Positions 1 through 64,000 of a stretch of DNA of 64,000 nucleotides are shown here, one piece after another. Position 1 is the stretch's first letter. Every line of letters starts with the position of its first letter. Position numbers and translations under genes: made by a program. Below the pieces are notes generated by a model. It was not told the DNA's origin and did no database searches. It saw only the letters and a program-made list of their open reading frames with translations. Source of the stretch: Ramlibacter monticola (GTDB taxonomy: Bacteria > Pseudomonadota > Gammaproteobacteria > Burkholderiales > Burkholderiaceae_C); contig NZ_JAEQNE010000009.1 in assembly GCF_016722785.1 (NCBI RefSeq), forward strand, positions 62,001-126,000. Reading direction: 5' to 3'.

Positions 1-1
1 G

Positions 2-1109
<1,108 letters not shown>

Positions 1110-1126
1110 GCCCGCCCCGCTCCGCG

Positions 1127-1151
1127 AAGGCGCCCTCGGGCGCCTTTTTTT
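1127..1151 (+). terminator. Intrinsic terminator of gap
   Basis: An 8-bp stem, AAGGCGCC with GGCGCCTT, encloses a four-base loop and runs into seven T residues at 1145-1151. It begins 17 nt after the gap stop codon and separates gap from the cyclase/P450 cassette. Confidence 0.92.
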
Positions 1152-1255
1152 ATTTGCATCCGCGGCCATGACACCCTCCAATGGAGGGTTTCCGGTCGGC
1201 GGCTTTTGCGTATCCTCGCAAGCCGTCGTGATCGATCGGTTGCAAGGAGCAAGCG

Positions 1256-1318
1256 ATGCGAATGGTCGTTCCAGCCCGGCGGGAGATCGCGGAGGCCGCG
1301 GTCTTCCGGAACGCGTGA
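1256..1318 (+). CDS. 20-codon leader ORF coupled to the cyclase/AAA regulator gene
   Basis: A short ORF, MRMVVPARREIAEAAVFRNA, has a better ribosome site than the downstream gene: AAGGAG at 1244-1249, 6 nt before the ATG. Its TGA stop (1316-1318) overlaps a GTG codon (1315-1317) that opens the large cyclase frame, giving a GTGA start/stop overlap. This suggests translational coupling, with the large protein translated by ribosomes that terminate on the leader. A 7-bp inverted repeat (1173-1189) lies further upstream. No homology is recognised; the argument is purely signal-based. Confidence 0.5.
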   Translation: MRMVVPARREIAEAAVFRNA

Positions 1319-4300
1319 GCACCATGGAAACGAGCTTGCAGGATCCCACCCCGGCCGCAGGCTGGATCCTGGCCCTGTCGCGCTCTCCCTCCGGCCTGAC
1401 CTGCTTCCTCACGGACGGCCTCGGTCGCTTCGAACACGCGGACTGCCCCTGGCCGCCCCCGTCCAGCCACGCGGGGCTTCCCGCTTCGGTGCTCCAGGCC
1501 GTTGCCCAGAGCAGCGCCGGGGCGCTGCGGCTGCAGCTCGACGAAGCCGTCGACGACTGGCCCTGGGAAGCGGAACTGGAAGGCGCCCGTGCGGGGCTGC
1601 AGGTGGCGCGCTACGTGCGCTCGACGGACAACGCAGCGCCCGGTGCGGCGGAGAAGGGGCTCGGGAGCCTTGGCGCGAGCAGCCGGACCGATCCGCTCTG
1701 GTGCCACGGCGCGCCGCCCGGCCCGGCCGGGCGCGTCGCGATGGCGGGTGCCCAGGGCGTCGCCGTCATGGTGGTGTCGGATGCGGTGTCCGCGGAGCAG
1801 GCCGCGGGCTTCCGCGCCGCGCTGCTGCGCCGGTGGGGCCCGGAGCCCAGGTTCTCCGCGGCCGCGGTGCTCGCCGCGCAGGACTGCGGCCTGTCCCGCG
1901 ACCAATGGCGCCTCTACGGTGACGCCTGGTTCGCGCCAGCGCAGCCCGAGGACGAGAAGCGCCCGGTCACCAGCATGAACATCGACCTGGTGGACTCGAC
2001 CCGGCTGCTGCAGGCCTGGGGCGACGAGAACTACGCCCAGGCGCACGGCGCCTTCTACCAGCTGTGCCGACGCATCGTCGTGGAGGAGCACCACGGCCGG
2101 CTGGACCAGGACCAGGGCGACGACGGGCTGATGGCCTACTTCGGCCTGGAGCACGCGCGCGAGGATTCGGCGGCCACGGCGGTGCGCGCCGGCTGGGCGC
2201 TGGCGGCGGAGGTCACCCGCATCGGGCTCGAAGTCCGCATCGGCATCGCCACCGGCCAGGTAGCCGTGCAGCGGGGGCTGGCCTTCAGCGAGTACATCCA
2301 CCTCGCCGCGCGCCTGCAGCACCTGGCGAGTCCCAACGGCATCATCGTGTCGGCGGCGACGCACGCCCTGCTCGGCCCCGGCGTGGTCTGCGAGCTCCTG
2401 CCCGGGAAGCTGGTGGTCAAGGGCTTCGCCGAACCGCAGGTGGCCTACCGCGTCGTCAGCCTGCCGTCGCCGCACGCCGCGCGCTGGCTCCCCGCCGGCC
2501 AGGCGCGCTTCGTCGGGCGCCAGCGTGAGCTGTCGGCCCTGCGTGAGGCCTGGTTCGTGGCGCGTGCCAACCGGCGCGGCCAGTACCACTGCCTGCTGGG
2601 CGAGCCCGGCATCGGCAAGACGCGCCTGCTGCACGAGTTCGAGCGCGAGCTGCGCCGCGGCGCCGAGCAGGTCACCGTCCTGCACATCGCCGGCTACGAG
2701 GAGATGCAGTCGAGTGCCTTCGCCACGCTGGCCCTGGCCGCGGAACACGCAGGGCTGCAGGAGATCGCCGCCCTGCTGCAGCCGCCGAGGGCGAGCGAGG
2801 GAGGTGCCGCGCCGGACGAACCCTTCGACCGCAACGAGCTGCTGGAGCGCCTGGCCGCCGCCTGCCTGCAGGTGGCGCGGCGCGCGCCGATCTGCGTCCT
2901 GGTCGATGACGCGCAGTGGCTGGACCCGTCCACCATCGAGTTCGTCGAGCGCCTGCGCTCCCGCGCCGCGACGACGCCGCTGCTGCTGGTCGTGAGCCTG
3001 CGCGAGGACGCGCGTGGCATGGTGCGCGGCTTCGACACCGAAGGAGCGCTGACGCTGCAGGCGCTGGACCTGCACGAGTCGCTGGACCTGATCGGCGCGC
3101 TGTCCGCCGCCGCGCCGCTGGCGCCCGGCGTCCGCAGCTTCATCGCGGAGCGGGCCGCCGGCATCCCCCTGTTCCTGGAGGAAACGGTCCGCATGGTGGC
3201 CCAGCTGGAGAGCGATTCCTCGGAGGCGGTGCATGGCATCCCCGCCACCTTGCAGGGCCTTCTCGCCGCGCGCCTCGACCGGCTCGGGCCGGCGCGCCGG
3301 ATGGCCCAGCTTGCCGCGGTGCTGGGCGCGGAGTTCCCGGTCAGCCTGTGGGAGGAGGTGCTGGCGGACGCCGACAGCTGGATCCAGAGCGCCCGCACGC
3401 CGGGCGCCCGGCAGCGGCTGATGGATGCCGGCGTGCTGGTGGGCGTCGCGGGGGATGGGGGCCGCTGCCGCTTCCGTCACGCGCTGATCCGCGATGCCGC
3501 CTACCGCTCGCTGTGGGAGCGCGACCAGAAGCACCTGCACGGCGTGGTGGCGCGCATCCTGGAGCATCACCCGCTGAACGATGGCGGCGCCCTGCGCGCC
3601 CACCACCTTTCCGCGGCGGGCGAGTTCGAGTCCGCCGTCGCCGCCTGGGCCGAGGCCGCGCGCGGCGCCGCCGCGGCGGGGGCCGACCGCGAGGCGTTGG
3701 TGTTGTCGCAGCACGCACTTGCGCTGCTGCAGAAGCTGCCGGCGACGCCCGCCCTGCAGCAGCAGGCCCTGCAGCTGCACCTGCTGCAGGCCGCCCGCTG
3801 CATCGCGCTCGATGGCTATGGCGCGGCCAGCGTCGAATCGGCCTACCTGCGCGCCGCCGCCCTGTGCAATGAAGCCGAGGCCGGCACGATGCGCATCCGC
3901 GTGGACCTCGGCCTGGAAGCGTGCTACGCGATGCGGGGCGACCTCCCCCGCGCCCGGGCGCTGGCGGAGAGCGCCGTCAACAACACGCCCTGGGAGGGCA
4001 ACCTGCGGCTGGCGCTGCAGGCGCGCTGGGCCTGGGCCAACGTGGTGTTCCACCAGGGCGACCTCGTCTCCTCGCTCGACATGGCGGAGCAGTGCCTGGC
4101 GCGCTACGAGACCACCCTGCACTATCCGAGCGCCGTGCAGGATCCGGCGATCCTGCTCCTGTGCTACAGCGCCTGGGGCCTGTTCCAGCAAGGCAGCGCG
4201 GACGAGGCGCGGCGCCGGATCCAGCGCGCGCTCGCCCTCGCCGACACGCTGGAGCATCCCTTCAGCCTCGCCATCGCGCACGGCTTCGCCGCCAGCGTCG

Positions 4301-4950
4301 CCATGTTCTGCGGCGAGCACGCGGAGGGGCTCAGGCACGCCGAGGAGGCGATCCGCCGCTGCCGTGCCAAGGCCTTCCAGGCGTGGCTGGCGCACGCGCA
4401 GGTGATGCGCGGGCGGCTGCGCGCGGCGCTCGGCGAAACCCGCGCCGGGCTGCAGGACATGGAGGAAGGCTTCCGCCTCTGGACCGAGACCGGCGCGCGG
4501 ATCACCGCGGCCACCTACCTGGCGCTGCAGGCGGAAGTCCGGCTGGATCTCGGCCAGCCCGAACTCGCGCTCGACAAGCTGACGCTGGCGCAGGAAATCG
4601 CGACCCGCCACGGCGAACGCTACTACGAAGCGGAACTCCTGCGCCTGCGCGGTTGCGCCCAGTGGCGCCTGCGCAGGAACGCGGCGCGCGCGGCGGCAGC
4701 GCAGGACCTGCTGCAGCAGGCGCTGGCGCTCGCGCGCGAGCAGGGCAACCTGGGCTTCGCCCTGCGCAGCGCGGTGGCGCTCGGGCGCACCTGGGCGGAA
4801 CGGGGGGAGGCGGCGCGCGCCGCCGCACTCGTCCGGGACGCGATGCAGGCCGTGCCGGGCCACCGCAGCACGCTCGACCTGCGCACCGCGCGGGCCCTGC
4901 ACCAGGAATGGGTCGGCAGCGGTGCCGAGCAAGAACACGAAAGGGACTGA
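1315..4950 (+). CDS. Class III nucleotidyl cyclase-like domain / AAA-STAND ATPase / TPR regulator
   Basis: This 1211-residue multidomain protein is probably a cytosolic signalling or regulatory ATPase. Residues about 1-210 are unassigned. A class III cyclase homology domain follows, with metal-binding aspartates in NIDLVDST (Asp224) and QGDDGLMAYFG (Asp269). Next comes an AAA/STAND ATPase with Walker A GEPGIGKT (residues 429-436) and Walker B VLVDDAQW (Asp531). From about residue 760 to the end it is helical, Ala/Leu-rich and TPR-like. I see no C-terminal LuxR HTH. The GTG at 1315 is chosen because of its overlap with the leader stop; ATG 1324 is an alternative, and the ATG at 1168 has no ribosome site. 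The P450 gene starts 2 nt after its stop, so it heads that operon and is the likely sensor or controller. Whether the cyclase is active and on which nucleotide cannot be read. Confidence 0.85.
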   Translation: MSTMETSLQDPTPAAGWILALSRSPSGLTCFLTDGLGRFEHADCPWPPPSSHAGLPASVLQAVAQSSAGALRLQLDEAVDDWPWEAELEGARAGLQVARYVRSTDNAAPGAAEKGLGSLGASSRTDPLWCHGAPPGPAGRVAMAGAQGVAVMVVSDAVSAEQAAGFRAALLRRWGPEPRFSAAAVLAAQDCGLSRDQWRLYGDAWFAPAQPEDEKRPVTSMNIDLVDSTRLLQAWGDENYAQAHGAFYQLCRRIVVEEHHGRLDQDQGDDGLMAYFGLEHAREDSAATAVRAGWALAAEVTRIGLEVRIGIATGQVAVQRGLAFSEYIHLAARLQHLASPNGIIVSAATHALLGPGVVCELLPGKLVVKGFAEPQVAYRVVSLPSPHAARWLPAGQARFVGRQRELSALREAWFVARANRRGQYHCLLGEPGIGKTRLLHEFERELRRGAEQVTVLHIAGYEEMQSSAFATLALAAEHAGLQEIAALLQPPRASEGGAAPDEPFDRNELLERLAAACLQVARRAPICVLVDDAQWLDPSTIEFVERLRSRAATTPLLLVVSLREDARGMVRGFDTEGALTLQALDLHESLDLIGALSAAAPLAPGVRSFIAERAAGIPLFLEETVRMVAQLESDSSEAVHGIPATLQGLLAARLDRLGPARRMAQLAAVLGAEFPVSLWEEVLADADSWIQSARTPGARQRLMDAGVLVGVAGDGGRCRFRHALIRDAAYRSLWERDQKHLHGVVARILEHHPLNDGGALRAHHLSAAGEFESAVAAWAEAARGAAAAGADREALVLSQHALALLQKLPATPALQQQALQLHLLQAARCIALDGYGAASVESAYLRAAALCNEAEAGTMRIRVDLGLEACYAMRGDLPRARALAESAVNNTPWEGNLRLALQARWAWANVVFHQGDLVSSLDMAEQCLARYETTLHYPSAVQDPAILLLCYSAWGLFQQGSADEARRRIQRALALADTLEHPFSLAIAHGFAASVAMFCGEHAEGLRHAEEAIRRCRAKAFQAWLAHAQVMRGRLRAALGETRAGLQDMEEGFRLWTETGARITAATYLALQAEVRLDLGQPELALDKLTLAQEIATRHGERYYEAELLRLRGCAQWRLRRNAARAAAAQDLLQQALALAREQGNLGFALRSAVALGRTWAERGEAARAAALVRDAMQAVPGHRSTLDLRTARALHQEWVGSGAEQEHERD

Positions 4951-4952
4951 CG

Positions 4953-6848
4953 ATGCGCCGGTTCGACCGCCCGGAAGTCAAGCTCGCCCAGCTGGACGCG
5001 CTGCGCAACGAGCAGAGAACCCGCTTGCAGTTCGACTGGTGGTGCGACGACGAGGACCGGGCCCGGTACCTGGAGGCCCTGGGCGGCAAGCTGGAGTGGA
5101 TCTACAGCCGCGCGCCGGTCGAGGACGATCCGGCGCCGCCGCGCTCGGTCCCCGCCAGGCAGGGGCTGGCGAAGGTGGCCCTGGTCTCCGACCCGCAGCA
5201 GGTCGTCGATGCGTTGTCCAATCCGCACGACTACCTCAATATCCCGTACGCGGAGCTGGGAGGGGCGAGCTTCATGCTCGCGCTCGATCCTCCCCGGGAT
5301 GGCGGCACGGACTGGCACGCGGTGCAGCGCAAGGTCGTCGAGGACCTGTTCGCCCGGTTCGCACCGGGCCAGCTCCGGCGCGCGGCGACATGGGCGGTCG
5401 AACAGGCCGCCATCCTGAGCCTGCGCTCCGAGGTGTTCGACCTGGCCGAATTCGCGGAGCAGGCCGCGCTGCGCTACTTCGGTCTGGTGTTCGGTTACGC
5501 GAGCGCCGACCACGTGCCGCTGGAGAACGCCGCCCGCCACGGCTACCGTGCGCTGCAGTACGTCATCGTGGGCCGGCACTTCGTCAGCGAGCCGGGCACG
5601 CTGCCCGCCGCACAGCAGGCGCTGGGGCAGCTGGCCGCGCGCACCGCCTCCCTCATCGACGAATACGCCACGCTGAAGCGCGTGCCCCGGCAGCCCTCCC
5701 GGCTGGGGGTGCCCAGGCCGGACGCGGATTGGCCGACGGGGGTGCAGCCCTGGTCCGAGATCGGCCTGAGCTCCCTCGGCCAGCCCGCGCTGAGGCAGCT
5801 GCCTGAACTGGCGCAGGACCTGAGCGGGCAGGACCTCTGCAACGTCGTCGGCGGGCTGCTGGTGGGCATGGTCGGCAACGTGCAGACCAGCATCTGCCAG
5901 GTCGTGCAGGACCTGATGCGCGCCCCGACCGAGCTGCAACGGCTGAAGGACTACCTCGCCGTCCACCCGCTCAGGCAGGATGCCGCGGAGGTGCCCCTGG
6001 CAGCCTGTGGGGGGGAGGCGAAGAAGCCGGCCTCGGGGCCGGCCGCGCAAGGACAGCGCGACGAGGTCGCCGAGTACCTGGGGCGGAGGCTGAGGGCCAG
6101 GCCGCCCGTGCCCTTCCTGCCCCGGCGGACCCGCGAGGGGCTGAAGGGGATCGGCGAGGTCCCGATCGAAGCCCCCACGGACTGCATCCTCGTCCTGCCG
6201 GGAAGCGGCCACCCCGACTGCCCCTGGGGAGGCAGCAAGGAGAAGTTCCGTCATTCCTGCCTGGGCCGCGACTTCGTCCAGCCCTTGCTCGAGGTGCTGA
6301 CCCGGCGCGTCGTGGCGCTGCCCGATCTCGAAGAGCTCCTGGACAGCGTCACCGGCGAGGTGCTCGATCCCGTGCGGCTCTGGGGCTTCGGCTGCCTGCG
6401 CTACGGGCTGCGCCACCGGCGCGAGAAGCTGCGCGTGCAGCAGCCCCTGATCGTCGTCATGCCCGTCAAGTCGCCGGTCGCCGTGCACGCGGAGTACCTG
6501 CGCGCGGTGATCCGTACCGGCGCGCCCCGCATCCAGTGGGCGCTGGACGACTCGAGGATGGTGCACGTGGCCTGGTTCGAGTTCATGCAGGAGGACTCGC
6601 TGCTGGCGCTGCGCACCGTGTACGACGGCGACTTCGACACCTACATCCAGCACTTCGCGCTGCGCGCGGGCGACCTGTTCGACCAGCTGTTCGCCCACAT
6701 CGAGGGCGGCCCCCCGATGCCGGTGGCGGAGCATCCGCACGAGTTCGTGGAGACGATCCGCCGCTACAACCGTGGGCCGCTGGGAGGCTACTTCTATTCC
6801 GCCTACCCGGACCAGAAGGTGCCGCGGATCACGGGCGGGAGGGGGTAG
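4953..6848 (+). CDS. Divergent cytochrome P450 with an extra C-terminal domain
   Basis: The first ~450 of 631 residues follow a P450 plan: a substrate-side block ending FMLALD with HxxxR (HAVQR), an I-helix segment near residue 309, PPVPFLPR after the K helix, and a heme-thiolate block RHSCLGRDF with Cys436. Key positions are unusual. The I helix reads GNVQTS (Asn309, Gln311) instead of the acid-alcohol pair; Arg378 stands where ExxR has Glu; the Phe seven residues before the Cys is missing. Such I helices are known in P450s that rearrange hydroperoxides rather than activate O2 (CYP74, CYP8A, fungal diol-synthase P450 domains). The last ~170 residues (with YDGDFDTYI) form a separate unassigned domain. 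AAGGGA lies 6 nt before ATG 4953. No redox partner is encoded nearby. Monooxygenase activity remains possible. Confidence 0.8.
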   Translation: MRRFDRPEVKLAQLDALRNEQRTRLQFDWWCDDEDRARYLEALGGKLEWIYSRAPVEDDPAPPRSVPARQGLAKVALVSDPQQVVDALSNPHDYLNIPYAELGGASFMLALDPPRDGGTDWHAVQRKVVEDLFARFAPGQLRRAATWAVEQAAILSLRSEVFDLAEFAEQAALRYFGLVFGYASADHVPLENAARHGYRALQYVIVGRHFVSEPGTLPAAQQALGQLAARTASLIDEYATLKRVPRQPSRLGVPRPDADWPTGVQPWSEIGLSSLGQPALRQLPELAQDLSGQDLCNVVGGLLVGMVGNVQTSICQVVQDLMRAPTELQRLKDYLAVHPLRQDAAEVPLAACGGEAKKPASGPAAQGQRDEVAEYLGRRLRARPPVPFLPRRTREGLKGIGEVPIEAPTDCILVLPGSGHPDCPWGGSKEKFRHSCLGRDFVQPLLEVLTRRVVALPDLEELLDSVTGEVLDPVRLWGFGCLRYGLRHRREKLRVQQPLIVVMPVKSPVAVHAEYLRAVIRTGAPRIQWALDDSRMVHVAWFEFMQEDSLLALRTVYDGDFDTYIQHFALRAGDLFDQLFAHIEGGPPMPVAEHPHEFVETIRRYNRGPLGGYFYSAYPDQKVPRITGGRG

Positions 6849-6853
6849 GCCCG

Positions 6854-8266
6854 ATGGAGCCGAAAGACGTCCAGGCCCTGCTGCTGCGGCCGGTGTACGA
6901 GAAGGCGGTCCTGCACCTCGTGTACCGGGTCACGCCGGGCGAAGGAGGCGCCGCGCGCGAGGACCTGAAGCGGCTGCTGCTGGCTTTGCCGGTCACGTAC
7001 GGCAACGAGACCGGCGACCAGGGCCTGCACTGCACGATCGGCTTCACCTACCGGGGGCTGGAGGCGCTCGACATGCCGGACGCCTACCTGCGCGTCTACT
7101 CCCGCCTGGCCCCCGGGTTCAAGCAGGGCGCGCCCCTGCGGGCCGGGCGCCTGGGCGATACCGGGGCCAGCGCACCCGCGAACTGGGTCCAGGGCTTCGG
7201 CCTGGACGATGCGCATGTGCTGTTGACCGTACACGGAAGCGTCGACGCCGTGGAAGAAGTGAACGATGTCCTGGCGCCCTGCCGCGGAAACAGGGCTCCG
7301 CTCCAGCTCGTCGAGACGTTCACCGGCAAGCGCCTGGGCGCGCCCTCCGGCGGCGCGGGCCAATGGGTCCATTTCCGCTTCCGCGACGGTCTCGTCAACC
7401 ACTGCATCCAGGGCATCGACCCGGCCCGGCGGCCTGCGGAGAAGAACTCCAGGATGGAGCACATTCCGCATGCCGCCGGCGAGTTCCTGCTCGGGCACCC
7501 CGACGACGACAACGGCAACCTGTTCGCCTTGGGCATGGCGCCCGCGAAGGTGCGCGAGTTCTTCCGCAGCAGCAGCTTCGGCGTGCTGCGCCCCATCCGC
7601 CAGGATGTGGCGGGCTTCCAGGAGGCGGTGACCCGATGGGCGGCCGAGGCCCGCGCGCAACTGGACGAGGAGGTCGGAGAGGACTGGATCCGGGCGAAGC
7701 TCGGTGGGCGGTGGCCGAGTGGCGAGAAGGTGCTGCCGGGCCGCCTGAAGCCCGAGCCGGACGACTTCGAATTGGACTTCGCTCGCGACAGGGAAGGCTT
7801 CGGCTGCCCCTGGTCTTCCCACGTGCGGCGCATGGACGCACGGGGCCATCCCGGCTCCGGAAGGCGGCAGCGGCCCGTGCTGCGGCGGGGCATGCCTTAC
7901 GGCACTCCCAACTGGGAGGGCGCCCAGGACCAGCAGGAACGCGGCCTCCTGGGCCTGTTCTTCTGCGCCAGCCTCGAGGACCAGTTCGAGTTGCTGGTGG
8001 GCGAATGGGCGCAGGGGGCCCCGCCCGGGGAGGCCGGCGCCGAGGGCGCGGAGATGGCGAGCGATGTCTTTGCCGGCCGCAATGGCGACGCCGAGGCCGC
8101 AGCCCTCGTGCCCGTGCCGGGCCGACCCTCATTGCAGCTCAGGGGGTTCCGGGCGTGGACCCGGACCCTCGGAACCGCCTACATGTGGTGCCCGTCGGGC
8201 CCGGCGCTCGACTGCATCCTGCGGGACGACTATCCGGACAAGGACAAGGGCGGACCGTGGCTGTGA
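6854..8266 (+). CDS. DyP-type heme peroxidase
   Basis: A 470-residue cytosolic protein (no signal peptide, no Tat motif) with the layout of the dye-decolourising peroxidase superfamily. The distal motif is FRDG (Asp178, part of the family GxxDG). It is followed by EFLLGHPDDDNGN, a block resembling the family's basic segment (LRPIRQDV), the proximal heme ligand region CPWSSHVRR (His323), LRRGMPYG, and GLLGLFFCASLEDQFE. DyPs use peroxides to oxidise substrates, and the natural substrate is usually unknown. It starts 5 nt after the P450 stop, and the patatin start overlaps its stop, so it is firmly part of the cassette. Its length exceeds simple bacterial DyPs (about 300 residues), matching the long heterogeneous subclass. 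An acid-soluble lipid or hydroperoxide substrate is my inference from context only. Confidence 0.85.
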   Translation: MEPKDVQALLLRPVYEKAVLHLVYRVTPGEGGAAREDLKRLLLALPVTYGNETGDQGLHCTIGFTYRGLEALDMPDAYLRVYSRLAPGFKQGAPLRAGRLGDTGASAPANWVQGFGLDDAHVLLTVHGSVDAVEEVNDVLAPCRGNRAPLQLVETFTGKRLGAPSGGAGQWVHFRFRDGLVNHCIQGIDPARRPAEKNSRMEHIPHAAGEFLLGHPDDDNGNLFALGMAPAKVREFFRSSSFGVLRPIRQDVAGFQEAVTRWAAEARAQLDEEVGEDWIRAKLGGRWPSGEKVLPGRLKPEPDDFELDFARDREGFGCPWSSHVRRMDARGHPGSGRRQRPVLRRGMPYGTPNWEGAQDQQERGLLGLFFCASLEDQFELLVGEWAQGAPPGEAGAEGAEMASDVFAGRNGDAEAAALVPVPGRPSLQLRGFRAWTRTLGTAYMWCPSGPALDCILRDDYPDKDKGGPWL

Positions 8267-10404
8267 GGCCAAGCAGCCCGCAACCGGGGCCACCCACGCC
8301 CGACCCCGTGCGCGAGATTCCACCCGACGACCGCTTCTGCGACCTGATCCTCAACGGCGGGGTGGCGAGCGGCGTGGTCTATCCCTGGGCGGTGGTGGAG
8401 CTCGCGCGGCGCTACCGCTTCCGCCGCATCGGTGGCAATTCGGTGGGCGCCATGGCGGCGGCGCTCGCGGCGGCCGCGGAGTACGGCCGTTGCTGCTCGA
8501 ACCCCGATGCCTTCGAGGTCCTGCGCCGCACGCCGGGCGACCTCGCCGAGGAGGACGCGCAAGGACGCACGCAGATGCTGCGGCTGTTCCAGCCACCGCC
8601 CGCGCTGCGCCGCCTGTTCGAGTGCTTCCTGATCGGCGTGCGCCACCTGAACTCCGAGAGGAACCCGCCGTCGGCCTGGTTGCTGACGCTGCGCGACATC
8701 GCCGGCGAGTACGGGCTGGGCGGCTGGTGGCTGGCCGGGGTGCTGGTGCTGCTGCTGCCGGCCCTGGCGCTCACGAGTTCCCCCTTCACCTGGGCCCTGG
8801 TGCTGCTGGTGCCCACGGTCTACCTGGTCGCCTCGGAACGGGTGGCGCACCGATGGGGCCATTCCGATCGCGGCGACCTCCTGCGCCACCTCTTCATCCT
8901 GCTGGCGGCGGCGCATGGGCTCGCTGCCGTGTTCCTGTGCGTGCATCTCTGGTTCCACGTCGGGCCTGCGTGGTCTCCCGCCGGCGTTCTTCCGCTGCTG
9001 GGCGCACTGGGCTGGGTGCTGGTGGTGGCGGTGCTGGGACTGTGCCGGCTCTGGCCGGAACTGCGGGCGTTGAAGGAGAACGGCTACGGCCTCTGCTCCG
9101 GCAAGGCGCAGCCCGAGTGGCCGGGTGCGCCCCTGCGCGAGCTCGCCATCGTCGAATGGCTGCACAAGGGCATCCAGCTGTCGGCCGGCCGCGAGCACGA
9201 CGACCCGCCCCTGACCTTCCGCGATCTCTGGTCTGCGCCGCGTGCCGGCCTGCCGACCACCGGGTGCCCGGAATCCATCAGCCTGGAGATGTTCAGCACC
9301 AACATCACGCTCGGGCGGCCGGTGCTCTGGCCGTTGCGCGACCAGAATGCGAGGCTGTTCTTCCGCCGCGAGGAATGGGAGCCCTGCCTGCCGGCCCGCT
9401 TGCTCGATGCCGTCTGCGCGGTCGCCCGGCCCTACGCCCCGGCGAGCGACAGCGATCCTCCGGCCGGCGACCTCACCCGGGGCTTCCTCGAAGTGCCGTG
9501 CGCGGACCTGCCGATCGCCATCGCCGCGCGACTGAGCCTCTCCTTTCCCTTCCTTTTCAGCTTCATCCCGGTCTATGCCATCGATTACTCGAGAAAGCCC
9601 CGCGAGCTGCGCCAGTGCCAGCTGACCGATGGCGGCCTGTGCACCAACTTCCCCATCCACCTGTTCGATTCGGCCCATCCCCGCTGGCCGACCTTCGGGC
9701 TGATGCTGAGCCGCAGGATCTCGATCAAGGAGAAGTCCGTCTGGCTGCCGAAGTTCCACATGGACGGGCTTGCGGACAACTGGCTGCGCGCCGTCCCGGG
9801 CGCGGATGGACCGCGATCCCCGCTCTTCGGGCTGCTGGGCCTGCTGACCGGCCTGGTGAGCAGCGCGCTGGAGTGGAACGACAACCTGATCGCCCGCCTG
9901 CCCCATGTGCGCAACCGCGTGCTTCGCATGGGGCTGCGCAAGGGCGAGGGACAGCTGAACATCGCCATGCCGGGGACCAGCATCCTGCGGATGGCGCACG
10001 AATACGGCACCCAGGGCGGACGCCTGCTGGTGCGGCGCTTCGTCTCCGACACGGGCGTGCCGCGGCCCGCCTGGCGGGAGCACCTCTACATCCGCGCGAT
10101 GAACGAACTGGGTGCCCTCACCGAACACCTGCGCGCCTACGCGGAGGCCGTGGAGGCGGCGGGCTTCACGGAGCCGCTCGCCAGCATCCTCGCGGATGCG
10201 AGCAAGGTCAGGCCCCTGCGGGCCAAGCCGCACCGACCGGAAGACCCCTGGGGCGGGGCGCTCGCCCCCGACCAGGTGGCCGCCCTGCAGGAGGTCGTGG
10301 AACGGCTCGCGGAGCTTTCGCAGCTGCTCGTGGCCGCCGCGCCCTCGTTCGGGCCCTACGATCCCATGCCTTCCACCCGCAGCCACCTGCGCTCGCGCAT
10401 CTGA
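8257..10404 (+). CDS. Membrane patatin-like phospholipase / acyl hydrolase
   Basis: A 715-residue protein with a split patatin catalytic core. The oxyanion loop LNGGVASGVVYP and nucleophile elbow GGNSVGAM (Ser62, GxSxG) are at the N-terminus; the dyad aspartate is Asp458 in TDGGLCTNFP. Between them lies a long insertion with about three or four hydrophobic segments (roughly residues 155-192, 210-238, 243-268), so the enzyme is probably anchored in the inner membrane with its active site cytosolic. Patatins hydrolyse phospholipid or other acyl esters and release free fatty acids. The GTG at 8257 overlaps the DyP gene by 10 nt; GTG 8263 (GTGA overlap) is an alternative. As the last gene of the cassette it could supply fatty acid to the P450 and peroxidase. 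Confidence 0.88.
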   Translation: MAVRPSSPQPGPPTPDPVREIPPDDRFCDLILNGGVASGVVYPWAVVELARRYRFRRIGGNSVGAMAAALAAAAEYGRCCSNPDAFEVLRRTPGDLAEEDAQGRTQMLRLFQPPPALRRLFECFLIGVRHLNSERNPPSAWLLTLRDIAGEYGLGGWWLAGVLVLLLPALALTSSPFTWALVLLVPTVYLVASERVAHRWGHSDRGDLLRHLFILLAAAHGLAAVFLCVHLWFHVGPAWSPAGVLPLLGALGWVLVVAVLGLCRLWPELRALKENGYGLCSGKAQPEWPGAPLRELAIVEWLHKGIQLSAGREHDDPPLTFRDLWSAPRAGLPTTGCPESISLEMFSTNITLGRPVLWPLRDQNARLFFRREEWEPCLPARLLDAVCAVARPYAPASDSDPPAGDLTRGFLEVPCADLPIAIAARLSLSFPFLFSFIPVYAIDYSRKPRELRQCQLTDGGLCTNFPIHLFDSAHPRWPTFGLMLSRRISIKEKSVWLPKFHMDGLADNWLRAVPGADGPRSPLFGLLGLLTGLVSSALEWNDNLIARLPHVRNRVLRMGLRKGEGQLNIAMPGTSILRMAHEYGTQGGRLLVRRFVSDTGVPRPAWREHLYIRAMNELGALTEHLRAYAEAVEAAGFTEPLASILADASKVRPLRAKPHRPEDPWGGALAPDQVAALQEVVERLAELSQLLVAAAPSFGPYDPMPSTRSHLRSRI

Positions 10405-10426
10405 GCGCGGCGCGGGCGCCGGTTCA

Positions 10427-10516
10427 CCGGGTAACCTCCCCCAGGCTCCGCACTGCGTGCTCCGCCTCCCCCCTCCGCCAGCGGAGGGGGCGAGCGCCTT
10501 CGGGCGGCCGTGCGGC
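10427..10516. repeat. Intergenic hairpin repeat between convergent genes
   Basis: GC-rich spacer between the patatin stop and the convergent multicopper-oxidase stop. It holds a perfect 9-bp hairpin (10469-10477 with 10482-10490, loop CCAG). It shares the 9-mer CACTGCGTG and a C-run/G-run hairpin layout with the recA-recX spacer at 47298-47380, suggesting a dispersed element. It may act as a bidirectional terminator, but no T tract is present. Confidence 0.5.
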
Positions 10517-10518
10517 GC

Positions 10519-11931
10519 TCACTCGACCAGCACCGTCCCCATCATGCCGCCGGCGGCGTGGTCCAGGATGTGGCAGTGGAACATCCACTCGCCCACGTTG
10601 TCGGCCACCAGCGCGATGTCCATGTCCTGCCGCGGCGCCATCACCACGGTGTCGCGCCACACGCGCTCCTTGACCGGCTTGTTGTTGATCGCCACCACCT
10701 GGAAGAAGTGGCCGTGCATGTGCATCGGATGCTCGAAGTCCGTGCGGTTGATCATGCGGATCACGACGTGCTCGCCCTTGCGGAAGCGGAACAGCGGCTC
10801 GTGCATCAGCGCGTGTTCGTGCTGCGCCGTGTAGTTCATGGTCCACGACAGCCCGTGCTGTTCCATGATGCTCTTCACGTCCTGCGGCTTGCCGTCCACC
10901 ATGCCGATCGCCGGCATGCCCAGCACGCCGCCTTCGAAGGCGAGGTAGTGGCGCGAGGCGCGCTGCAGGTTGGGCGTGGTGAGGCGGTTCGGCGGGATCG
11001 CCGGCGGCGCGCCCAGGACCTTGGCGCGCACCGGACTGCCGGCATACGCGATGGTGGCGATGCGCGCGCCCTTGTCGCGCCGATCCCACACTTCGAACTG
11101 GCCACTGCCCGCGCTGCCATCCAGGATGAGGTCGGTGCGCTGGCCGCCGCCGAGGATCAACTGTCCCTTCAGGGGCCGCGGCGGCACGCCCTGGCCATCG
11201 AGCGAGAGGACCCAGGGCTGGTGGCCGGTGAAATCGAGCGCCAGGATGCGCGCCGAGGACGCGTTGATCAGGCGCAGCCGCACCCGCTCGTTCGGGCGCA
11301 GCTCCAGGCGCTGCTGGGCGCCGGCGGCCTTGCCGTTGATGGCGATGACGTTGCCCAGGCGGCCGCCGCTGCCGAAGTCCGTCACCCGGCCGAAGTCCTC
11401 GACCTGCTGGTTCTCCGGACCGAGCTTGAAGTCGCTCAGCACCCAGAGCACCTCGCGGTCCACCGGCACCGGCCGGGCCTCCTCCACGATCAGCGCGCCG
11501 TAGAGGCCGCGCGGCACCTGCTCGAAGCTGGACTGGTGGGGGTGGTACCAATAGGTGCCGCTGTCCGGCAGGCGGTACTTGTAGGTGAAGTCGGTGTCGG
11601 GCGCGATCGCGACCTGCGTCACGTTCGGCACGCCGTCCATTTCATTGGGGACCCGGATGCCGTGCCAGTGGATGGTGGTGGCCTGGGGCAGCCGGTTGCG
11701 CAGCAGGAAGGTGGCTTCCTCGCCCTGCTTGAAGCGCAGCACCGGACCCGGGACCTGCAGGTTGTAGCCCCACACGCCGCTGGCCGCCCCGGTCTCGCGC
11801 ACCTGCTGCTTGAACACGCCGGCGATCAGCTCGAAGGGCGCGGTCGCGGCCAGCGCGTCGGGGGAAGGCAGCCCCGGAACGGCGGCGACCGCGGCGGCGG
11901 ATTGCAGGAATCGGCGACGGTTCAGGCTCAC
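10519..11931 (-). CDS. Periplasmic multicopper oxidase (laccase/CueO-like)
   Basis: A 470-residue three-cupredoxin-domain copper oxidase that couples one-electron oxidation of substrates to reduction of O2 to water. It opens with a Tat-type signal (NRRRFLQS followed by a hydrophobic stretch), so it is exported folded. All copper motifs are present: HWHG and YWYHPH in domain 1, HPMHMHGHFF and HCHILDH with a downstream Met (axial type 1 ligand) in domain 3. There is no Met-rich insert like that of CueO, so copper tolerance is less certain than general phenol or metal oxidation. Start is GTG 11931 with GGGAG 6 nt upstream. A promoter-like pair lies at 11981-12009. It stands alone between convergent and tandem neighbours. 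Confidence 0.93.
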   Translation of the reverse strand: MSLNRRRFLQSAAAVAAVPGLPSPDALAATAPFELIAGVFKQQVRETGAASGVWGYNLQVPGPVLRFKQGEEATFLLRNRLPQATTIHWHGIRVPNEMDGVPNVTQVAIAPDTDFTYKYRLPDSGTYWYHPHQSSFEQVPRGLYGALIVEEARPVPVDREVLWVLSDFKLGPENQQVEDFGRVTDFGSGGRLGNVIAINGKAAGAQQRLELRPNERVRLRLINASSARILALDFTGHQPWVLSLDGQGVPPRPLKGQLILGGGQRTDLILDGSAGSGQFEVWDRRDKGARIATIAYAGSPVRAKVLGAPPAIPPNRLTTPNLQRASRHYLAFEGGVLGMPAIGMVDGKPQDVKSIMEQHGLSWTMNYTAQHEHALMHEPLFRFRKGEHVVIRMINRTDFEHPMHMHGHFFQVVAINNKPVKERVWRDTVVMAPRQDMDIALVADNVGEWMFHCHILDHAAGGMMGTVLVE

Positions 11932-11980
11932 GAGTCACTCCCGGGGGCACGGCCCCATGCTGGCAGGCAGTCTACGGAGC

Positions 11981-12009
11981 AACGTAGCATTCCGTTTGCG
12001 CCAGCTCAA
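11981..12009 (-). promoter_or_regulatory. Possible sigma-70 promoter of the multicopper oxidase gene
   Basis: On the minus strand TTGAGC (12009-12004) and TACGTT (11986-11981) are separated by exactly 17 nt and lie about 50 nt before the GTG start. Both hexamers are imperfect. No CueR or CopR-type dyad was recognised. Confidence 0.3.
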
Positions 12010-12031
12010 GTCGCAATGACCCTCGGGGGCC

Positions 12032-12050
12032 GCCGGCGGAATCCGCCGGC
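12032..12050. terminator. Hairpin downstream of the Bug receptor gene
   Basis: A perfect 9-bp inverted repeat (GCCGGCGGA and TCCGCCGGC around one base) lies 23 nt beyond the Bug-receptor stop on the minus strand. No T tract follows in that direction, so it is a weak terminator candidate. Confidence 0.35.
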
Positions 12051-12072
12051 CGGAAGGTTGCCCGCGCAGGCC

Positions 12073-13101
12073 CTAGAGATCGGCCCGGATGTTGCGCATC
12101 ATGATGATGCCGCCGAAGGTCTTGGTGTCGTTCTTCATGCGCACACGCAGGCCCTCGCCCGTGGAAGGCGCGGCCTGCCAGCCCGCCGTCAGCAGGCGCT
12201 GGCGGGTTTCGTCCGCCTTCACCACCTCGATCACCGTGCTGGCCAGCTTGTCGCGGACGTGGGGCGGCAGCGAGGCCGGGCCGGCGAGCGCCGTCCACAG
12301 TTCCACGTCGGCGCCCATCACGCCGACTTCGCGCATGGTGGGCAGGTCCGGCGCCAGCACGCTGCGCCGCTCCGAGGTCACCGCGACCGCCTTGAGTTTG
12401 CCGGCCGCGACCTGCTGCATCGCGAGCCCCGGGGGCAGCAGCGCCGCCTGCAGGTGGCCGCCGAGCAGGGCCGTGATGATCTGCGGGTTGCCCTGGAAGG
12501 GCACGTGCATCGTGTCGAGGCCGCTGCGGCTCTTGATCAGTTCCATGCCCAGGTGGCCCGGCGTGCCGTTGCCCGGCGAGCCGTAGCTGGCCTTGTCACC
12601 CTGGCCGCGCAGCCACCCGAGCCAGTCGAGCGGGGTCTTGCCGGGCGCGGCGGCGCCGACGACCAGCACCATGGGGGTGGTGCCGATCAGGGCCACCGGC
12701 GTCAGGTCGCGGGCCGGGTCGTACTGGATCGCCGGATTGAGCAATTTGGCGATGGTCAGCTGGCTGTTGTTCATCACGCCGAAGGTGTGCAGGTCCGTGG
12801 CCTTGGCCACGAACGCGCCGGCGATGGTGCCGGAGGCGCCCGCCTTGTTCTCGACGATCACCGGCTGGCCGAGCGCCTTGGCCAGGGGCTCGGAGAGCGC
12901 GCGGGCCGAAAGGTCCTGCACCGACCCGGGCGGGAAGCCGATCACGAGCTTCACGGGTTTGGTCGGCCACGCGGCGACGGCCGGCGGCGCGGCCTCCTTG
13001 CGCACGGGGGCGGGGGTACCCTGCTGGGCGAAGGCGCTGGTGCCTGCCGCCACCAGCACGAGGGCGCGCGCCAGGCGCGCCAGACCGAACACTGCTTCCA
13101 T
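12073..13101 (-). CDS. Bug-family (TctC-like) tripartite tricarboxylate transporter receptor
   Basis: A periplasmic solute-binding protein of 342 residues with a signal peptide (hydrophobic LARALVLVAAGTSAFAQ). Family blocks are WPTKPVKLVIGFPPGS near the start of the mature protein, VENKAGASGTIAG, YGSPGNGTPGHLGMELIK and LPTMREVG. Such receptors bind carboxylates or aromatic acids in Burkholderiales, where they are strongly expanded. No TctA or TctB membrane gene is adjacent, so this is one of the many orphan receptors; the ligand is unknown. ATG 13101 is chosen over an upstream in-frame codon because GGGAG lies 8 nt upstream and the signal peptide begins here. Confidence 0.93.
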   Translation of the reverse strand: MEAVFGLARLARALVLVAAGTSAFAQQGTPAPVRKEAAPPAVAAWPTKPVKLVIGFPPGSVQDLSARALSEPLAKALGQPVIVENKAGASGTIAGAFVAKATDLHTFGVMNNSQLTIAKLLNPAIQYDPARDLTPVALIGTTPMVLVVGAAAPGKTPLDWLGWLRGQGDKASYGSPGNGTPGHLGMELIKSRSGLDTMHVPFQGNPQIITALLGGHLQAALLPPGLAMQQVAAGKLKAVAVTSERRSVLAPDLPTMREVGVMGADVELWTALAGPASLPPHVRDKLASTVIEVVKADETRQRLLTAGWQAAPSTGEGLRVRMKNDTKTFGGIIMMRNIRADL

Positions 13102-13216
13102 TTTGCTGACTCCCTCTCGCTCCTGAAGAGCGAGACAAAAGCTAACAGTCGCGATGGAAGTAACCCAATAGGTCAAGGGCCTAGCGCCGCCTCGGGTCAA
13201 CGGCTTAGGAGTGCTC

Positions 13217-14251
13217 CTAGTACCCCCCCGGACGCTCCTCGCGGCCGTCCGGATAACGTGCGAAGCGCTCCGGCTCGGCGCCGTGCACGGGCCCGCTGGC
13301 GCCGAACTTCCAGCCGCCGAACTGGGTGCGGCGGTAGTCCTGCATCGCCTGCATGATCTCCTGCTGCGTGTTCATCACGAAGGGGCCGTACTGGGCCACC
13401 GGCTCGCCGATCGGGCGGCCTTGCAGCAGCAGGAATTCGGCGCCGGTGTCGCCGGTCGTGATCGGCACTTCGGCATCGGCCTGTAGCGAGATCGCAACGG
13501 GGCCTTCCACCAGCTGGCCGGCGACCATCGCCTCGTCGCCCTTGAAGAAGTAGAGCGTGCGGCGGGTGCCGCCGTCCTCGGCGGCCGGCAGCGTCCAGGC
13601 CGCGCCCGGTTCCATGGCGATGGTCCAGATCGCCACGTTCGAACGCGGGTCGGCCGCCCACGAATCCGGCGGCGGGGCCAGCGGCGCCATGTCGCCGAAG
13701 CGGCCCGCGATCACCGCGACCTCCGTGCGGCGACCCTCGCCATCGCGCAGCACGCGGCGCGGCACCTGCTCGTTCCACAGCATGGTGAAGTGCGGCTCCG
13801 CCATCTTGCTTCGCTGGGGCAGGTTCAGCCAGACCTGGAACAGCTCCAGCGGGTTGTCCTCCCCGGTCTTGAGCAGCGGGAACATCTCCGAGTGCACGAT
13901 GCCGCGGCCGGCGGTCACCCACTGCACGTCGCCGCCGCCGAAGCGCGCGACGGCGCCCAGCGAGTCGCTGTGGTCGATCAGGCCGCGGCGCACGATGGTC
14001 ACCGCCTCGAAGCCGCGGTGCGGGTGCGCCGGGAAGCCCGGCACGGTGTCGCCGTGGTACATGCTCCAGCCGTCCTTGCGGCTGAAGTCCTGGCCGATGT
14101 CGCGACCCGCCAGCGAGCCGGCGGGCCCCATCTTCCCGTTGCCGCGCGGATAGGCGTCGTCGTGATAGGCGCAGAACAGGAAGGGATCGGCGGTTTCCCA
14201 GGGGAAGCCGAGGGGGCGGACAGCGAGGATGGGGGAGGCAGGTGTGCTCAT
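13217..14251 (-). CDS. Pirin family protein
   Basis: A 344-residue bicupin of the pirin family. The metal-site region has the pattern HPHRGFEAVTIV and later VQWVTAGRGIVHSEM, containing the His/His/His/Glu ligands typical of pirins with quercetin 2,3-dioxygenase-like chemistry. The second cupin ends with QYGPFVMNTQQEI. The cellular role is unclear in bacteria; proposals include redox sensing and modulation of central metabolism. ATG 14251 is used; an in-frame ATG at 14281 would add ten residues, and neither has a clear ribosome site. The SlyD-like gene upstream ends 47 nt before it on the same strand, so they could be co-transcribed. Confidence 0.92.
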   Translation of the reverse strand: MSTPASPILAVRPLGFPWETADPFLFCAYHDDAYPRGNGKMGPAGSLAGRDIGQDFSRKDGWSMYHGDTVPGFPAHPHRGFEAVTIVRRGLIDHSDSLGAVARFGGGDVQWVTAGRGIVHSEMFPLLKTGEDNPLELFQVWLNLPQRSKMAEPHFTMLWNEQVPRRVLRDGEGRRTEVAVIAGRFGDMAPLAPPPDSWAADPRSNVAIWTIAMEPGAAWTLPAAEDGGTRRTLYFFKGDEAMVAGQLVEGPVAISLQADAEVPITTGDTGAEFLLLQGRPIGEPVAQYGPFVMNTQQEIMQAMQDYRRTQFGGWKFGASGPVHGAEPERFARYPDGREERPGGY

Positions 14252-14298
14252 GTCTCGAGATGGGGTTGACTGCCCGGACATCAATGCAACGGCGGTTT

Positions 14299-14775
14299 TC
14301 AGTGATGGTGCCCGTGCTCTCCATGCACGTGCCCGTGCGCGATCTCTTCGGCGTTGGCGGCGCGCACGCCGGTGACCTTCAGCACGAAGCGCAGCGCCCT
14401 GCCCGCCAGCGGATGGTTGCCGTCGAGATGGACTTCCGGGCCCTTGATCTTCATGACGTGGAAGACGTGCGGCTGGCCGTCGTCGGTGCGGCCTTCGAGC
14501 TGCCCGCCCACCTTCACGCCGGGGGGGAATTCGCTCTTGGGGATCACGCGCACCAGCGATTCGTCGCGCTGGCCGAAGGCGTCCGAGGGCTGCAGGTCGA
14601 GAGTGCACTCGTATCCGGCTTCGCGACCTTCGAGCGCCGCCTCGATCCTGGGCAGCGTGTTGTCGTAGCCCCCGTGCAGGTAGACCATGGGCTCCCTGCT
14701 TTCCTCGATGAGCTTTCCGCTGGGTTCGGAGACCTTGTACTTGAGCGTGACGACCGTGTCTTTGGCGATTTTCAT
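14299..14775 (-). CDS. slyD: SlyD-like FKBP-type peptidyl-prolyl isomerase
   Basis: A 158-residue cytosolic folding catalyst/chaperone that isomerises prolyl bonds. It starts with the SlyD-type strand VVTLKYKVSEPSGKL, has an IF-domain insertion typical of SlyD (SDAFGQRDESLV, IPKSEFPPGVKVGGQ), NHPLAGRALRFVLKV and a short His-rich tail, HGHVHGEHGHHH. The tail may bind nickel as in E. coli SlyD but has no cysteines. Its ATG overlaps the stop of the MFS gene (ATGA at 14772-14775), so the two are translationally coupled. The gene symbol is by family; a second paralogue elsewhere would not be surprising. Confidence 0.9.
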   Translation of the reverse strand: MKIAKDTVVTLKYKVSEPSGKLIEESREPMVYLHGGYDNTLPRIEAALEGREAGYECTLDLQPSDAFGQRDESLVRVIPKSEFPPGVKVGGQLEGRTDDGQPHVFHVMKIKGPEVHLDGNHPLAGRALRFVLKVTGVRAANAEEIAHGHVHGEHGHHH

Positions 14776-16010
14776 GGCGCCGATTGTGACGGCTCGCCCG
14801 TTTCCGCGCTGGCGCCGCCAGGGGCGGGCAGCCAGCGGAACAGCAGCGCCCCCCCGACCAGGAAGGCGCCGATGGCGGCCATGACGGCGGCGTAGCGCTC
14901 CAAGTGCAGGGCCGCCGCGGCGGAGGCGACGCCGCCCGTGAGCCACTGCATGATCGCCACGCCGAGGAACATCGCCATGGTGAACACGGCCATCGCGCGG
15001 CCCGTCATGCGCGAGGGATACGCGGAGCGCACGTCGGCGTACTGGAGGGTGCCGAAGCCCGACAGCATGCTGATCACGAGCGCCAGCGCCACTTCGGCCG
15101 GCGCGCCGGGGCGCAGCGCAATGCCGAAGAACAGCAGCGCGGTCAGCAGGGCGCAGGCCAGGATCCAGCGCCGGCGGCGCCGCTCGCCCGGGTCGAGCCG
15201 GCCGAACAGGGGCGCCCCGATCATGCCCAGCACGGAGATGCCGATCGCCACGTTGCCGGTCTCGACCAGCGTGAAGCCGTGGCGCTCGATCAGCAGGGGC
15301 GTGAGCCAGAGCCCGCGCAGCGACATGAAGGCGGCATAGCTGAAAAGCGCCAGCCCGATGATGCCGAGCGTGTGCGGCAGCCGGAACAGTTCGCCGTAGC
15401 CGCGCAGCGCCGGCAGCACCTGCAGCGGCTGGTGGTGCGCGGGCCGGTCCTCGCGCACCAGCAGCACGATGGCGAGCCAGGCGCAGGCGGACAGGACCGC
15501 CATCGCGACGTAGCCGGCGCGCCAGGAGACGTGCTCGATCACCCAGGCGAGCGGCGTGCCCGTCATGAGGAGGCCGACCGAGCCGATGCCGAGCGCCGCG
15601 CCGTTCACGGCCGCGAAGCGCCGAACTTCGAAGTTGCGGGCGATGAACACGGTGCAGACCAGGAAGGCGGGCGCGCAGCCGACGCCGGTGAGGACCTGGC
15701 CCAGGATCAGCGCCGGGTAGCTGTGGGCGGAGGCCGTGATCAGCGCGCCGGCCACGGTGAGCGGCAGCACGCTGGCGACCGTGCGCTTGGGGCCGTAGAC
15801 GTCGATGCCCATGCCCATGAACAGCTGCAGGGAGGCGAAGGAGAAGTGAAAGGCGGCGGCGAACAACCCGAGCTGCTGCGGCGTGATGCTGAACTCGTGC
15901 TGCAGGGGCGGCGCCATGATGCCCGCGGCGGTGCGGAAGGCCTGGCTCATGGCGAAGCCGGAGATCAGCACCAGGAGCATGAGCCAGGGGGAGCGGGAGG
16001 AGGAAGTCAC
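14772..16010 (-). CDS. Major facilitator superfamily transporter
   Basis: A 412-residue inner-membrane secondary transporter with about 12 hydrophobic segments. The loop 2-3 region is GMGIDVYGPKRTVA, a degenerate MFS signature A. The central cytoplasmic loop follows LLVREDRPAHH. It resembles uncharacterised MFS carriers of the nitrate/oxalate-formate-like group, but the substrate cannot be inferred. The start is GTG 16010 with only a weak ribosome site; an internal ATG at LMLLV would remove part of the first membrane segment, which argues for the longer form. It overlaps the slyD-like gene by 4 nt. Confidence 0.85.
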   Translation of the reverse strand: MTSSSRSPWLMLLVLISGFAMSQAFRTAAGIMAPPLQHEFSITPQQLGLFAAAFHFSFASLQLFMGMGIDVYGPKRTVASVLPLTVAGALITASAHSYPALILGQVLTGVGCAPAFLVCTVFIARNFEVRRFAAVNGAALGIGSVGLLMTGTPLAWVIEHVSWRAGYVAMAVLSACAWLAIVLLVREDRPAHHQPLQVLPALRGYGELFRLPHTLGIIGLALFSYAAFMSLRGLWLTPLLIERHGFTLVETGNVAIGISVLGMIGAPLFGRLDPGERRRRRWILACALLTALLFFGIALRPGAPAEVALALVISMLSGFGTLQYADVRSAYPSRMTGRAMAVFTMAMFLGVAIMQWLTGGVASAAAALHLERYAAVMAAIGAFLVGGALLFRWLPAPGGASAETGEPSQSAP

Positions 16011-16021
16011 CCGTGGACTCT

Positions 16022-16095
16022 ATCCGTCATTCCCGGGGCTCGCCGCCATCCCCGCCTGCGCGGGGATGCCCTCAGGCAGGCGCGGGGATGACGGC
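16022..16095. repeat. REP-like inverted repeat (CGTCATTCCC type)
   Basis: The spacer between two minus-strand genes has outer arms CCGTCATTCCC and GGGATGACGG enclosing a second copy-like stem with CCCCGCCTGCGCGGGGAT. The same words recur at 27501-27534 and 44751-44842. It is a dispersed palindromic element, plausibly also a terminator between the MFS and hydratase genes. Confidence 0.7.
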
Positions 16096-16118
16096 GGGAG
16101 AGAGCGGAGCGACGCCGT

Positions 16119-16898
16119 TCAGAGCTGCACTTCCGCGGCGCCGATGCCCTCGAACTCGGCGCGGACCTTGTCGCCGCGCTGCGCCTCCAGCATGCCGCAC
16201 CACGTGCCCGTGGTCACGACCGTGCCCTTGGGAACCGTCGCGCCCTGGCGTGTCACGTGCCGCAACCACGTCGGCAGCAGCCAGGCCGGATCCCCGAGCG
16301 AATGCGTGCCCTGGAAGCTGCGCGGCTCCGCGCCGCCGATGCGCACCACGCAGCCCTGCCGGCTCCAGTCGCGCGCCGCATACGGCTTCCACTCGCCCAG
16401 CACCAGCGCGCCGTGCGACTGCAGGTCCGCGAGCTTCAGCAGCGCCGGCGCGGTGCGCGCCTCCCGCCAGCGCGAGTCCACGATCTCGATCGACACGCAC
16501 ATGGCATCGACCAGCGAGCCGGCCTCCTCGTGCGAGAGCGCCGCGGCCTGCGCCGGCGCCACGTCGCGCGCCAGGCGCAACGCGACTTCGGCTTCGATCA
16601 GCCGCATGTTGAAGTGGCTGCCGCTGCCATCGGCGGGGCTCGTCCAGACGCGCCGGGGCGGCAGCGCCGCATGCGTGAGCACGGCCTCGCGCGTGGGCCC
16701 GCCGGACTTCCAGTGCTGCGGCACCGCGCGGTCGAACCAGTTGCTCGCGCGCGCCACGCTCTCCTGCACGGCGTAGCCGTCCTCGGCGTTCTTCAGCTGG
16801 TCTGCGAGCCGCGCGGCATCGACCGGGCGCTCCTCGCGCCAGGCCTCCAGCAGGGCACGGGCGACGGTCTCCACGCCGCCGGCAGCGGGTTCGGTCAT
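16119..16898 (-). CDS. 2-keto-4-pentenoate hydratase / fumarylacetoacetate hydrolase-like enzyme
   Basis: A 259-residue protein of the FAH/MhpD-like hydratase-decarboxylase family. It has the metal-binding acidic block IEAEVALRLARDV and the family's VDAMCVSIEIVDSR and SHGALVLGEW strands; the C-terminus has GTVVTTGTWCGM. Enzymes of this family hydrate 2-oxo-pent-4-enoate-type products or decarboxylate related keto acids in catabolic pathways. The start is ATG 16898, with GGAG 8 nt upstream. It is the last gene of the minus-strand catabolic operon, 56 nt after the ketopantoate-reductase-like gene, so it probably handles a downstream acid of that route. The exact substrate is not determinable. 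Confidence 0.8.
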   Translation of the reverse strand: MTEPAAGGVETVARALLEAWREERPVDAARLADQLKNAEDGYAVQESVARASNWFDRAVPQHWKSGGPTREAVLTHAALPPRRVWTSPADGSGSHFNMRLIEAEVALRLARDVAPAQAAALSHEEAGSLVDAMCVSIEIVDSRWREARTAPALLKLADLQSHGALVLGEWKPYAARDWSRQGCVVRIGGAEPRSFQGTHSLGDPAWLLPTWLRHVTRQGATVPKGTVVTTGTWCGMLEAQRGDKVRAEFEGIGAAEVQL

Positions 16899-16954
16899 TC
16901 GGGCATCTCCACGGAAAAAGGACCGCGCGAGTGTCGCACGCGCGGCCCTGCCGC

Positions 16955-18031
16955 TCACTTCTTCGCCAGGGCTTCGCGGTTGGCGTGCAGGCGCGTGTCG
17001 ACCAGGTCGACGATGCGGTCGATCACGGGATGGCGCAGGCCGAGCTGGCGCGCGACCAGCTGCACCAGCTTGTCGGCGCGCTCGATGTTGGGCGCGCCGT
17101 TCTGCAGCGCGCGGGCGGCCGAGGCCGGGCGCGCCAGGCTCTGCGCGGCGGCCGCGTATTTCTCGAAGGGCACCAGGTCATCGTCCCGGGCGCCCAGGCG
17201 CAGGCAGAGGTCGTACACGAAGTTGTAGACCGAGCGCGACTCCTCGATGTCGGTGTGCACCGCCTCCTGCGCCGTGCGCATGCCGTCGCGGGTGATGCAG
17301 CGGTAGTTGCCGGCCAGCAGCATGGACCACTTGGCCAGCGGCACGAAGATCGATTCGGACACGCGCAGCTTCACCGGCAGCTCGATCGGACCTTCCGGCG
17401 CCGGGAAACGCACCGCGTCGATGTCGCGTTCCAGGTCGCGCAGGATCTGCGTGTGCGCCGGCTCGTCGAAGCGCGCCGCCTTGAAGTTGGTGGGCAGCGT
17501 GACCTGCAGCACGTTGACCTTCTCTTCCGGCGGGCGGATCGCCTGCGGGTCGGGGCTGCACAGGGTGAGCGTGCGGGGATCGAATTCGTCCCAGACGCTT
17601 GCGTCCGTGTAGGCCGATTTCAGCGCATTCGCATCCAGGCCGGGGATGCGCTTCAGGTAGGGCAGCGGCGGCATGTTCATGATCGACATGCAGGGCACGC
17701 GCGAGCGTGCCACGGCGGCCAGCAACTCCCGCACGCCGGGCGAGCGGTACTGCGGTTCCTGCATCGCGAGGCCCACCAGGTCGTAGTCGGAGGGGTTCAC
17801 CTCGGACGTGCCGGCGGCCGACACCTTGCCGGGCAGCTGGCGCGAATCGATCACGACCGGCTCGCTGCGCCCGCGCACCGGCATGCGCACGCGGAAGCCC
17901 TCGGTGTTGATCAGGTCGGCTTCGGCCGGCAGGCACACCAGCTTGACCTCGTGCCCGGCGAACAGCAGTTTCGAGGCCAGCAGCGAGCCATAGGACGCGC
18001 CCAGGACCAGGATCTTGCGGGGAGTGGTCAT
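16955..18031 (-). CDS. Ketopantoate reductase (ApbA/PanE)-like oxidoreductase
   Basis: A 358-residue NAD(P)-dependent 2-hydroxyacid-type dehydrogenase. The N-terminal Rossmann motif is LVLGASYGSLLASKL, with the second Gly of GxGxxG replaced. The helical C-terminal half carries the RxGMRTAQEAVHTDI region. It is longer and more diverged than true PanE (about 300 residues), and its place in a catabolic operon argues against pantothenate synthesis. I read it as a keto-acid or keto-lactone reductase acting on a pathway intermediate. The start is ATG 18031 with AGGAG 7 nt upstream. The 156-nt gap to the amidase gene contains no recognised signal. Confidence 0.8.
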   Translation of the reverse strand: MTTPRKILVLGASYGSLLASKLLFAGHEVKLVCLPAEADLINTEGFRVRMPVRGRSEPVVIDSRQLPGKVSAAGTSEVNPSDYDLVGLAMQEPQYRSPGVRELLAAVARSRVPCMSIMNMPPLPYLKRIPGLDANALKSAYTDASVWDEFDPRTLTLCSPDPQAIRPPEEKVNVLQVTLPTNFKAARFDEPAHTQILRDLERDIDAVRFPAPEGPIELPVKLRVSESIFVPLAKWSMLLAGNYRCITRDGMRTAQEAVHTDIEESRSVYNFVYDLCLRLGARDDDLVPFEKYAAAAQSLARPASAARALQNGAPNIERADKLVQLVARQLGLRHPVIDRIVDLVDTRLHANREALAKK

Positions 18032-18187
18032 CGTTTGTCTCCTTCTCTTTCGTTTCACGATGCGGGACGTGAGCCCGACATATGGAAGCGTACGCCCCTG
18101 ATCAGTGCATGCCAAGTCGAAAGGCTTTTGCCTGAAAGGGATGGACTCGCTGCGGCGCAGCAATCGATGCCGGCCGCAGCGGTGCGA

Positions 18188-19597
18188 TCACAGGGAGGGC
18201 CAGCGCTCCGCCCAGGGCCACGTCGCTTCGTACGCCTCGCCCAGATCGAGCAGCAGGTCATCGGCGCCGTAGGGGCCGATCAGCTGCAGGCCGATCGGCA
18301 GGCCCTCGCTCGAGGGCTCGCAGGGCAGCGCCAGCCCCGGAAGGCCTGCGGCATTGACCCATCCCGTGTAGACGGCGTGGCCGCGTGGACCGACCTCCTG
18401 GCCGTCGATCCGGGTCGGGAAGGCCTCCTCCGCCTGCCACGGCAGGGCCGCGGCGGCGGGCAGCACGATCACGTCGGTGGCCTCGAACAGAGCCACGCTG
18501 TCGCGGCGCAGGCGCTTCACTTCCTCCAGGATCTGCCACAGGCGCGCGGCCGGAATGCCGCGCCCCTGGTCCGCCATCGCGAGATATTTGGGCGAGGCGT
18601 AGCGCGCCCAGTCCGGGTGGCGGTCGAACAGCTGGGCGAGGCCCGCCTGGCCGATCTGCGGCCAGGCCTGCGCGTAGAAGTCCAGGTCCAGCGGCAGCGG
18701 CCCTTCGCGGACTTCATGGCCGAGGGCGGCCAGGCGCTGCACCGCCTGCCGCACGCTCGTCGCGATCTGCGGGTCGAGCGGAGCGGCACCGAAGCGCTCC
18801 ACGTAGAGGATGCGCAGCGCCCGCCCGGGCCGCTGGCGCGCCGCGGCGTGCGCAGCCGCCAGCGAGGACCGGTCCACCGCGGCCGGCCCGCGCATCACCT
18901 CGAACAGCAGGCGCGCATCGGCGACCGTGCGCGCGAGCGGACCGATCACCTCGAAATCGAGCAGCAGGCTGGGCAGCACGTGCTCGCGGGGCACCGCCGA
19001 CAGCGTCGGCTTGAGTCCCACCAGTCCGGTGTGCGAGGCCGGCCGGCGGATCGAGCCGCCGCCGTCCTGCCCGATGGCCAGCGGCGTGATGCCGGCGGCG
19101 ACCGAGGCCACCGCGCCGCCGCTCGAACCGCCGGGCGTGAGCGCGGGATTCCAGGGGTTGCGCGTGACGCCGAAGATGGGGTTGCCGGTATAGCCCTCCA
19201 GCGCGAACTCGGGGACGTTGGTCTTGCCGATGACCAGCGCGCCGGCCGCCCGCGCCCGCGCCACCGCGAATTCGTCCTGGCCCGTCGCGTGGTCGCGCAG
19301 CGCGGGGCAGCCCCAGGTAGTGGGCAGGTCGCGGGTGTAGAGGCTGTCCTTCACGGACAGCGGAATGCCATCCAGCGGCGACAGCGGCGTGCCGCGCGCG
19401 AAGCGCTCGGTCGCCGCCTCGGCCTCCTCCATGAAGGGGCCGTCGCGGCGCGCCACCACCGCGTTGATCTTCGGGTTGACCACCTCGAGCCGCGCGAGGC
19501 AGGCCCGCGCCGCCTCCAGCGGCGTCAGGCTGCCCTCGCGGTAGCCGCGCTGCAGTTCGGTGGCGGACAGCCGCCACGGTTCCTTCACGCTCGCCAT
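18188..19597 (-). CDS. Amidase signature-family hydrolase
   Basis: A 469-residue amidase of the GatA/AS family, which hydrolyses carboxamides through a Ser-cisSer-Lys triad. The triad is visible as Lys in SVKDSLY, the cis-Ser in GGSSGGA and the nucleophile region GQDGGGSIRRPA. It is not the tRNA amidotransferase subunit: no gatC or gatB is nearby and the gene sits in a catabolic operon. It starts 1 nt after the stop of the TRAP dctM gene, so it is co-translated with the transporter. Together with the dihydropyrimidinase-like enzyme it could remove a carbamoyl or amide group from the ring-opened substrate. Confidence 0.9.
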   Translation of the reverse strand: MASVKEPWRLSATELQRGYREGSLTPLEAARACLARLEVVNPKINAVVARRDGPFMEEAEAATERFARGTPLSPLDGIPLSVKDSLYTRDLPTTWGCPALRDHATGQDEFAVARARAAGALVIGKTNVPEFALEGYTGNPIFGVTRNPWNPALTPGGSSGGAVASVAAGITPLAIGQDGGGSIRRPASHTGLVGLKPTLSAVPREHVLPSLLLDFEVIGPLARTVADARLLFEVMRGPAAVDRSSLAAAHAAARQRPGRALRILYVERFGAAPLDPQIATSVRQAVQRLAALGHEVREGPLPLDLDFYAQAWPQIGQAGLAQLFDRHPDWARYASPKYLAMADQGRGIPAARLWQILEEVKRLRRDSVALFEATDVIVLPAAAALPWQAEEAFPTRIDGQEVGPRGHAVYTGWVNAAGLPGLALPCEPSSEGLPIGLQLIGPYGADDLLLDLGEAYEATWPWAERWPSL

Positions 19598-19598
19598 G

Positions 19599-20891
19599 TC
19601 ACATGTGGGCCGGCAGCCAGGTCACCAGCTGCGGCACGACCATCAGCAGCAGGGTGAACAGGATCATGATCACGGCGTAGGGCAGCGCGCCCCAGATCGC
19701 GTCCTCGATGCCGCCCTTGTCCGGCCGGATGCCGTGCACCACGAACAGGTTCATGCCCACCGGCGGCGTGATCAGGCCCAGTTCGCACATCAGCACGATG
19801 AAGATGCCGAACCAGATCGGGTCCACGCCGAGGGCGGTCGCGATCGGGTAGGTGATCGGGATGGTCGCGACCTGCATCGACAGCACGTCCATGAACATGC
19901 CGAGGATCAGGTAGAAGACGATCAGCGCCAGGATCAGGCCGGTCGCCGACAGGCCGAGGCCCGCCACCCACTTGGTCATCGCCTCGGCCACCCCGGTGAG
20001 GCTGATCGCCAGGTTCAGGATGAAGGCCGCCGTGATGATCAGCAGGATCATGCCGCTGATGCGCGCCGTGGAGATGAAGCAGTTGCGCAGCAGTTCCAGC
20101 GACAGCTTGCCCGACTGCCAGGCGAAGAACAGCGCCGCCATCACGCCCAGCGCGGCGCTCTCGGCGGCGGTGGCGATGCCGAAGTAGAGGCTGCCCATCA
20201 CGATCCCGAACACCACCGTCGGCGGGATCAGGTGCTGCAGGGTGCGGATGCGCTCGGCCAGCGGCACCTTCTCCTCGCGCTTCACTTCGCCGCTCATGAT
20301 GCTCTGCAGGTAGATCCACAGCATGAAGCAGCCGGTGAGCAGCAGCCCGGGGATGATGCCGGCGATGAACAGCTTGCCGATCGAGTTGTTGGTGAGCGAG
20401 CCGTACACGATCATGTTGACCGAGGGCGGGATCAGGATGCCCAGCGTCCCGCCGGCGGCCAGCGAGCCGAGCGACTGCCGCATCGAGTAGCCGCGCTTCT
20501 GCAGCGAAGGCAGGGCCACCGTGCCCACGGTGGCCGCGGTGGCCACCGAGGAGCCCGAAGTGGCGGCGAACAGCGCGCAGCTGCCGATGTTGGTGTGCAG
20601 CAGGCCGCCCGGCATTCGCCCGAGCCACGCCGACAGCGCGACGTACATGCGGTCGGCGATGCCGGAGCGCAGCAGGAGCTCGCCGAGCAGCACGAACAGC
20701 GGGATGGAGGTGAGCAGGTTTTCGTTCTGCACGCCCCAGATCACCGGCGCGATCGAATCCATGAAGGGCGTGCCGTAGGCGGCGATGCCGCCCACGATGC
20801 CCACCACCGCCATGGACACGGCGATCGGCATGCCGACCAGCATCATGCCCAGCATCGCGAAGAATGCGAGCGAGATGAGCCCGACGTTCAT
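19599..20891 (-). CDS. dctM: TRAP transporter large membrane subunit
   Basis: A 430-residue inner-membrane protein with about 12-13 hydrophobic segments, the ion-coupled translocation subunit of a TRAP uptake system. It has the DctM features FVLLGELLLRSG, a conserved GGTLGILIPPS loop and LGMFMDVLSM-type helices, plus LITPPVGMNLFVV near the C-terminus. Its ATG overlaps the DctQ stop (ATGA). The substrate is set by DctP and is unknown. Confidence 0.95.
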   Translation of the reverse strand: MNVGLISLAFFAMLGMMLVGMPIAVSMAVVGIVGGIAAYGTPFMDSIAPVIWGVQNENLLTSIPLFVLLGELLLRSGIADRMYVALSAWLGRMPGGLLHTNIGSCALFAATSGSSVATAATVGTVALPSLQKRGYSMRQSLGSLAAGGTLGILIPPSVNMIVYGSLTNNSIGKLFIAGIIPGLLLTGCFMLWIYLQSIMSGEVKREEKVPLAERIRTLQHLIPPTVVFGIVMGSLYFGIATAAESAALGVMAALFFAWQSGKLSLELLRNCFISTARISGMILLIITAAFILNLAISLTGVAEAMTKWVAGLGLSATGLILALIVFYLILGMFMDVLSMQVATIPITYPIATALGVDPIWFGIFIVLMCELGLITPPVGMNLFVVHGIRPDKGGIEDAIWGALPYAVIMILFTLLLMVVPQLVTWLPAHM

Positions 20892-21547
20892 GGCTTGTCT
20901 CCTTCCGCCGCCTGGCGCTGCGCCAGGTCGTCGAGTTCTTCCTTCAGTTCTTCCTTCGCGCTCTTGGGATGGAAGTCCGTGTTGAGCCTGTCGATGCGGC
21001 CGGTGAACAGCAGGGTGGTGGCCCGCAGCGCATAGCCGCCCGCCACCAGCGCGAAGATCACCAGCCCCGCGTACCAGACGCCTTGCGGGATGATCAGCGG
21101 CGTGGCCCAGGGCGTCTGCGCGGTGCTGCGGTACTGCAGCGTGTCGCCGATCACCTTGAACGCGACCCAGGCGATGAAGAGGCCGAAGGCGGCCAGCGAC
21201 ACCACCGAGAACCAGTTCATGAAGGCCTGCAGGCGCGGCGGCATCCGCTCGTGGAACACGTCCACGCGGATGTGGGCCCGGCCCATGAGCGCCAGGCTGA
21301 AGGCCAGCGTGGAGCCGACCGCCAGCGCATAGCCGCCCAGTTCGTCGGCGCCCTGCAGCGAGATGTTGAAGACCTTGCGGGAGATCGTCTCGATGGTCAC
21401 GACCACCGCGAGGCCCAGGAAGATCACGCCGAAGAGGGTGGCGAGCACCGTCTCGACGTGGTTCTTCGAGGACGCCGCCTGTGCGGTGCCCGCCTTGCCC
21501 GCGCCCGGGGGCGCGAGCATTTCTTCGCGTTCGAGCGCGGTGTTCAC
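20888..21547 (-). CDS. dctQ: TRAP transporter small membrane subunit
   Basis: A 219-residue four-helix membrane protein of the DctQ family, with the family signature GADELGGYALAVGSTLAFSL region and ARAHIRVDVF-like GRAHIRVDVFHE. A basic N-terminal extension of about 25 residues precedes helix 1, and a charged C-terminal tail (EELKEELDD) ends it. The start is a GTG at 21547 overlapping the DctP stop (GTGA). DctQ links the periplasmic receptor and DctM in the complex. Confidence 0.93.
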   Translation of the reverse strand: MNTALEREEMLAPPGAGKAGTAQAASSKNHVETVLATLFGVIFLGLAVVVTIETISRKVFNISLQGADELGGYALAVGSTLAFSLALMGRAHIRVDVFHERMPPRLQAFMNWFSVVSLAAFGLFIAWVAFKVIGDTLQYRSTAQTPWATPLIIPQGVWYAGLVIFALVAGGYALRATTLLFTGRIDRLNTDFHPKSAKEELKEELDDLAQRQAAEGDKP

Positions 21548-22596
21548 TTCAGCCCCAGCACGGGAGCGACCGTCGCCTTCCACTTCTGCGAGCAGCCGGG
21601 GTTGGACTTGTCGCAGACCTCGGCCCAAGCCGGCAGCGACACCTTGGTCACGGCGCCGCGCACGAGCTCGAGGTCGGCGGGCGTCACGGCCACGCTGGTC
21701 AGCTTGAATTTCTTGCCGGTGGTGCAGGGGTCCTTGCCCTGGTTGCAGTTCAGCGCATCCTGGAACAGTTCCTCGGAGTACTTCCAGATCTCCTCGGTCA
21801 GGCCTTCGAAGGCGGTCTTCAGCCTGGCCTGCTGGTCGGGCTTGAGGCTGTTCCAGGACTTCATGGAGATCGCGTAGCCGTTCAGGGCCATCTGGAAGCC
21901 CAGGGGCAGCTGGTGCGTCGTCACTTCCGGCCAGCCGGCCGAGTTGGCGGAGCTGGGGCCGGTGATCGCGCAGTCGACCACGCCGAGCGACAGCGACTGG
22001 TGCGTGTCGGCGAAGGACACGGGCACCGGCGTGCCGCCCACCAGCTCGATGAACTTGGCCAGGTTCTGGTCGTAGACGCGGACCTTCATGCCCTTCACGT
22101 CGGCGAGCTTGGTGATCGGCTTCTTGCAGAACAGGATCTGCGGGCCGAAGGGCCACACGCCCAGCAGCTTCACGTTGAACTGCTGCTGCAGGCGCGCGTC
22201 GATGGTGTCGAAGTAGGCCTTGGACACCTTGCGGCCCGTGGCGAAGTCGGGTGCGGCGCCGACCAGGTCCAGGCCCAGGATGGTGGGCTCGTCGCGGGAG
22301 TTCTGCGAGACGCGCAGCGACACGATGTCGAACAGGCCGGCTTTCATCACGCGCAGCTGCTCGGTGTCCTTCAGGCCCAGCGTGTCGATCGGCTTGTAGT
22401 CGACGTCGATCGGCAGGCCCGTCCTGGCGGCGAAGTTCTCGAAGAAGGGCTGCTCCTTGTTCTTCTGGATCAGGCCGGTGGCCAGCGGCTGGCCGATGGC
22501 CTTGAACTTGATGCGTTCCTGCGCCGCGGCGGGCAGTGCCAGCGCCGCGGCCAGGGCGGCCACGGCGAGGGAGGTGAAGGGAAGGCGGAAGGACAT
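21544..22596 (-). CDS. dctP: TRAP transporter periplasmic solute receptor
   Basis: A 350-residue extracytoplasmic binding protein with a clear signal peptide (LAVAALAAALALPAAAQE). DctP-family blocks include KGMKVRVYDQN (the conserved Arg region that usually salt-bridges a substrate carboxylate), the hinge GVVDCAITGPSSANSAG and the Trp-rich EVTTHQLPLGF region. A carboxylate ligand is the family rule; here it may be a carbamoylated or amide-containing acid given the neighbours. AGGAG lies 6 nt before ATG 22596. Confidence 0.93.
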   Translation of the reverse strand: MSFRLPFTSLAVAALAAALALPAAAQERIKFKAIGQPLATGLIQKNKEQPFFENFAARTGLPIDVDYKPIDTLGLKDTEQLRVMKAGLFDIVSLRVSQNSRDEPTILGLDLVGAAPDFATGRKVSKAYFDTIDARLQQQFNVKLLGVWPFGPQILFCKKPITKLADVKGMKVRVYDQNLAKFIELVGGTPVPVSFADTHQSLSLGVVDCAITGPSSANSAGWPEVTTHQLPLGFQMALNGYAISMKSWNSLKPDQQARLKTAFEGLTEEIWKYSEELFQDALNCNQGKDPCTTGKKFKLTSVAVTPADLELVRGAVTKVSLPAWAEVCDKSNPGCSQKWKATVAPVLGLK

Positions 22597-22629
22597 GGCG
22601 AGCTCCTGAGGGAAGGGTTGCGTGATGGA

Positions 22630-24063
22630 TCAGCGGGGAGAGTCGGGGCAGGCGCGCGGCAGCAGAGAGGGGGTGCCGCAAGGCAGGAAGCGGCCGCGGC
22701 CGGCCGCGCCGGTGAAATGCTGGCCGTCCCAGACCACCTCGCCGCGCAGGAGGGTCAGGCCCGGCCAGGCCTTCAATGGGGTGCCTTCGTAGGGCGTGTA
22801 GTCCACCGCGTGGTGCAGCCGCTCGTTGCGCACGGTCAGCTCGCGCTCGTCCCACACCACCAGGTCGGCGTCGCTGCCCACGGCGATCGTGCCCTTGCGC
22901 GGATGCAGCCCGTAGGCCTTGGCCGGATTGGTGGCGGTCAGCTCCACGAACTTCTGCAGCGTGATGCGCCCGCCCAGCACGCCCTCGGAGTACAGCAGCG
23001 CCAGGCGCGTCTCCAGCCCGGGGATGCCGTTGGGGATGTGGCGAAAGGGCACCTCCTCGCCGCCGGGCTTCTTGCCCTGCGGGTCTTCGAATCGGAACGG
23101 GGCGTGGTCGGAGGAGAACACGGTGAACAACCCGTCGGCCAGGCCTTCCCAGATGCGCTGCTGGTTGGCCTTGTCGCGCGGCGGCGGGCTGCACACGCAG
23201 CGCGCGCCCTGGTAGCTGTCGTCGATGCCCAGGTCCTCGGCGGTGAGGAACAGGTACTGCGGGCAGGTCTCGGCGAACACCGGCAGGCCCTGGCCGCGCG
23301 CCCAGCGGATCTGCTCGATGGCTTCGCGGCCGGACACGTGCACGATCAGGATCGGCACGTCCACCAGTTCCGACAGCGCGATGGCGCGGTGGGTGGCCTC
23401 GCGCTCCACCAGCATCGGGCGCGCATGCGCGTGCCAGCGCGGCGCGGTGCGCCCGGCCGCTTCCAGCCGCTTGGTCAGCCACTCGATGCAGTCGGCGTTC
23501 TCCGCGTGGATCATGGCCAGCGCGCCGTGGGTGCGCGCGACGTCCAGCACGTCCAGCACCTGGCCGTCGTCCAGCTTCAGGTCGTCGTAGGTCATGTAGA
23601 CCTTGAAGGAGGTGTAGCCCCGGGCGATCAGCGCGGGCAGTTCCTTGGCCAGCACCGTGGGCGTGGGATCGCTCACGATCAGGTGGAAGGCGTAGTCGAC
23701 GCTGGCCTTGCCTTCGGCGCGGCCGTGGTAGTCGAGCACCGCCGCCTCCAGCGACTGGCCCTTCATCTGCGCGGCGAAGGGAATCACGGTGGTGGTGCCG
23801 CCGCAGGCCGCCGAGCGGGTGCCGGTGAGGAAGCCGTCGGCCATCTTGGCCGGACCTTCCATGGGCTGGTCGAGGTGGCAGTGGGCGTCGACGCCGCCCG
23901 GCGTGACGGTGCGCCCGGCGACGTCGATCTCGCGGGTGCCGGCAGGCAGCGATTCGCCCAGGAGGGCGATGCGGCCGCCGCGGACTCCGATATCGCAGAC
24001 AAAGGTGTCGGCGGCGGTCGCCACGCGGGCGTTGCGCAGCACCAGGTCGAGGGCGTCAGCCAT
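22630..24063 (-). CDS. Dihydropyrimidinase/hydantoinase-like cyclic amide hydrolase
   Basis: A 477-residue amidohydrolase. The binuclear metal site is DAHCHLDQP (HxH), the carboxylated lysine lies in SFKVYMTYDD, and ligands follow in MIHAEN, VHVSG and SSDHAPF. Closest families are D-hydantoinase and dihydropyrimidinase, which open cyclic ureides such as dihydrouracil or hydantoin. Head gene of the minus-strand operon. ATG 24063 is used because GAGG lies 8 nt upstream and MADALDLVLRNARV matches the usual N-terminus. The partner beta-ureidopropionase is not seen, but the amidase at 18188 could fill that step. The C-terminal tail after GRGRFLP is not conserved in the family. Confidence 0.88.
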   Translation of the reverse strand: MADALDLVLRNARVATAADTFVCDIGVRGGRIALLGESLPAGTREIDVAGRTVTPGGVDAHCHLDQPMEGPAKMADGFLTGTRSAACGGTTTVIPFAAQMKGQSLEAAVLDYHGRAEGKASVDYAFHLIVSDPTPTVLAKELPALIARGYTSFKVYMTYDDLKLDDGQVLDVLDVARTHGALAMIHAENADCIEWLTKRLEAAGRTAPRWHAHARPMLVEREATHRAIALSELVDVPILIVHVSGREAIEQIRWARGQGLPVFAETCPQYLFLTAEDLGIDDSYQGARCVCSPPPRDKANQQRIWEGLADGLFTVFSSDHAPFRFEDPQGKKPGGEEVPFRHIPNGIPGLETRLALLYSEGVLGGRITLQKFVELTATNPAKAYGLHPRKGTIAVGSDADLVVWDERELTVRNERLHHAVDYTPYEGTPLKAWPGLTLLRGEVVWDGQHFTGAAGRGRFLPCGTPSLLPRACPDSPR

Positions 24064-24276
24064 GGAGGGAACCTCGCGGCACCACCGCGGTGCAGCATCT
24101 GATCCAGACAAGTGCAGACAAACATGTTGACAAGCTGCTGGAGGCGCTCATCGGGTCATGCGACAGGTTCTTCATGGCTTTTGTCGAGGAGATCAGCAAC
24201 ATCCGGACCACCGGACGGCGGCGAAGTCGGATTCCGAAGTGAAGGGACTATCCACGACTGCTTTGGTGCGCCGTCT

Positions 24277-24290
24277 TGGTGTTTACACCA
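24277..24290. promoter_or_regulatory. Candidate GntR/FCD operator in the divergent control region
   Basis: In the 306-nt space between the divergent operon head (24063) and the regulator gene (24370) there is a perfect dyad, TGGTGT-TT-ACACCA. It fits the TGGT-Nx-ACCA shape of FadR-type operators. A second short perfect palindrome, AACATGTT, lies at 24121-24128, and related AAAACATG occurs near 24309. No clear sigma-70 promoter was assigned. The rest of the spacer is moderately AT-richer than the genes. Confidence 0.5.
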
Positions 24291-24369
24291 GTGTCGACAA
24301 AATAGACCAAAACATGTGGAATCGAAGCTCCGCAGGTGTCCTGCAGGCCAACCAACCCAGACCTGTCCG

Positions 24370-25158
24370 ATGAGCAACACCTTCCGAACGGGCCGGCAGC
24401 AGGCCGCCGCGAGGGTCGCCGAAAGAGTCGCCGGCCCCTCCCGTCCGCATCGCGCTCCCGGGCCTGCCCCCGCTTCCAAGCCGCCCGCCGAGCGCGAAAA
24501 GAGCGTCGAGGAAATCCACGAGAAGATCTACGTCGCGATCCTGGAACACCGCCTGCACCCCGGCACCAAGCTGGGCGAGGAGAAGATGGCCGACATCTTC
24601 GGCGTCAGCCGCGCGCGCATCCGCGAGGTGCTGGGGCGGCTCGCGCACGAACGGATCGTGGAACTGTTCCCGCAGCGCGGCGCCTTCGTGGCCAGGCCCA
24701 CCATCGAGCAGGCGCGCGACGTGTTCGAAGCGCGCCGCCTGATCGAGCCGGCGGTGCTGCGCCGGCTGGCGGACACCCTCACGCCGGAAAAGACCCAGCG
24801 CCTGCGCCGGCACGTGGGGCGCGAGCACGACGCGCACCGCCGCGGCGACAGGCGCATGGTGATCCGTCTTTCGGGCGAGTTCCATACGCTGCTGGCGGAA
24901 CTCGCAGGCAATTCCGCGCTGGCACGCACCACGCGCGAGTTGTGCATGCTCACCTGCCTGACCATCTTCCTGTACGACGCGCCCACGGCGCATAGCTGCC
25001 GCGAGGACGAGCACCAGGCCATCGTCGACGCGGTGGCGCGGCGCGATCGGGGCCGGGCCGAGGCGCTCATGCTGGACCACCTCGATCACATCGAGGGGAG
25101 CCTGCAGCTCGACAACGCGCCGGGGGAAGCAGACCTGGAAGCGATCTTCCGGGTCTAA
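24370..25158 (+). CDS. GntR-family regulator with FCD ligand domain
   Basis: A 262-residue transcription factor. After a disordered, Arg/Pro-rich N-terminus of about 55 residues comes a winged helix-turn-helix (LGEEKMADIFGVSRARIREVL and AHERIVELFPQRGAFV), then the all-helical FCD effector domain. The FCD metal ligand pattern is consistent with the FadR/VanR subgroup: DVFEARRLIEP, HTLLAELAGN, EDEHQAIVDAVARRD and the closing helices. It is divergent from the dihydropyrimidinase/TRAP operon and probably represses it until an acidic pathway compound binds. ATG 24370 is chosen because it opens the only plausible N-terminus after the spacer. Confidence 0.92.
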   Translation: MSNTFRTGRQQAAARVAERVAGPSRPHRAPGPAPASKPPAEREKSVEEIHEKIYVAILEHRLHPGTKLGEEKMADIFGVSRARIREVLGRLAHERIVELFPQRGAFVARPTIEQARDVFEARRLIEPAVLRRLADTLTPEKTQRLRRHVGREHDAHRRGDRRMVIRLSGEFHTLLAELAGNSALARTTRELCMLTCLTIFLYDAPTAHSCREDEHQAIVDAVARRDRGRAEALMLDHLDHIEGSLQLDNAPGEADLEAIFRV

Positions 25159-25372
25159 GGTCCTAGGCACTTCTCCCACTCACCTGCGAAGTCCGAACCG
25201 GCGTACGCTGGCGGGGCGCGAAAAGCGAATTCCGGTCGATGCGCCAGTTTCCGTCTGCCGCCAGGCCGTGCCGTGAAGAAGTCACGTGCGGCCCTTTCGC
25301 TCGTGCGGCAGGTTGCGAAATTTACAGGCGCTTCACGGCAGGGGCTCACGCTCGCGCGTTGAAGAGGTGAAC

Positions 25373-27436
25373 ATGAAGTCACGCCTGCAGCCCGCCATGA
25401 GCACCCTGTACCAGCGCCGCCTCTGGCGCCTCTTCTGGTTCGCCGCCATCGTCCTGGTCGGGATGGCCGGCGCCGCCTTCGCGCAGGACGCGGAGGACCC
25501 CCCGGGCCGCGTCGGCTACGTGAGCTACCAGAAGGGCGGGGTGGTGTTCGCGCCCGAGGGCGAGGAAGACTGGGTGGACCTGCCCACCAACCGCCCCATC
25601 ACCGCCGGCGACCGCCTCTGGACGGACCAGGGCGCGCGCGCCGAGTTCCAGGTCGGCACCACCACCCTGCACCTCGATGGCGAGAGCCACATGGGCGTGA
25701 GCGAGCTCGAGGAGCGCGCGCTCAAGGTGATCCTGCTGCAAGGCAGCCTCAACCTGCGCGTGCGCGAGGTGGCGCAGGGCGAGAACGTCGAAGTCGACAC
25801 GCCCAACCTGGCGTTCCGCGCGCTGCAGCCCGGGGACTACCGCATCGACGTCGACGTGCGCAACGGCGAGACGCGCGTGGTCGTGCAGAGCGGGCTGGGC
25901 TCCGTGTTCGGCGAGGCGGGCGAGTCCATCCACCTGGGCGGCGGCCAGGTCGCCGCCTTTACCGGGCGCGTCCTGGCGCAGGTGCAGGGGCCGGAGTTCC
26001 GGCCGGACGACTTCGGGCTCTGGGCGGCCGAACGCAATCGCGCCGAGGACCAGTCGGTCGCCGCGCGCTACGTGCCGCGCGGCGTGGTCGGCTACTCGCA
26101 GCTCGATCAGTACGGCACCTGGAACCAGGACCCCACCTACGGCGCCGTCTGGTACCCCGCCGTGCAGGTCGCGAACTGGGCGCCCTACCGCTACGGCCAC
26201 TGGAGCTGGATCGGGCCCTGGGGCTGGACCTGGGTCGACGATGCGCCCTGGGGTTTCGCACCCTTCCACTACGGGCGCTGGACGATGATCTCCAATCGCT
26301 GGGCCTGGGTGCCGGGGCGCCTGGCGCATCGCCCGGTGTACTCGCCGGCGCTGGTCGTGTTCCTCGGTGGCGGCGGCACGCGCCTGGCCGCCGGCTCGGG
26401 GCCGGCCGTCGGCTGGTATCCGCTCGCGCCCGGCGAAGCCTGGTGGCCCACCTTCCGCCATTCGCCGCGCTACGTCGGGTTCGCCAACTTCAACATCAAC
26501 CTGAACGCGTATCCGCGCACGTTCACCAACCACGTGTGGCGGCAGCGGCCCTTCGCCGTGACGGCGGTGGGCGAGGACGATTTCCGCCGCGGCCGCCCGG
26601 TCTATCGCCACTGGCAGCCGCTGGCGCCGCAGACGATCGGCAACGCGCAGATCAACGTGGTGCCGGTGCGGCCGGAACTGCGGCCGCGGGGCGAGTTCCA
26701 GCGCTCGTGGCGCGGGCAGCCCGCGGCGCCGCAGGCGGGCGTGCAGCCCGGGTCGCAGCCGGTGGCGCCCCAGCGCTTCTTCGGCGGCCGCGAGCCGCCG
26801 GCCGCGGTGCGCGAGCAGTTCCGCGCCGCCCGCGAGCAGGAGCGCCTGCAGCGCGAGGCCGATCGCACCGCGCGCGACCAGCAGCGGCAGGCCGAGGCGG
26901 CGCGCCCGCAGCAGGCGGACACCCGCTTCCAGCGCGAACAGGCGATCCGCCAGCAGCAGGAGCAGGGCGCCCGCTTCCAGGCGCAGCGCATGCAGCAGGA
27001 GCAGGCCCAGCGGATGCAGCAGGACCAGGCACAGCGGATGCAGCAGGCGCAGCGGCCGCAGCCGGAGCAGGTTCAGCGGACGCCGCAGGAGCAGGCGCAG
27101 CGCGAGGCGCAGCGGGAAGCCTGGCGCCACCAGCGGGAGCAGAACGCCAGCCAGCCGCAACGCCCGACCGCGCATCCCCAGCGTCCCCCCGTGCAGCCGA
27201 CGCAGCAACAGCAGCAGGCGGTGGTGCCGGTGCCGCAGCAGCAGGTGCAGGCGGTCCAGCAGATGCAGCCGCCGCAGCAGCATCAGCAGCCTCCGCAGCA
27301 TCAGCAGCCTCCGCATGCCGCCCCCATGAACCGCGGCGAACGCGGGGGGCAAGGCCAGCAGGGCAACGGGGGTGGACCCGAGCAGGGGCAGGGCCAGCAA
27401 GGCGGCGGTCGCGGCGGCCGCGGCGGGTGGCGCTGA
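25373..27436 (+). CDS. Secreted FecR-like/DUF6600 protein with Gln-rich tail
   Basis: A 687-residue exported protein. A long N-terminal segment with a hydrophobic core (FWFAAIVLVGMAGAAFAQ) is a signal peptide. Residues about 45-200 form a FecR-type beta domain (GRVGYVSYQKGGV, DRLWTDQGARAEFQ, LHLDG). Residues about 240-400 are the aromatic repeat region seen in DUF6600 proteins (WYPAVQ, YGHWSWIGPWGWTW, PWGFAPFHYGRW). The last ~230 residues are Gln/Arg/Pro-rich low complexity ending in Gly. No sigma factor or TonB receptor is adjacent, so it is not a classical FecR anti-sigma regulator; function is unknown. The start ATG 25373 follows a GAGG motif. A 32-nt perfect palindrome follows the stop. 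Confidence 0.8.
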   Translation: MKSRLQPAMSTLYQRRLWRLFWFAAIVLVGMAGAAFAQDAEDPPGRVGYVSYQKGGVVFAPEGEEDWVDLPTNRPITAGDRLWTDQGARAEFQVGTTTLHLDGESHMGVSELEERALKVILLQGSLNLRVREVAQGENVEVDTPNLAFRALQPGDYRIDVDVRNGETRVVVQSGLGSVFGEAGESIHLGGGQVAAFTGRVLAQVQGPEFRPDDFGLWAAERNRAEDQSVAARYVPRGVVGYSQLDQYGTWNQDPTYGAVWYPAVQVANWAPYRYGHWSWIGPWGWTWVDDAPWGFAPFHYGRWTMISNRWAWVPGRLAHRPVYSPALVVFLGGGGTRLAAGSGPAVGWYPLAPGEAWWPTFRHSPRYVGFANFNINLNAYPRTFTNHVWRQRPFAVTAVGEDDFRRGRPVYRHWQPLAPQTIGNAQINVVPVRPELRPRGEFQRSWRGQPAAPQAGVQPGSQPVAPQRFFGGREPPAAVREQFRAAREQERLQREADRTARDQQRQAEAARPQQADTRFQREQAIRQQQEQGARFQAQRMQQEQAQRMQQDQAQRMQQAQRPQPEQVQRTPQEQAQREAQREAWRHQREQNASQPQRPTAHPQRPPVQPTQQQQQAVVPVPQQQVQAVQQMQPPQQHQQPPQHQQPPHAAPMNRGERGGQGQQGNGGGPEQGQGQQGGGRGGRGGWR

Positions 27437-27461
27437 CGCCCGCTTCGCAATCTGGAAGACC

Positions 27462-27493
27462 AAGACAAAGCGGCCCGCGGGCCGCTTTGTCTT
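27462..27493. terminator. 32-nt perfect palindrome, probable bidirectional terminator
   Basis: A 15-bp perfect stem (AAGACAAAGCGGCCC and its complement, GC centre) sits between the convergent FecR-like and EF-G-like genes. The arms end in CTTTGTCTT on one strand and the same on the other, giving T-rich 3' sides both ways. It is the longest perfect hairpin I found in the window. Confidence 0.8.
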
Positions 27494-27500
27494 GAAAGCC

Positions 27501-27534
27501 CCGGATTCCCGCCTGCGCGGGAATGACGGGGAGG
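27501..27534. repeat. REP-like hairpin (ATTCCCGC-CTGC-GCGGGAAT)
   Basis: An 8-bp perfect stem (27505-27512 with 27517-27524, loop CTGC) immediately follows the 32-nt palindrome and precedes the EF-G-like stop codon. Its flank GAATGACGGG matches the repeats at 16022 and 44751, so it is another copy of the dispersed element. Confidence 0.65.
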
Positions 27535-27535
27535 G

Positions 27536-29590
27536 TCAGCCCTCGTCCTTCAGTTTGTACGACGAAGCCAGCTGCGCCTGCACGTTCGGCGGCACCTGCT
27601 CGTAGTGGCTGAAGGCGATGGTGTAGCGGCCCTGCCCGCCGGTGAGCGAGTTCAGCCGCGACTGGTAGCTCGCCAGCTCGGACAGGGGCGCCATCGCCAG
27701 CACCGTGAGCGAGCCCGTGCTATCGCTTCGCGTGCCGCTGACCTGGCCGCGGCGCGACGCGAGGTCGCCCGTGATGTCGCCCATGTTGGCTTCGGGCGCG
27801 GTGATCTCCACGTTGACGATCGGCTCCAGCACGCAGGGCCGCGCCGCCTGCACCGCGGCCTGCAGCGCCTTCTTGCCGGCGGTGACGAAGGCGATTTCCT
27901 TGCTGTCCACCGTGTGGTGCTTGCCGTCGTAGACGACGCACTTCAGGTCCACCACGGGATAGCCGGCCACGACGCCTTCCTCCATCGCCGCCCGCACGCC
28001 CTTCTCGACGGCCGGCATGAAGTTGGTCGGGATCGTCCCGCCCTTGACCTCGTCGACGAACTGGAAGCCGCTGCCGCGCGGCAGGGGCTCGATGCGCAGG
28101 AACACCTCGCCGAACTGGCCGGCGCCGCCGGTCTGCTTCTTGTGGCGGTGGTGGCCCTCGGCGGGCGCGGTCACCGTCTCGCGGTAGGCAATGCGCGGCG
28201 GCCGCGTGTCGACCTGGCAGTTGTGCACCTCCTGCAGCCGATCGAGCAGGGTGCGCAGGTGCAACTCGCCCAGGCCGTAGATCACCGTCTCGTTGGTGGT
28301 GGACACGTGCTCCAGCTTGAGGCAGGGATCCTCGCTGATCAGCTTCTGCAGGATGTCGTGCAGGCGCTGCTCGTCCCCGCGCCGCTTGGGCGCGATCGCC
28401 AGCCCGTGCACGGGCACCGGAAACTCCAGCGGCTTCAGGTGGATGTGCGAATCCTCGGCCGCGTCGTGCAGCACCGCGTCGAAATGCAGTTCCTCCACCT
28501 TCGCGATGGCGCAGAGGTCGCCGGGCACCGCCTTGGCCACCTCCTTCAGCTCCTTGCCCTGCAGCATGAACAGGTGGCCGACCTTGAAGGGACGGCGACC
28601 GTCGCCGACATACAGCTGGCTGTCCTTGGTGAGCGTGCCCTGGTGAACGCGCACCAGGCCGACCTTGCCCACGTAGGGATCCTGCGTGATCTTGAAGACG
28701 TGGGCCAGCACGTGCTTGTCCGGGTCCACCGCGGCCTGGACCGGCCTGGCCTTCTCGCCCTCGCCTTCCAGGAAGGCCGGCGGATTGCTCTCGGTGGGGT
28801 CGGGCAGCAGGCGCTCGATCACGTCCAGCAGTTCGGGCACGCCGGCGCCGGTGCGCGAGGAGACGAAGCAGATCGGCACCAGGTGCCCTTCGCGCAGCGC
28901 CTGCTCCAGCGGCGCGTGCAGCTCGGACGGATCGACGTCGCCTTCGTTGAGGTAGCGCTCGACGAAGGCGGCATCCACCTCCACCACCTGCTCCACCAGC
29001 GCGCGGTGGGCCTGTTCCACCGAGGAGAAGTCGGCCGGCGGCCCCTCGTCCTTGAGCTTCCAGAAGCAGTCCAGCACGGACTCGCCCTTCTGCGAGGGCA
29101 GGTTCACCGGCAGGCACTCGCGGCCGAACGCGGCCTGGATCTCCTGCACCAGCGCCTGCAGGTTCACGCCCTGCGCGTCGATCTTGTTGACGACGATGAT
29201 GCGGTCGCGTTCGCGCTGCCGGGCCCACTCCATCATGCGCAGGGCCATGGGCTCGACGCCGGTCGACGCGTTGATGACGATGGCGGCGGTCTCGACCGCC
29301 TCCAGCGCCGGCAGCGACTGGCCGAGGAAGTCCGGCGCTCCGGGGGTGTCGATCAGGTGGGTGGTGATTTCGCGGTGTTCGAAGTGCAGCAGCGTCGTGT
29401 TGAGCGAACGCAGGGCCCGCCTCTCCAGCGGGTCGTGGTCCGAGACGGTGCTGCCCCGTTCGACGCTGCCGGGCGCGCCCACCGCCCCGGCCTTCCACAG
29501 CAAGGCTTCGGCCAGGCTGGTCTTGCCTGCGGCGCTCGGGCCCACGAGGGCCACAGTGCGGCGCGAGGCGATGTCGCGATTGGTTGACAC
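27536..29590 (-). CDS. Elongation factor G-like translational GTPase (paralogue)
   Basis: A 684-residue member of the EF-G superfamily with GTPase domain I (P loop GPSAAGKTS, switch-II DTPGAPDF, NKID), domain II (QDPYVGKVGLVRVHQG) and C-terminal domains III-V (KKQTGGAGQFGEVFLRI, GDITGDLASRRGQVSG). It differs from canonical FusA: the P loop lacks the usual AHIDAGKTT and the protein is not near rpsL, rpsG or tuf. It belongs to the EF-G-like paralogue group annotated as elongation factor G-like protein, whose role is unclear (stress or recycling have been suggested). The start is GTG 29590 with GGGAG 8 nt upstream. Confidence 0.88.
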   Translation of the reverse strand: MSTNRDIASRRTVALVGPSAAGKTSLAEALLWKAGAVGAPGSVERGSTVSDHDPLERRALRSLNTTLLHFEHREITTHLIDTPGAPDFLGQSLPALEAVETAAIVINASTGVEPMALRMMEWARQRERDRIIVVNKIDAQGVNLQALVQEIQAAFGRECLPVNLPSQKGESVLDCFWKLKDEGPPADFSSVEQAHRALVEQVVEVDAAFVERYLNEGDVDPSELHAPLEQALREGHLVPICFVSSRTGAGVPELLDVIERLLPDPTESNPPAFLEGEGEKARPVQAAVDPDKHVLAHVFKITQDPYVGKVGLVRVHQGTLTKDSQLYVGDGRRPFKVGHLFMLQGKELKEVAKAVPGDLCAIAKVEELHFDAVLHDAAEDSHIHLKPLEFPVPVHGLAIAPKRRGDEQRLHDILQKLISEDPCLKLEHVSTTNETVIYGLGELHLRTLLDRLQEVHNCQVDTRPPRIAYRETVTAPAEGHHRHKKQTGGAGQFGEVFLRIEPLPRGSGFQFVDEVKGGTIPTNFMPAVEKGVRAAMEEGVVAGYPVVDLKCVVYDGKHHTVDSKEIAFVTAGKKALQAAVQAARPCVLEPIVNVEITAPEANMGDITGDLASRRGQVSGTRSDSTGSLTVLAMAPLSELASYQSRLNSLTGGQGRYTIAFSHYEQVPPNVQAQLASSYKLKDEG

Positions 29591-29718
29591 GAAGGAAGCT
29601 CCCTTGGATGAGAGTGAGGATGAGGAATCCTACGCACGCCGTGCGGGCGCCGCAACGTCCTTAACTCAACATTCGTGCAGGTCGTTTGCAGCGCGAATGC
29701 GAGTGAGCGCCGGCACTC

Positions 29719-30564
29719 CTAACCCAGCCGCAGAGCCATCACGCCTGCGACGATCACCGCCGTGCCGAGGGCCCGCCGCGGCGTGAATGCCTCCTTCAGC
29801 AGCCAGGTCCCCAGCAGCGCGGCGAACAGCACCGAAGTCTCGCGCAGGGCCGCGATCGTGGCCACCGGCGCGCGCGTCATCGCCCACAAGGCGATCCCGT
29901 ACGACACGAGCGAGGCACCGGCGCCCAGCAGCGCCACCGGCGCACGCTGCCGGGCATAGGGGAGGGCGTGCCGCCAGCCGCGCCGCGCGATCACCAGTAA
30001 GCCGAAGGGCCACCCCTCGAGCGCGAACAGCGCCGCCACGTATTGCAGGGCATTGCCGGATGTCCGCGTGCCCAGCGCGTCGACCACCGTGTAAAGGGCG
30101 ATCACGACCGCGTTGGCGAGCGCGAAGCCGACCGCCCGCGGCGAATCCAGCGCGTGCCGCGACAGGCCCAGCGCCAGCACGCCGCAGCTCACCCCGAGCA
30201 CCCCGACCCAGGCGATCGGGGACGGCGCCTCGCCCACGGTGGCCGCCGCCGACAGGGCGACCAGCAGCGGTGCCGTGCCGCGCATCAGGGGATAGGTCAG
30301 CCCCAGGTCGCCGTGCTTGTAGGCGCCGACGAGGGCGACGTAGTAGCCGATGTGGATCGCGACCGAAGCCAGGATGTAGGGCCAGGCGGCGGGAGGGGGC
30401 AAGCCGGCCACGGCCACCAGCGGCAGGGCCAGCAGGGAGGCGGTCAGGTGGATCACGGCGGTGTCCAGCGCCTTGTCGCTGCTGGCCTTGACCACGGCGT
30501 TCCACCCCGCGTGAAGCAGGGCGCCGAACAGCACCGCGGCGACCACGGGCCAGGTCAGGCCCAT
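29719..30564 (-). CDS. EamA/DMT-superfamily permease
   Basis: A 281-residue inner-membrane protein with about ten hydrophobic helices arranged as two EamA repeats: the first opens with WPVVAAVLFGALLHAGWN, the second with AVGFALANAVVIALYTVVDA. The YPLMRGTAPLLVAL helix is typical. Members export amino acids, amines or metabolites, but the substrate is unknown here. It is divergent from the glutamine-synthetase-like gene, sharing a 102-nt promoter space, so a link to amine handling is possible. The start ATG 30564 gives the usual family length. Confidence 0.88.
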   Translation of the reverse strand: MGLTWPVVAAVLFGALLHAGWNAVVKASSDKALDTAVIHLTASLLALPLVAVAGLPPPAAWPYILASVAIHIGYYVALVGAYKHGDLGLTYPLMRGTAPLLVALSAAATVGEAPSPIAWVGVLGVSCGVLALGLSRHALDSPRAVGFALANAVVIALYTVVDALGTRTSGNALQYVAALFALEGWPFGLLVIARRGWRHALPYARQRAPVALLGAGASLVSYGIALWAMTRAPVATIAALRETSVLFAALLGTWLLKEAFTPRRALGTAVIVAGVMALRLG

Positions 30565-30666
30565 CGTGCGCTGCAAATCAAAACAGGTCCTCCCGGGAGG
30601 GCGCCACACAGCCGCGGCGAAGGCTGTCAAGATAGCAGACGCGACGTGAACGAAGGGAGAGCACCC

Positions 30667-32025
30667 TTGGCCAGCCTGCATCACCCCGCCCTGGAGAAGC
30701 TGCGCAAGAGCAACGCCAGCAAGGTGAAGGTTGCCGTCAGCGACATCGACGGCATCCTGCGCGGCAAGTTCCTGCACATCGACAAGTTCGAGGGCGCGGC
30801 CGAGGGCGGCTTCGGCTTCTGCGACGTGGTGCTGGGATGGGACATGCACGACGTCACCTACGACAACACGCAGGTCACGGGCTGGCAGCACGGCTTCCCC
30901 GACGCGCTGGCGCGCATCGACCTGGGCACGGCGCGCAACGTGCCATGGGACGGCGGCGTGCCCTTCTTCCTCGGCGAGTTCGTCAATGCGGACGGTTCGC
31001 CCCATCCGCTGTGCCCGCGCCAGACGCTCAAGCGCGTGCTGGCCCGCGCCGCGAAGCTCGGCTACCAGGCCATGTGCGGCATGGAGTTCGAGTGGTTCAA
31101 CTTCCGGGAGACGCCGCACAGCTGGGCCGGCAAGAACGGCCAGCCGCCGGAGCCGATCACGCCCGGCATGTTCGGCTATTCGATCCTGCGCATGGCCGAC
31201 AACCCCGGCTTCTTCAACGCGCTGATGGACGACATGCTGGCCTTCGGCGTGCCGATCGAGGGCCTGCACACCGAGACCGGTCCCGGCGTCTACGAGGCGG
31301 CGATCGCCTTCTCCGGCGCGCTGGAGCAGGCGGACCGCGCCATCCTGTTCAAGACCGGCGCGCGGGAGATCGGCAAGCGCTTCGGCGTCATGCCCAGCTT
31401 CATCGCCAAGTGGAGCCCGAAGTACCCCGGCTGCAGCGGCCACATCCACCAGAGCCTGTCGGACGGCAAGTCCAACCTCTTTTACGACGGCGACGCGCCG
31501 CGCAGGATGAGCGCGCTGTTCGAGAGCTACCTGGCCGGCCAGGTCGCCTGCATGATGGAGTTCGGGCCGATGCTGTGGCCCACCATCAACAGCTACAAGC
31601 GGCTGGTGGACGGCTTCTGGGCGCCGGTGAAGCCGACCTGGGGCATGGACAACCGCACCGCGAGTTTCCGCGTGCTGGCCGGTTCGCCCAAGGCCACCCG
31701 CCTGGAAACCCGCTGCCCCGGCTCGGACGTGAATCCCTACCTCGCCATGGCCGCCGTGATCGCCGCCGGCATGCACGGGGTGGAGAAGGGCCTGAAGCTC
31801 ACGACGCCGCCGATCACGGGCACCAACGTCGGCGGCGAGAACGTGCCGCGCGCGCCGCGCTCGCTGATCGAGACCACCCGCGTGTTCCAGCAGTCGCAGA
31901 TCGCGCGCGACTGGCTGGGCGACGCCTTCGTGGACCACTTCGCGGCCACCCGCGACTGGGAATGGCGTCAGTGGCAGGACGCGGTGACCGACTGGGAACT
32001 CCGCCGCTACTTCGAGATCGTCTGA
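30667..32025 (+). CDS. Glutamine synthetase-like gamma-glutamyl-amine ligase (PuuA/GlnA-III type)
   Basis: A 452-residue ATP-dependent ligase that would couple glutamate to an amine. Active-site blocks are GMEFEWFNF (metal-binding Glu), HTETGPGVYEAAI, SGHIHQSL and a substrate-site Arg in NRTASFRVL. The adenylylation Tyr block of GlnA is absent. The DGILRGK N-terminal region marks the PuuA/IpuC/GlnA3-4-like clade rather than housekeeping GlnA. Start is TTG 30667, supported by GGGAG 7 nt upstream; a GTG at 30646 lacks such a site. It heads a five-gene + strand operon whose content suggests gamma-glutamylation of an amine or amino alcohol. Confidence 0.88.
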   Translation: MASLHHPALEKLRKSNASKVKVAVSDIDGILRGKFLHIDKFEGAAEGGFGFCDVVLGWDMHDVTYDNTQVTGWQHGFPDALARIDLGTARNVPWDGGVPFFLGEFVNADGSPHPLCPRQTLKRVLARAAKLGYQAMCGMEFEWFNFRETPHSWAGKNGQPPEPITPGMFGYSILRMADNPGFFNALMDDMLAFGVPIEGLHTETGPGVYEAAIAFSGALEQADRAILFKTGAREIGKRFGVMPSFIAKWSPKYPGCSGHIHQSLSDGKSNLFYDGDAPRRMSALFESYLAGQVACMMEFGPMLWPTINSYKRLVDGFWAPVKPTWGMDNRTASFRVLAGSPKATRLETRCPGSDVNPYLAMAAVIAAGMHGVEKGLKLTTPPITGTNVGGENVPRAPRSLIETTRVFQQSQIARDWLGDAFVDHFAATRDWEWRQWQDAVTDWELRRYFEIV

Positions 32026-32027
32026 AG

Positions 32028-32525
32028 ATGCAGATCCGCCGCCTCGAGGCCGCCGACGTGTCCGCCTATCGCGCCCTGCGGCTGCGCGCCTTGCGCGCGC
32101 ATCCGGAGGCCTTCACCTCCAGCTACGAGGAGGATGCGGTGCAGCCGGCTGCCTTCACGGCGCAGCGCCTGGCTTCGCCGGACTTCGCGGCCTGGGGCGC
32201 CTTCGAGGGCGAGGAGCTCTACGGCATGCTCGGACTGGAGCGCGAGCGCCGCGCCAAGAACCGGCACAAGGCGACCGTCGTGGGCATGTACGTCGCGCCG
32301 GAGGTGGCGCGGCAGGGCGTGGGCCGCGCGCTGCTGGACGCGCTGGTGGCGCATGCCCGCGCCGTCGGCATCGAGTCGCTCGTGCTCACGGTCACCGACG
32401 GCAACGCCGAAGCGCAGCAGCTGTACGCCGGCGCGGGCTTCCGCTCGATCGGCGTCGAGCCGGACGCGATCCGCGTGGCGGGTCGCTCGTACGGGAAGAT
32501 CCACATGCACCTGGACCTGAGATGA
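32028..32525 (+). CDS. GNAT-family N-acetyltransferase
   Basis: A 165-residue acetyl-CoA-dependent acyltransferase. Motif A is VVGMYVAPEVARQGVGRALL (acetyl-CoA pyrophosphate loop RQGVGRA), followed by EAQQLYAGAGFRSIG. Substrate unknown; in this operon it could acetylate an amine or aldehyde-derived intermediate, or detoxify. It starts 2 nt after the ligase stop, and its own stop overlaps the ADH start by 4 nt (ATGA), so co-translation is likely. Confidence 0.9.
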   Translation: MQIRRLEAADVSAYRALRLRALRAHPEAFTSSYEEDAVQPAAFTAQRLASPDFAAWGAFEGEELYGMLGLERERRAKNRHKATVVGMYVAPEVARQGVGRALLDALVAHARAVGIESLVLTVTDGNAEAQQLYAGAGFRSIGVEPDAIRVAGRSYGKIHMHLDLR

Positions 32526-33655
32526 GCCTCTCCAGCTTCTCCTTTCCCACCGACATCCGCTTCGGCCCGGGCGCGCGCAAGGAGGTCGCGGCGCACCTGC
32601 AGGCCCTGGGGCTGAAACGGCCGCTGATCGTCACGGACCGCGGACTCGGCGCGCTGCCCGCGATGGCGGAGTTCCAGTCGCACCTGGGCGGGCTGGACGT
32701 GCTGGTCTTCGCCGGCGTGGCCGGCAACCCCACCGCCAGCCAGGTCCTGGCCGGCGCGGCGGCCTTGAAGACGCACCAGGCCGACTGCGTGGTCGGCATC
32801 GGCGGAGGTGCGGCGCTCGACGTGGCCAAGGTGGTCGGCCTGGCCGCCACCCACGACGGCGACATCCTCGAATACGCGTGGGACCATCCGCGGGTGCGGC
32901 CCATCACCAACCCGCTGCCCTATTTCGTCGCGCTGCCCACCACGGCCGGCACCGGCTCCGAGGTGGGCCGCTCCTCCGTGATCAGCGAGGACGAGACGCA
33001 CCTCAAGCGCGTGATCTTCAGCCCGAAGCTGCTGGCGAGGAAGGTGTTCGCCGACCCCGAGCTCACGCTGGGGCTGCCGGCCCACGTCACCGCCGCCACG
33101 GGCATGGACGCGCTCACGCACAACATCGAGAGCTATCTTTCGCCGGCCTACCACCCCCTGTGCGACGGCATCGCGCTGGAAGGCACGCGCATCGCCGCGC
33201 GTTCGCTGGTGCGGGCCGTGCGCGAGCCCGCCAACCTCGCCGCGCGCAGCGACATGATGATGGCGTCCATGATGGGGGCCATCGCCTTCCAGAAGGACCT
33301 GGGCGCGGTGCATTCCTGCGCCCACGCGCTGGGCGCCGTCTGCGACCTGCACCACGGACTCGCCAACGCGCTGATGATCGAGGCCGTGCTGGCCTGGAAC
33401 GTGGAAGCCGCGCCCGACAAGTTCGAGGAGCTGGCGCACGTGTGCCGCGTGGCCGGCGGCGGCCCCGGGCTGGTGCGCTGGCTGGGGCACCTGAAGCAGC
33501 AGGTCGGGATCACGGGCACGCTGTCCTCGCACGGGGTGAAGCAGCAGCAGGTCCCGCGGCTCGTGGAAGTGGCGGTGAAGGACGTCTGCCACCAGACCAA
33601 CCCGCGGCCGGTGGCGGCGGCGGATTTCCAGCGCCTGTTCGAGGCAGCGATGTAG
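32522..33655 (+). CDS. Iron-containing alcohol dehydrogenase (group III)
   Basis: A 377-residue NAD(P)-dependent alcohol dehydrogenase. The nucleotide motif is VVGIGGGAALDVAKVVG; then PTTAGTGSEVGRSSVI. Metal ligands are His and Asp residues within GMDALTHNIES and HSCAHALGAVCDLHHG. Length is typical. Putrescine routes (PuuB) use an oxidase here; an alcohol dehydrogenase instead fits a substrate with a hydroxyl group such as gamma-glutamyl-ethanolamide. That is an inference from gene order. Overlaps the GNAT gene. Confidence 0.93.
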   Translation: MSLSSFSFPTDIRFGPGARKEVAAHLQALGLKRPLIVTDRGLGALPAMAEFQSHLGGLDVLVFAGVAGNPTASQVLAGAAALKTHQADCVVGIGGGAALDVAKVVGLAATHDGDILEYAWDHPRVRPITNPLPYFVALPTTAGTGSEVGRSSVISEDETHLKRVIFSPKLLARKVFADPELTLGLPAHVTAATGMDALTHNIESYLSPAYHPLCDGIALEGTRIAARSLVRAVREPANLAARSDMMMASMMGAIAFQKDLGAVHSCAHALGAVCDLHHGLANALMIEAVLAWNVEAAPDKFEELAHVCRVAGGGPGLVRWLGHLKQQVGITGTLSSHGVKQQQVPRLVEVAVKDVCHQTNPRPVAAADFQRLFEAAM

Positions 33656-33662
33656 GGACACG

Positions 33663-34433
33663 ATGGACAGACTGAAGATCGGCATCAGCGCCTGCTTCTT
33701 CCACCCCGACGGCGAGCGCCAGGCGGCGCCGTCCAAGACCCTCCTGTGGATCGAGCAGTCCACCGCGCACTGGGTGATGTCCGAGGGCGCCTTGCCGGTG
33801 ATGGTGCCTTCGCTCAACGGCGCCACCTTCCGCGGCGACATCACGGTGCGGGAGTACGCGCAGTGGCTCGACGGCCTGGTGATGCACGGCGGCGCCGACG
33901 TCTGGCCCGGCACCTACGGTGAGCAGCCGCTGCGCCCCGAGTGGCGCGGCGACCGCATCCGCGACGAGAACGACATCGCGCTGGTGCAGGCCTTCCGCGC
34001 CGCGGGCAAGCCGGTGTTCGGCATCTGCCGCGGGCTGCAGCTGATCAACGTGGCGCACGGCGGCACGCTGTACCAGGACATCAGCACGCAGAAGCCGGGC
34101 GCGCGCAGGCACCGCGACGCCGAGGCCTACGACCTGAACTTCCACGAAGTCGACCTCCTGCCGCGGACCCGGCTGGCGCAACTGCTGCCCCCCGGCCGCC
34201 ACAAGGTCAACAGCGTGCACCACCAGGGCGTGAAGGACCTCGCCCCCGCCTTCGTGGTGGAGGCCGTGTCGCCCGACGACGGGGTGATCGAAGCGATCCG
34301 CCACACCGGCGACGCGTGGGTCGCGGCGGTCCAGTGGCATCCCGAATTCCACCGTCCCGAACTGGGGGTGATCGACGATACCCCGCTGCTGCGGGACTTC
34401 CTGGAGGCCGCCCGCGCGGCGCGCTGCGCATGA
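33663..34433 (+). CDS. Class I glutamine amidotransferase / gamma-glutamyl amide hydrolase (PuuD-like)
   Basis: A 256-residue single-domain GATase. The nucleophile cysteine is in FGICRGLQLINV and the His-Glu pair in VQWHPEFH. It lacks a synthetase domain, as in PuuD, which cleaves gamma-glutamyl-GABA. In this operon it would hydrolyse the gamma-glutamyl group from the oxidised product and return glutamate, closing the cycle opened by the ligase. It starts 7 nt after the ADH stop; its TGA overlaps the ALDH start (ATGA). Confidence 0.92.
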   Translation: MDRLKIGISACFFHPDGERQAAPSKTLLWIEQSTAHWVMSEGALPVMVPSLNGATFRGDITVREYAQWLDGLVMHGGADVWPGTYGEQPLRPEWRGDRIRDENDIALVQAFRAAGKPVFGICRGLQLINVAHGGTLYQDISTQKPGARRHRDAEAYDLNFHEVDLLPRTRLAQLLPPGRHKVNSVHHQGVKDLAPAFVVEAVSPDDGVIEAIRHTGDAWVAAVQWHPEFHRPELGVIDDTPLLRDFLEAARAARCA

Positions 34434-35806
34434 ACACCCTGAAGATCCGCAACCCGGCCAGCGGCGAACTGGTCATCGCCCTGCCGGCCGACGACGCCCG
34501 CAGCGTCGCCGTGAAGGCGATGGCCGCCCGGGCGGCGCAGCCCGCCTGGGCCGCGTGGCCCCTGGCCGACCGGCTGGCCTGCCTGCGGGCGTTCCGTGCC
34601 GGCGTGGTCGCGGAGCTCGACACGCTGGCCACGATCATGACGCGCGAGACCGGCAAGCCGATCCGCATGGCGCGCAACGAGCTGAACGGCCTGCTGCCGC
34701 GCATCGACTTCTTCCTCGCCGAATGCGAGCGCGCGATCGCGCCGGAGACGGTGTACGAGGAGAGCGGGCTGCGCGAGCAGATCGAGCACGTGCCGCTGGG
34801 CGTGATCGCCAACATCTCGGCGTGGAACTATCCGTGGTTCGTCGGCTGCAACGTGATCCTGCCCGCGCTCGCGACCGGCAACGCGGTGCTGTACAAGCCT
34901 TCGGAGTACGCCACGCTCTCCGGACTGGAGATCGCGCGGCTGCTGCACGAGGCCGGCGTGCCGCGCCAGGCGATGTGCTGCCTCGTCGGCACAGGCGAGG
35001 TCGGCACGGCGCTGCTGGCGCAGGACGTGGACGGCGTGTTCTTCACCGGCTCGCACGCCACCGGGCAGCGCATCGCCGAGTCCGTGGGCAAGCGCTTCCT
35101 CAAGCTGCAGCTGGAGCTGGGCGGCAAGGACCCCACCTACGTGTGCGAGGACGCCGACCCGCAGACCGCGGCGGAATCGCTCGCCGACGGCGCCATGTAC
35201 AACACCGGCCAGAGCTGCTGCTCGGTGGAACGCATCTACGTGCACGAGGCGATCCACGACGCCTTCGTCGAGGCCTTCGTGCGCGCGGTCGGGGCCTTCC
35301 GCATGGGCGACCCGATGAGCGAGGACACCTACATCGGCCCGCTCACGCGCACGCCGCAGCTGGACGTGCTGGCGGCGCAGGTGGCGGACGCGCGCCAGCG
35401 CGGCGCGAAGGTGTTGACCGGCGGCCGCGTCGGTGACGGGCCGGGCAACTGGTTCGAACCCACCGTGCTGGTGGGCGTCGACCACACGATGGAGATCATG
35501 CGGGAGGAGAGCTTCGGCCCCGTGATCGGCATCCAGAAGGTCCGCGACGACGCCGAGGCGGTCCGCCTGATGAACGACACCCGCTACGGGCTCACGGCCG
35601 GCGTCTACACGCGCGACGAGACGCGGGCTCGCCGCATCCTGTCGCAGGTGCACGCGGGCAGCGTGTACTGGAACTGCTGCGACCGCGTGAGCCCGCGGCT
35701 GCCCTGGAGCGGCGTGGGGGATTCCGGCGTGGGGCTGACGCTGTCGAAGTACGGCATCCAGACCTTCACGCGGCCCAAGGCGTGGCACTTGCGCAGCGCC
35801 GGCTAG
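34430..35806 (+). CDS. NAD(P)-dependent aldehyde dehydrogenase
   Basis: A 458-residue ALDH-superfamily enzyme that would oxidise the aldehyde produced by the Fe-ADH. The catalytic Glu block is LELGGKDP, the nucleophilic Cys block is NTGQSCCSVERIYV, and NAD-site residues are seen in ISAWNYPWFVGCN and FTGSHATGQ. The N-terminus overlaps the PuuD-like gene by 4 nt. Its TAG stop is interleaved with the AI-2E stop on the other strand: CTAG at 35803-35806 ends both genes. Confidence 0.95.
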   Translation: MNTLKIRNPASGELVIALPADDARSVAVKAMAARAAQPAWAAWPLADRLACLRAFRAGVVAELDTLATIMTRETGKPIRMARNELNGLLPRIDFFLAECERAIAPETVYEESGLREQIEHVPLGVIANISAWNYPWFVGCNVILPALATGNAVLYKPSEYATLSGLEIARLLHEAGVPRQAMCCLVGTGEVGTALLAQDVDGVFFTGSHATGQRIAESVGKRFLKLQLELGGKDPTYVCEDADPQTAAESLADGAMYNTGQSCCSVERIYVHEAIHDAFVEAFVRAVGAFRMGDPMSEDTYIGPLTRTPQLDVLAAQVADARQRGAKVLTGGRVGDGPGNWFEPTVLVGVDHTMEIMREESFGPVIGIQKVRDDAEAVRLMNDTRYGLTAGVYTRDETRARRILSQVHAGSVYWNCCDRVSPRLPWSGVGDSGVGLTLSKYGIQTFTRPKAWHLRSAG

Positions 35807-36843
35807 ACCCACTCCCCCTCGCGCAGCTCCCGCGTGAGCCAGGCGCAATAGAACGGCGCTGCCACCAGCCCCGGGACCCCGAACGCCGACTCCAGCAGCA
35901 GCATCGACGCGAGCATCGCGTAGGTCGGCACGTTGGTGCGTCCGCCCACGATCTTCGCGTTGAGGAAGTACTCGAGCTTGTGGATGACCACCAGGAACAC
36001 CAGCGAGGCGACGCCCACCCAGACGGACACCGTCAGCGCCGCGATCGTGATCGCCGTGTTCGACAGCAGGTTGCCCACGATCGGGAGCAGGCCGCCGAAG
36101 AAGGTGAAGCCGACCAGCGTCGGCGCGAGGGGGACGCGGTAGCCCAGCGCGGGCAGCACGACCAGCAGGTAGATCCCGGTCAGGGCCGAGTTGATCAGCG
36201 AGATGCGCAGCTGCGCCGAGAACACGTCGCCGAAGGCATTGGCCAGCTGCAGCATACGCGCCTGGGCCAGCACGATCAGGGGCCGGCGCGGCTGCGCGGG
36301 TTCGACGGTGCGCGCCGCCGTGGCGGCCATCAGGCCGATCGCGAGGCCGAGCAGGATGTGCACCAGGATCTTCAGCGCCTCCGCGCCCCAGCGCTGCATC
36401 TCGCCGGAGTGCTCGCGCAGCCAGCGGCTCATCGCGTGCTGCACGGTGTCGGCCGACTCGGGCAGGCGCGAGACGATCCAGCCCGGCGCGGTGGCGCGCA
36501 GCTGGTCCAGGGTGTCGGCGATCAGCTGCATCAGCCGGGAGAGCCCGCCCGACTTGAACAGCAGCTCGGCCCCTGCCGCGAACACCAGCCCCAGGCCGGC
36601 CACGGCGACCGTCACCAGCAGCCAGCGCAGCGCGCGGTTCCACAGGGAGCCCTTCGCCGGGCCGGTGAAGTCACGCACGCGCCGGTACAGCACGAAGCCG
36701 GCAAGGCCGGCGAACAGTGCCGACAGCAGGTGCAGGTAGAGCACGCCGAGCAGGACCAGGGACGCCAGCAGGATGCTGCGCAGCCGCAGCTTCTCCGTGG
36801 CCAGCTCGGGCGTGGTCTCGGACGGGCTGAGGGGCCGTTTCAC
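35803..36843 (-). CDS. AI-2E family permease
   Basis: A 346-residue inner-membrane protein of the PF01594 family with about seven or eight hydrophobic segments. The family's characteristic late segment GLLPIVGNLLSNT and the following VFLVVIHKLEYFLNAKIVGG are clear. Family members include AI-2 exporters and Na+/H+ antiporters, so quorum-sensing export is not proven. Start is GTG 36843; no in-frame ATG is available upstream. It is convergent with the ALDH gene and separated from the PEBP gene by 35 nt on the same strand. Confidence 0.87.
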   Translation of the reverse strand: MKRPLSPSETTPELATEKLRLRSILLASLVLLGVLYLHLLSALFAGLAGFVLYRRVRDFTGPAKGSLWNRALRWLLVTVAVAGLGLVFAAGAELLFKSGGLSRLMQLIADTLDQLRATAPGWIVSRLPESADTVQHAMSRWLREHSGEMQRWGAEALKILVHILLGLAIGLMAATAARTVEPAQPRRPLIVLAQARMLQLANAFGDVFSAQLRISLINSALTGIYLLVVLPALGYRVPLAPTLVGFTFFGGLLPIVGNLLSNTAITIAALTVSVWVGVASLVFLVVIHKLEYFLNAKIVGGRTNVPTYAMLASMLLLESAFGVPGLVAAPFYCAWLTRELREGEWV

Positions 36844-36878
36844 CAGCCCATTGTGCCCCCCTCCCCGGGCACGCTGGG

Positions 36879-37442
36879 TTACTTGGCCTTCGGCCGCCCG
36901 TACCTGGCGGTGAAGCTGGCCTTGCCGAGGGAGTTGGCGTTGATCATGAAGCCGGCCAGCGCCGCCGTGGCATCCGCCGGGATGTCCAGCTTGTCGGTCT
37001 TCAGCGCGTGCACGGTGAAGACGTAGCGGTGCGGCTTGTCGCCGGGCGGCGGGCAGGCGCCGCCCCAGGCCGCGACGCCGTAGTCGATGCGCACCTGGCG
37101 CGCGCCCTGCGGCAGGTTGGCGTTGCTGGCGTTGCCGGCGTCGGGCTTCAGCTCGGTGACGCTGGCGGGGATGTTGATGACGGACCAGTGCCACCAGCCC
37201 GACCCGGTCGGCGCGTCGGGGTCGTACACCGTGACGGCGTAGCTCTTCGTGTCCTTCGGGGCGCCGCTCCACTTGAGCGCCGGCGACTTGTTCTCCCCGC
37301 CGCAGCCGAACACGTTGGCCTCGAACTTCTTGTCCATCGTCGCGCCCGGCTTGATGTCGGGGCTTTCCAGCTTGAAGGCCGCGGCGGAGGTCGCGGCGGT
37401 GGCAAGGGCGAGCGCGGCGGCGGCCGCGAGGGTGCGCGTCAT
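36879..37442 (-). CDS. YbhB/YbcL-type phosphatidylethanolamine-binding protein family
   Basis: A 187-residue secreted PEBP-fold protein. A signal peptide (LAAAAALALATAATSAAA) is followed by the anion-binding-pocket signature VTVYDPDAPTGSGWWHWSVINIP split by short loops, GVAAWGGACPPPGDKPHRYVFTV, and a closing helix. E. coli homologues YbhB and YbcL are periplasmic with unclear roles, including phosphate/lipid head binding and serine-protease inhibition proposals. The start ATG 37442 follows GGAG by 7 nt. Confidence 0.93.
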   Translation of the reverse strand: MTRTLAAAAALALATAATSAAAFKLESPDIKPGATMDKKFEANVFGCGGENKSPALKWSGAPKDTKSYAVTVYDPDAPTGSGWWHWSVINIPASVTELKPDAGNASNANLPQGARQVRIDYGVAAWGGACPPPGDKPHRYVFTVHALKTDKLDIPADATAALAGFMINANSLGKASFTARYGRPKAK

Positions 37443-37559
37443 GGATCCTCTCCTTGTTCGTTGGAGCTTGGGGATCGGGATGATGCTACGAAAGCGGCGG
37501 ATTTGTCTTGCGGGGCGCCCCACCCCATCCCTCCCCCGGAGGGGAGGGATGAAGACGCG

Positions 37560-40520
37560 TCACTCGGAGGAAAGGTGCTTGCCGACGATGCCGGCCAGCT
37601 CGAACATCGAGACCTGCGGCTTGCCGAACAGGGGCTTGAGCTTCGCGTCCGCGTTGATCGCGCGCTTGTCCTTCTGGTCCTGCAGGCCGTGGGCCTTGAT
37701 GTAGTCCCAGATCTTCTTGATCACCTCGGTGCGCGCGATCGGCGCGTCGCCGACCACGGCGGCCAGCTCGGGGCTCGGCTTGAGTCCGGGACCGGTCTTC
37801 TTCGCCGGGGACTTCTTGGCGGCGACCTTCTTCGCCGCCTTCGCGGTGGCCTTTTCCTCGCTCGGCGGCTTCTTGGCGGCGGCCTTGGCGGTGGCCGTCT
37901 TCGCGCTCGCGGCGCCCGCCGTCTTGCGCGGCGGGAACTTGGAGGCGCGCGGTTCGAATTCGAAGTTCACCTTGCCGGCTTCCGCGTCCCAGGCCAGGTA
38001 GGCCTTGAACGGGCGCCGCGTGCGCATCGAGATGAACTTGTCCAGCAGGTCGGTCTTGCCGGTGGCGAGCAGCTTGGCCATCTGCTCGCGCTCGACCGGC
38101 TGCTGCAGGATCACCTTGCCGCTGCGGAAGTCGCAGGTGGGCGCGGGATGCTTCTCGGTGGGCACGGAACGCTCGCAGACGTAGTTGCTGCCCCATTCGA
38201 AGACCTGGTGGCCGCACCTGGGGCAGGGGCCCAGGGGCTCCTGCGCCGACAGGTCGACGATCTCGCCCGTCTCGGCCGGGTTCTTGTCCTCGCCGAAGTC
38301 GAACTCCAGCTTCCAGTTCTTCTCGTCCTCGTCGTAGGCCAGCGCCAGTTCGGCGGTGAAGGGCCAGCCCGCCTTGGAGCGGAAGCCCTGCAGCGGGCCG
38401 ATGCGCTTGTCGCGCAGGAAGGTCTCGACCTCCTCCAGCTCGAACGGCCGGCCGGCCGGGATCTTGGTGAAGGAGAAGCCGCAGGGCTCCTTGCCCCTGC
38501 CGCCCACGCAGTTGTAGCGGCGGTAGGTTTCCTGCACCACGCCGCCGCAGTTGGGGCAGGGCGTCTTCAGCGTGGCGTAGTCGCCCGGGACGGTGTCGCG
38601 GTCGTACTCCTTGGCCTTCATGACGATGCGCTTCGTCATGTCGGCGATCTCGCGCATGAACTGGTCGCGCGAGAGGCGGCCGTGCTCCATCTGCGCCAGC
38701 TTGTACTCCCATTCGCCGGTGAGCTCCGGCTTGGAGAGCTCCTCCACGCCCAGCCCGCGCAGCAGCGTCATGAGCTGGAAGGCCTTGGCCGTGGGGATCA
38801 TCTCGCGGCCTTCGCGCAGGATGTACTTCTCGTTGATGAGGCCTTCGATGATGGCCGCGCGGGTGGCCGGCGTGCCCAGGCCCTTTTCGGCCATGGCCTC
38901 GCGCAATTCGTCGTCCTCCACGAACTTGCCGGCGCCTTCCATCGCGCCCAGCAGCGTCGCCTCGCTGTAGCGCGCCGGCGGCCGGGTCTTCAGGCCCTTG
39001 GCCTCGACCGAGGCGGTGTCCACCTTCTCGCCCGGCTTCACCGACACCAGGTTCTGGCCCTTGTCGCCTTCCTTGGCGTCCGGGTCCTGGTCGGCGGCTT
39101 CCTTGCCGTAGATCGCCAGCCAGCCCGGCTTCACCAGCACCTTGCCCTCGGTGCGGAACTGGTGGCCCGCCGCCTCGCTGATGCGGGTGGTGACCAGGTA
39201 TTCGGCGCTGGGGAAGAACACCGCCAGGAAGCGCCGCACCACCAGGTCGTACAGCTTCTGCTCCGCCTCCGACAGGCCGCTGGGCGCCTGCAGGGTCGGG
39301 ATGATGGCGAAGTGGTCCGACACCTTGCTGTCGTCGAACACGCGCTTGACCGGCTTGACGTAGCCCTCCGTGACCGCCTGCCGCGCGAACGGCGCCAGGT
39401 GCGGCATGCCGCTGTCGGCCAGCACGCCCATGGTCTCCTGGACCACCTTCACGTAGTCGGCGGGCAGGTGGCGCGAGTCCGTCCGGGGATAGGTCAGCGC
39501 CTTGTGGCGCTCGTACAGCGACTGCGCCAGCGACAGCGTGGTCTTGGCGGAATAGCCGAAGCGGCCGTTGGCCTCGCGCTGTAGGGAGGTCAGGTCGAAC
39601 AGGCCGGGCGAGGCTTGGGTGCTGGGCTTGGATTCCTCGGTGACGCTCGCCTTCTTGCCGCGCACCGCCTGGGCGATGGCCTGCGCGTCCTGCTCGTTCC
39701 AGAGGCGGTCGGCGCGTTTCTCGGGATCGTCGGGGTCCTTCTTCCAGTTCGGGTCGAACCACTTGCCGGGGTACTCGCCGGCCTCGGCGGCGAAACTGGC
39801 GTGGATCTCCCAGTAGTCGCGGCTGACGAACTTGCGGATCTGCTCCTCCCGCTCCACCACGATCGCCAGCGTCGGGGTCTGCACGCGGCCCACGGTGGTC
39901 AGGAAGAAGCCGCCGTCGCGGGAATTGAAGGCGGTCATGGCGCGGGTGCCATTGATGCCCACCAGCCAGTCGGCCTCCGAACGCGAGCGGGCGGCGTGCG
40001 CCAGGCCTTCCATCTGCTTGTCGGTACGCAGCTTGTCGAAGCCGTCGCGGATGGCCTGCGGCGTCATCGACTGCAGCCAGAGGCGCCGCACCGGCTTGTG
40101 CGCGGCGCCCTTCTTGCCCGCGCCCTGGCCGTCGGTGCCGAAGGCGAACTGCTCGATCAGCCGGAAGATCAACTCGCCCTCGCGCCCGGCGTCGCAGGCG
40201 TTCACCAGGTCGGTGACGTCCTTGCGCTTGGCCAGCTTCACCACCGCGTTGAGGCGCGACTTGGTCTTGTCCACCGGCTTGAGGTCGAAGTACGGCGGAA
40301 TCACGGGCAGGTGGGCGAAGCTCCACTTGCCGCGCTTGACGTCGAACTCCTCCGGCGCCTGGATCTCCACCAGGTGACCCACGGCGCTGGTGACGATGTA
40401 CTTGCCGTTCTCGAAGTACTCGTCGTGCTTGTCGAACTTGCCGGCCACGGGGGTCAGGGCCCGGACAATGTCCTGGGCCACCGACGGCTTCTCGGCGATC
40501 ACCAATGTTTTCACGACCAT
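37560..40520 (-). CDS. topB: DNA topoisomerase III with C-terminal SWIB/MDM2 domain
   Basis: A 986-residue type IA topoisomerase. TOPRIM region: MVVKTLVIAEKPSVAQDI and the acidic NACDAGREGELIF; the catalytic tyrosine is Tyr344 in ALTYPRTDSRHLP. Two zinc-finger-like Cys clusters follow (CPNCGGVVQ, CPRCGHQ), as in TopB, for decatenating single strands. Beyond about residue 860 comes a Lys/Ala-rich linker, then about 80 residues homologous to SWIB/MDM2 domains (IARTEVIKKIWDYIKAHGLQD and LKPLFGKPQVSMFELAGIVGKHL). E. coli TopB has no such tail. The gene is divergent from the SET gene, sharing a 109-nt promoter space. Confidence 0.95.
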   Translation of the reverse strand: MVVKTLVIAEKPSVAQDIVRALTPVAGKFDKHDEYFENGKYIVTSAVGHLVEIQAPEEFDVKRGKWSFAHLPVIPPYFDLKPVDKTKSRLNAVVKLAKRKDVTDLVNACDAGREGELIFRLIEQFAFGTDGQGAGKKGAAHKPVRRLWLQSMTPQAIRDGFDKLRTDKQMEGLAHAARSRSEADWLVGINGTRAMTAFNSRDGGFFLTTVGRVQTPTLAIVVEREEQIRKFVSRDYWEIHASFAAEAGEYPGKWFDPNWKKDPDDPEKRADRLWNEQDAQAIAQAVRGKKASVTEESKPSTQASPGLFDLTSLQREANGRFGYSAKTTLSLAQSLYERHKALTYPRTDSRHLPADYVKVVQETMGVLADSGMPHLAPFARQAVTEGYVKPVKRVFDDSKVSDHFAIIPTLQAPSGLSEAEQKLYDLVVRRFLAVFFPSAEYLVTTRISEAAGHQFRTEGKVLVKPGWLAIYGKEAADQDPDAKEGDKGQNLVSVKPGEKVDTASVEAKGLKTRPPARYSEATLLGAMEGAGKFVEDDELREAMAEKGLGTPATRAAIIEGLINEKYILREGREMIPTAKAFQLMTLLRGLGVEELSKPELTGEWEYKLAQMEHGRLSRDQFMREIADMTKRIVMKAKEYDRDTVPGDYATLKTPCPNCGGVVQETYRRYNCVGGRGKEPCGFSFTKIPAGRPFELEEVETFLRDKRIGPLQGFRSKAGWPFTAELALAYDEDEKNWKLEFDFGEDKNPAETGEIVDLSAQEPLGPCPRCGHQVFEWGSNYVCERSVPTEKHPAPTCDFRSGKVILQQPVEREQMAKLLATGKTDLLDKFISMRTRRPFKAYLAWDAEAGKVNFEFEPRASKFPPRKTAGAASAKTATAKAAAKKPPSEEKATAKAAKKVAAKKSPAKKTGPGLKPSPELAAVVGDAPIARTEVIKKIWDYIKAHGLQDQKDKRAINADAKLKPLFGKPQVSMFELAGIVGKHLSSE

Positions 40521-40629
40521 CCCGGATGCCTTTCGGCACCTCGTCCCTTGACGTTCTTACAATCGCGCTTTCCTCGCGCGCGCACGCACGCGCGTACGCG
40601 TACGAATCCAAGTTAACAGAATTTTCTAC

Positions 40630-41115
40630 ATGCCCGCCAAAGCCGCCGCCGCCCCCAAGACGAATCGCCGCATCCAGGTCCGCAAGTCGGGCGTGCACGG
40701 CAAGGGCGTGTTCGCCCTGCAGGACATCCCCGAGGGCGAGACCCTGATCGAATACCTGGGCGAGATCATCTCGTGGAAGGAGGCCCAGCGCCGCCACCCG
40801 TGGAACCCGGAAGAGCCCAACCATACCTTCTACTTCCATGTCGACGACAAGCGCGTGATCGACGCCGCCGTGGGGGGCAACGCGGCCCGCTGGATCAACC
40901 ACTCCTGCGAGCCGAACTGCGAGGCCGACGAAGTCGAAGGCCGCATCTTCATCAAGAGCCTGCGCGACATCAAGGCCGGCGAAGAGCTGAGCTACGACTA
41001 CGGCCTGATCATCGACGAGCCGTACACGAAGAAGCTGAAGGCGGAATACCCCTGCTGGTGCGGCAGCCGGAACTGCCGCGGCACGCTGCTGGCGCCCAAG
41101 CGCGGCAAGCGCTGA
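40630..41115 (+). CDS. SET-domain protein methyltransferase
   Basis: A 161-residue protein almost entirely made of a SET domain. It has VRKSGVHGKGVFALQDIPEGETLIEYLGEII, the pseudoknot blocks NAARWINHSCEPNC and ELSYDYG, and a post-SET zinc motif CWCGSRNCRG. SET enzymes methylate lysines using SAM. Bacterial substrates are unknown here. It is divergent from topB-SWIB, and in bacteria both chromatin-type domains occur together in several lineages. birA starts 5 nt after it. Confidence 0.92.
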   Translation: MPAKAAAAPKTNRRIQVRKSGVHGKGVFALQDIPEGETLIEYLGEIISWKEAQRRHPWNPEEPNHTFYFHVDDKRVIDAAVGGNAARWINHSCEPNCEADEVEGRIFIKSLRDIKAGEELSYDYGLIIDEPYTKKLKAEYPCWCGSRNCRGTLLAPKRGKR

Positions 41116-41120
41116 CCGCC

Positions 41121-41885
41121 ATGAGGTGGCCGGCGGAGGCGATCTGGGAGGCGGTGGCGCCGCTGCTGCCCGGGTTCACCGTGGAGATCCTGCCGGAGCT
41201 GGATTCGACCAACAGCGAGCTGATGCGGCGCTCCCGCGACGGCCGGTCCGAGCCCGTGCTGCTGGTCGCCGAGCGGCAGACCGCAGGGCGCGGCCGGCTC
41301 GGCCGGGGCTGGCAGAGCGCCGCCGGTGACTCGCTGACCTTTTCGCTGGGCGTGCCCCTGGCGCCGGCGGACTGGTCCGGCCTGTCGCTGGCGGTCGGGG
41401 CCAGCGTGGCCGAGGCCCTGCATCCCGCCATCCGGCTGAAGTGGCCCAACGACCTGTGGCTGGACGACCGCAAGCTGGGCGGGATCCTGATCGAGACCGC
41501 CAGCTTCGGCACGGGCAGCGCCGGCGGGCGCTACGCGGTGGTCGGCATCGGCCTGAACCTCGCGCCGCGGCCTGCGGAGGGGCTGTCCACCCCGCCGGCG
41601 GCCTTGCGCGAGCTGCTGCCCTACGCCCAGGCGCCCGACGTGCTGCAGCTCGTCGCCGCGCCGCTGGTGGCCGACGTGCTGCGCTTCGCGCAGGCCGGCT
41701 TCGAGGCCTTCCACTCCCACTTCGATGCGCGCGACGCGCTGCGCGGGCGCGCCGTGACGCTCAGCGACGGCAGCGCCGGCGTGGCCCAGGGGGTGAGCGA
41801 ATCCGGCAGCCTGCTGGTGCATACTGCGGCCGGCCTGCAGGCGGTGAGCAGCTCGGAGGTGAGCGTGCGGCCCGCCGCCCCCTGA
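41121..41885 (+). CDS. birA: Biotin--[acetyl-CoA-carboxylase] ligase
   Basis: A 254-residue enzyme that attaches biotin to carboxylase carrier lysines. Visible motifs: STNSELM, the biotinyl-AMP loop GRGRLGRGW, KWPNDLWLDDRKLGGILIE and the central VGIGLN. The C-terminal SH3-like part has GVSESGSLLV. There is no N-terminal winged helix, so it cannot act as the biotin-operon repressor; this is the short monofunctional form. Confidence 0.95.
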   Translation: MRWPAEAIWEAVAPLLPGFTVEILPELDSTNSELMRRSRDGRSEPVLLVAERQTAGRGRLGRGWQSAAGDSLTFSLGVPLAPADWSGLSLAVGASVAEALHPAIRLKWPNDLWLDDRKLGGILIETASFGTGSAGGRYAVVGIGLNLAPRPAEGLSTPPAALRELLPYAQAPDVLQLVAAPLVADVLRFAQAGFEAFHSHFDARDALRGRAVTLSDGSAGVAQGVSESGSLLVHTAAGLQAVSSSEVSVRPAAP

Positions 41886-41894
41886 ACACCGTCC

Positions 41895-42560
41895 ATGCTG
41901 CGCCTGATCGTCCTGTTCCTGCTGCTCGCCAACGGGGCCTACTACGCCTGGTCCCAGGGGCTGCTGATGCCCTGGGGCGTCGGGCCGGTGCAGCAATCGG
42001 AACCGCAGCGGATGCAGCAGCAGCTCCAGCCCGAGGGCGTGCGCCTGCTGCCCGCCGAAGAACTGCGCGCCCTCGAGGCCCAGGTGGCGCAGGTGGCCCC
42101 GGCCGCGCGCGCATCCGAATGCCTGGCTTCGGCCACCCTGGCGGAGCCGCAGGCGGCCACGGTGCGCACGGCGCTGCAGTCCTGGCCGGCCGGCTCCTGG
42201 ACGCTCGAACCGGTGGTCGAACCGCCGCGGTGGATCCTCTACATGGGCAAGTACGCGGACCCGGAGCAGCTGGCCCGCAAGCGGGCGGAACTGCGCCAGC
42301 TGGGCATCGCCTTCGATGCGCCGCTCGATCCCCAGCTGGAGCCAGGGCTCGCGCTCGGCAGCTTCAGCAGCGAGCCCTCCGCGCAGCAGCAGCTGCAGGC
42401 GCTCGTTACGCGCGGGGTGCGCAGCGCGCGGGTGGTGCAGGACCGCCCCGAGCAGCGTGGCTTCCGCCTGCAGCTGGCGGCGATGACCGACGCCTTGCGG
42501 CCGCGGCTGAACGAGCTCCGCCCCGCGCTGGACACGACAACCCTGCGGCCCTGCCGCTGA
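41895..42560 (+). CDS. Membrane-anchored protein with possible SPOR-like C-terminal domain
   Basis: A 221-residue protein with one N-terminal hydrophobic helix (LRLIVLFLLLANGAYYAW) and no cleavage site obvious, so it is probably anchored in the inner membrane with a periplasmic body. The last ~90 residues resemble the SPOR peptidoglycan-binding fold in layout: a strand block WILYMGKYADPEQLARKR and later LALGSFSSEPSAQQQLQAL and ARVVQDRPEQRGFRLQLA. Identity is not certain. It starts 9 nt after birA. Confidence 0.6.
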   Translation: MLRLIVLFLLLANGAYYAWSQGLLMPWGVGPVQQSEPQRMQQQLQPEGVRLLPAEELRALEAQVAQVAPAARASECLASATLAEPQAATVRTALQSWPAGSWTLEPVVEPPRWILYMGKYADPEQLARKRAELRQLGIAFDAPLDPQLEPGLALGSFSSEPSAQQQLQALVTRGVRSARVVQDRPEQRGFRLQLAAMTDALRPRLNELRPALDTTTLRPCR

Positions 42561-42582
42561 ACAACACCAGGAGATTCCCGCC

Positions 42583-43242
42583 ATGTCGCTCAAGCTCTAT
42601 TTCGCCCCCGGGGCCTGTTCCTTCGTCCCGCACAGCCTGCTGGAGACCACCGGCGCGCCGTTCGAGCCCGTGATGGTCAAGCTGCACAAGGGCGAGCAGA
42701 ACGAGGCGGCATTCAAGGCGATCAACCCGCGCGGCCAGGTGCCGGTGCTGGTCGACGGCGACGAGGTGATCACGCAGATCCCGGCGATCCTCCAGTACCT
42801 GGACGCGAAGTTCCCGGAGCAGCAGTTCCTGCCGCGCGAGACGCTGGCGCGCACCCGCGTGCTGGAGACGCTGGCGTGGATGAACAACACCGTGCATCCG
42901 ACCTTCACGCACGTGTTCATGCCGCAGAAATACGCGGGCAGCCCGGAAGCGCAGGCGGAACTCAAGTCCTTCAACGCGAGGGTGTACGCCGGCTACCTGG
43001 GGGAGATCGAGGCGCTGGCGCAGCGGGCGGCCGCCCGCGGCCAGTCCTGGCTGGGTGGCGAGCGCCTCGGCCCGCTGGACGTCTATGCGCTGACCCTGCT
43101 GCGCTGGGGCGGCTTCGCCGGGATCGACCCCACGGGCTTCCAGGCGCTGTGGGCGCACGTGCAGAAGGTGGCGCAGCAGCCCGGAGTGGCGCGGGCGATC
43201 GAGCGGGAGCGGCTGCAGCTGAACCTGTACAAGGCGGCCTGA
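42583..43242 (+). CDS. Glutathione S-transferase
   Basis: A 219-residue cytosolic GST. The N-terminal thioredoxin fold begins LKLYFAPGACSFVPH with the beta-class-like Cys in GACSF; the glutathione-site NPRGQVPVLVDG is present; the all-helical C-terminal half carries TLLRWGGFAGIDPTGF. Beta or related class; substrate unknown. It follows the SPOR-like gene by 22 nt. Confidence 0.93.
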   Translation: MSLKLYFAPGACSFVPHSLLETTGAPFEPVMVKLHKGEQNEAAFKAINPRGQVPVLVDGDEVITQIPAILQYLDAKFPEQQFLPRETLARTRVLETLAWMNNTVHPTFTHVFMPQKYAGSPEAQAELKSFNARVYAGYLGEIEALAQRAAARGQSWLGGERLGPLDVYALTLLRWGGFAGIDPTGFQALWAHVQKVAQQPGVARAIERERLQLNLYKAA

Positions 43243-43250
43243 GCCGCCTT
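43231..43250. terminator. Convergent hairpin overlapping the GST stop
   Basis: AAGGCGGC, loop CTGA, GCCGCCTT forms an 8-bp perfect stem overlapping the GST stop codon (TGA within the loop) and reaching the kinase stop. It could terminate both converging transcripts, though only two T residues follow each arm. Confidence 0.5.
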
Positions 43251-44725
43251 CAGGCGCGCACCGCGGCCTCCTCGGCCGGCTGGGCCTGCGACTCGGTCGC
43301 CACGAAGCGCACCGTGACCCGCGTCCCCGGCGGCACCTGCCCGGGGCGTGCGTCTTCCAGCTCGATCGTCGCGTCGTGCTGGCGCGCGATCTCCTGCACG
43401 ATCGGCAGGCCCAGGCCGGAGCCGTCCACGTTGGTGCCCAGCGTCCGGTAGAAGGGCTGGAACACCAGCTCGCGCTCGGCCTCCGGAATGCCCGGGCCGG
43501 TGTCCTCCACCTGCAGCACCAGCGCCTGCCCGAACGGGTCGGCCAGCACCCGCGCGGTCACGATCCCGGGCTGCTGCTCCGTCGAAGGCGTGTAGTTCAC
43601 CGCGTTGTCCAGGAGGTTGCGCACCAGCTCCTTCAGCAGCGTGGGGTTGCCTCGCAGGAGCACGCCGTGCGCGCCCGGCTCGGGGCCGTCGTAGCCGATG
43701 TCCAGGTGCTTTTCCATCGCCCGCGGCACCGTGTCGCGCACCGCCTCGATCGCGATCTCCGCCAGGTCGCAGGCCTGGCGCACCAGCACCTTGGCGCTGT
43801 TCTCCGCGCGCGCCAGCGCCAGCAGCTGGTTCACCGTGTGGGTGGCGCGCATGCTGGAGCGGCCGATCTGCTTGAGCGACTGCTTCAGTTCCTCGGGATG
43901 GAACTGCTCGCGCTGGGCGAGGTCGGCCTGCATGCGCAGGCCGGCCAGCGGCGTCTTGAGCTGGTGCGCCGCGTCGGCGAGGAAGCGCTTCTGCGTCGCG
44001 ATGGAGCTTGTCAGCCGCGTGAGCAGGTCGTTCACCGAGGACACCAGCGGAGCGACCTCCAGCGGAACCACCTTCTCGTCGAGCGGGCTCAGGTCGTCGG
44101 GCTTGCGCGCGCGGATGCGCTCCTCCAGCTCGGACAGCGGCTTGATGCCCCGCACCAGCGCCATCCACACCAGCAGCACGGCCAGCGGCAGGATCGCCAG
44201 CTGCGGCAGCATCACGCCCTTGATGATCTCGGTGGCGAGCACGGAACGCTTCTCGCGCGTCTCGGCCACCTGCACCAGCGCCGGCGGCGAGCCGGGGGCG
44301 TCGATGCGCACCCAGGTGTAAGCCACGCGCACGCCCAGTCCGCGCATCTCGTCGTCGCGCAGGCGCGTTTCGCCAGGGGCGGGGCGCTCGTCGTCGGGCG
44401 GCGGCGGGAAGTCGCGTTCGCCGGACAGCAGCTCGCCGCGCGAGCCCAGCACCTGGTAGTAGACCTGGTCGGCATCGTCGGCGCGCAGGATCTCGCGCGC
44501 CGGCTGCGGCAGGTTGAAGGAGGCGCGCTGGTTCTGCACCGTCACCAGCTGCGCCAGCGCCTGCACGTTGTATTCGAGCGCGCGGTCGAAGGGCTTGCCG
44601 GCGATGCTCTGCGCCACCAGCCAGGTGAGCGCCAGGCTCACCGGCCACAGCAGCAGCAGCGGCGTGAGCATCCAGTCGAGGATCTCGCCGAAGAGCGAGC
44701 GCTGCTCGCGCTGGAAGATTTTCAT
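43250..44725 (-). CDS. Two-component sensor histidine kinase (TctE/QseC-like)
   Basis: A 491-residue membrane kinase. An N-terminal membrane segment is followed by a periplasmic domain of about 120 residues, a second membrane segment (LAILPLAVLLVWMAL), HAMP-like linker, the H box FLADAAHQLKTPLAGLRM (phospho-His) and an ATPase domain with the N box and GxG motifs DTGPGIP and DGSGLGLPI. The layout suggests the 2CSK_N/TctE sub-family. Its gene follows the response regulator by 118 nt of repeat DNA. Confidence 0.92.
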   Translation of the reverse strand: MKIFQREQRSLFGEILDWMLTPLLLLWPVSLALTWLVAQSIAGKPFDRALEYNVQALAQLVTVQNQRASFNLPQPAREILRADDADQVYYQVLGSRGELLSGERDFPPPPDDERPAPGETRLRDDEMRGLGVRVAYTWVRIDAPGSPPALVQVAETREKRSVLATEIIKGVMLPQLAILPLAVLLVWMALVRGIKPLSELEERIRARKPDDLSPLDEKVVPLEVAPLVSSVNDLLTRLTSSIATQKRFLADAAHQLKTPLAGLRMQADLAQREQFHPEELKQSLKQIGRSSMRATHTVNQLLALARAENSAKVLVRQACDLAEIAIEAVRDTVPRAMEKHLDIGYDGPEPGAHGVLLRGNPTLLKELVRNLLDNAVNYTPSTEQQPGIVTARVLADPFGQALVLQVEDTGPGIPEAERELVFQPFYRTLGTNVDGSGLGLPIVQEIARQHDATIELEDARPGQVPPGTRVTVRFVATESQAQPAEEAAVRA

Positions 44726-44750
44726 GGACGTACTGCGTGGCTCCGCGAGG

Positions 44751-44842
44751 CGTCATTCCCGGGACCGGACCGGCCCCGGCCGCGCAGCCGCCCTCTGCGC
44801 TCCAGGCGGATGCTGGGCTTGCCGCCTGACGCGGGGATGACG
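44751..44842. repeat. REP-like element between response regulator and kinase genes
   Basis: The spacer between the co-oriented regulator and kinase genes contains CGTCATTCCC at one end and GGGGATGACG at the other, with GC-rich inner inverted repeats (CCGGACCGGCCCCGG). It is a third copy of the element at 16022 and 27501, inserted within an otherwise tight operon. Confidence 0.65.
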
Positions 44843-44843
44843 T

Positions 44844-45515
44844 TCAGGGGATCTTCTCGAGACAGTAGCCCAGCCCCCGCACCGTCGCAATGCGGATCGG
44901 CCCCTTCTCGATCTTCTTGCGCAGGCGGTGGATGTACACCTCGATGGCGTTGTTGCTCACCTCCTCGCCCCATTCGCACAGGCGTTCCACGAGCTGGTCC
45001 TTGCTGACCAGCCGGCCGGCGCGCTGCAGCAGCACTTCGAGCAGGCCCAGTTCGCGCGCGGACAGTTCGACCATCTTGCCGTCGATGGTCGCCACGCGGC
45101 CGGCCTGGTCGTACACCAGCGGGCCGTGCTTGATCGTGCTGCTGGTGGCGCCCATGCCGCGGCGGGTGAGCGCCCGCACGCGCGCCTCCAGCTCCGACAG
45201 CGCGAAGGGCTTGGCCATGTAGTCGTCGGCGCCCAGGTCGAGGCCCTTCACCCGCTCCTCGATGGCATCGGCGGCGGTCAGGATCAGCACCGGCATGGTG
45301 GAGCCCCGCGCGCGCAGCTTGCGCAGCACTTCCAGTCCGTGCATCCGGGGCAGGCCCAGGTCGAGGATCAGGAGGTCGAACTCGTTGTTCGTCATCAGCG
45401 CCGCGTCCGCTTCGGAGCCGCTCGCGACGTGGTCGACGGCGGCGCCGGAGGCGCGCAGGCTGCGCAGCAGGCCGTCGGCGAGCACCTGGTCGTCTTCCGC
45501 GATGAGGATCCGCAT
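44844..45515 (-). CDS. OmpR/PhoB-family response regulator (TctD-like)
   Basis: A 223-residue regulator: a receiver domain with the acidic pocket AEDDQ, phosphoacceptor Asp in LLILDLGLP and TAAD/KPFAL signal residues, then a winged-helix DNA-binding domain (LSARELGLLEVLLQ, VYIHRLRKKIE, ATVRGLGYCL). Cognate kinase is the next gene. The TctD-like spelling of the receiver suggests control of carboxylate uptake, but no tct operon is adjacent. Confidence 0.94.
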   Translation of the reverse strand: MRILIAEDDQVLADGLLRSLRASGAAVDHVASGSEADAALMTNNEFDLLILDLGLPRMHGLEVLRKLRARGSTMPVLILTAADAIEERVKGLDLGADDYMAKPFALSELEARVRALTRRGMGATSSTIKHGPLVYDQAGRVATIDGKMVELSARELGLLEVLLQRAGRLVSKDQLVERLCEWGEEVSNNAIEVYIHRLRKKIEKGPIRIATVRGLGYCLEKIP

Positions 45516-45611
45516 GCATGTCTCCTGTGCCGCCAGCGGGGGCGTAATGTCGGGCGAATTCTAGGTTCGCGACCCGCCCCCCATATGACGTGGATCAGTT
45601 CGGCCCCACCG

Positions 45612-46088
45612 TCATGCGGGGCTGCCGGCATAGGCCTCGAGCCCGATCGAGACCACGGTGGCGACTTCCGCGCCCACTTCGGCGCGGAACTCACGCTCCG
45701 CCTGCGCCACCGCGTCCTTGAAGGCCTGCAGCCAGGCCAGCCCGGTGGGCGTGAACTTGACCAGCCGCGCCCGGGCGTCGCGCGCGTCCGCCTCGCGCGT
45801 GACCAGGCCCCAGGCTTCGCACTGGTCCACCAGGTCGCCCATGGCCTGCTTGCTCATCCCGGCGCGCTGCGCCAGCTCGGTCAGGCGCGTCCCCTGCAGT
45901 TCCAGGTGGCGCGTGACGTGGATGTGCGCCGCGCTCACCTGCGCCCGCGCGGCGAGGTTGGACAGCGCCAGCGGCACGTCCACGTTGTGCGCCATCAGGT
46001 GCAGCACGCGCTCGTCGAAGCGGCGCATCGCCTCCCCGAGCAGGCGGCCCAGGTGGGTGAGTCGCCAGCCGTCGTCCAGTGCATTCAT
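45612..46088 (-). CDS. MarR-family transcriptional regulator
   Basis: A 158-residue dimeric winged-helix regulator. Its core reads SAAHIHVTRHLELQGTRLTELAQRAGMSKQAMGDLVDQCEAWGLVTREAD, the usual MarR helix-turn-helix and wing. ATG 46088 is chosen over a TTG nine codons upstream. It reads away from recA and toward the response-regulator gene; the 146-nt space upstream, shared with recA, contains TTGGTCAGTTTGCC, which could be its own operator, but no perfect dyad was found. Confidence 0.88.
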   Translation of the reverse strand: MNALDDGWRLTHLGRLLGEAMRRFDERVLHLMAHNVDVPLALSNLAARAQVSAAHIHVTRHLELQGTRLTELAQRAGMSKQAMGDLVDQCEAWGLVTREADARDARARLVKFTPTGLAWLQAFKDAVAQAEREFRAEVGAEVATVVSIGLEAYAGSPA

Positions 46089-46171
46089 GCCCAAATCGTA
46101 AGGCAAACTGACCAAAAAACCCGTTGTCCGCCCGAGACCTGGGCCGTTACATTACTGGCCATGCATCCAGC

Positions 46172-46187
46172 CTGTGCTTGAATCCAG
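46172..46187 (+). promoter_or_regulatory. Possible LexA (SOS) box upstream of recA
   Basis: CTG-N10-CAG (spacer TGCTTGAATC) lies 46 nt before the recA start, the spacing and place expected for a LexA site. The central part is only partly symmetrical. Beta-proteobacterial LexA sites usually follow CTGT-N8-ACAG, and here the right half is CCAG, so one position deviates. Confidence 0.45.
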
Positions 46188-46233
46188 CTGGAAAACCCGT
46201 ACCAACCCATTGATTCCCAAGGAGAAAACGAAG

Positions 46234-47289
46234 ATGGACGCCCAAGTCAAAGGCTCGAAGGTCGCCGCCGCCGACAACGAAAAGGCCAAGGCCCTGGCCG
46301 CCGCGCTGGCCCAGATCGAGAAGCAGTTCGGCAAGGGCACGATCATGCGCCTGGGCGAGGGCGAGGCCATCGAGGACATCCAGGTCGTCTCCACCGGCTC
46401 GCTCGGCCTGGACATCGCGCTGGGCGTCGGCGGCCTGCCGCGCGGCCGCGTGATCGAGATCTACGGCCCGGAATCGTCCGGCAAGACCACGCTGACGCTG
46501 CAGGTCGTGGCCGAGATGCAGGCCCAGGGCGGCCAGTGCGCGTTCGTCGACGCCGAACACGCGCTCGACATCCAGTACGCGCAGAAGCTGGGCGTCAACG
46601 TGTCCGACCTGCTGATCTCCCAGCCCGATACCGGCGAGCAGGCCCTCGAGATCGTCGACAGCCTGGTGCGCTCCGGCGCCGTCGACCTGATCATCATCGA
46701 CTCGGTGGCGGCCCTGGTGCCCAAGGCGGAAATCGAAGGCGAGATGGGCGATGCCCTGCCCGGCCTGCAGGCCCGCCTCATGAGCCAGGCGCTGCGCAAG
46801 CTCACCGCCACGATCAAGAAGACCAACTGCATGGTCATCTTCATCAACCAGATCCGCATGAAGATCGGCGTGATGTTCGGCAGCCCCGAAACCACCACCG
46901 GCGGCAACGCGCTGAAGTTCTACGCCTCCGTGCGCCTGGACATCCGCCGCACCGGCACGATCAAGAAGGGCGAGGAGGCGATCGGCAACGAGACCAAGGT
47001 GAAGGTCGTGAAGAACAAGGTCGCGCCCCCGTTCAAGACGGCGGAATTCGACATCCTGTTCGGCGAGGGCATCAGCCGCGAGGGCGAGATCATCGACATG
47101 GGCGTCGCCAACCAGGTGCTGGACAAGTCGGGCGCCTGGTACGCCTACAACGGCGAGAAGATCGGCCAGGGGCGCGACAACGCCCGCGAGTTCCTGCGCG
47201 AGAACCCGGAGCTGGCCCGCGAGATCGAGAACAAGGTCCGCGAGCACCTGGGCATCCCGCTGCTGCCGGCCGACGTCGCGGAGGAATAA
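46234..47289 (+). CDS. recA: Recombinase A
   Basis: A 351-residue RecA recombinase forming filaments on single-stranded DNA for repair and SOS induction. Walker A is GPESSGKTT, followed by [19 protein letters not shown] and the L2-loop region [14 protein letters not shown]...[18 protein letters not shown] lies 9 nt before the ATG. recX follows after a repeat-containing spacer. Confidence 0.98.
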
Positions 47290-47297
47290 GCAAATGG

Positions 47298-47380
47298 TGC
47301 CCCCACGCTCCCCCACTGCGTGTGGGTCGCTGCCCCCCGAGGGGGCTTCAGCCTCCTTGAGGCGGCTCGGCGGAGGCTGA
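47298..47380. repeat. Hairpin repeat between recA and recX
   Basis: The 92-nt recA-recX space is almost filled by a GC-rich element with CACTGCGTG, CTGCCCCCCGAGGGGGCTTC (CCCCC-CGA-GGGGG stem) and a second stem around CCTCCTTGAGG. The CACTGCGTG word and C/G-run hairpin recur at 10427-10516, so this is a dispersed element, possibly modulating recX expression through partial termination. Confidence 0.6.
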
Positions 47381-47381
47381 C

Positions 47382-47831
47382 ATGGCCTTCGGCCAGCTTT
47401 CGGTGAAGGGCCGGGCCCTCAAGCTGCTGGCCGCCCGCGAGCACTCGCGCCAGGAGCTGGAACGCAAGCTCGCGGCGAAGGAGCCCGACCCCGCCGAGGT
47501 CAAGCAGGCGCTCGACGAACTGCAGGCGCGGGGATTCCTCGACGAGCAGCGCGTGGTGGATTCGATCGTCCACCGCCGCGCCGGGCGCGTGGGGGTGGGG
47601 CGGATCCGGCAGGAGCTGCAGGCGAAAGGGATCGATGCGGAGCGGGTGGCCATCGCCGTGGCGAGCCTCAACGCGAGCGAGTTCGAACGAGCCCGCGAAG
47701 TCTGGCGAAAGAAGTTCGGCGCGCAGCCGGAGGATGCGTCCCAGCGGGCGAAGCAGGCGCGGTTCCTGGCTGCGCGCGGGTTCAGCGGAGAAGTCGTGCG
47801 ACGCGTCCTGAATACGCCGGACGACGAGTAG
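47382..47831 (+). CDS. recX: RecA regulatory protein RecX
   Basis: A 149-residue all-helical protein of the RecX family, which binds RecA filaments and limits their activity. The repeats are visible as [30 protein letters not shown] followed by [33 protein letters not shown] and a third module ending [15 protein letters not shown]. It is placed directly after recA, as usual. Confidence 0.93.
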
Positions 47832-47871
47832 CGGGGGGATTCACAGGCGCCATGCGGGCGCGGGCAAGTAG

Positions 47872-47970
47872 AACGCAAAAGCCGCAAAGGCTACGCAAAA
47901 GCCGCGAAAGAGACATCCTCATGAGGATGTTCTTTGGCGGCTTTTGCGTTTCTTTAGCGGCCTTTGCGTT
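47872..47970. repeat. Long imperfect inverted repeat (~100 nt) ending at a seven-A run
   Basis: Between recX and argC lies a large dyad. The centre is an 18-nt perfect palindrome, ACATCCTCATGAGGATGT (47913-47930). Flanking arms carry near-matching copies of a CGCAAAAGCCGC word (three on the left, two on the right in complement, with a few mismatches). Seven A residues follow at 47971-47977. It is not a terminator in either direction because the A run faces the wrong way for argC. A dispersed element or a regulatory RNA hairpin is possible. Confidence 0.7.
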
Positions 47971-48015
47971 AAAAAAATCCTGGACCTTCCCCTGCGCTGC
48001 GAAGGCCCGCGAACT

Positions 48016-48936
48016 TCAGATCCCGAGCATCAACTTCAGGTTCTGCACCGCCGCCCCGCTGGCGCCCTTGCCCAGGTTGTCCAGCCGTGCGATCAGCACC
48101 GCGTGCGCGTAGTCCATGTTGTGGAACACGCGCAGTTCCATCTTGTTGGTGTCGTTCAGCGCTTCCGGCTCCAGCTTGCCGTCCTCGGTGGGCGCCTGCA
48201 CGGTCACCCATTCGCTGCCCTGGTAGTGGCGCTTCAGCACGCTCTCCAGGTCCCCCGGCGTGGGCTTGCCGGGCAGCGTGTTCAGATGCAGCGGCAGCTG
48301 CACCAGCATGCCCTGGCGGAAGTTGCCAACCGCGGGCAGGAAGATCGGCCGGCGCAGCAGCCCGGTGTACTTCATGATCTCCGGCAGGTGCTTGTGCTTC
48401 AGCCCCAGCGCATACAGCTCGTACGCGGGCGCCTGGCCCGATTCGTAGGCCTCGATCATCGTGCGGCCGCCGCCCGAATAGCCGCTCACCGAGGGCAGCA
48501 CCACGGGGTAGTCGTTCGGCAGCACGCCGGCCTCCACCAACGGACGCAGCAGCGCGATCGCGCCGGTGGCGTAGCAGCCGGGGTTGCTCACGCGCTCTGC
48601 CTTCGCCACCGCCTCGCGCTGGCCGGCGGAAAGCTCGGGGAAGCCGAACACCCAGCCATCGGCCGTGCGGTGCGCGGTGGACGCGTCGATGATGCGCGGC
48701 TTCCGGCCGCCGGAGCGGCCGATCTCTTCGATCATCGCCGCCGACTCGCGCGCCGCGTCGTCGTGCAGGCAGAAGATCACGAGGTCCACTCCCGCCATCA
48801 GTTCGCGCTTGGCAGCCGGGTCCTTGCGCTTGTCGGGGGAGATGCTCACCAACTGGATCTGCGGCATCGTCTCGAGCCGCTCGCGGATCTGCAGGCCGGT
48901 CGTTCCGGCCTCGCCGTCAATGAAGACCTTGGGCAT
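48016..48936 (-). CDS. argC: N-acetyl-gamma-glutamyl-phosphate reductase (type 2)
   Basis: A 306-residue NADPH-dependent enzyme of arginine synthesis that reduces N-acetylglutamyl phosphate to the semialdehyde. The short N-terminus [17 protein letters not shown] is the NADPH loop, and the active-site Cys lies in [11 protein letters not shown]. Length and lack of the long N-terminal segment fit AgrC type 2. No other arg gene is adjacent. Confidence 0.96.
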
Positions 48937-49099
48937 CGGGCGTCCTATAGGAAAGCGTTATGGTGACTGTAAGTCCCAAGTCGGAATTGGTGCATTGCAG
49001 CATGATACAGTTCGCGCGATCTTGCCACGCTGACCGTCCACGCCTCGAAATTCCGCGCCCGCCGGTCGTCCGATTTCCCACTTCCCCGAGAGACAGCTC

Positions 49100-50260
49100 A
49101 TGAAGATCCACGAGTACCAAGGCAAGGAAATCTTGCGCAACTTCGGCGTGCCGGTCCCGCGCGGCATTCCGGCCTTCACGGTCCAAGAGGCGGTCGAAGC
49201 CGCCCAGAAGCTGGGCGGCCCGGTCTGGGTGGTCAAGGCCCAGATCCACGCCGGCGGCCGGGGCAAGGGCGGCGGCGTCAAGGTTGCCAAGAGCGTCGAC
49301 GACGTGAAGCGCCTGGCCGGGGAGATCCTCGGCATGCAGCTCAAGACGCACCAGACCGGTCCCGAGGGCCAGAAGGTCCGTCGCCTGTACATCGAGGACG
49401 GCGCGGACATCCAGAAGGAGTACTACCTCTCCGTCGTGACCGACCGCGCCACCCAGAACGTGGCGTTCATCGCCTCCAGCGAAGGCGGCATGGACATCGA
49501 GGAAGTGGCGCACTCCACCCCCGAGAAGATCGTGAAGGTTTTCGTGAACCCGCTGATCGGCCTGACGCAGGCCCAGGGCGAGGAACTGGCCCGCGGCATC
49601 GGCATGCCGGCCGACTCGCAGGCGCAGTTCATCGACATCTGCCAGAAGCTCTACAAGTGCTACATGGACACCGATGCGTCGCTGGTGGAAATCAACCCGC
49701 TGAACCGCGACAGCAAGGGCAAGGTGATCGCGCTCGACGCCAAGTTCAACTTCGACAGCAACGCGCTGTTCCGCCACCCCGAGATCGTGGCGCTGCGTGA
49801 CCTGGACGAGGAAGACGCCGCCGAAATCGAGGCCTCCAAATTCGACCTGGCGTACATCTCCCTGGACGGCAACATCGGCTGCCTGGTGAACGGCGCCGGC
49901 CTGGCCATGGCCACCATGGACACCATCAAGCTGTTCGGCGCCTCGCCGGCCAACTTCCTCGACGTGGGCGGCGGTGCCACCCCCGAGAAGGTCACCGAGG
50001 CCTTCAAGATCATGCTGAAGAACCCGAAGGTCAAGGCGATCCTGGTGAACATCTTCGGCGGCATCATGCGCTGCGACACCATCGCCACCGGCGTGATCAC
50101 CGCCTGCAAGGCCGTGAACCTGAACGTTCCGCTGGTCGTGCGCATGAAGGGCACCAACGAGGAACTGGGCAAGCGCCTGCTGGCCGAGAGCGGCCTGCCC
50201 ATCATCAGCGCGGACACCATGGCGGAAGCGGCCCAGAAGGTCGTGGCGGCGGTCAAGTAA
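49100..50260 (+). CDS. sucC: Succinyl-CoA synthetase beta subunit
   Basis: A 386-residue ATP-grasp subunit of the TCA enzyme that converts succinyl-CoA to succinate with substrate-level phosphorylation. It has the N-terminal [11 protein letters not shown], the ATP-grasp lysine block [19 protein letters not shown] and [10 protein letters not shown] near the C-terminal helix. sucD starts 18 nt after it. Confidence 0.97.
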
Positions 50261-50278
50261 AGGTAAGGAACTCAAGTC

Positions 50279-51172
50279 ATGTCGATCTTCATCAACAAGG
50301 ACACCAAGGTCATCACCCAGGGCATCACGGGCAAGACCGGCCAGTTCCACACCGAGAAGTGCCAGGAATACGCGAACGGCAAGAACTGCTTCGTGGCCGG
50401 CGTGAACCCCAAGAAGGCGGGCGAGAAGGTCTTCGACATCCCGATCTTTGCTTCCGTCAAGGAAGCGAAGCAGCAGACCGGCGCGACCGTTTCCGTGATC
50501 TACGTGCCGCCGGCGGGCGCCGCTGCGGCGATCTGGGAAGCGGCGGAAGCCGACCTGGACCTGGCAATCTGCATCACCGAGGGCATCCCGGTGCGCGACA
50601 TGCTGGAAGTGCGCAACAAGATGAAGCAGAAGGAAGCCAAGGGCGGCAAGAAGACGCTGCTGCTGGGCCCCAACTGCCCCGGCCTGATCACGCCCGACGA
50701 GATCAAGATCGGCATCATGCCCGGCCACATCCACAAGAAGGGCCGCATCGGCGTGGTGTCGCGCTCCGGTACCCTGACCTATGAAGCCGTGGCGCAGCTC
50801 TCCGAGCTGGGCATCGGCCAGTCCAGCGCCGTGGGCATCGGCGGCGACCCGATCAACGGCCTGAAGCACATCGACGTGATGCAGGCCTTCAACGACGATC
50901 CGGACACCGACGCCGTGATCATGATCGGCGAGATCGGCGGCCCCGACGAGGCCGACGCCGCCCGCTGGTGCAAGGTCAACATGAAGAAGCCGGTCGTCGG
51001 CTTCATCGCCGGCGTCACGGCGCCCCCCGGCAAGCGCATGGGCCACGCCGGCGCGCTGATCTCCGGCGGCGCCGACACGGCGGAAGCCAAGCTGGCCATC
51101 ATGGAAGAGTGCGGGTTCAAGATCACCCGCAACCCGTCCGAGATGGGCAAGCTGCTGAAGTCGCTGCTCTGA
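50279..51172 (+). CDS. sucD: Succinyl-CoA synthetase alpha subunit
   Basis: A 297-residue subunit with CoA-binding Rossmann fold ([13 protein letters not shown]-type start, [13 protein letters not shown]) and the phosphohistidine region RSGTLTYEA with the catalytic His in [13 protein letters not shown]. Overlapping pairing with SucC is normal. A hairpin terminator follows it at 51192. Confidence 0.97.
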
Positions 51173-51191
51173 CACATCCGCGCGCGGCGCG

Positions 51192-51222
51192 AGGCCGGCT
51201 GCCCCAGGCGCCGGCCTTTCTT
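51192..51222 (+). terminator. Intrinsic terminator of sucCD
   Basis: Stem AGGCCGGC (51192-51199) pairs with GCCGGCCT (51210-51217) around a 10-nt loop, followed by TTCTT. It begins 20 nt after the sucD stop. Confidence 0.7.
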
Positions 51223-51418
51223 GCATCCGGCGCGGCATTTCCGGTTCGACCACGGAAGTTGCAACAATTTGTATGATGGTCGTGAGAAAGTCGCTTGTCC
51301 GTCAGGGGGCCCTCTGCTAACTTCATCGGCAGAGTCCTGCCCCGGTGGGGAGGTCGGGAAACACAGCCCTGCGGAGAGCCCGCAGGTTCGCCGGTGACGT
51401 TGCCGGCAAGGGGCAGGA

Positions 51419-51676
51419 GTGAGCAAGCCTTCGATGGACAAGCGCGTGGCGGCCGTGGCGGCCAGCGGTCGCCCCGGGAAGCCAGGCGGCGCGCCGGTGC
51501 GGGCAGGCAACGCTTTTGAGAACCCGCTGTCGGGCGCAGGCCTGCCCAGCTATGATGCGGTTGAGAACGACCGGCACACGCGCAAGGCGCGGTCCGGCCC
51601 CAAGTCCGCGATGAACCTGTCCGGGGCCGCTGAAAAGCCCCTGGCCGGCGGCGGCAAGGCCGGCCGGACGCCTTGA
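51419..51676 (+). CDS. Small basic low-complexity protein (hypothetical)
   Basis: An 85-codon reading frame upstream of the PP2C gene, ending 10 nt before it. It starts at GTG 51419 preceded by a GGGGCAGGA purine block. The product is Gly/Ala/Lys/Arg-rich with no hydrophobic core and no recognised domain, so it is probably disordered. Third-codon GC is high, which favours real coding. A possible -10-like TATGAT lies upstream at 51272. Serine/threonine and the adjacent phosphatase/FHA genes make it a plausible phosphorylated partner, which is only a guess. Confidence 0.45.
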   Translation: MSKPSMDKRVAAVAASGRPGKPGGAPVRAGNAFENPLSGAGLPSYDAVENDRHTRKARSGPKSAMNLSGAAEKPLAGGGKAGRTP

Positions 51677-51686
51677 CCCGCCTACT

Positions 51687-52472
51687 ATGAACTACGAGTT
51701 TTGCTTCCGCACGGACCCAGGTCTTGCGCGCGAAAACAACGAGGATTCGGTCACTGTCGACGAAGCGACGCGTCTCGGAATCCTGGCCGACGGCATGGGC
51801 GGCTACAACGCGGGCGAAGTCGCCAGCGGCATGGCCACCACCTTCATCAAGTCCGAACTCGGTCGCTGGCTGGCCCAGGCGGGCCGCCACGCCAACGCAC
51901 GCGAAGTGCGCCGGGCGATGGAAATCTGCGTCGACAACGCCAATCGCTCGATCTTCAACGCCGCCAATTCCAATCCGCAGTACAGCGGCATGGGCACCAC
52001 GCTGGTGGTGGGCGTGTTCCAGGACGGCCGGCTGATGCTCGGCCACATCGGCGATTCGCGCTGCTACCGGCTGCGCAATGGCACGCTGGAACAGATCACG
52101 AAGGACCACTCCCTGCTGCAGGAGCAGATGGATGCCGGCCTGATCACCCCCGAACAGGCGGCCACCTCCACCAACAAGAACCTCGTCACGCGCGCCCTCG
52201 GCGTGGAGGACGCGGTGTTGCTGGAAGTCAACGAACACAAGGTCGAACCCGGTGATCTTTACCTGATGTGCTCGGACGGTTTGTCGGACATGCTCGACGA
52301 CGACTCGATCGCCCGCATCATGGTGACGGAGGCCACCCTCGAGCAGAAGTCGATCCAGCTGGTGGACGCGGCGAATGCCAACGGCGGGCGCGACAACATT
52401 TCGGTGCTGCTGGCGCAGGCCAACAGCGGCTCCAGAAAAAAGGGCTTGATCTCGCGCTGGCTGGGACAATGA
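51687..52472 (+). CDS. PP2C-family serine/threonine protein phosphatase
   Basis: A 261-residue metal-dependent phosphatase. The metal-binding acidic residues are in NEDSVTVDE, ILADGMGGYNAGE and the C-terminal GRDNISVLLAQ; a phosphatase of the Stp/PppA bacterial group. No Ser/Thr kinase is in the window. It starts a tight run with the FHA and cyclase genes and probably reverses phosphorylation that the FHA protein reads. Confidence 0.93.
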   Translation: MNYEFCFRTDPGLARENNEDSVTVDEATRLGILADGMGGYNAGEVASGMATTFIKSELGRWLAQAGRHANAREVRRAMEICVDNANRSIFNAANSNPQYSGMGTTLVVGVFQDGRLMLGHIGDSRCYRLRNGTLEQITKDHSLLQEQMDAGLITPEQAATSTNKNLVTRALGVEDAVLLEVNEHKVEPGDLYLMCSDGLSDMLDDDSIARIMVTEATLEQKSIQLVDAANANGGRDNISVLLAQANSGSRKKGLISRWLGQ

Positions 52473-52512
52473 CGCGGGACAACGGACAGCAGGACATGAA
52501 CAGGAGTCGACC

Positions 52513-53244
52513 ATGCCGAAAATGATCGTTTCGATCGACGGTGTCGTCATCAAGGAAGTGCAGTTGACCAAGGACCGGACGACCCTGGGTCGCCGGCCTT
52601 ACAACGACATCGTGATCGACAACCTCGCCGTTTCCGGCGAGCACGCGGTCCTGCAGCTGACGGGCAACGAGGTCTTCCTGGAAGACCTGAACAGCACCAA
52701 CGGCACCTACGTCAACGGCAAGGCCGTCAAGAAGCAGCAGCTGCAGAACAACGACACGGTCGAAATCGGCAAGTACAAGATCAAGTTCATCAACGAGGTG
52801 CCCGGGGCGACCTTCGAGAAGACGATGATCATCAAGCCGGGCATGGTGCCGCCGGTGCCGAAGCCGGCCAGCGCGCCCGCGGTGACCCCGGTCGCCGCCG
52901 CGCCGACCCAGTCCGCCGCGCAAACCGCAGCGCAGGCCGCGGCCGCCGCCGTGATCAACAAGCCCTTCGACCCGAGCTCGATGAACGCCAGCATCAAGGT
53001 GCTGTCGGGCGCCGCCGCCGGTCGCGAGGTGCCGCTGGTGAAGGTGGTCACCACCATCGGCAAGCCGGGCGTGGCCGTCGCGGCCATCACCAAGCGCTCC
53101 AACGGTTTCGTCGTCGCCCACGTGGAAGGCTCCAGCAAGCCGCTGCTCAATGGCGCGCAGATCGGCGGCGAGCCGGTCGTGCTGAAGAACGGCGACATGC
53201 TGGAGTTGGCCGGCACCCAGATGCAATTCGTGCTCGCAAGCTGA
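52513..53244 (+). CDS. FHA-domain protein with a second degenerate FHA-like domain
   Basis: A 243-residue cytosolic protein. The N-terminal FHA domain (about residues 18-90) has the phosphothreonine-binding core GRRPYND, SGEHA and NSTNGTYVNG. A linker of about 45 residues, Pro/Ala-rich, leads to a second FHA-like segment (residues about 155-243) in which the Arg/Ser motifs are lost. It probably recruits phosphorylated partners to the neighbouring phosphatase or cyclase. Confidence 0.9.
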   Translation: MPKMIVSIDGVVIKEVQLTKDRTTLGRRPYNDIVIDNLAVSGEHAVLQLTGNEVFLEDLNSTNGTYVNGKAVKKQQLQNNDTVEIGKYKIKFINEVPGATFEKTMIIKPGMVPPVPKPASAPAVTPVAAAPTQSAAQTAAQAAAAAVINKPFDPSSMNASIKVLSGAAAGREVPLVKVVTTIGKPGVAVAAITKRSNGFVVAHVEGSSKPLLNGAQIGGEPVVLKNGDMLELAGTQMQFVLAS

Positions 53245-53272
53245 GCGGCCGGGGCCGGATCCTGGCAGATCC

Positions 53273-55516
53273 ATGGGACTGCTCGCCCGGCACTGGTCCC
53301 GCATCGCGATCACCCTGCTGCCGCTGGTGTTCGCGCTGCTGCACGCGGTGGGCGTGCTGCCCATTCCCTTCGTCGAGCGGCTCGACGCGAACCTGTACGA
53401 CGCCCGGCTGCGCGCCAGCATGCCGGGAACGCTCGACCCGCGGGTGGTCATCATCGACATCGATGAAAAGAGCCTGGCCGAGGCCGGACGCTGGCCCTGG
53501 AGCCGCAACCGCCTGGCCGAGATGGTCGACGAGCTGTTCGAGCGCCAGAAGATCGCGCTCCTCGGCTTCGACGTGGTCTTCGCGGAGCCGGACGACAGCT
53601 CCGGCCTGAAGCGCCTGCGCCAGATGGCGGAGGACGAACTGCGCGATGCCGCGGGTTTCCGCCAGCGCCTGCAGCAGCTGCAGGCCGACCTTGACTACGA
53701 TGCGGTGTTCGCGCGGGCGCTGGAGAAGCGCCCCGTGGTCCTGGGTTACTACTTCACCGGCGAGGGGCGCAAGAGCGGCGTGCTGCCCGCGCCCGTAATG
53801 ACGCGCGAGAGCCTGCGGGGACGACCCATCCGCTTCACTCGCTTCAGCGGCTACGGGGCCAACATCGAGGCCCTCGCGCGGGCTGCACCGATGGCCGGCC
53901 ACTTCACCCCGCTCACCGACGGCGACGGCGTGGTCCGCTCGATTCCGCTCGTGGCGGAGCACGACGGCGCCTACTACGAAGCGCTCTCGCTCGCGATGTT
54001 CCGCCTGCTGGTCGGCAAGCCGGCGGTCGAGCCGGGGTTTCCGACCGAGCACCTGGCGGGGCACGACTATCCCGGCCTGGCCAGCCTCGTCCTGCGCCAG
54101 GGCCGACGCGCGCTGCCCATCCCGGTGGACGACCGGGTCGCGACTCTGGTGCCCTTTCGCGGGCCCGGCGGTCCGGCCGGCGGCTCCTTCCGCTACGTGT
54201 CCGCCTCCGACGTGCTGCTGCACCGGCTGCCGCCCGACGACCTGAAGGACAAGATCGTGCTGGTGGGCACCACGGCGCCCGGCCTGCTGGACCTGCGGGT
54301 CACGCCGGTCGGCGAGACCTACCCCGGGGTGGAGACGCACGCCAACGTGATCGCCGGCCTGCTCGATGGCCGGCTGCACGTGATGCCCGACTACGCCGTC
54401 GGCTACGAGGTGGTGATGCTGCTGGTGGCGGGCCTCTTGCTCGCCCTGCTGCTGCCGCTCCTGTCGGCAAGCGTCGCCGTGCTGGCCAGCTTCGGCGTGG
54501 TGGCGGCGCTGGTGGGCCTGAACTACTGGCTGTTCGCGGCCCACGGACTGGTGCTGCCGCTCGCGTCCGGCCTGCTGATGGCGGGCACCGCCTTCGCGCT
54601 CAACATGAGTTACGGCTACTTCGTGGAAAGCCGCAGCAAGCGCGAGCTCGCCAACCTGTTCGGCACCTACGTCCCCCCGGAGCTGGTCGACGAGATGGTG
54701 AAGGATCCCGACAGCTACAGCATGAAGGCCACCAGCAAGGAACTGACGGTGATGTTCTGCGACATGCGCGGCTTCACCAAGATGTCCGAGAAGATGGAGC
54801 CGACGCAGTTGCAGGAGCTCCTGAACGAGGTCTTCAGCCGCCTCACCGACATCATCCGCGCGAACCGCGGCACCATCGACAAGTACATGGGCGACTGCGT
54901 CATGGCCTTCTGGGGCGCGCCGGTCGACACGCCCAGGCACGCGCAGCTCGCGGTCCGCTCGGCGCTGGCCATGGAGCAGTCGGTGGTGCAGATCAACGAG
55001 GACCACCGCGCCAGGGGCATCCCCGAGATCGGTGTCGGCATCGGCATCAACACGGGCACCATGTGCGTGGGCGACATGGGTTCCGACATCCGCCGCAGCT
55101 ACACCGTGATCGGCGACGCCGTGAACCTCGGCTCGCGGCTGGAGGGCCTGTCCAAGGTCTATGGCGTGGCGATCGTGGTGAGCGACGCCGCGCGCAGGCA
55201 GGCGCCCGAGTTCGCCTGGCAGGAGCTCGACCGGGTGCGCGTGAAGGGAAAGGAACAGGCGGTGGGCATCTTCACCCCCGTCGGGGTGCTCGCCACGCTG
55301 GACGCGGGGACTGCGGAGGAGCTGGAAGCCTGGGGTACTTTCCTGGCGGCGTACCGGGCCCAGGAGTGGGAGCGAAGCGAGCTGGAACTGCGCAATCTGC
55401 GCCGAATCCACGCCAAAAAATACCTTTACGAGCTCTATAGCGAACGTGTAGCCTCCATGAAGCTGCTGCCCTTCGACCCGTCGTGGGACGGCGCGACCAC
55501 TTTCGAGACGAAATGA
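53273..55516 (+). CDS. CHASE2-domain membrane adenylate/guanylate cyclase
   Basis: A 747-residue inner-membrane cyclase. The first segment is one transmembrane helix, then a large periplasmic CHASE2 sensor (residues about 40-360; VVIIDIDEKSLAEAGRWPWSR and LVGTTAPGLLDLRVTPV), three transmembrane helices (about 375-460) and a cytosolic class III cyclase domain. Metal-binding aspartates are Asp497 (MFCDMRGFT) and Asp541 (MGDCVMAFWGAP); other conserved residues include RRSYTVIGDAVNLGSRLE. Likely makes cAMP. The MBL-fold gene that follows 14 nt later may degrade it. Confidence 0.94.
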   Translation: MGLLARHWSRIAITLLPLVFALLHAVGVLPIPFVERLDANLYDARLRASMPGTLDPRVVIIDIDEKSLAEAGRWPWSRNRLAEMVDELFERQKIALLGFDVVFAEPDDSSGLKRLRQMAEDELRDAAGFRQRLQQLQADLDYDAVFARALEKRPVVLGYYFTGEGRKSGVLPAPVMTRESLRGRPIRFTRFSGYGANIEALARAAPMAGHFTPLTDGDGVVRSIPLVAEHDGAYYEALSLAMFRLLVGKPAVEPGFPTEHLAGHDYPGLASLVLRQGRRALPIPVDDRVATLVPFRGPGGPAGGSFRYVSASDVLLHRLPPDDLKDKIVLVGTTAPGLLDLRVTPVGETYPGVETHANVIAGLLDGRLHVMPDYAVGYEVVMLLVAGLLLALLLPLLSASVAVLASFGVVAALVGLNYWLFAAHGLVLPLASGLLMAGTAFALNMSYGYFVESRSKRELANLFGTYVPPELVDEMVKDPDSYSMKATSKELTVMFCDMRGFTKMSEKMEPTQLQELLNEVFSRLTDIIRANRGTIDKYMGDCVMAFWGAPVDTPRHAQLAVRSALAMEQSVVQINEDHRARGIPEIGVGIGINTGTMCVGDMGSDIRRSYTVIGDAVNLGSRLEGLSKVYGVAIVVSDAARRQAPEFAWQELDRVRVKGKEQAVGIFTPVGVLATLDAGTAEELEAWGTFLAAYRAQEWERSELELRNLRRIHAKKYLYELYSERVASMKLLPFDPSWDGATTFETK

Positions 55517-55530
55517 CCGAGGGGCGCTGA

Positions 55531-56322
55531 ATGCGGGTGCGGGTCCTGGGCTGTTCCGGCGCCATCGCCAGGGACTGCAGAACCACCTCTTTCCTCGTCG
55601 ACAGCGACGTGCTGGTCGATGCGGGCACGGGGGTGGGCGACCTGACCCTCGAGGAAATGCGCGGCATCCGCCACGTGCTGCTGACGCACTCGCACCTGGA
55701 CCACATCGCCGCCCTGCCGCTCATGGTCGATGCGGTGGCCTCGCAGATGCGGCAGCCGATCCGCATCTGCGCGCTGCCGGGCACCATCTCGGCGCTGAAG
55801 ACCCATGTGTTCAACAACGTGATCTGGCCGGACTTCGGCCGCATTCCCTCGCCGCAGTCGCCCTTCGTCGTCTTCCACGAAGTGCAGGTCGGGCAATTGC
55901 TGGAACTGGGCGGCAAGTCCGTCGAAGTTCTGCCTGCCGTGCACACGGTGCCGGCCTGCGGCTACGCGCTCGGCACGGGCCGCGGCTGCTGGGTGTTCAC
56001 GGGCGACACCGAGCGCAACCCGGCCTTCTGGAATCGCCTGAACCAGCTGGACGTGGCGGCGCTGGTGATCGAGACGGCCTTCAGCAACCGCGAGCGCGAG
56101 CTCGCGCGCCGCAGCCTCCACCTGTCGCCCAGCGCGCTGGCCGAGGAACTGGACTGCATCGACAAGAGCAAGCGCTTCCCCATCTACATCACGCACACCA
56201 AGCCCGCGGAGACCGAACTGATCATGACCGAGATCCAGAAGTTCGACCAGACGCAGCCTTTCGGGCCCGATGTGAGCCACGACATCCGCTGGTTGCGGGC
56301 GGGGCAGGAATTCGAGCTGTGA
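55531..56322 (+). CDS. Metallo-beta-lactamase-fold hydrolase, candidate cyclic-nucleotide phosphodiesterase
   Basis: A 263-residue cytosolic MBL-fold enzyme. The dinuclear metal motif is LTHSHLDHIAAL, with later ligands in HTVPACGY, FTGDTE and THTKPAE. This layout fits the class that includes bacterial 3',5'-cyclic-nucleotide phosphodiesterases. It is co-directional with and directly downstream of the CHASE2 cyclase, so breakdown of the cyclase product is the attractive reading. Start ATG follows GAGGGGC. Confidence 0.82.
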   Translation: MRVRVLGCSGAIARDCRTTSFLVDSDVLVDAGTGVGDLTLEEMRGIRHVLLTHSHLDHIAALPLMVDAVASQMRQPIRICALPGTISALKTHVFNNVIWPDFGRIPSPQSPFVVFHEVQVGQLLELGGKSVEVLPAVHTVPACGYALGTGRGCWVFTGDTERNPAFWNRLNQLDVAALVIETAFSNRERELARRSLHLSPSALAEELDCIDKSKRFPIYITHTKPAETELIMTEIQKFDQTQPFGPDVSHDIRWLRAGQEFEL

Positions 56323-56376
56323 GCGCCGGGCCGTTCCCAAGGCGAAAGCCGCAGCACCCGGTACGGAGGCTCCCAA

Positions 56377-57390
56377 ATGGGCGCGCTCCTGAGAGACCGG
56401 GGCGGCGAGTTCTCCCGTTTCCAACAGTGGCCCACTGAGAAGGGGGGGACCTCTTCGAGGCGCTGTTCCTCGGGCAGCTGCAGGCCGTCGACGCGCATCC
56501 ACGCGACAGAGCACGTCGACGAGATCATGCTGGAACCGAGCGCGGACACCGGTTCTTTGGCGTGGCCTACGGAGCCGCCCGTTCCGCAGTGCATCCGGGT
56601 GGAAGCGCTGCAGGGCATACTGAAGCCCGAGTTTGTTTACCGAGCAGGGCTGGATCCCGCTGCTAAAAAGTCCTGAGGGCTTGGTCGCCAAGCCTGCCGC
56701 AGATCTTCCCGCGCCTCGGCCGCTTCGCGTGGCGAGTAACCACGCAGGCCGAAAATAGTGATGCAGGCCTTCCTGCGCGCCGAGCCGGACGTCATCGTGG
56801 TGGGCGTCGCGCGACAAGGAAACGGTGGCCATGAGGCCTCGCTGGCGGGCCACCTGCTGTTCTCGACGCAGCACACCAACTCCGCGCGGAGTCCATCATC
56901 CGCCTGCTGGACATGGGCATGGACCCGCTCAACTTCGCGGATGCCCTGCTTGGAATCCTGATGCAGCGCCCGTTCGATTGCAAGGAAGGGTAGCGCTCCT
57001 CGCTCCAGGAACTGCTCACCTTCATCAGCGAGCACGCGCACTCGACTTGAAGAAAACACCGAAGCGTGGCAGCCGAATCCGGGGAGCGAGGCGCAGAAGC
57101 TGCTCGAAAGCTTCGTCGAAAGCTCCGGCACGAACGGCGAAATGCGCCTGTATCAGGCGGTGGGCTGCCCCAAAGTGCAACGACACCGGCTACAAATGCC
57201 GCATGGGTCTGCAAGAACTCCTGATCGCCCACGACGGGATCAAGCGCCTGGTCCAGGAGCGCGCCCGCGTGGCCGAATCTTCACCGCCGTCGCCGCCGGC
57301 ACGCGCACGGTGAAGACGGACGGCAGGGGAAAGATACTGAGGGGCTGACGAACCTGAAGCAGGTTCGGTCGGTTTGCATCCGCTAACCGA
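56377..57390 (+). pseudogene. Degraded PilB/GspE-type ATPase gene
   Basis: The region between the MBL gene and the pilin gene contains broken pieces of a type IV pilus/type II secretion ATPase in changing frames. Recognisable fragments: QAFLRAEPDVIVVG and LLFSTQHTN near 56761-56880 (Walker B/His-box region), then, after a frame change, IRLLDMGMDPLNFADALLGIL ending in TAG 56990, GEMRLYQAVGC at about 57135, CNDTGYKCRMGLQELLI and RARVAE, and an end resembling KQVRSV. At least three frame changes and two stop codons separate them, and a GxxGxGK Walker A was not found, so the gene is dead. Homology is judged by eye from PilB/GspE motifs. Confidence 0.8.
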
Positions 57391-57475
57391 CAGAATTTGT
57401 CACGCCGAGTGACGGGGCTCGTCAGTCGCATCCCTGAAATACCGGCGAAAGGCCCAATTCCTCACGTTCCGGCTC

Positions 57476-57491
57476 TGGCACACCGATTGCA
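57476..57491 (+). promoter_or_regulatory. Sigma-54 promoter of the pilin gene
   Basis: TGGCAC-N5-TTGCA (57476-57481, 57487-57491) matches the -24/-12 sigma-54 consensus exactly, including the GG and GC doublets with correct 10-nt spacing. Its -12 element is 35 nt before the pilin ATG. This is the standard arrangement for PilR-activated pilA genes. Confidence 0.9.
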
Positions 57492-57526
57492 CATGTCTCG
57501 GTGCTTCTCAAACAACCGGAGGATTC

Positions 57527-58009
57527 ATGAAGCGTCAACTCCAAAAGGGCTTTACCCTGATCGAACTGATGATCGTGGTCGCGATCATCGGTATCCTGGC
57601 TGCCGTCGCGCTGCCCGCCTACCAGGACTACACCAAGCGTGCGAAGATGTCCGAGGTGATCCTGGCCGCCTCCAGCTGCCGCACGTCGATTACGGAAGTG
57701 ATCCAGTCGGCCACCACGCTGCCAACTGTCGGCAACTGGGGCTGCGAGCAGACGGCTGCGACCGGGTCCTCCCAGTACGTGCTGAAAGTCGAGACCGTCG
57801 CCGCGCCGCACAACGGCACGATCAAGGTCACGAGCCGGAACATCCCGAACAAGGTCGACGGCAGCGCGGGCGGTGTCGTGACGCTGATTCCCTACCAGGC
57901 CGATGGCACGTCGGCTCCGTTGGCCGGCACGACGGTGGGCAAGTGGGTCTGCGGTGGCTCCGGCACCGACGTGAATCCGAAGTACCTGCCGGGTTCCTGC
58001 CGCGGCTGA
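57527..58009 (+). CDS. pilA: Type IV major pilin / prepilin
   Basis: A 160-residue type IVa pilin. The leader MKRQLQKG is short and positive, cleaved by prepilin peptidase before F; the mature N-terminus [22 protein letters not shown] has Glu5. The C-terminal half has four cysteines in two pairs (SSCRT, WGCEQ and VCGG, SCRG). GGAGG precedes the ATG by 5 nt. Transcribed from the sigma-54 promoter upstream and followed by an intrinsic terminator. Confidence 0.95.
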
Positions 58010-58067
58010 TGACATGAAATGGTTCGCCCGCCCGCCCTCGCCCGAGGTCCGGCGCGCGACCTGAATC

Positions 58068-58091
58068 GAGCGGCCCTGGGGCCGCTCTTTT
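58068..58091 (+). terminator. Intrinsic terminator of pilA
   Basis: GAGCGGCC, loop CTGG, GGCCGCTC followed by TTTT: an 8-bp perfect stem with a T run, 58 nt after the pilin stop. It isolates pilA from the polysaccharide cluster. Confidence 0.92.
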
Positions 58092-58118
58092 GCTTTCCCC
58101 TTCATCGTCCCCCGCGCC

Positions 58119-59333
58119 ATGGACGTTCTTGCTGCCGATGCCTCCTTCGTGGACGCCCTGCTGGCCCACCAAACCCCGGTCGAACTAACGATCCTCATGC
58201 CATGCCTGAACGAGGCGCGGACGGTGGCGACTTGCATCCACGCCGCCCGCCGCTTCCTCGAGGAATCCGGGCTGGCCGGTGAAGTCCTGGTCGCCGACAA
58301 CGGGTCGACCGACGGGTCGCAGGAACAGGCGCGCCGAGCCGGGGCCCGCGTCATCCACGTCCCGCGCCGCGGCTACGGCGCGGCCCTGCTGGCCGGCATT
58401 GCGTCGGCCAGCGGCCGCTACGTAATCATGGGAGACGCGGACGAAAGCTACGACTTTTCCGCCTTGCAGGCGTTCGTCGACGCGCTGCGCGGTGGGGCGG
58501 AGCTCGTCATGGGCAACCGTTTCCGCGGCGGCATCGCGCCAGGAGCCATGCCGGCGCTGCATCGTTACCTGGGCAACCCGGTGCTCAGCTTCGTGGGGCG
58601 CCTGTTCTTCCGCTCCGCGATCCGCGATTTCCATTGCGGCCTGCGCGGCTTCTCGCGTGCGGCGATCAATCGCCTCGGCCTCGTCTCTCCCGGGATGGAG
58701 TTCGCCAGCGAGATGGTCGCCAAGGCCGCGCTGGCGGGTATGCGGATCGAGGAAGTGCCCACCACGCTGCGGCCCGACGGCCGCGACCGGCCGCCGCACC
58801 TGCGCACCTGGCGCGACGGCTGGCGGCACCTGCGCTTCCTGCTGCTGTTCTGCCCCCGTTGGCTGTTCCTCTATCCGGGGCTGACCCTTTTCGCACTCGG
58901 ACTGGGCGGATTCGCGCTGAGCGCGTTGCCGGGAATTTCGGCTTCCGTCGGCATCCACTCGCTCCTTTACATGGCGGCGGCCACGGTGCTCGGTGCCCAA
59001 CTGGTCCAACTGGCGCTGCTCACCAAGTGGGTCGGCATCATATCGAGGGTCGTGCCGCCGCAGCCGTGGGTGACACGCTGGACACCCTACATGAAGCTGG
59101 AACACGGGCTCGTCGCCGGCTTCCTGCTCATGGCGGTCGGTTTGGGCTGGTCGGCCTGGCTGACATGGGGCTGGGGAGCGACGGGCTTCGGCGCCCTGGA
59201 CCCGACCGAGACGATGCGCGTCGCCATCCCCGCCGTGACGCTGATGATCCTGGGCGCCCAGGCCGCGGCGGGCTCGCTGTTCGCCGGAGCCCTGAATTTC
59301 AGCTGGGCGTCCACCCGGGAAGGGAGTACGTGA
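58119..59333 (+). CDS. GT2-family membrane glycosyltransferase (dolichyl-phosphate-mannose-synthase-like)
   Basis: A 404-residue enzyme. An N-terminal GT2/DPM-like catalytic domain has LTILMPCLNEA, the DXD-type block GDADESYDF, and the acceptor region GNRFRGGIAPGAMP and FHCGLRGFS. About four C-terminal hydrophobic helices follow. Such proteins transfer sugar to polyprenyl phosphate. It starts the cluster after the pilA terminator; pilin glycosylation or O-antigen modification is possible. The start ATG has no obvious ribosome site. Confidence 0.88.
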   Translation: MDVLAADASFVDALLAHQTPVELTILMPCLNEARTVATCIHAARRFLEESGLAGEVLVADNGSTDGSQEQARRAGARVIHVPRRGYGAALLAGIASASGRYVIMGDADESYDFSALQAFVDALRGGAELVMGNRFRGGIAPGAMPALHRYLGNPVLSFVGRLFFRSAIRDFHCGLRGFSRAAINRLGLVSPGMEFASEMVAKAALAGMRIEEVPTTLRPDGRDRPPHLRTWRDGWRHLRFLLLFCPRWLFLYPGLTLFALGLGGFALSALPGISASVGIHSLLYMAAATVLGAQLVQLALLTKWVGIISRVVPPQPWVTRWTPYMKLEHGLVAGFLLMAVGLGWSAWLTWGWGATGFGALDPTETMRVAIPAVTLMILGAQAAAGSLFAGALNFSWASTREGST

Positions 59334-59338
59334 AGGCA

Positions 59339-60160
59339 ATGGATTCGCGCTGGCTGGAGCGACCGGTGCCTGACCGATGGCTGCGACGGGAATGCGTGCT
59401 CGTGTGCCTCGCGGCGTGGGCCGGCCTGCTCGCGATTCCTCTCTCGCTCGGTCAACTGGGTCTCGGTTGGGACGCCCTCAACCACCACATCTACCTGGGC
59501 TGGACGGCGGAGCAGCACCGCTTCGACCGCGACTTCTTGGGCGCCGGCTACCAGTCCTTCCAGTCGCCCTACCTTTACTGGCCGGTCTACAAGATGGCCA
59601 CCGGCGGCTGGGGTGGCGTGATGGCCGCGGCGGTTCTCGCCTCTCTCCACCTGGTTGCCGTCGCTCCGGTGTGGATGCTCGCGCGCACTTGCCTGCCAGG
59701 CCCCACGGTCTTCGATGTGACGATGCGTTCGATGGCGGTCGCATTGGCGCTGATGTCGGGCGTGGCACTGTCCGTGTTCGGCTCCACCTCGACCGACCTG
59801 CTGGGATCCGCCCCCCTGCTGTGGTCGATCGCGCTGGCCCTCCACCCTGCCGCCACGAAGCCCGATGGCGCACGCGCCCTGGTCCTCCTCTCGGGCTTGT
59901 GCGCTGGCCTCTCCGTGGCGCTGAAACTGAGCAACGGTCCGCTGGCCGTGTGCATGCCCGGCCTGTGGTTGCTGGGCAGGCGCAAGCTGCGCGGGCGGGT
60001 GGAAGCCTTGTTCGTGGGATGCCTGGGCGCGATCACCGGATTTCTGCTCGGATACGGCCAGTGGGGCTGGCTCCTGTGGCGCCACTTCGGCAACCCGGTG
60101 TTCCCCTTCCTCGACAACTGGTTCGTGCCGTTGCGTGCCTGGATGGGCTGGGCGGGCTGA
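59339..60160 (+). CDS. Membrane protein, N-terminal half of a gene split by an in-frame TGA
   Basis: The first 273 residues of a polytopic membrane protein with about seven hydrophobic segments and the motif GLGWDALNHHIYLGW typical of GT-C-type glycosyltransferases. It ends NWFVPLRAWMGWAG just before TGA (60158-60160). The same reading frame continues without a shift into 60164-61372, so the stop is nonsense rather than a frameshift. ATG 59339 is used; a GTG at 59330 overlaps the GT2 stop and is also possible. Confidence 0.7.
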   Translation: MDSRWLERPVPDRWLRRECVLVCLAAWAGLLAIPLSLGQLGLGWDALNHHIYLGWTAEQHRFDRDFLGAGYQSFQSPYLYWPVYKMATGGWGGVMAAAVLASLHLVAVAPVWMLARTCLPGPTVFDVTMRSMAVALALMSGVALSVFGSTSTDLLGSAPLLWSIALALHPAATKPDGARALVLLSGLCAGLSVALKLSNGPLAVCMPGLWLLGRRKLRGRVEALFVGCLGAITGFLLGYGQWGWLLWRHFGNPVFPFLDNWFVPLRAWMGWAG

Positions 60161-60163
60161 GAC

Positions 60164-61372
60164 GTGCGCTTCCAGCCCGACACCTGGCTCGAGGCCATGC
60201 TGCGCCCGGTCGCCATGGCTGCGCCCGACGCGAACGTCTACGTAGAGATCATGGCGCCCGACCTGCGCTTCGTGTTCGTACTCGCCTTGCTGGCAGTACT
60301 GGCGGCGTTCGCCGTCCTGCGCCGCCGCCGCGACGCGCACGCCGCTGATACGGGCCCGGCGCGCAACGTCTATCTGATGCTTGGCGTGCTGGCGATCGCC
60401 TTCGTGCCGTGGCTTGCCACGACGGGCAACGGTCGCTATTTCCTCGCCGGCCTCTTGCTGGTCGGCCCGGTATGCGTCGGCCTGGCGCGCTTGCTGCCGG
60501 CGACCCGCGCGATGCGAATCACCGCAGTGGCGGGAATGCTGGCGCTGCAGGCGTTCGTCGTGCAGCAAAGCGCTCCGTGGCGTGCCTGGACGATGATCGG
60601 CTGGAGCGCGCCCCCCTACGTCCGCGTGGACCTTCCGGCGGATGCGCGCTCGCAACCGGCGACGTACGTGACGATGTCCGCGATCACGTATTCGCTCCTC
60701 GCGCCCCTGTTCCACCCGGGCTCGCGATGGATGAGCCTGCATAGCTCGCCGGCGCCGGAGGTTGGCGGTGATGATGCCCGCCGGGCCGAGACGTTTCTGG
60801 CCAAGGGCGGCGCGCAGCCCTTGAGGCTGCTTGTGCCAGTCGTTCCCGGGATGCTCACGCCCGAGCGGTTGCCCGACGCGCAGGTCTCCAGGGTCATCGG
60901 CGAGCAGCTTGCAGTCTGGCGGCTCGGCTTCCGCCAGCCGCAATCGTGCCGATTCCTGGCGGCGCCGGCGCTGGGTGAAATGTGGCTCGGAGAGCAGTCG
61001 CCGCAGCAGCTCGCGCAGGCTGGCTTCTGGCTGTGCGAGCTGCAGCGCATCCCGGCGAGCGCCGCGCCGCCAAAGGGGGGAGGCCATCGCCACGACGCCG
61101 TGTTCAAGGTCCTGGAGACGCAGTGCCCGCGGTTTTTCCCGCCCGGCGGCGACGGGCCCAGCCTGCCTTTGTCCGACGGCGAAGTCCGCAGCTACGTGCA
61201 GGCGGAGATGAAGGCCTACGTGTACGACAGCGGCGCGGTCTACTACAAGTACTATCGCGCTCTCAACCGGGTGCTGGTCGGCAGCGTGCCGGATCTGCTC
61301 GCGGGCAAGGCACGCGTCGACTGCGATCACATCCGCGGCCGCTCGGGGACGCCGTGGAAGCGCGAGATCTAG
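60164..61372 (+). CDS. C-terminal half of the interrupted membrane protein
   Basis: A 402-residue continuation in the same frame (first codon GTG, 3 nt after the TGA), with membrane segments at VFVLALLAVLAAFAVL, ARNVYLMLGVLAIAFVPWLA, FLAGLLLVGPVCVGLA and MRITAVAGMLALQAFV, then a soluble C-terminal region of about 200 residues. RFQPDTWLEAMLRPV continues the family pattern after the break. It may be a non-functional remnant, a separate polypeptide, or produced by read-through. Confidence 0.65.
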   Translation: MRFQPDTWLEAMLRPVAMAAPDANVYVEIMAPDLRFVFVLALLAVLAAFAVLRRRRDAHAADTGPARNVYLMLGVLAIAFVPWLATTGNGRYFLAGLLLVGPVCVGLARLLPATRAMRITAVAGMLALQAFVVQQSAPWRAWTMIGWSAPPYVRVDLPADARSQPATYVTMSAITYSLLAPLFHPGSRWMSLHSSPAPEVGGDDARRAETFLAKGGAQPLRLLVPVVPGMLTPERLPDAQVSRVIGEQLAVWRLGFRQPQSCRFLAAPALGEMWLGEQSPQQLAQAGFWLCELQRIPASAAPPKGGGHRHDAVFKVLETQCPRFFPPGGDGPSLPLSDGEVRSYVQAEMKAYVYDSGAVYYKYYRALNRVLVGSVPDLLAGKARVDCDHIRGRSGTPWKREI

Positions 61373-61376
61373 CGAC

Positions 61377-62348
61377 ATGCACTGCGTGAACGCAACTTCG
61401 ACCTGCGTCGTGATCGTCAACTGGAATGGCTGGCGCGACACGGTCGTCTGCTTGGAGAGCCTTCTTGCGCTGGAGGGCGGGCCCATGCACGTCATCGTGT
61501 GCGACAACGCGTCCACCGATGGTTCCGTGGCCGAACTCCATGGGTGGCTTCGCGAGCGCCTGCCGTCGCGGCCGATGTCGGGACAAGGAACGGACATCAG
61601 GTCGGCCGCCGGCGAGGGCGCTGTCCTGTCGGTGCACGTGCTGCCCCTGCCGTCCAACCTCGGCTACGCGGGCGGCCTCAATGCGGGGATCCGGTGGGCG
61701 CGGGAGAGATGGTCCCCGGGGGGGTTCTGGCTGTTGAACAACGACGTGCAGGCGCAGCCGAGGGCGCTGGATGCCTTGCTCGCCGCCCATGCCGCAACCC
61801 CGGACGCCGGCATCTGCGGCTCCATCTTGCTGGACTGGGAAGAGCCGCGGCGCATCCAGGCCGTGGCCGGCATCTACAGCCGCTGGCTCGGCGTGGGCTG
61901 GCATGAAAGGAAGGTTCCTGCGGGCAGCGACGCGGTGAGCATGGCTCTGGACTACCCCGTGGGCGCATCCCTGTACGTCAGTTCGGAGTACCTGGACCGG
62001 GTCGGCCTGATGGACGCCAGCTACTTCCTGTATTACGAGGAGATGGACTGGGTCGAGCGCGGGCGCCGCCACGGCTATCGTCCCCTCGTGGCCCTCGGCA
62101 GCCGCCTGCGCCACAAGGAGGGCGCCAGCACCGGATCGCACGGAGGCGTCCGGAACAAGTCCCTGCTGTCCGAGCACTATGGGGTGATTAACCGGCTGCG
62201 GATCACACGCAAGTTCTGGCCCCACTACTTGCCGATCGTATGGCTCAGCCTGTTCGCGGTTGCTTTGGACCGCTTCGTGAACCGCGAGTGGGATCGGGCC
62301 GGCCTGGTCTTGCGACTGATGGCGTCGCCCTTGCGTTGGTTGCGTTGA
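61377..62348 (+). CDS. GT2-family glycosyltransferase (rhamnosyltransferase-like)
   Basis: A 323-residue GT2/WbbL-type transferase. Motifs: VVIVNWNGWRDTVVCLESL, VIVCDNASTDGS, LPSNLGYAGGLNAGIRWA, LLNNDVQAQP (DXD-type), and the acceptor block YFLYYEEMDWVERGRRHGY typical of rhamnosyltransferases. It overlaps none but starts 4 nt after the broken gene and precedes the ABC exporter genes, so it belongs to the polysaccharide cluster. Confidence 0.92.
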   Translation: MHCVNATSTCVVIVNWNGWRDTVVCLESLLALEGGPMHVIVCDNASTDGSVAELHGWLRERLPSRPMSGQGTDIRSAAGEGAVLSVHVLPLPSNLGYAGGLNAGIRWARERWSPGGFWLLNNDVQAQPRALDALLAAHAATPDAGICGSILLDWEEPRRIQAVAGIYSRWLGVGWHERKVPAGSDAVSMALDYPVGASLYVSSEYLDRVGLMDASYFLYYEEMDWVERGRRHGYRPLVALGSRLRHKEGASTGSHGGVRNKSLLSEHYGVINRLRITRKFWPHYLPIVWLSLFAVALDRFVNREWDRAGLVLRLMASPLRWLR

Positions 62349-62361
62349 TCCCGGATTCGAG

Positions 62362-63183
62362 ATGAGAAAGTTCCCTGCCACGCCTTTCGAAATGTTGGCC
62401 AGCCTCGGACGCCACTGGCACCTGGTCGTGCAGCTCACGCAGCGCGAAGTCCTGGGCCGTTACCGCGGGTCCATGCTGGGTTGGGCCTGGTCCCTGTTCA
62501 ACCCTTTGTTCATGCTGGCGATCTACACGCTGGTGTTTTCGGGCGTGTTCAACACCCGCTGGCCAGGCGGCGGGGACAGCGGCAAGGCGGACTTCGCGCT
62601 GATCCTGTTCGTCGGCCTGATCGTGCACGGCGTGTTCGCGGAATGCATCAATCGTGCGCCGGCCCTGATCGTCAATAACACCAACTACGTCAAGAAGGTG
62701 GTTTTCCCGCTGGAGATTATTCCGTGGGTGGCACTGGGATCGGCCCTCTTTCACGCGGTGATCAGCCTGGTCGTGCTGATGGGGGCGCAAGTGGTGCTCG
62801 CGCGTCCCATCCCGGCCACCGCGTTGCTGTTGCCCCTCGTGCTGCTGCCGCTGGTCTTCGGCGTGATGGGACTCGCTTGGCTGCTCGCGAGCCTGGGCGT
62901 GTACTTGCGTGACATCAGCCAGCTCACGGCCATGTTCGCGACGGTGATGCAATTCATCTCCGCCGTGTTCTTCCCGCTGAGTGCACTGCCGGAACCGTAC
63001 CGATCCTGGCTGCGCCTCAATCCGCTCGCCGTCGTCATCGAGCAGAGCCGCGACGTGCTGCTGTTCGGCCGGGCGCCCGACCTGCAGGTGTGGTCCTTGA
63101 CCCTGGCGGTGGGAATGGGCCTGGCCTGGGCGGGATTCGCGGGCTTCCAGAAGGCGCGCAGGGGGTTCGCGAATGTCCTCTGA
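62362..63183 (+). CDS. wzm: ABC-2-type polysaccharide export permease
   Basis: A 273-residue inner-membrane permease with six hydrophobic segments (e.g. LFNPLFMLAIYTLVFSGVF, ALFHAVISLVVLMGAQVVL, LVLLPLVFGVMGLAWLL). It has the amphipathic entry LTQREVLGRYRGSMLGWAWS and the closing SPF...LPEPYRSW region of Wzm/KpsM-type exporters. It works with the next gene, which starts 11 nt before its stop. Confidence 0.92.
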   Translation: MRKFPATPFEMLASLGRHWHLVVQLTQREVLGRYRGSMLGWAWSLFNPLFMLAIYTLVFSGVFNTRWPGGGDSGKADFALILFVGLIVHGVFAECINRAPALIVNNTNYVKKVVFPLEIIPWVALGSALFHAVISLVVLMGAQVVLARPIPATALLLPLVLLPLVFGVMGLAWLLASLGVYLRDISQLTAMFATVMQFISAVFFPLSALPEPYRSWLRLNPLAVVIEQSRDVLLFGRAPDLQVWSLTLAVGMGLAWAGFAGFQKARRGFANVL

Positions 63184-64000
63184 CGTCGTGATCAAGGTGG
63201 AGGGGCTGTCCAAGTCCTATTCCATTTACAACAGGCCGACCGACCGGGTGAAGCAACTCGTGCTCCCCACCTTGCATCGCCTCGCCGGCCGGGTCCCCTG
63301 CCAGTACTTCCGCGACTTCTGGGCCTTGCGCAAAATCTCGTTTGAAATTCGCAAGGGCGAGACCGTCGGCATCATGGGTGCAAATGGCAGCGGCAAGTCC
63401 ACGCTCCTCCAGTTGATCTGCGAGACGCTCGATCCCACCGAAGGCGAGATCAAAACGCGCGGGCGGATCGCTGCCTTGCTGGAACTGGGCTCGGGATTCA
63501 ACCCGGAATTCACCGGGCGCGAGAATGTCTACCTCAATGGCCAGGTCCTCGGGCTGAAGAAGAAGGAGATCGATGCGCGCTTCGACGAGATCGCTGCGTT
63601 CGCCGACATCGGAGAGCACCTGGACCAACCGGTCAAGACCTATTCCAGCGGCATGTTCGTACGGCTCGCGTTCGCCGTCCAGGCGTGCATCGAACCCGAC
63701 ATCCTGATCGTCGACGAGGCGCTGGCCGTGGGGGACATCGGCTTCCAGTACAAATGCTTCAGGCGCATGGAGGCGCTGCGCGCCAGGGGCACGACGATTC
63801 TCATGGTGACTCACTCCTCCAGCAGCATCCTGGAGTATGCCGACCGCTGCCTGGTTCTGCAGGCCGGTCGCCTGATCGGCGATACCAGCGACGTCCTGGC
63901 CGCAGTCATGGCCTACGAGAAGGGCATGATCCTCACGCGGGAGCGCAAGGAGCCGGCGAGCGCGGACGCAGTGGATGGTGCGCCGGAGGGTGGCGCGGTG
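63173..64000 (+). CDS. wzt: Polysaccharide ABC exporter ATPase (partial, cut by right edge)
   Basis: 276 codons are present before the window ends, all open. Walker A is MGANGSGKST, the signature YSSGMFVRLAFA, Walker B LIVDEAL, and a switch His in VTHSSSS. The N-terminal portion reads VIKVEGLSKSYSIYNRP. The C-terminal Wzt carbohydrate-binding domain, if present, would lie beyond the window. The start ATG 63173 overlaps wzm by 11 nt, so they are coupled. Confidence 0.93.
   Translation, partial: MSSDVVIKVEGLSKSYSIYNRPTDRVKQLVLPTLHRLAGRVPCQYFRDFWALRKISFEIRKGETVGIMGANGSGKSTLLQLICETLDPTEGEIKTRGRIAALLELGSGFNPEFTGRENVYLNGQVLGLKKKEIDARFDEIAAFADIGEHLDQPVKTYSSGMFVRLAFAVQACIEPDILIVDEALAVGDIGFQYKCFRRMEALRARGTTILMVTHSSSSILEYADRCLVLQAGRLIGDTSDVLAAVMAYEKGMILTRERKEPASADAVDGAPEGGAV

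Follow-up and report, generated by a model that had tools for sequence, protein, structure and literature searches.

What could a STAND-type regulator, a P450, a DyP-type heme peroxidase and a patatin-like lipase be doing together when one bacterium encodes them in a single tight row? A locus of Ramlibacter monticola (GCF_016722785.1, NZ_JAEQNE010000009.1) raises this question. We addressed it by computational analysis of positions 62,001-126,000 of that contig, a stretch of 64,000 nt that we call the window.

Layout and conservation of the four-gene cassette

The four genes are all on the plus strand and lie head to tail with spacings of +2, +5 and -10 nt, as described in an earlier note on this DNA. 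The start of 1256 given there for the first gene was not upheld. It is the ATG of another frame, belonging to a 20-codon ORF that ends at 1318. The regulator gene likely starts at ATG 1324 or GTG 1318, and its longest in-frame start is ATG 1168. The predicted features are collected in Table 1. The number of terminator-like sites in the region equals the expectation from shuffled sequence (3 found vs. 3.2 expected), and the hairpin listed should be read in that light. The cassette is flanked by genes for GAPDH, a multicopper oxidase, a TctC receptor, a pirin and an MFS transporter.

Table 1. Predicted features of the cassette and its upstream flank (nucleotide positions in the window unless given as aa).
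Feature	Position	Strand	Remark
GAPDH gene	102-1109		Upstream of cassette; Pfam
Terminator-like hairpin, then T run	1126..1147	+	9 pairs; between GAPDH gene and cassette
STAND-type regulator gene	1324..4950	+	Longest ORF 1168-4950
Degenerate class III cyclase domain	aa ~266-419 of the ORF from 1168
AAA_16/STAND NTPase	aa ~447-611 of the ORF from 1168		Walker A residues kept
P450 (aa 1 to ~490) with C-terminal X domain	4953..6848	+
Codons 308-309, Gly-Asn	5874..5879	+	At the I-helix acid-alcohol position
Codon 436, proximal heme-ligand Cys (HxCxG)	6258..6260	+	Invariant in cassette family
X domain, aa ~494-620	6432..6812	+	ABM / dimeric alpha+beta-barrel-like; without Pfam match
DyP-type heme peroxidase	6854..8266	+	Nearest solved relative D. 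radiodurans DyP
Patatin-like lipase	8257..10404	+	Hydrophobic middle region

With the P450 as bait, 15 of the 299 genomes searched in the same GTDB family gave a full-length homologue, and they represent 12 of 141 genera. These 15 loci and six further named ones make up the 21 cassette loci analysed here. The order STAND-cyclase, P450, DyP was kept in all 21, and a patatin gene came next in 16 of the 20 judgeable loci; absent from the other four, it is the least constant member of the cassette. The cassette is kept at 27-51% identity across the 12 genera, and across 18 loci pairwise distances are correlated among the four genes (r=0.89-0.95). By these sequence comparisons, conservation of the four-gene set lies far beyond chance, and the proposal of a conserved multi-gene system whose four genes recur as a unit is upheld. 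The idea that the set would also recur in other genomes held within the family, but no match outside it had the full cassette, whether in the sample of the order, where 4 of 250 genomes matched, or in that of the phylum (14 of 398). The window P450 had no match in plasmids or viral contigs, and the position of the cassette differed between two genomes of the genus. In a literature search of titles and abstract openings, which left subscription journals mostly outside, no DyP-P450 cassette or fusion was described among the matches listed.

Residues and domains of the encoded proteins

In the window regulator, AAA_16 is clear (63 bits, Pfam cut-off 32.6), and both TPR_12 (25.1 vs. 30.1) and the cyclase domain (16.6 vs. 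21.9) are under their cut-offs. Among 18 aligned regulators, AAA_16 was matched in 18, the cyclase in 17 and TPR_12 in 15 at E<=0.01. The P-loop residues G481, G483 and K484 are invariant in the family alignment, the C-terminus is TPR-like, and some homologues have a CHAT-like N-terminal region. The protein is therefore predicted to combine the P-loop ATPase and TPR sensor region of a STAND regulator. Its cyclase domain keeps the metal-site residues Asp273 and Asp319 and also Arg382 in 18/18 regulators. At the positions that we take to serve as base-selecting Lys and catalytic, transition-state Asn, neither residue is present, and Asp (Pro in most relatives) and His378 stand there instead. A caspase-like role of the CHAT-like N-terminus was considered and dropped: six of 12 chosen members matched at E<=1 (best 1.6e-6), and no PDB match fell below E 0.3.

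The window P450 alone had no Pfam match, and PF00067 was matched by 6 of 15 family members at E<=1. The family profile matches P450 structures in the PDB. The AF2 model of the window protein (pLDDT 77.5) has a P450 fold that matches P450s with TMt ~0.7 and E 2e-10, the best matches being P450BioI with its fatty-acyl carrier protein. By modelled fold and heme-ligand Cys, the protein is thus predicted to be a P450. Cys436, in HxCxG, and His434 are present in all 21 cassette P450s, as is Asn309, although the alignment to CYP51 carries a one-residue uncertainty on the position of the latter. The P450 had been said to lack the O2-activating acid-alcohol pair, and this was borne out: the window reads Gly308-Asn309, the acid occurs in 0/21 cassette P450s, and Gly/Thr-Asn replaces the pair throughout. 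Because of this replacement in all 21 cassettes, we consider it somewhat probable that the cassette P450 is not an O2/NAD(P)H monooxygenase and uses peroxide or a hydroperoxide directly. Asn at this I-helix place also occurs in ordinary P450s, the CYP7/CYP8B monooxygenases. ExxR was lost in 11 of the 21 cassette P450s (the window reads RRLR) and kept in the other 10 and in the fused relatives. Given that loss, the heme may have unusual chemistry or none. The earlier statement that the P450 has no encoded redox partner is correct beside the window cassette, but at L013 and L015 a 2Fe-2S ferredoxin gene lies just upstream; we counted these two genes against peroxide use.

The last ~130 residues of the window P450 form an ABM-like domain, named X here; elsewhere it stands next to a DyP, as a gene or a domain of its own. 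Sixteen of 398 phylum genomes had X, each time beside or fused to a DyP (16/16; four of these genomes were already in the X query, and the new ones alone give 12/12). In the genomes searched, comparison shows that X constantly accompanies this kind of DyP. A second heme enzyme accompanied X-DyP in 14 of the 16, a P450 in eight and a catalase-like protein in six, the latter assigned by BLAST and PLSDB names, with Pfam Catalase below cut-off (L032, L090) or absent (L063). No second heme enzyme was seen in the X-DyP genomes L083 and L091.

The window DyP scores below cut-off with the DyP models of both Pfam and NCBIfam and is backed by PDB matches (E 1.4e-18 by sequence, 1.4e-54 by profile). A PF04261 search of its own genome found nothing, since the protein is too divergent for that model. 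Distal Asp178, proximal His323 and Arg344/Arg345 are invariant in 13/13 members, which points to the proximal His, distal Asp and distal Arg of a DyP. The GXXDG motif is incomplete in the window (RFRDG), the first Gly being nearly invariant across the 13-member alignment. The nearest solved structure by sequence is D. radiodurans DyP (8RE2/8RE3), with which the proximal His and the distal Asp and Arg regions align. That enzyme, studied alone, is reported to be inactive at physiological pH, and what DyP peroxidases do in the cell and which substrates they use in nature are said to remain unclear (PMC10820274); the word P450 is absent from the text of this paper.

The lipase passes the Pfam cut-off (PF01734, E 5e-13). 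Its catalytic dyad, Ser62 (GxSxG) and Asp458 (DGG), is invariant in 11/11, in line with its earlier description as a patatin. Patatin matches were found in 5 of 249 genomes of the phylum, its own included. In the ~20 kb read, neither a DyP nor a P450 was matched at the relatives in G725, G633 and G564 or at a second copy in its own genome. Patatin was therefore rejected as a specific cassette marker, its relatives occurring without a nearby DyP or P450 (G752 left out).

Pairing of the P450 with the DyP and the I-helix acid

Outside the cassette, P450 and DyP recur in single polypeptides, as X-DyP-P450 fusions (L027-L030) and as P450-X-DyP fusions of 1410-1542 aa (L086-L089, L093); at L026, DyP and patatin share one open frame. 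These fusions and the repeated linkage support the functional coupling that had been suggested for the two enzymes. The comparison of loci shows P450-X and DyP to belong together as a unit, and the P450-DyP pairing is well supported. STAND or cyclase genes also recur beside other P450-DyP units. The gene before the L093 fusion encodes TPRs, with no cyclase domain by Pfam. L103 has a Tle1-like phospholipase gene next to P450-X-DyP, and on pSCLO_2 an oleate hydratase gene adjoins catalase-like-X-DyP. Plasmid loci of Methylobacteriaceae carry a ferredoxin, a reductase and a canonical Glu-Thr P450 beside catalase-like-X-DyP. At the distant locus L090, X and a DyP-catalase fusion (by BLAST, with no Pfam match above cut-off) accompany an animal-haem-peroxidase gene of the cyclooxygenase family.

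We compared the I-helix acid between linked and unlinked P450s. A P450 was scored as linked when tblastn matched a DyP at any point of the ~20 kb read, or of the contig where this was shorter (L152, L162, L163 and L175 under 8 kb); the queries were proteins from this analysis, and ferredoxins or DyPs of other subfamilies could escape them. In the first set, the acid was lost in 21/21 cassette P450s and in 16 of 18 other DyP-linked P450s, the two exceptions both having ferredoxin and reductase genes; it was kept in 6 of 7 unlinked homologues. Without the cassettes, Fisher's test gave p=7e-5 when the two exceptions were left out (acid kept in 0/16 vs. 6/7) and p=0.001 when they were included. 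A blind set, whose motifs were read before the neighbourhoods, comprised the 28 non-training matches with loci from a longer list; the sampled class (of G873) includes two training genomes. Here the acid was lost in 3/5 linked and 4/23 unlinked P450s (p=0.08), with Asp-Thr intact in the linked L124 and L128 and the acid missing from four unlinked P450s. The blind set did not bear out a strict rule that DyP-linked P450s lose the acid. L095, scored as unlinked, has a catalase-like gene.

Pooled outside the cassette, the acid was lost in 19/23 linked vs. 5/30 unlinked P450s (p=2e-6). A P450 tree covered 10 of the 21 cassette rows and, outside the cassette, 21 of the 23 linked and 19 of the 30 unlinked ones; it was a quick tree with no bootstrap, with fusions untrimmed (L129) or roughly trimmed, and with long branches for L129, L128, L028, L104 and two unlinked rows. 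DyP linkage was scattered on it, with four changes, at least two of them forced by starred branches. An independent-pairs check for relatedness gave two supported contrasts (four with weak branches; median p 1), too few for a test. Acid loss in DyP-linked P450s thus appears as a tendency only. The blind set and the two contrasts lowered our estimate for a peroxide-driven P450 slightly, and that for the whole reading by a trace.

Proposed function and rival explanations

We tentatively propose a regulated, membrane-associated two-heme enzyme system, in which a peroxide-using P450-DyP pair acts on a lipid-derived substrate under STAND control. Patatin would release an acyl chain from a membrane lipid, and the DyP would make or process an oxidised (hydroperoxy or radical) form of it. 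X would hold the DyP product close to the P450, which would rearrange or reduce it. With its CHAT-like and TPR-like parts the STAND protein would sense a signal, and it would switch the system by the altered cyclase domain or by protein contact. The product could be a signal, a toxin or a detoxified lipid. A lipid-derived substrate is plausible in the context of the patatin dyad, the L103 phospholipase, the pSCLO_2 oleate hydratase, the L090 haem peroxidase and the P450BioI match. A signalling role of the product and a defence role of the cassette are unsupported. The cassette has no recognised dioxygenase or lipoxygenase, which speaks against a simple oxylipin reading, and the membranes of this bacterial group are poor in polyunsaturated fatty acids. 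Both the inconstancy of patatin and its relatives without a nearby DyP or P450 were counted against a simple oxylipin reading.

Clearance, and not a signal, would be the outcome if the cassette repaired lipid hydroperoxides, with patatin excising oxidised chains, the DyP reducing them, the P450 isomerising or cleaving them, and the STAND protein answering oxidative membrane damage. The catalytic residues kept in lipase and peroxidase favour repair, as do the catalase-like/X/DyP trios elsewhere, which resemble peroxide handling; the patchy distribution (15/299 genomes) and the four loci without patatin weigh against it, and we judge it rather unlikely. We think it quite unlikely that P450-X is a non-catalytic or ligand-sensing heme protein that takes up a lipid or heme ligand and gates either the DyP or the STAND regulator. 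Such a role would fit the frequent loss of ExxR, the complete loss of the acid-alcohol pair and the missing PF00067 match of the window protein, but Cys436, His434 and Asn309 are invariant and the fused relatives keep ExxR.

An ordinary P450 monooxygenase that is paired with a peroxidase in degradation or secondary metabolism, and draws on redox partners encoded elsewhere, could explain the ferredoxin genes of L013 and L015, the Methylobacteriaceae plasmid loci and the Asp-Thr of L124 and L128. However, the acid-alcohol pair is absent in 21/21 cassettes, L013 and L015 included, and this explanation seems improbable to us. An anti-phage or abortive-infection system, as the earlier note had entertained, would have the STAND protein sense infection, and patatin and the heme enzymes damage the membrane. 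STAND NTPases, CHAT-like regions and patatins are parts known from defence systems, and the patchy accessory distribution and the different cassette positions in two genomes of the genus would fit. PADLOC, however, matched the cyclase domain only, to PycC models and weakly (E 3e-7 or worse), the P450 had no viral or plasmid match, and the flanking genes are those given above. We know of no DyP or P450 effectors in defence systems. On these grounds and the position comparison, we rejected a mobile-defence reading, and a defence function is very improbable.

The analogy drawn with eukaryotic heme peroxidase-P450 pairs was supported, and the P450-DyP pair may be a bacterial counterpart of fungal and animal two-enzyme fatty-acid oxidation pathways. 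Fungal dioxygenase-P450 fusions (linoleate diol synthase, Ppo/DOX-CYP, allene oxide synthase fusions) likewise join a heme peroxidase-type enzyme to a P450, which is reported to be self-sufficient (PMC13049297, PMC8097960). Asn is reported in the P450 I-helix of LDS/EAS (PMC13049297, PMC8097960), where it is dispensable in some (PMC13049297). In contrast, the cassette partner is a DyP with no animal haem peroxidase Pfam match, the cassette has an X domain, STAND and patatin genes and separate genes, and some family members have lost ExxR. The cassette Asn may correspond to the one that the CYP74 clan (plant AOS/HPL) and prostacyclin synthase (CYP8A1) have at or beside the I-helix alcohol position. 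An Asn is described near the heme in self-sufficient plant allene oxide synthase, prostacyclin synthase and fungal linoleate diol synthase (PMC13049297, PMC8097960), and the PGIS SRS4 motif ...ATQGN(287)MGPA resembles the cassette G-x-V-G-N (PMC13049297). The cassette P450, however, is fused to X and linked to DyP, and CYP74/PGIS-like membership was rejected, as none of the best 60 among the family profile's 289 PDB matches was named AOS or prostacyclin synthase. CYP152 peroxygenases (BSbeta, SPalpha, OleT) are also bacterial P450s without the acid-alcohol pair and are reported to use peroxide (PMC5818669), but have Arg-Pro in place of Gly/Thr-Asn, and membership was likewise rejected.

If the cassette P450 is peroxide-driven, a bacterial group would be added to CYP152, CYP74 and CYP8A, together with a DyP-P450 cascade from nature that biocatalysis could use. 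Should the substrate be a lipid, bacteria would possess an oxylipin-like peroxidase-P450 pathway of their own, governed by a STAND switch. The constant partner domain and second heme enzyme make the role of DyP testable, as the question of what it hands to the P450. It seems doubtful to us that DyP, X and an O2-independent P450 form one machine of an undescribed, widespread class, repeatedly assembled as operons or single polypeptides, under STAND/cyclase control, making oxylipin-like products from lipase-released acyl chains, convergent with animal and fungal cyclooxygenase/dioxygenase-P450 cascades. Finally, TOMM-type kinase/cyclase STAND regulators (TIGR03903) differ from the window regulator, which scores 268 bits against a cut-off of 705.75, has no kinase domain among its Pfam matches and an altered cyclase domain; the likeness lies in the NTPase/TPR-like part, aa 556-1203 (E 1.7e-79).

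Organization and conservation of the cassette

The four cassette genes were arranged head to tail with spacings of +2, +5 and -10 nt. The start of 1256 proposed in the earlier note had to be corrected, as this frame is wrong for the STAND open reading frame.

Features of the cassette and its flanks in the window
Feature	Position	Strand	Remark
GAPDH gene	102-1109		Pfam
Terminator-like hairpin	1126-1147		between GAPDH and cassette
STAND/cyclase gene	1168/1324-4950	+	both starts in frame
P450-X gene	4953-6848	+	
DyP gene	6854-8266	+	
Patatin gene	8257-10404	+	
Multicopper oxidase gene	10519-11931	-	between cassette and pirin
TctC-type receptor gene	12073-13200	-	between multicopper oxidase and pirin
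Pirin and MFS genes	13217-16010		intervening gene FKBP-type by eye, without Pfam match

With the P450 alone as bait, 21 of 299 genomes of the window's GTDB family were matched, 15 by the full protein (window included; 12 of 141 genera) and 6 by the C-terminus only. Each of the 14 remaining full-length homologues had the STAND gene before it and the DyP gene after it. Scanning named genomes added 13 loci, six of them new, with the same order in 13/13. The four-gene arrangement pointed out in the earlier note was a correct and important observation. The co-occurrence check returned the STAND-P450-DyP order in all 21 distinct loci and a following patatin gene in 16 (truncated by the contig end in L035). 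Four cassettes lacked patatin (L013, L015, L024 and L041), the L023 contig stops inside DyP, and in L026 DyP and patatin shared a single open frame. Since the distance matrices of the four genes correlated (r=0.89-0.95; 18 loci, 91-153 pairs) among homologues only 27-51% identical to the window proteins, the genes move and evolve as a set. Outside the family, the matches in a 250-genome order sample and a 398-genome phylum sample included no full cassette.

In G097, a genome of the window's genus, GAPDH was followed within ~90 bp by relatives of the window pirin and MFS genes. No relatives of the cassette, multicopper oxidase or TctC receptor were found at this site, and G097's own cassette lay on the same contig, ~165 kb from its GAPDH. 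The cassette and the two genes at 10519-13200 therefore look like an extra block in the window's genome, and the cassette position varies within the genus. In two further genomes of the genus, the GAPDH-to-pirin gap was ~2.2 kb (G198) or pirin was not found in ~15 kb after GAPDH (G272).

Two patatin-less cassettes carried 2Fe-2S ferredoxin genes directly upstream of the STAND gene (L013:15213-17010, L015:2931-4712), with a CRP-like gene slightly further upstream (L013 by Pfam, L015 by eye). The Leptothrix discophora P450-X homologue (L045:7794-10604) has 937 aa, ~300 aa more than that of the window.

Active site of the cassette P450

The window P450 alone matched no Pfam family and no PDB chain. 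A profile of 15 cassette members matched P450 structures (best E 1.9e-9, CYP51), and PF00067 was matched by 6 of the 15. The AlphaFold model (pLDDT 77.5) had a P450 fold (TMt ~0.7), with P450BioI bound to acyl-ACP as the top matches. Cys436 and His434 were invariant. The I-helix acid-alcohol pair of O2-activating P450s was replaced in 21/21 cassette P450s (Gly-Asn in 18, Thr-Asn in 3; G-x-V-G-N in the window), and ExxR was lost in 11/21, including the window's.

According to PMC13049297, plant allene oxide synthase, prostacyclin synthase and fungal LDS/EAS have an Asn close to the heme, which some enzymes can do without. NXXQ is tied to hydroperoxide isomerase activity in fungi (PMC8097960), and peroxide use in CYP152 accompanies loss of the acid-alcohol pair (PMC5818669). 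Compared with these enzymes, the lost pair and the Asn make it rather probable that the cassette P450 uses peroxide; no membership in any of these families was found.

We then considered whether acid loss follows DyP linkage, defined as a tblastn DyP match in the ~20 kb (or shorter contig) read around the P450. The acid was lost in all 21 cassette P450s and in 16 of 18 linked P450s from elsewhere; the two that retained it were plasmid P450s accompanied by redox genes. Among unlinked homologues, 6/7 kept it. Given that this pattern was noticed only after the fact, a second, blind set was drawn from the class of G873, which is not the window's class, and motifs were read before neighbourhoods. 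Acid loss there was 3/5 in linked versus 4/23 in unlinked P450s (p=0.08). Outside the cassette, the pooled sets gave 19/23 versus 5/30 (p=2e-6, relatedness ignored); allowing for relatedness left 2 independent contrasts and a test without power. Acid loss in DyP-linked P450s is a tendency, not a law. Linkage in the blind set was predicted well by overall similarity (5/6 matches linked above 150 bits, 0/22 below 140 bits).

The X domain and its partners

The last ~130 residues of the cassette P450 form a separate domain, X (model pLDDT 87.9), of beta-alpha-beta-beta-alpha order. It had no Pfam match. Foldseek placed it closest to ABM/ferredoxin-like dimeric alpha+beta barrel proteins, with a lowest E of 1.7e-3 at probability 1.0 and thus no match under 0.001. 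Thirteen diverse X queries found X in 16 of 398 phylum genomes, 4 of which had supplied query rows. Because DyP was fused to or adjoined X in 16/16, X marks this DyP group. The further partner was a P450 in 8 genomes and a catalase-like protein in 6; neither was found in L083 and L091.

Besides the cassette of STAND, P450-X, DyP and patatin genes (architecture A), four arrangements were seen. Architecture B joins X, DyP and P450, in this order, in a single polypeptide (L027-L030) or has a separate P450 after X-DyP (L031), and a winged-helix STAND regulator adjoined all five loci (four by Pfam, L028 by BLAST). Architecture C is a P450-...-X-DyP single chain of 1410-1542 aa (L093 and, in one genus, L086-L089, there with an upstream cyclase-TPR gene, in L087 by Pfam and in the rest by BLAST). 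In architecture D the genes are separate neighbours (L092, L094, L099, L100, L103, L104); a Tle1-like phospholipase gene adjoined the L103 unit, and cyclase-AAA-TPR and CRP-like genes lay near L104. Architecture E comprises catalase-like, X and DyP (L032, L061-L063, L082, L084, L085), and L090 adds a DyP-catalase fusion (911 aa, BLAST only). Plasmids L080 and L081 carried P450, catalase-like, X and DyP plus ferredoxin and reductase genes. Since the DyP-linked label requires 4 changes on a quick P450 tree, at least 2 of them forced, the P450-DyP association has been gained, lost or rearranged on more than one occasion.

The catalase-like/X/DyP trio recurs across diverse Pseudomonadota, and its copy on plasmid pSCLO_2 adjoins genes for oleate hydratase, a thioesterase and 3-hydroxyacyl-CoA dehydrogenase. 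At L090:4682-12887, an animal haem peroxidase (cyclooxygenase family) gene (E 2e-68) lies beside the catalase-like gene, the X gene and the DyP-catalase fusion.

Function of the cassette and its other proteins

P450-X and DyP very probably pair functionally. Whether their substrate derives from lipid is evenly balanced; a signalling role for the product is doubtful, and a defence system is highly improbable. The oxylipin reading of the earlier note is a good hypothesis whose mechanism the sequence evidence favours, while giving no support to its substrate and purpose.

DyP residues His323, Asp178 and Arg344/345 were invariant in 13/13. The nearest structure was D. radiodurans DyP (profile search, E 1.4e-54), and because PMC10820274 reports no activity of that enzyme at physiological pH, the cassette DyP could conceivably use a different oxidant or need a partner that activates it.

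The patatin catalytic dyad was invariant in 11/11, and the middle region is hydrophobic by sequence. Patatin relatives also occur without DyP nearby. The window's genome has a second cassette-type patatin (L112, G000:C1:963988-965781); the ~20 kb read there showed no match to DyP or P450.

AAA_16 matched 18/18 STAND proteins, and 17/18 matched the cyclase domain (E<=0.01). This domain kept the metal Asp and Arg382 in 18/18, and its base Lys and catalytic Asn were replaced. A CHAT-like N-terminus was matched at E<=1 in 6 of the 12 STAND homologues tested.
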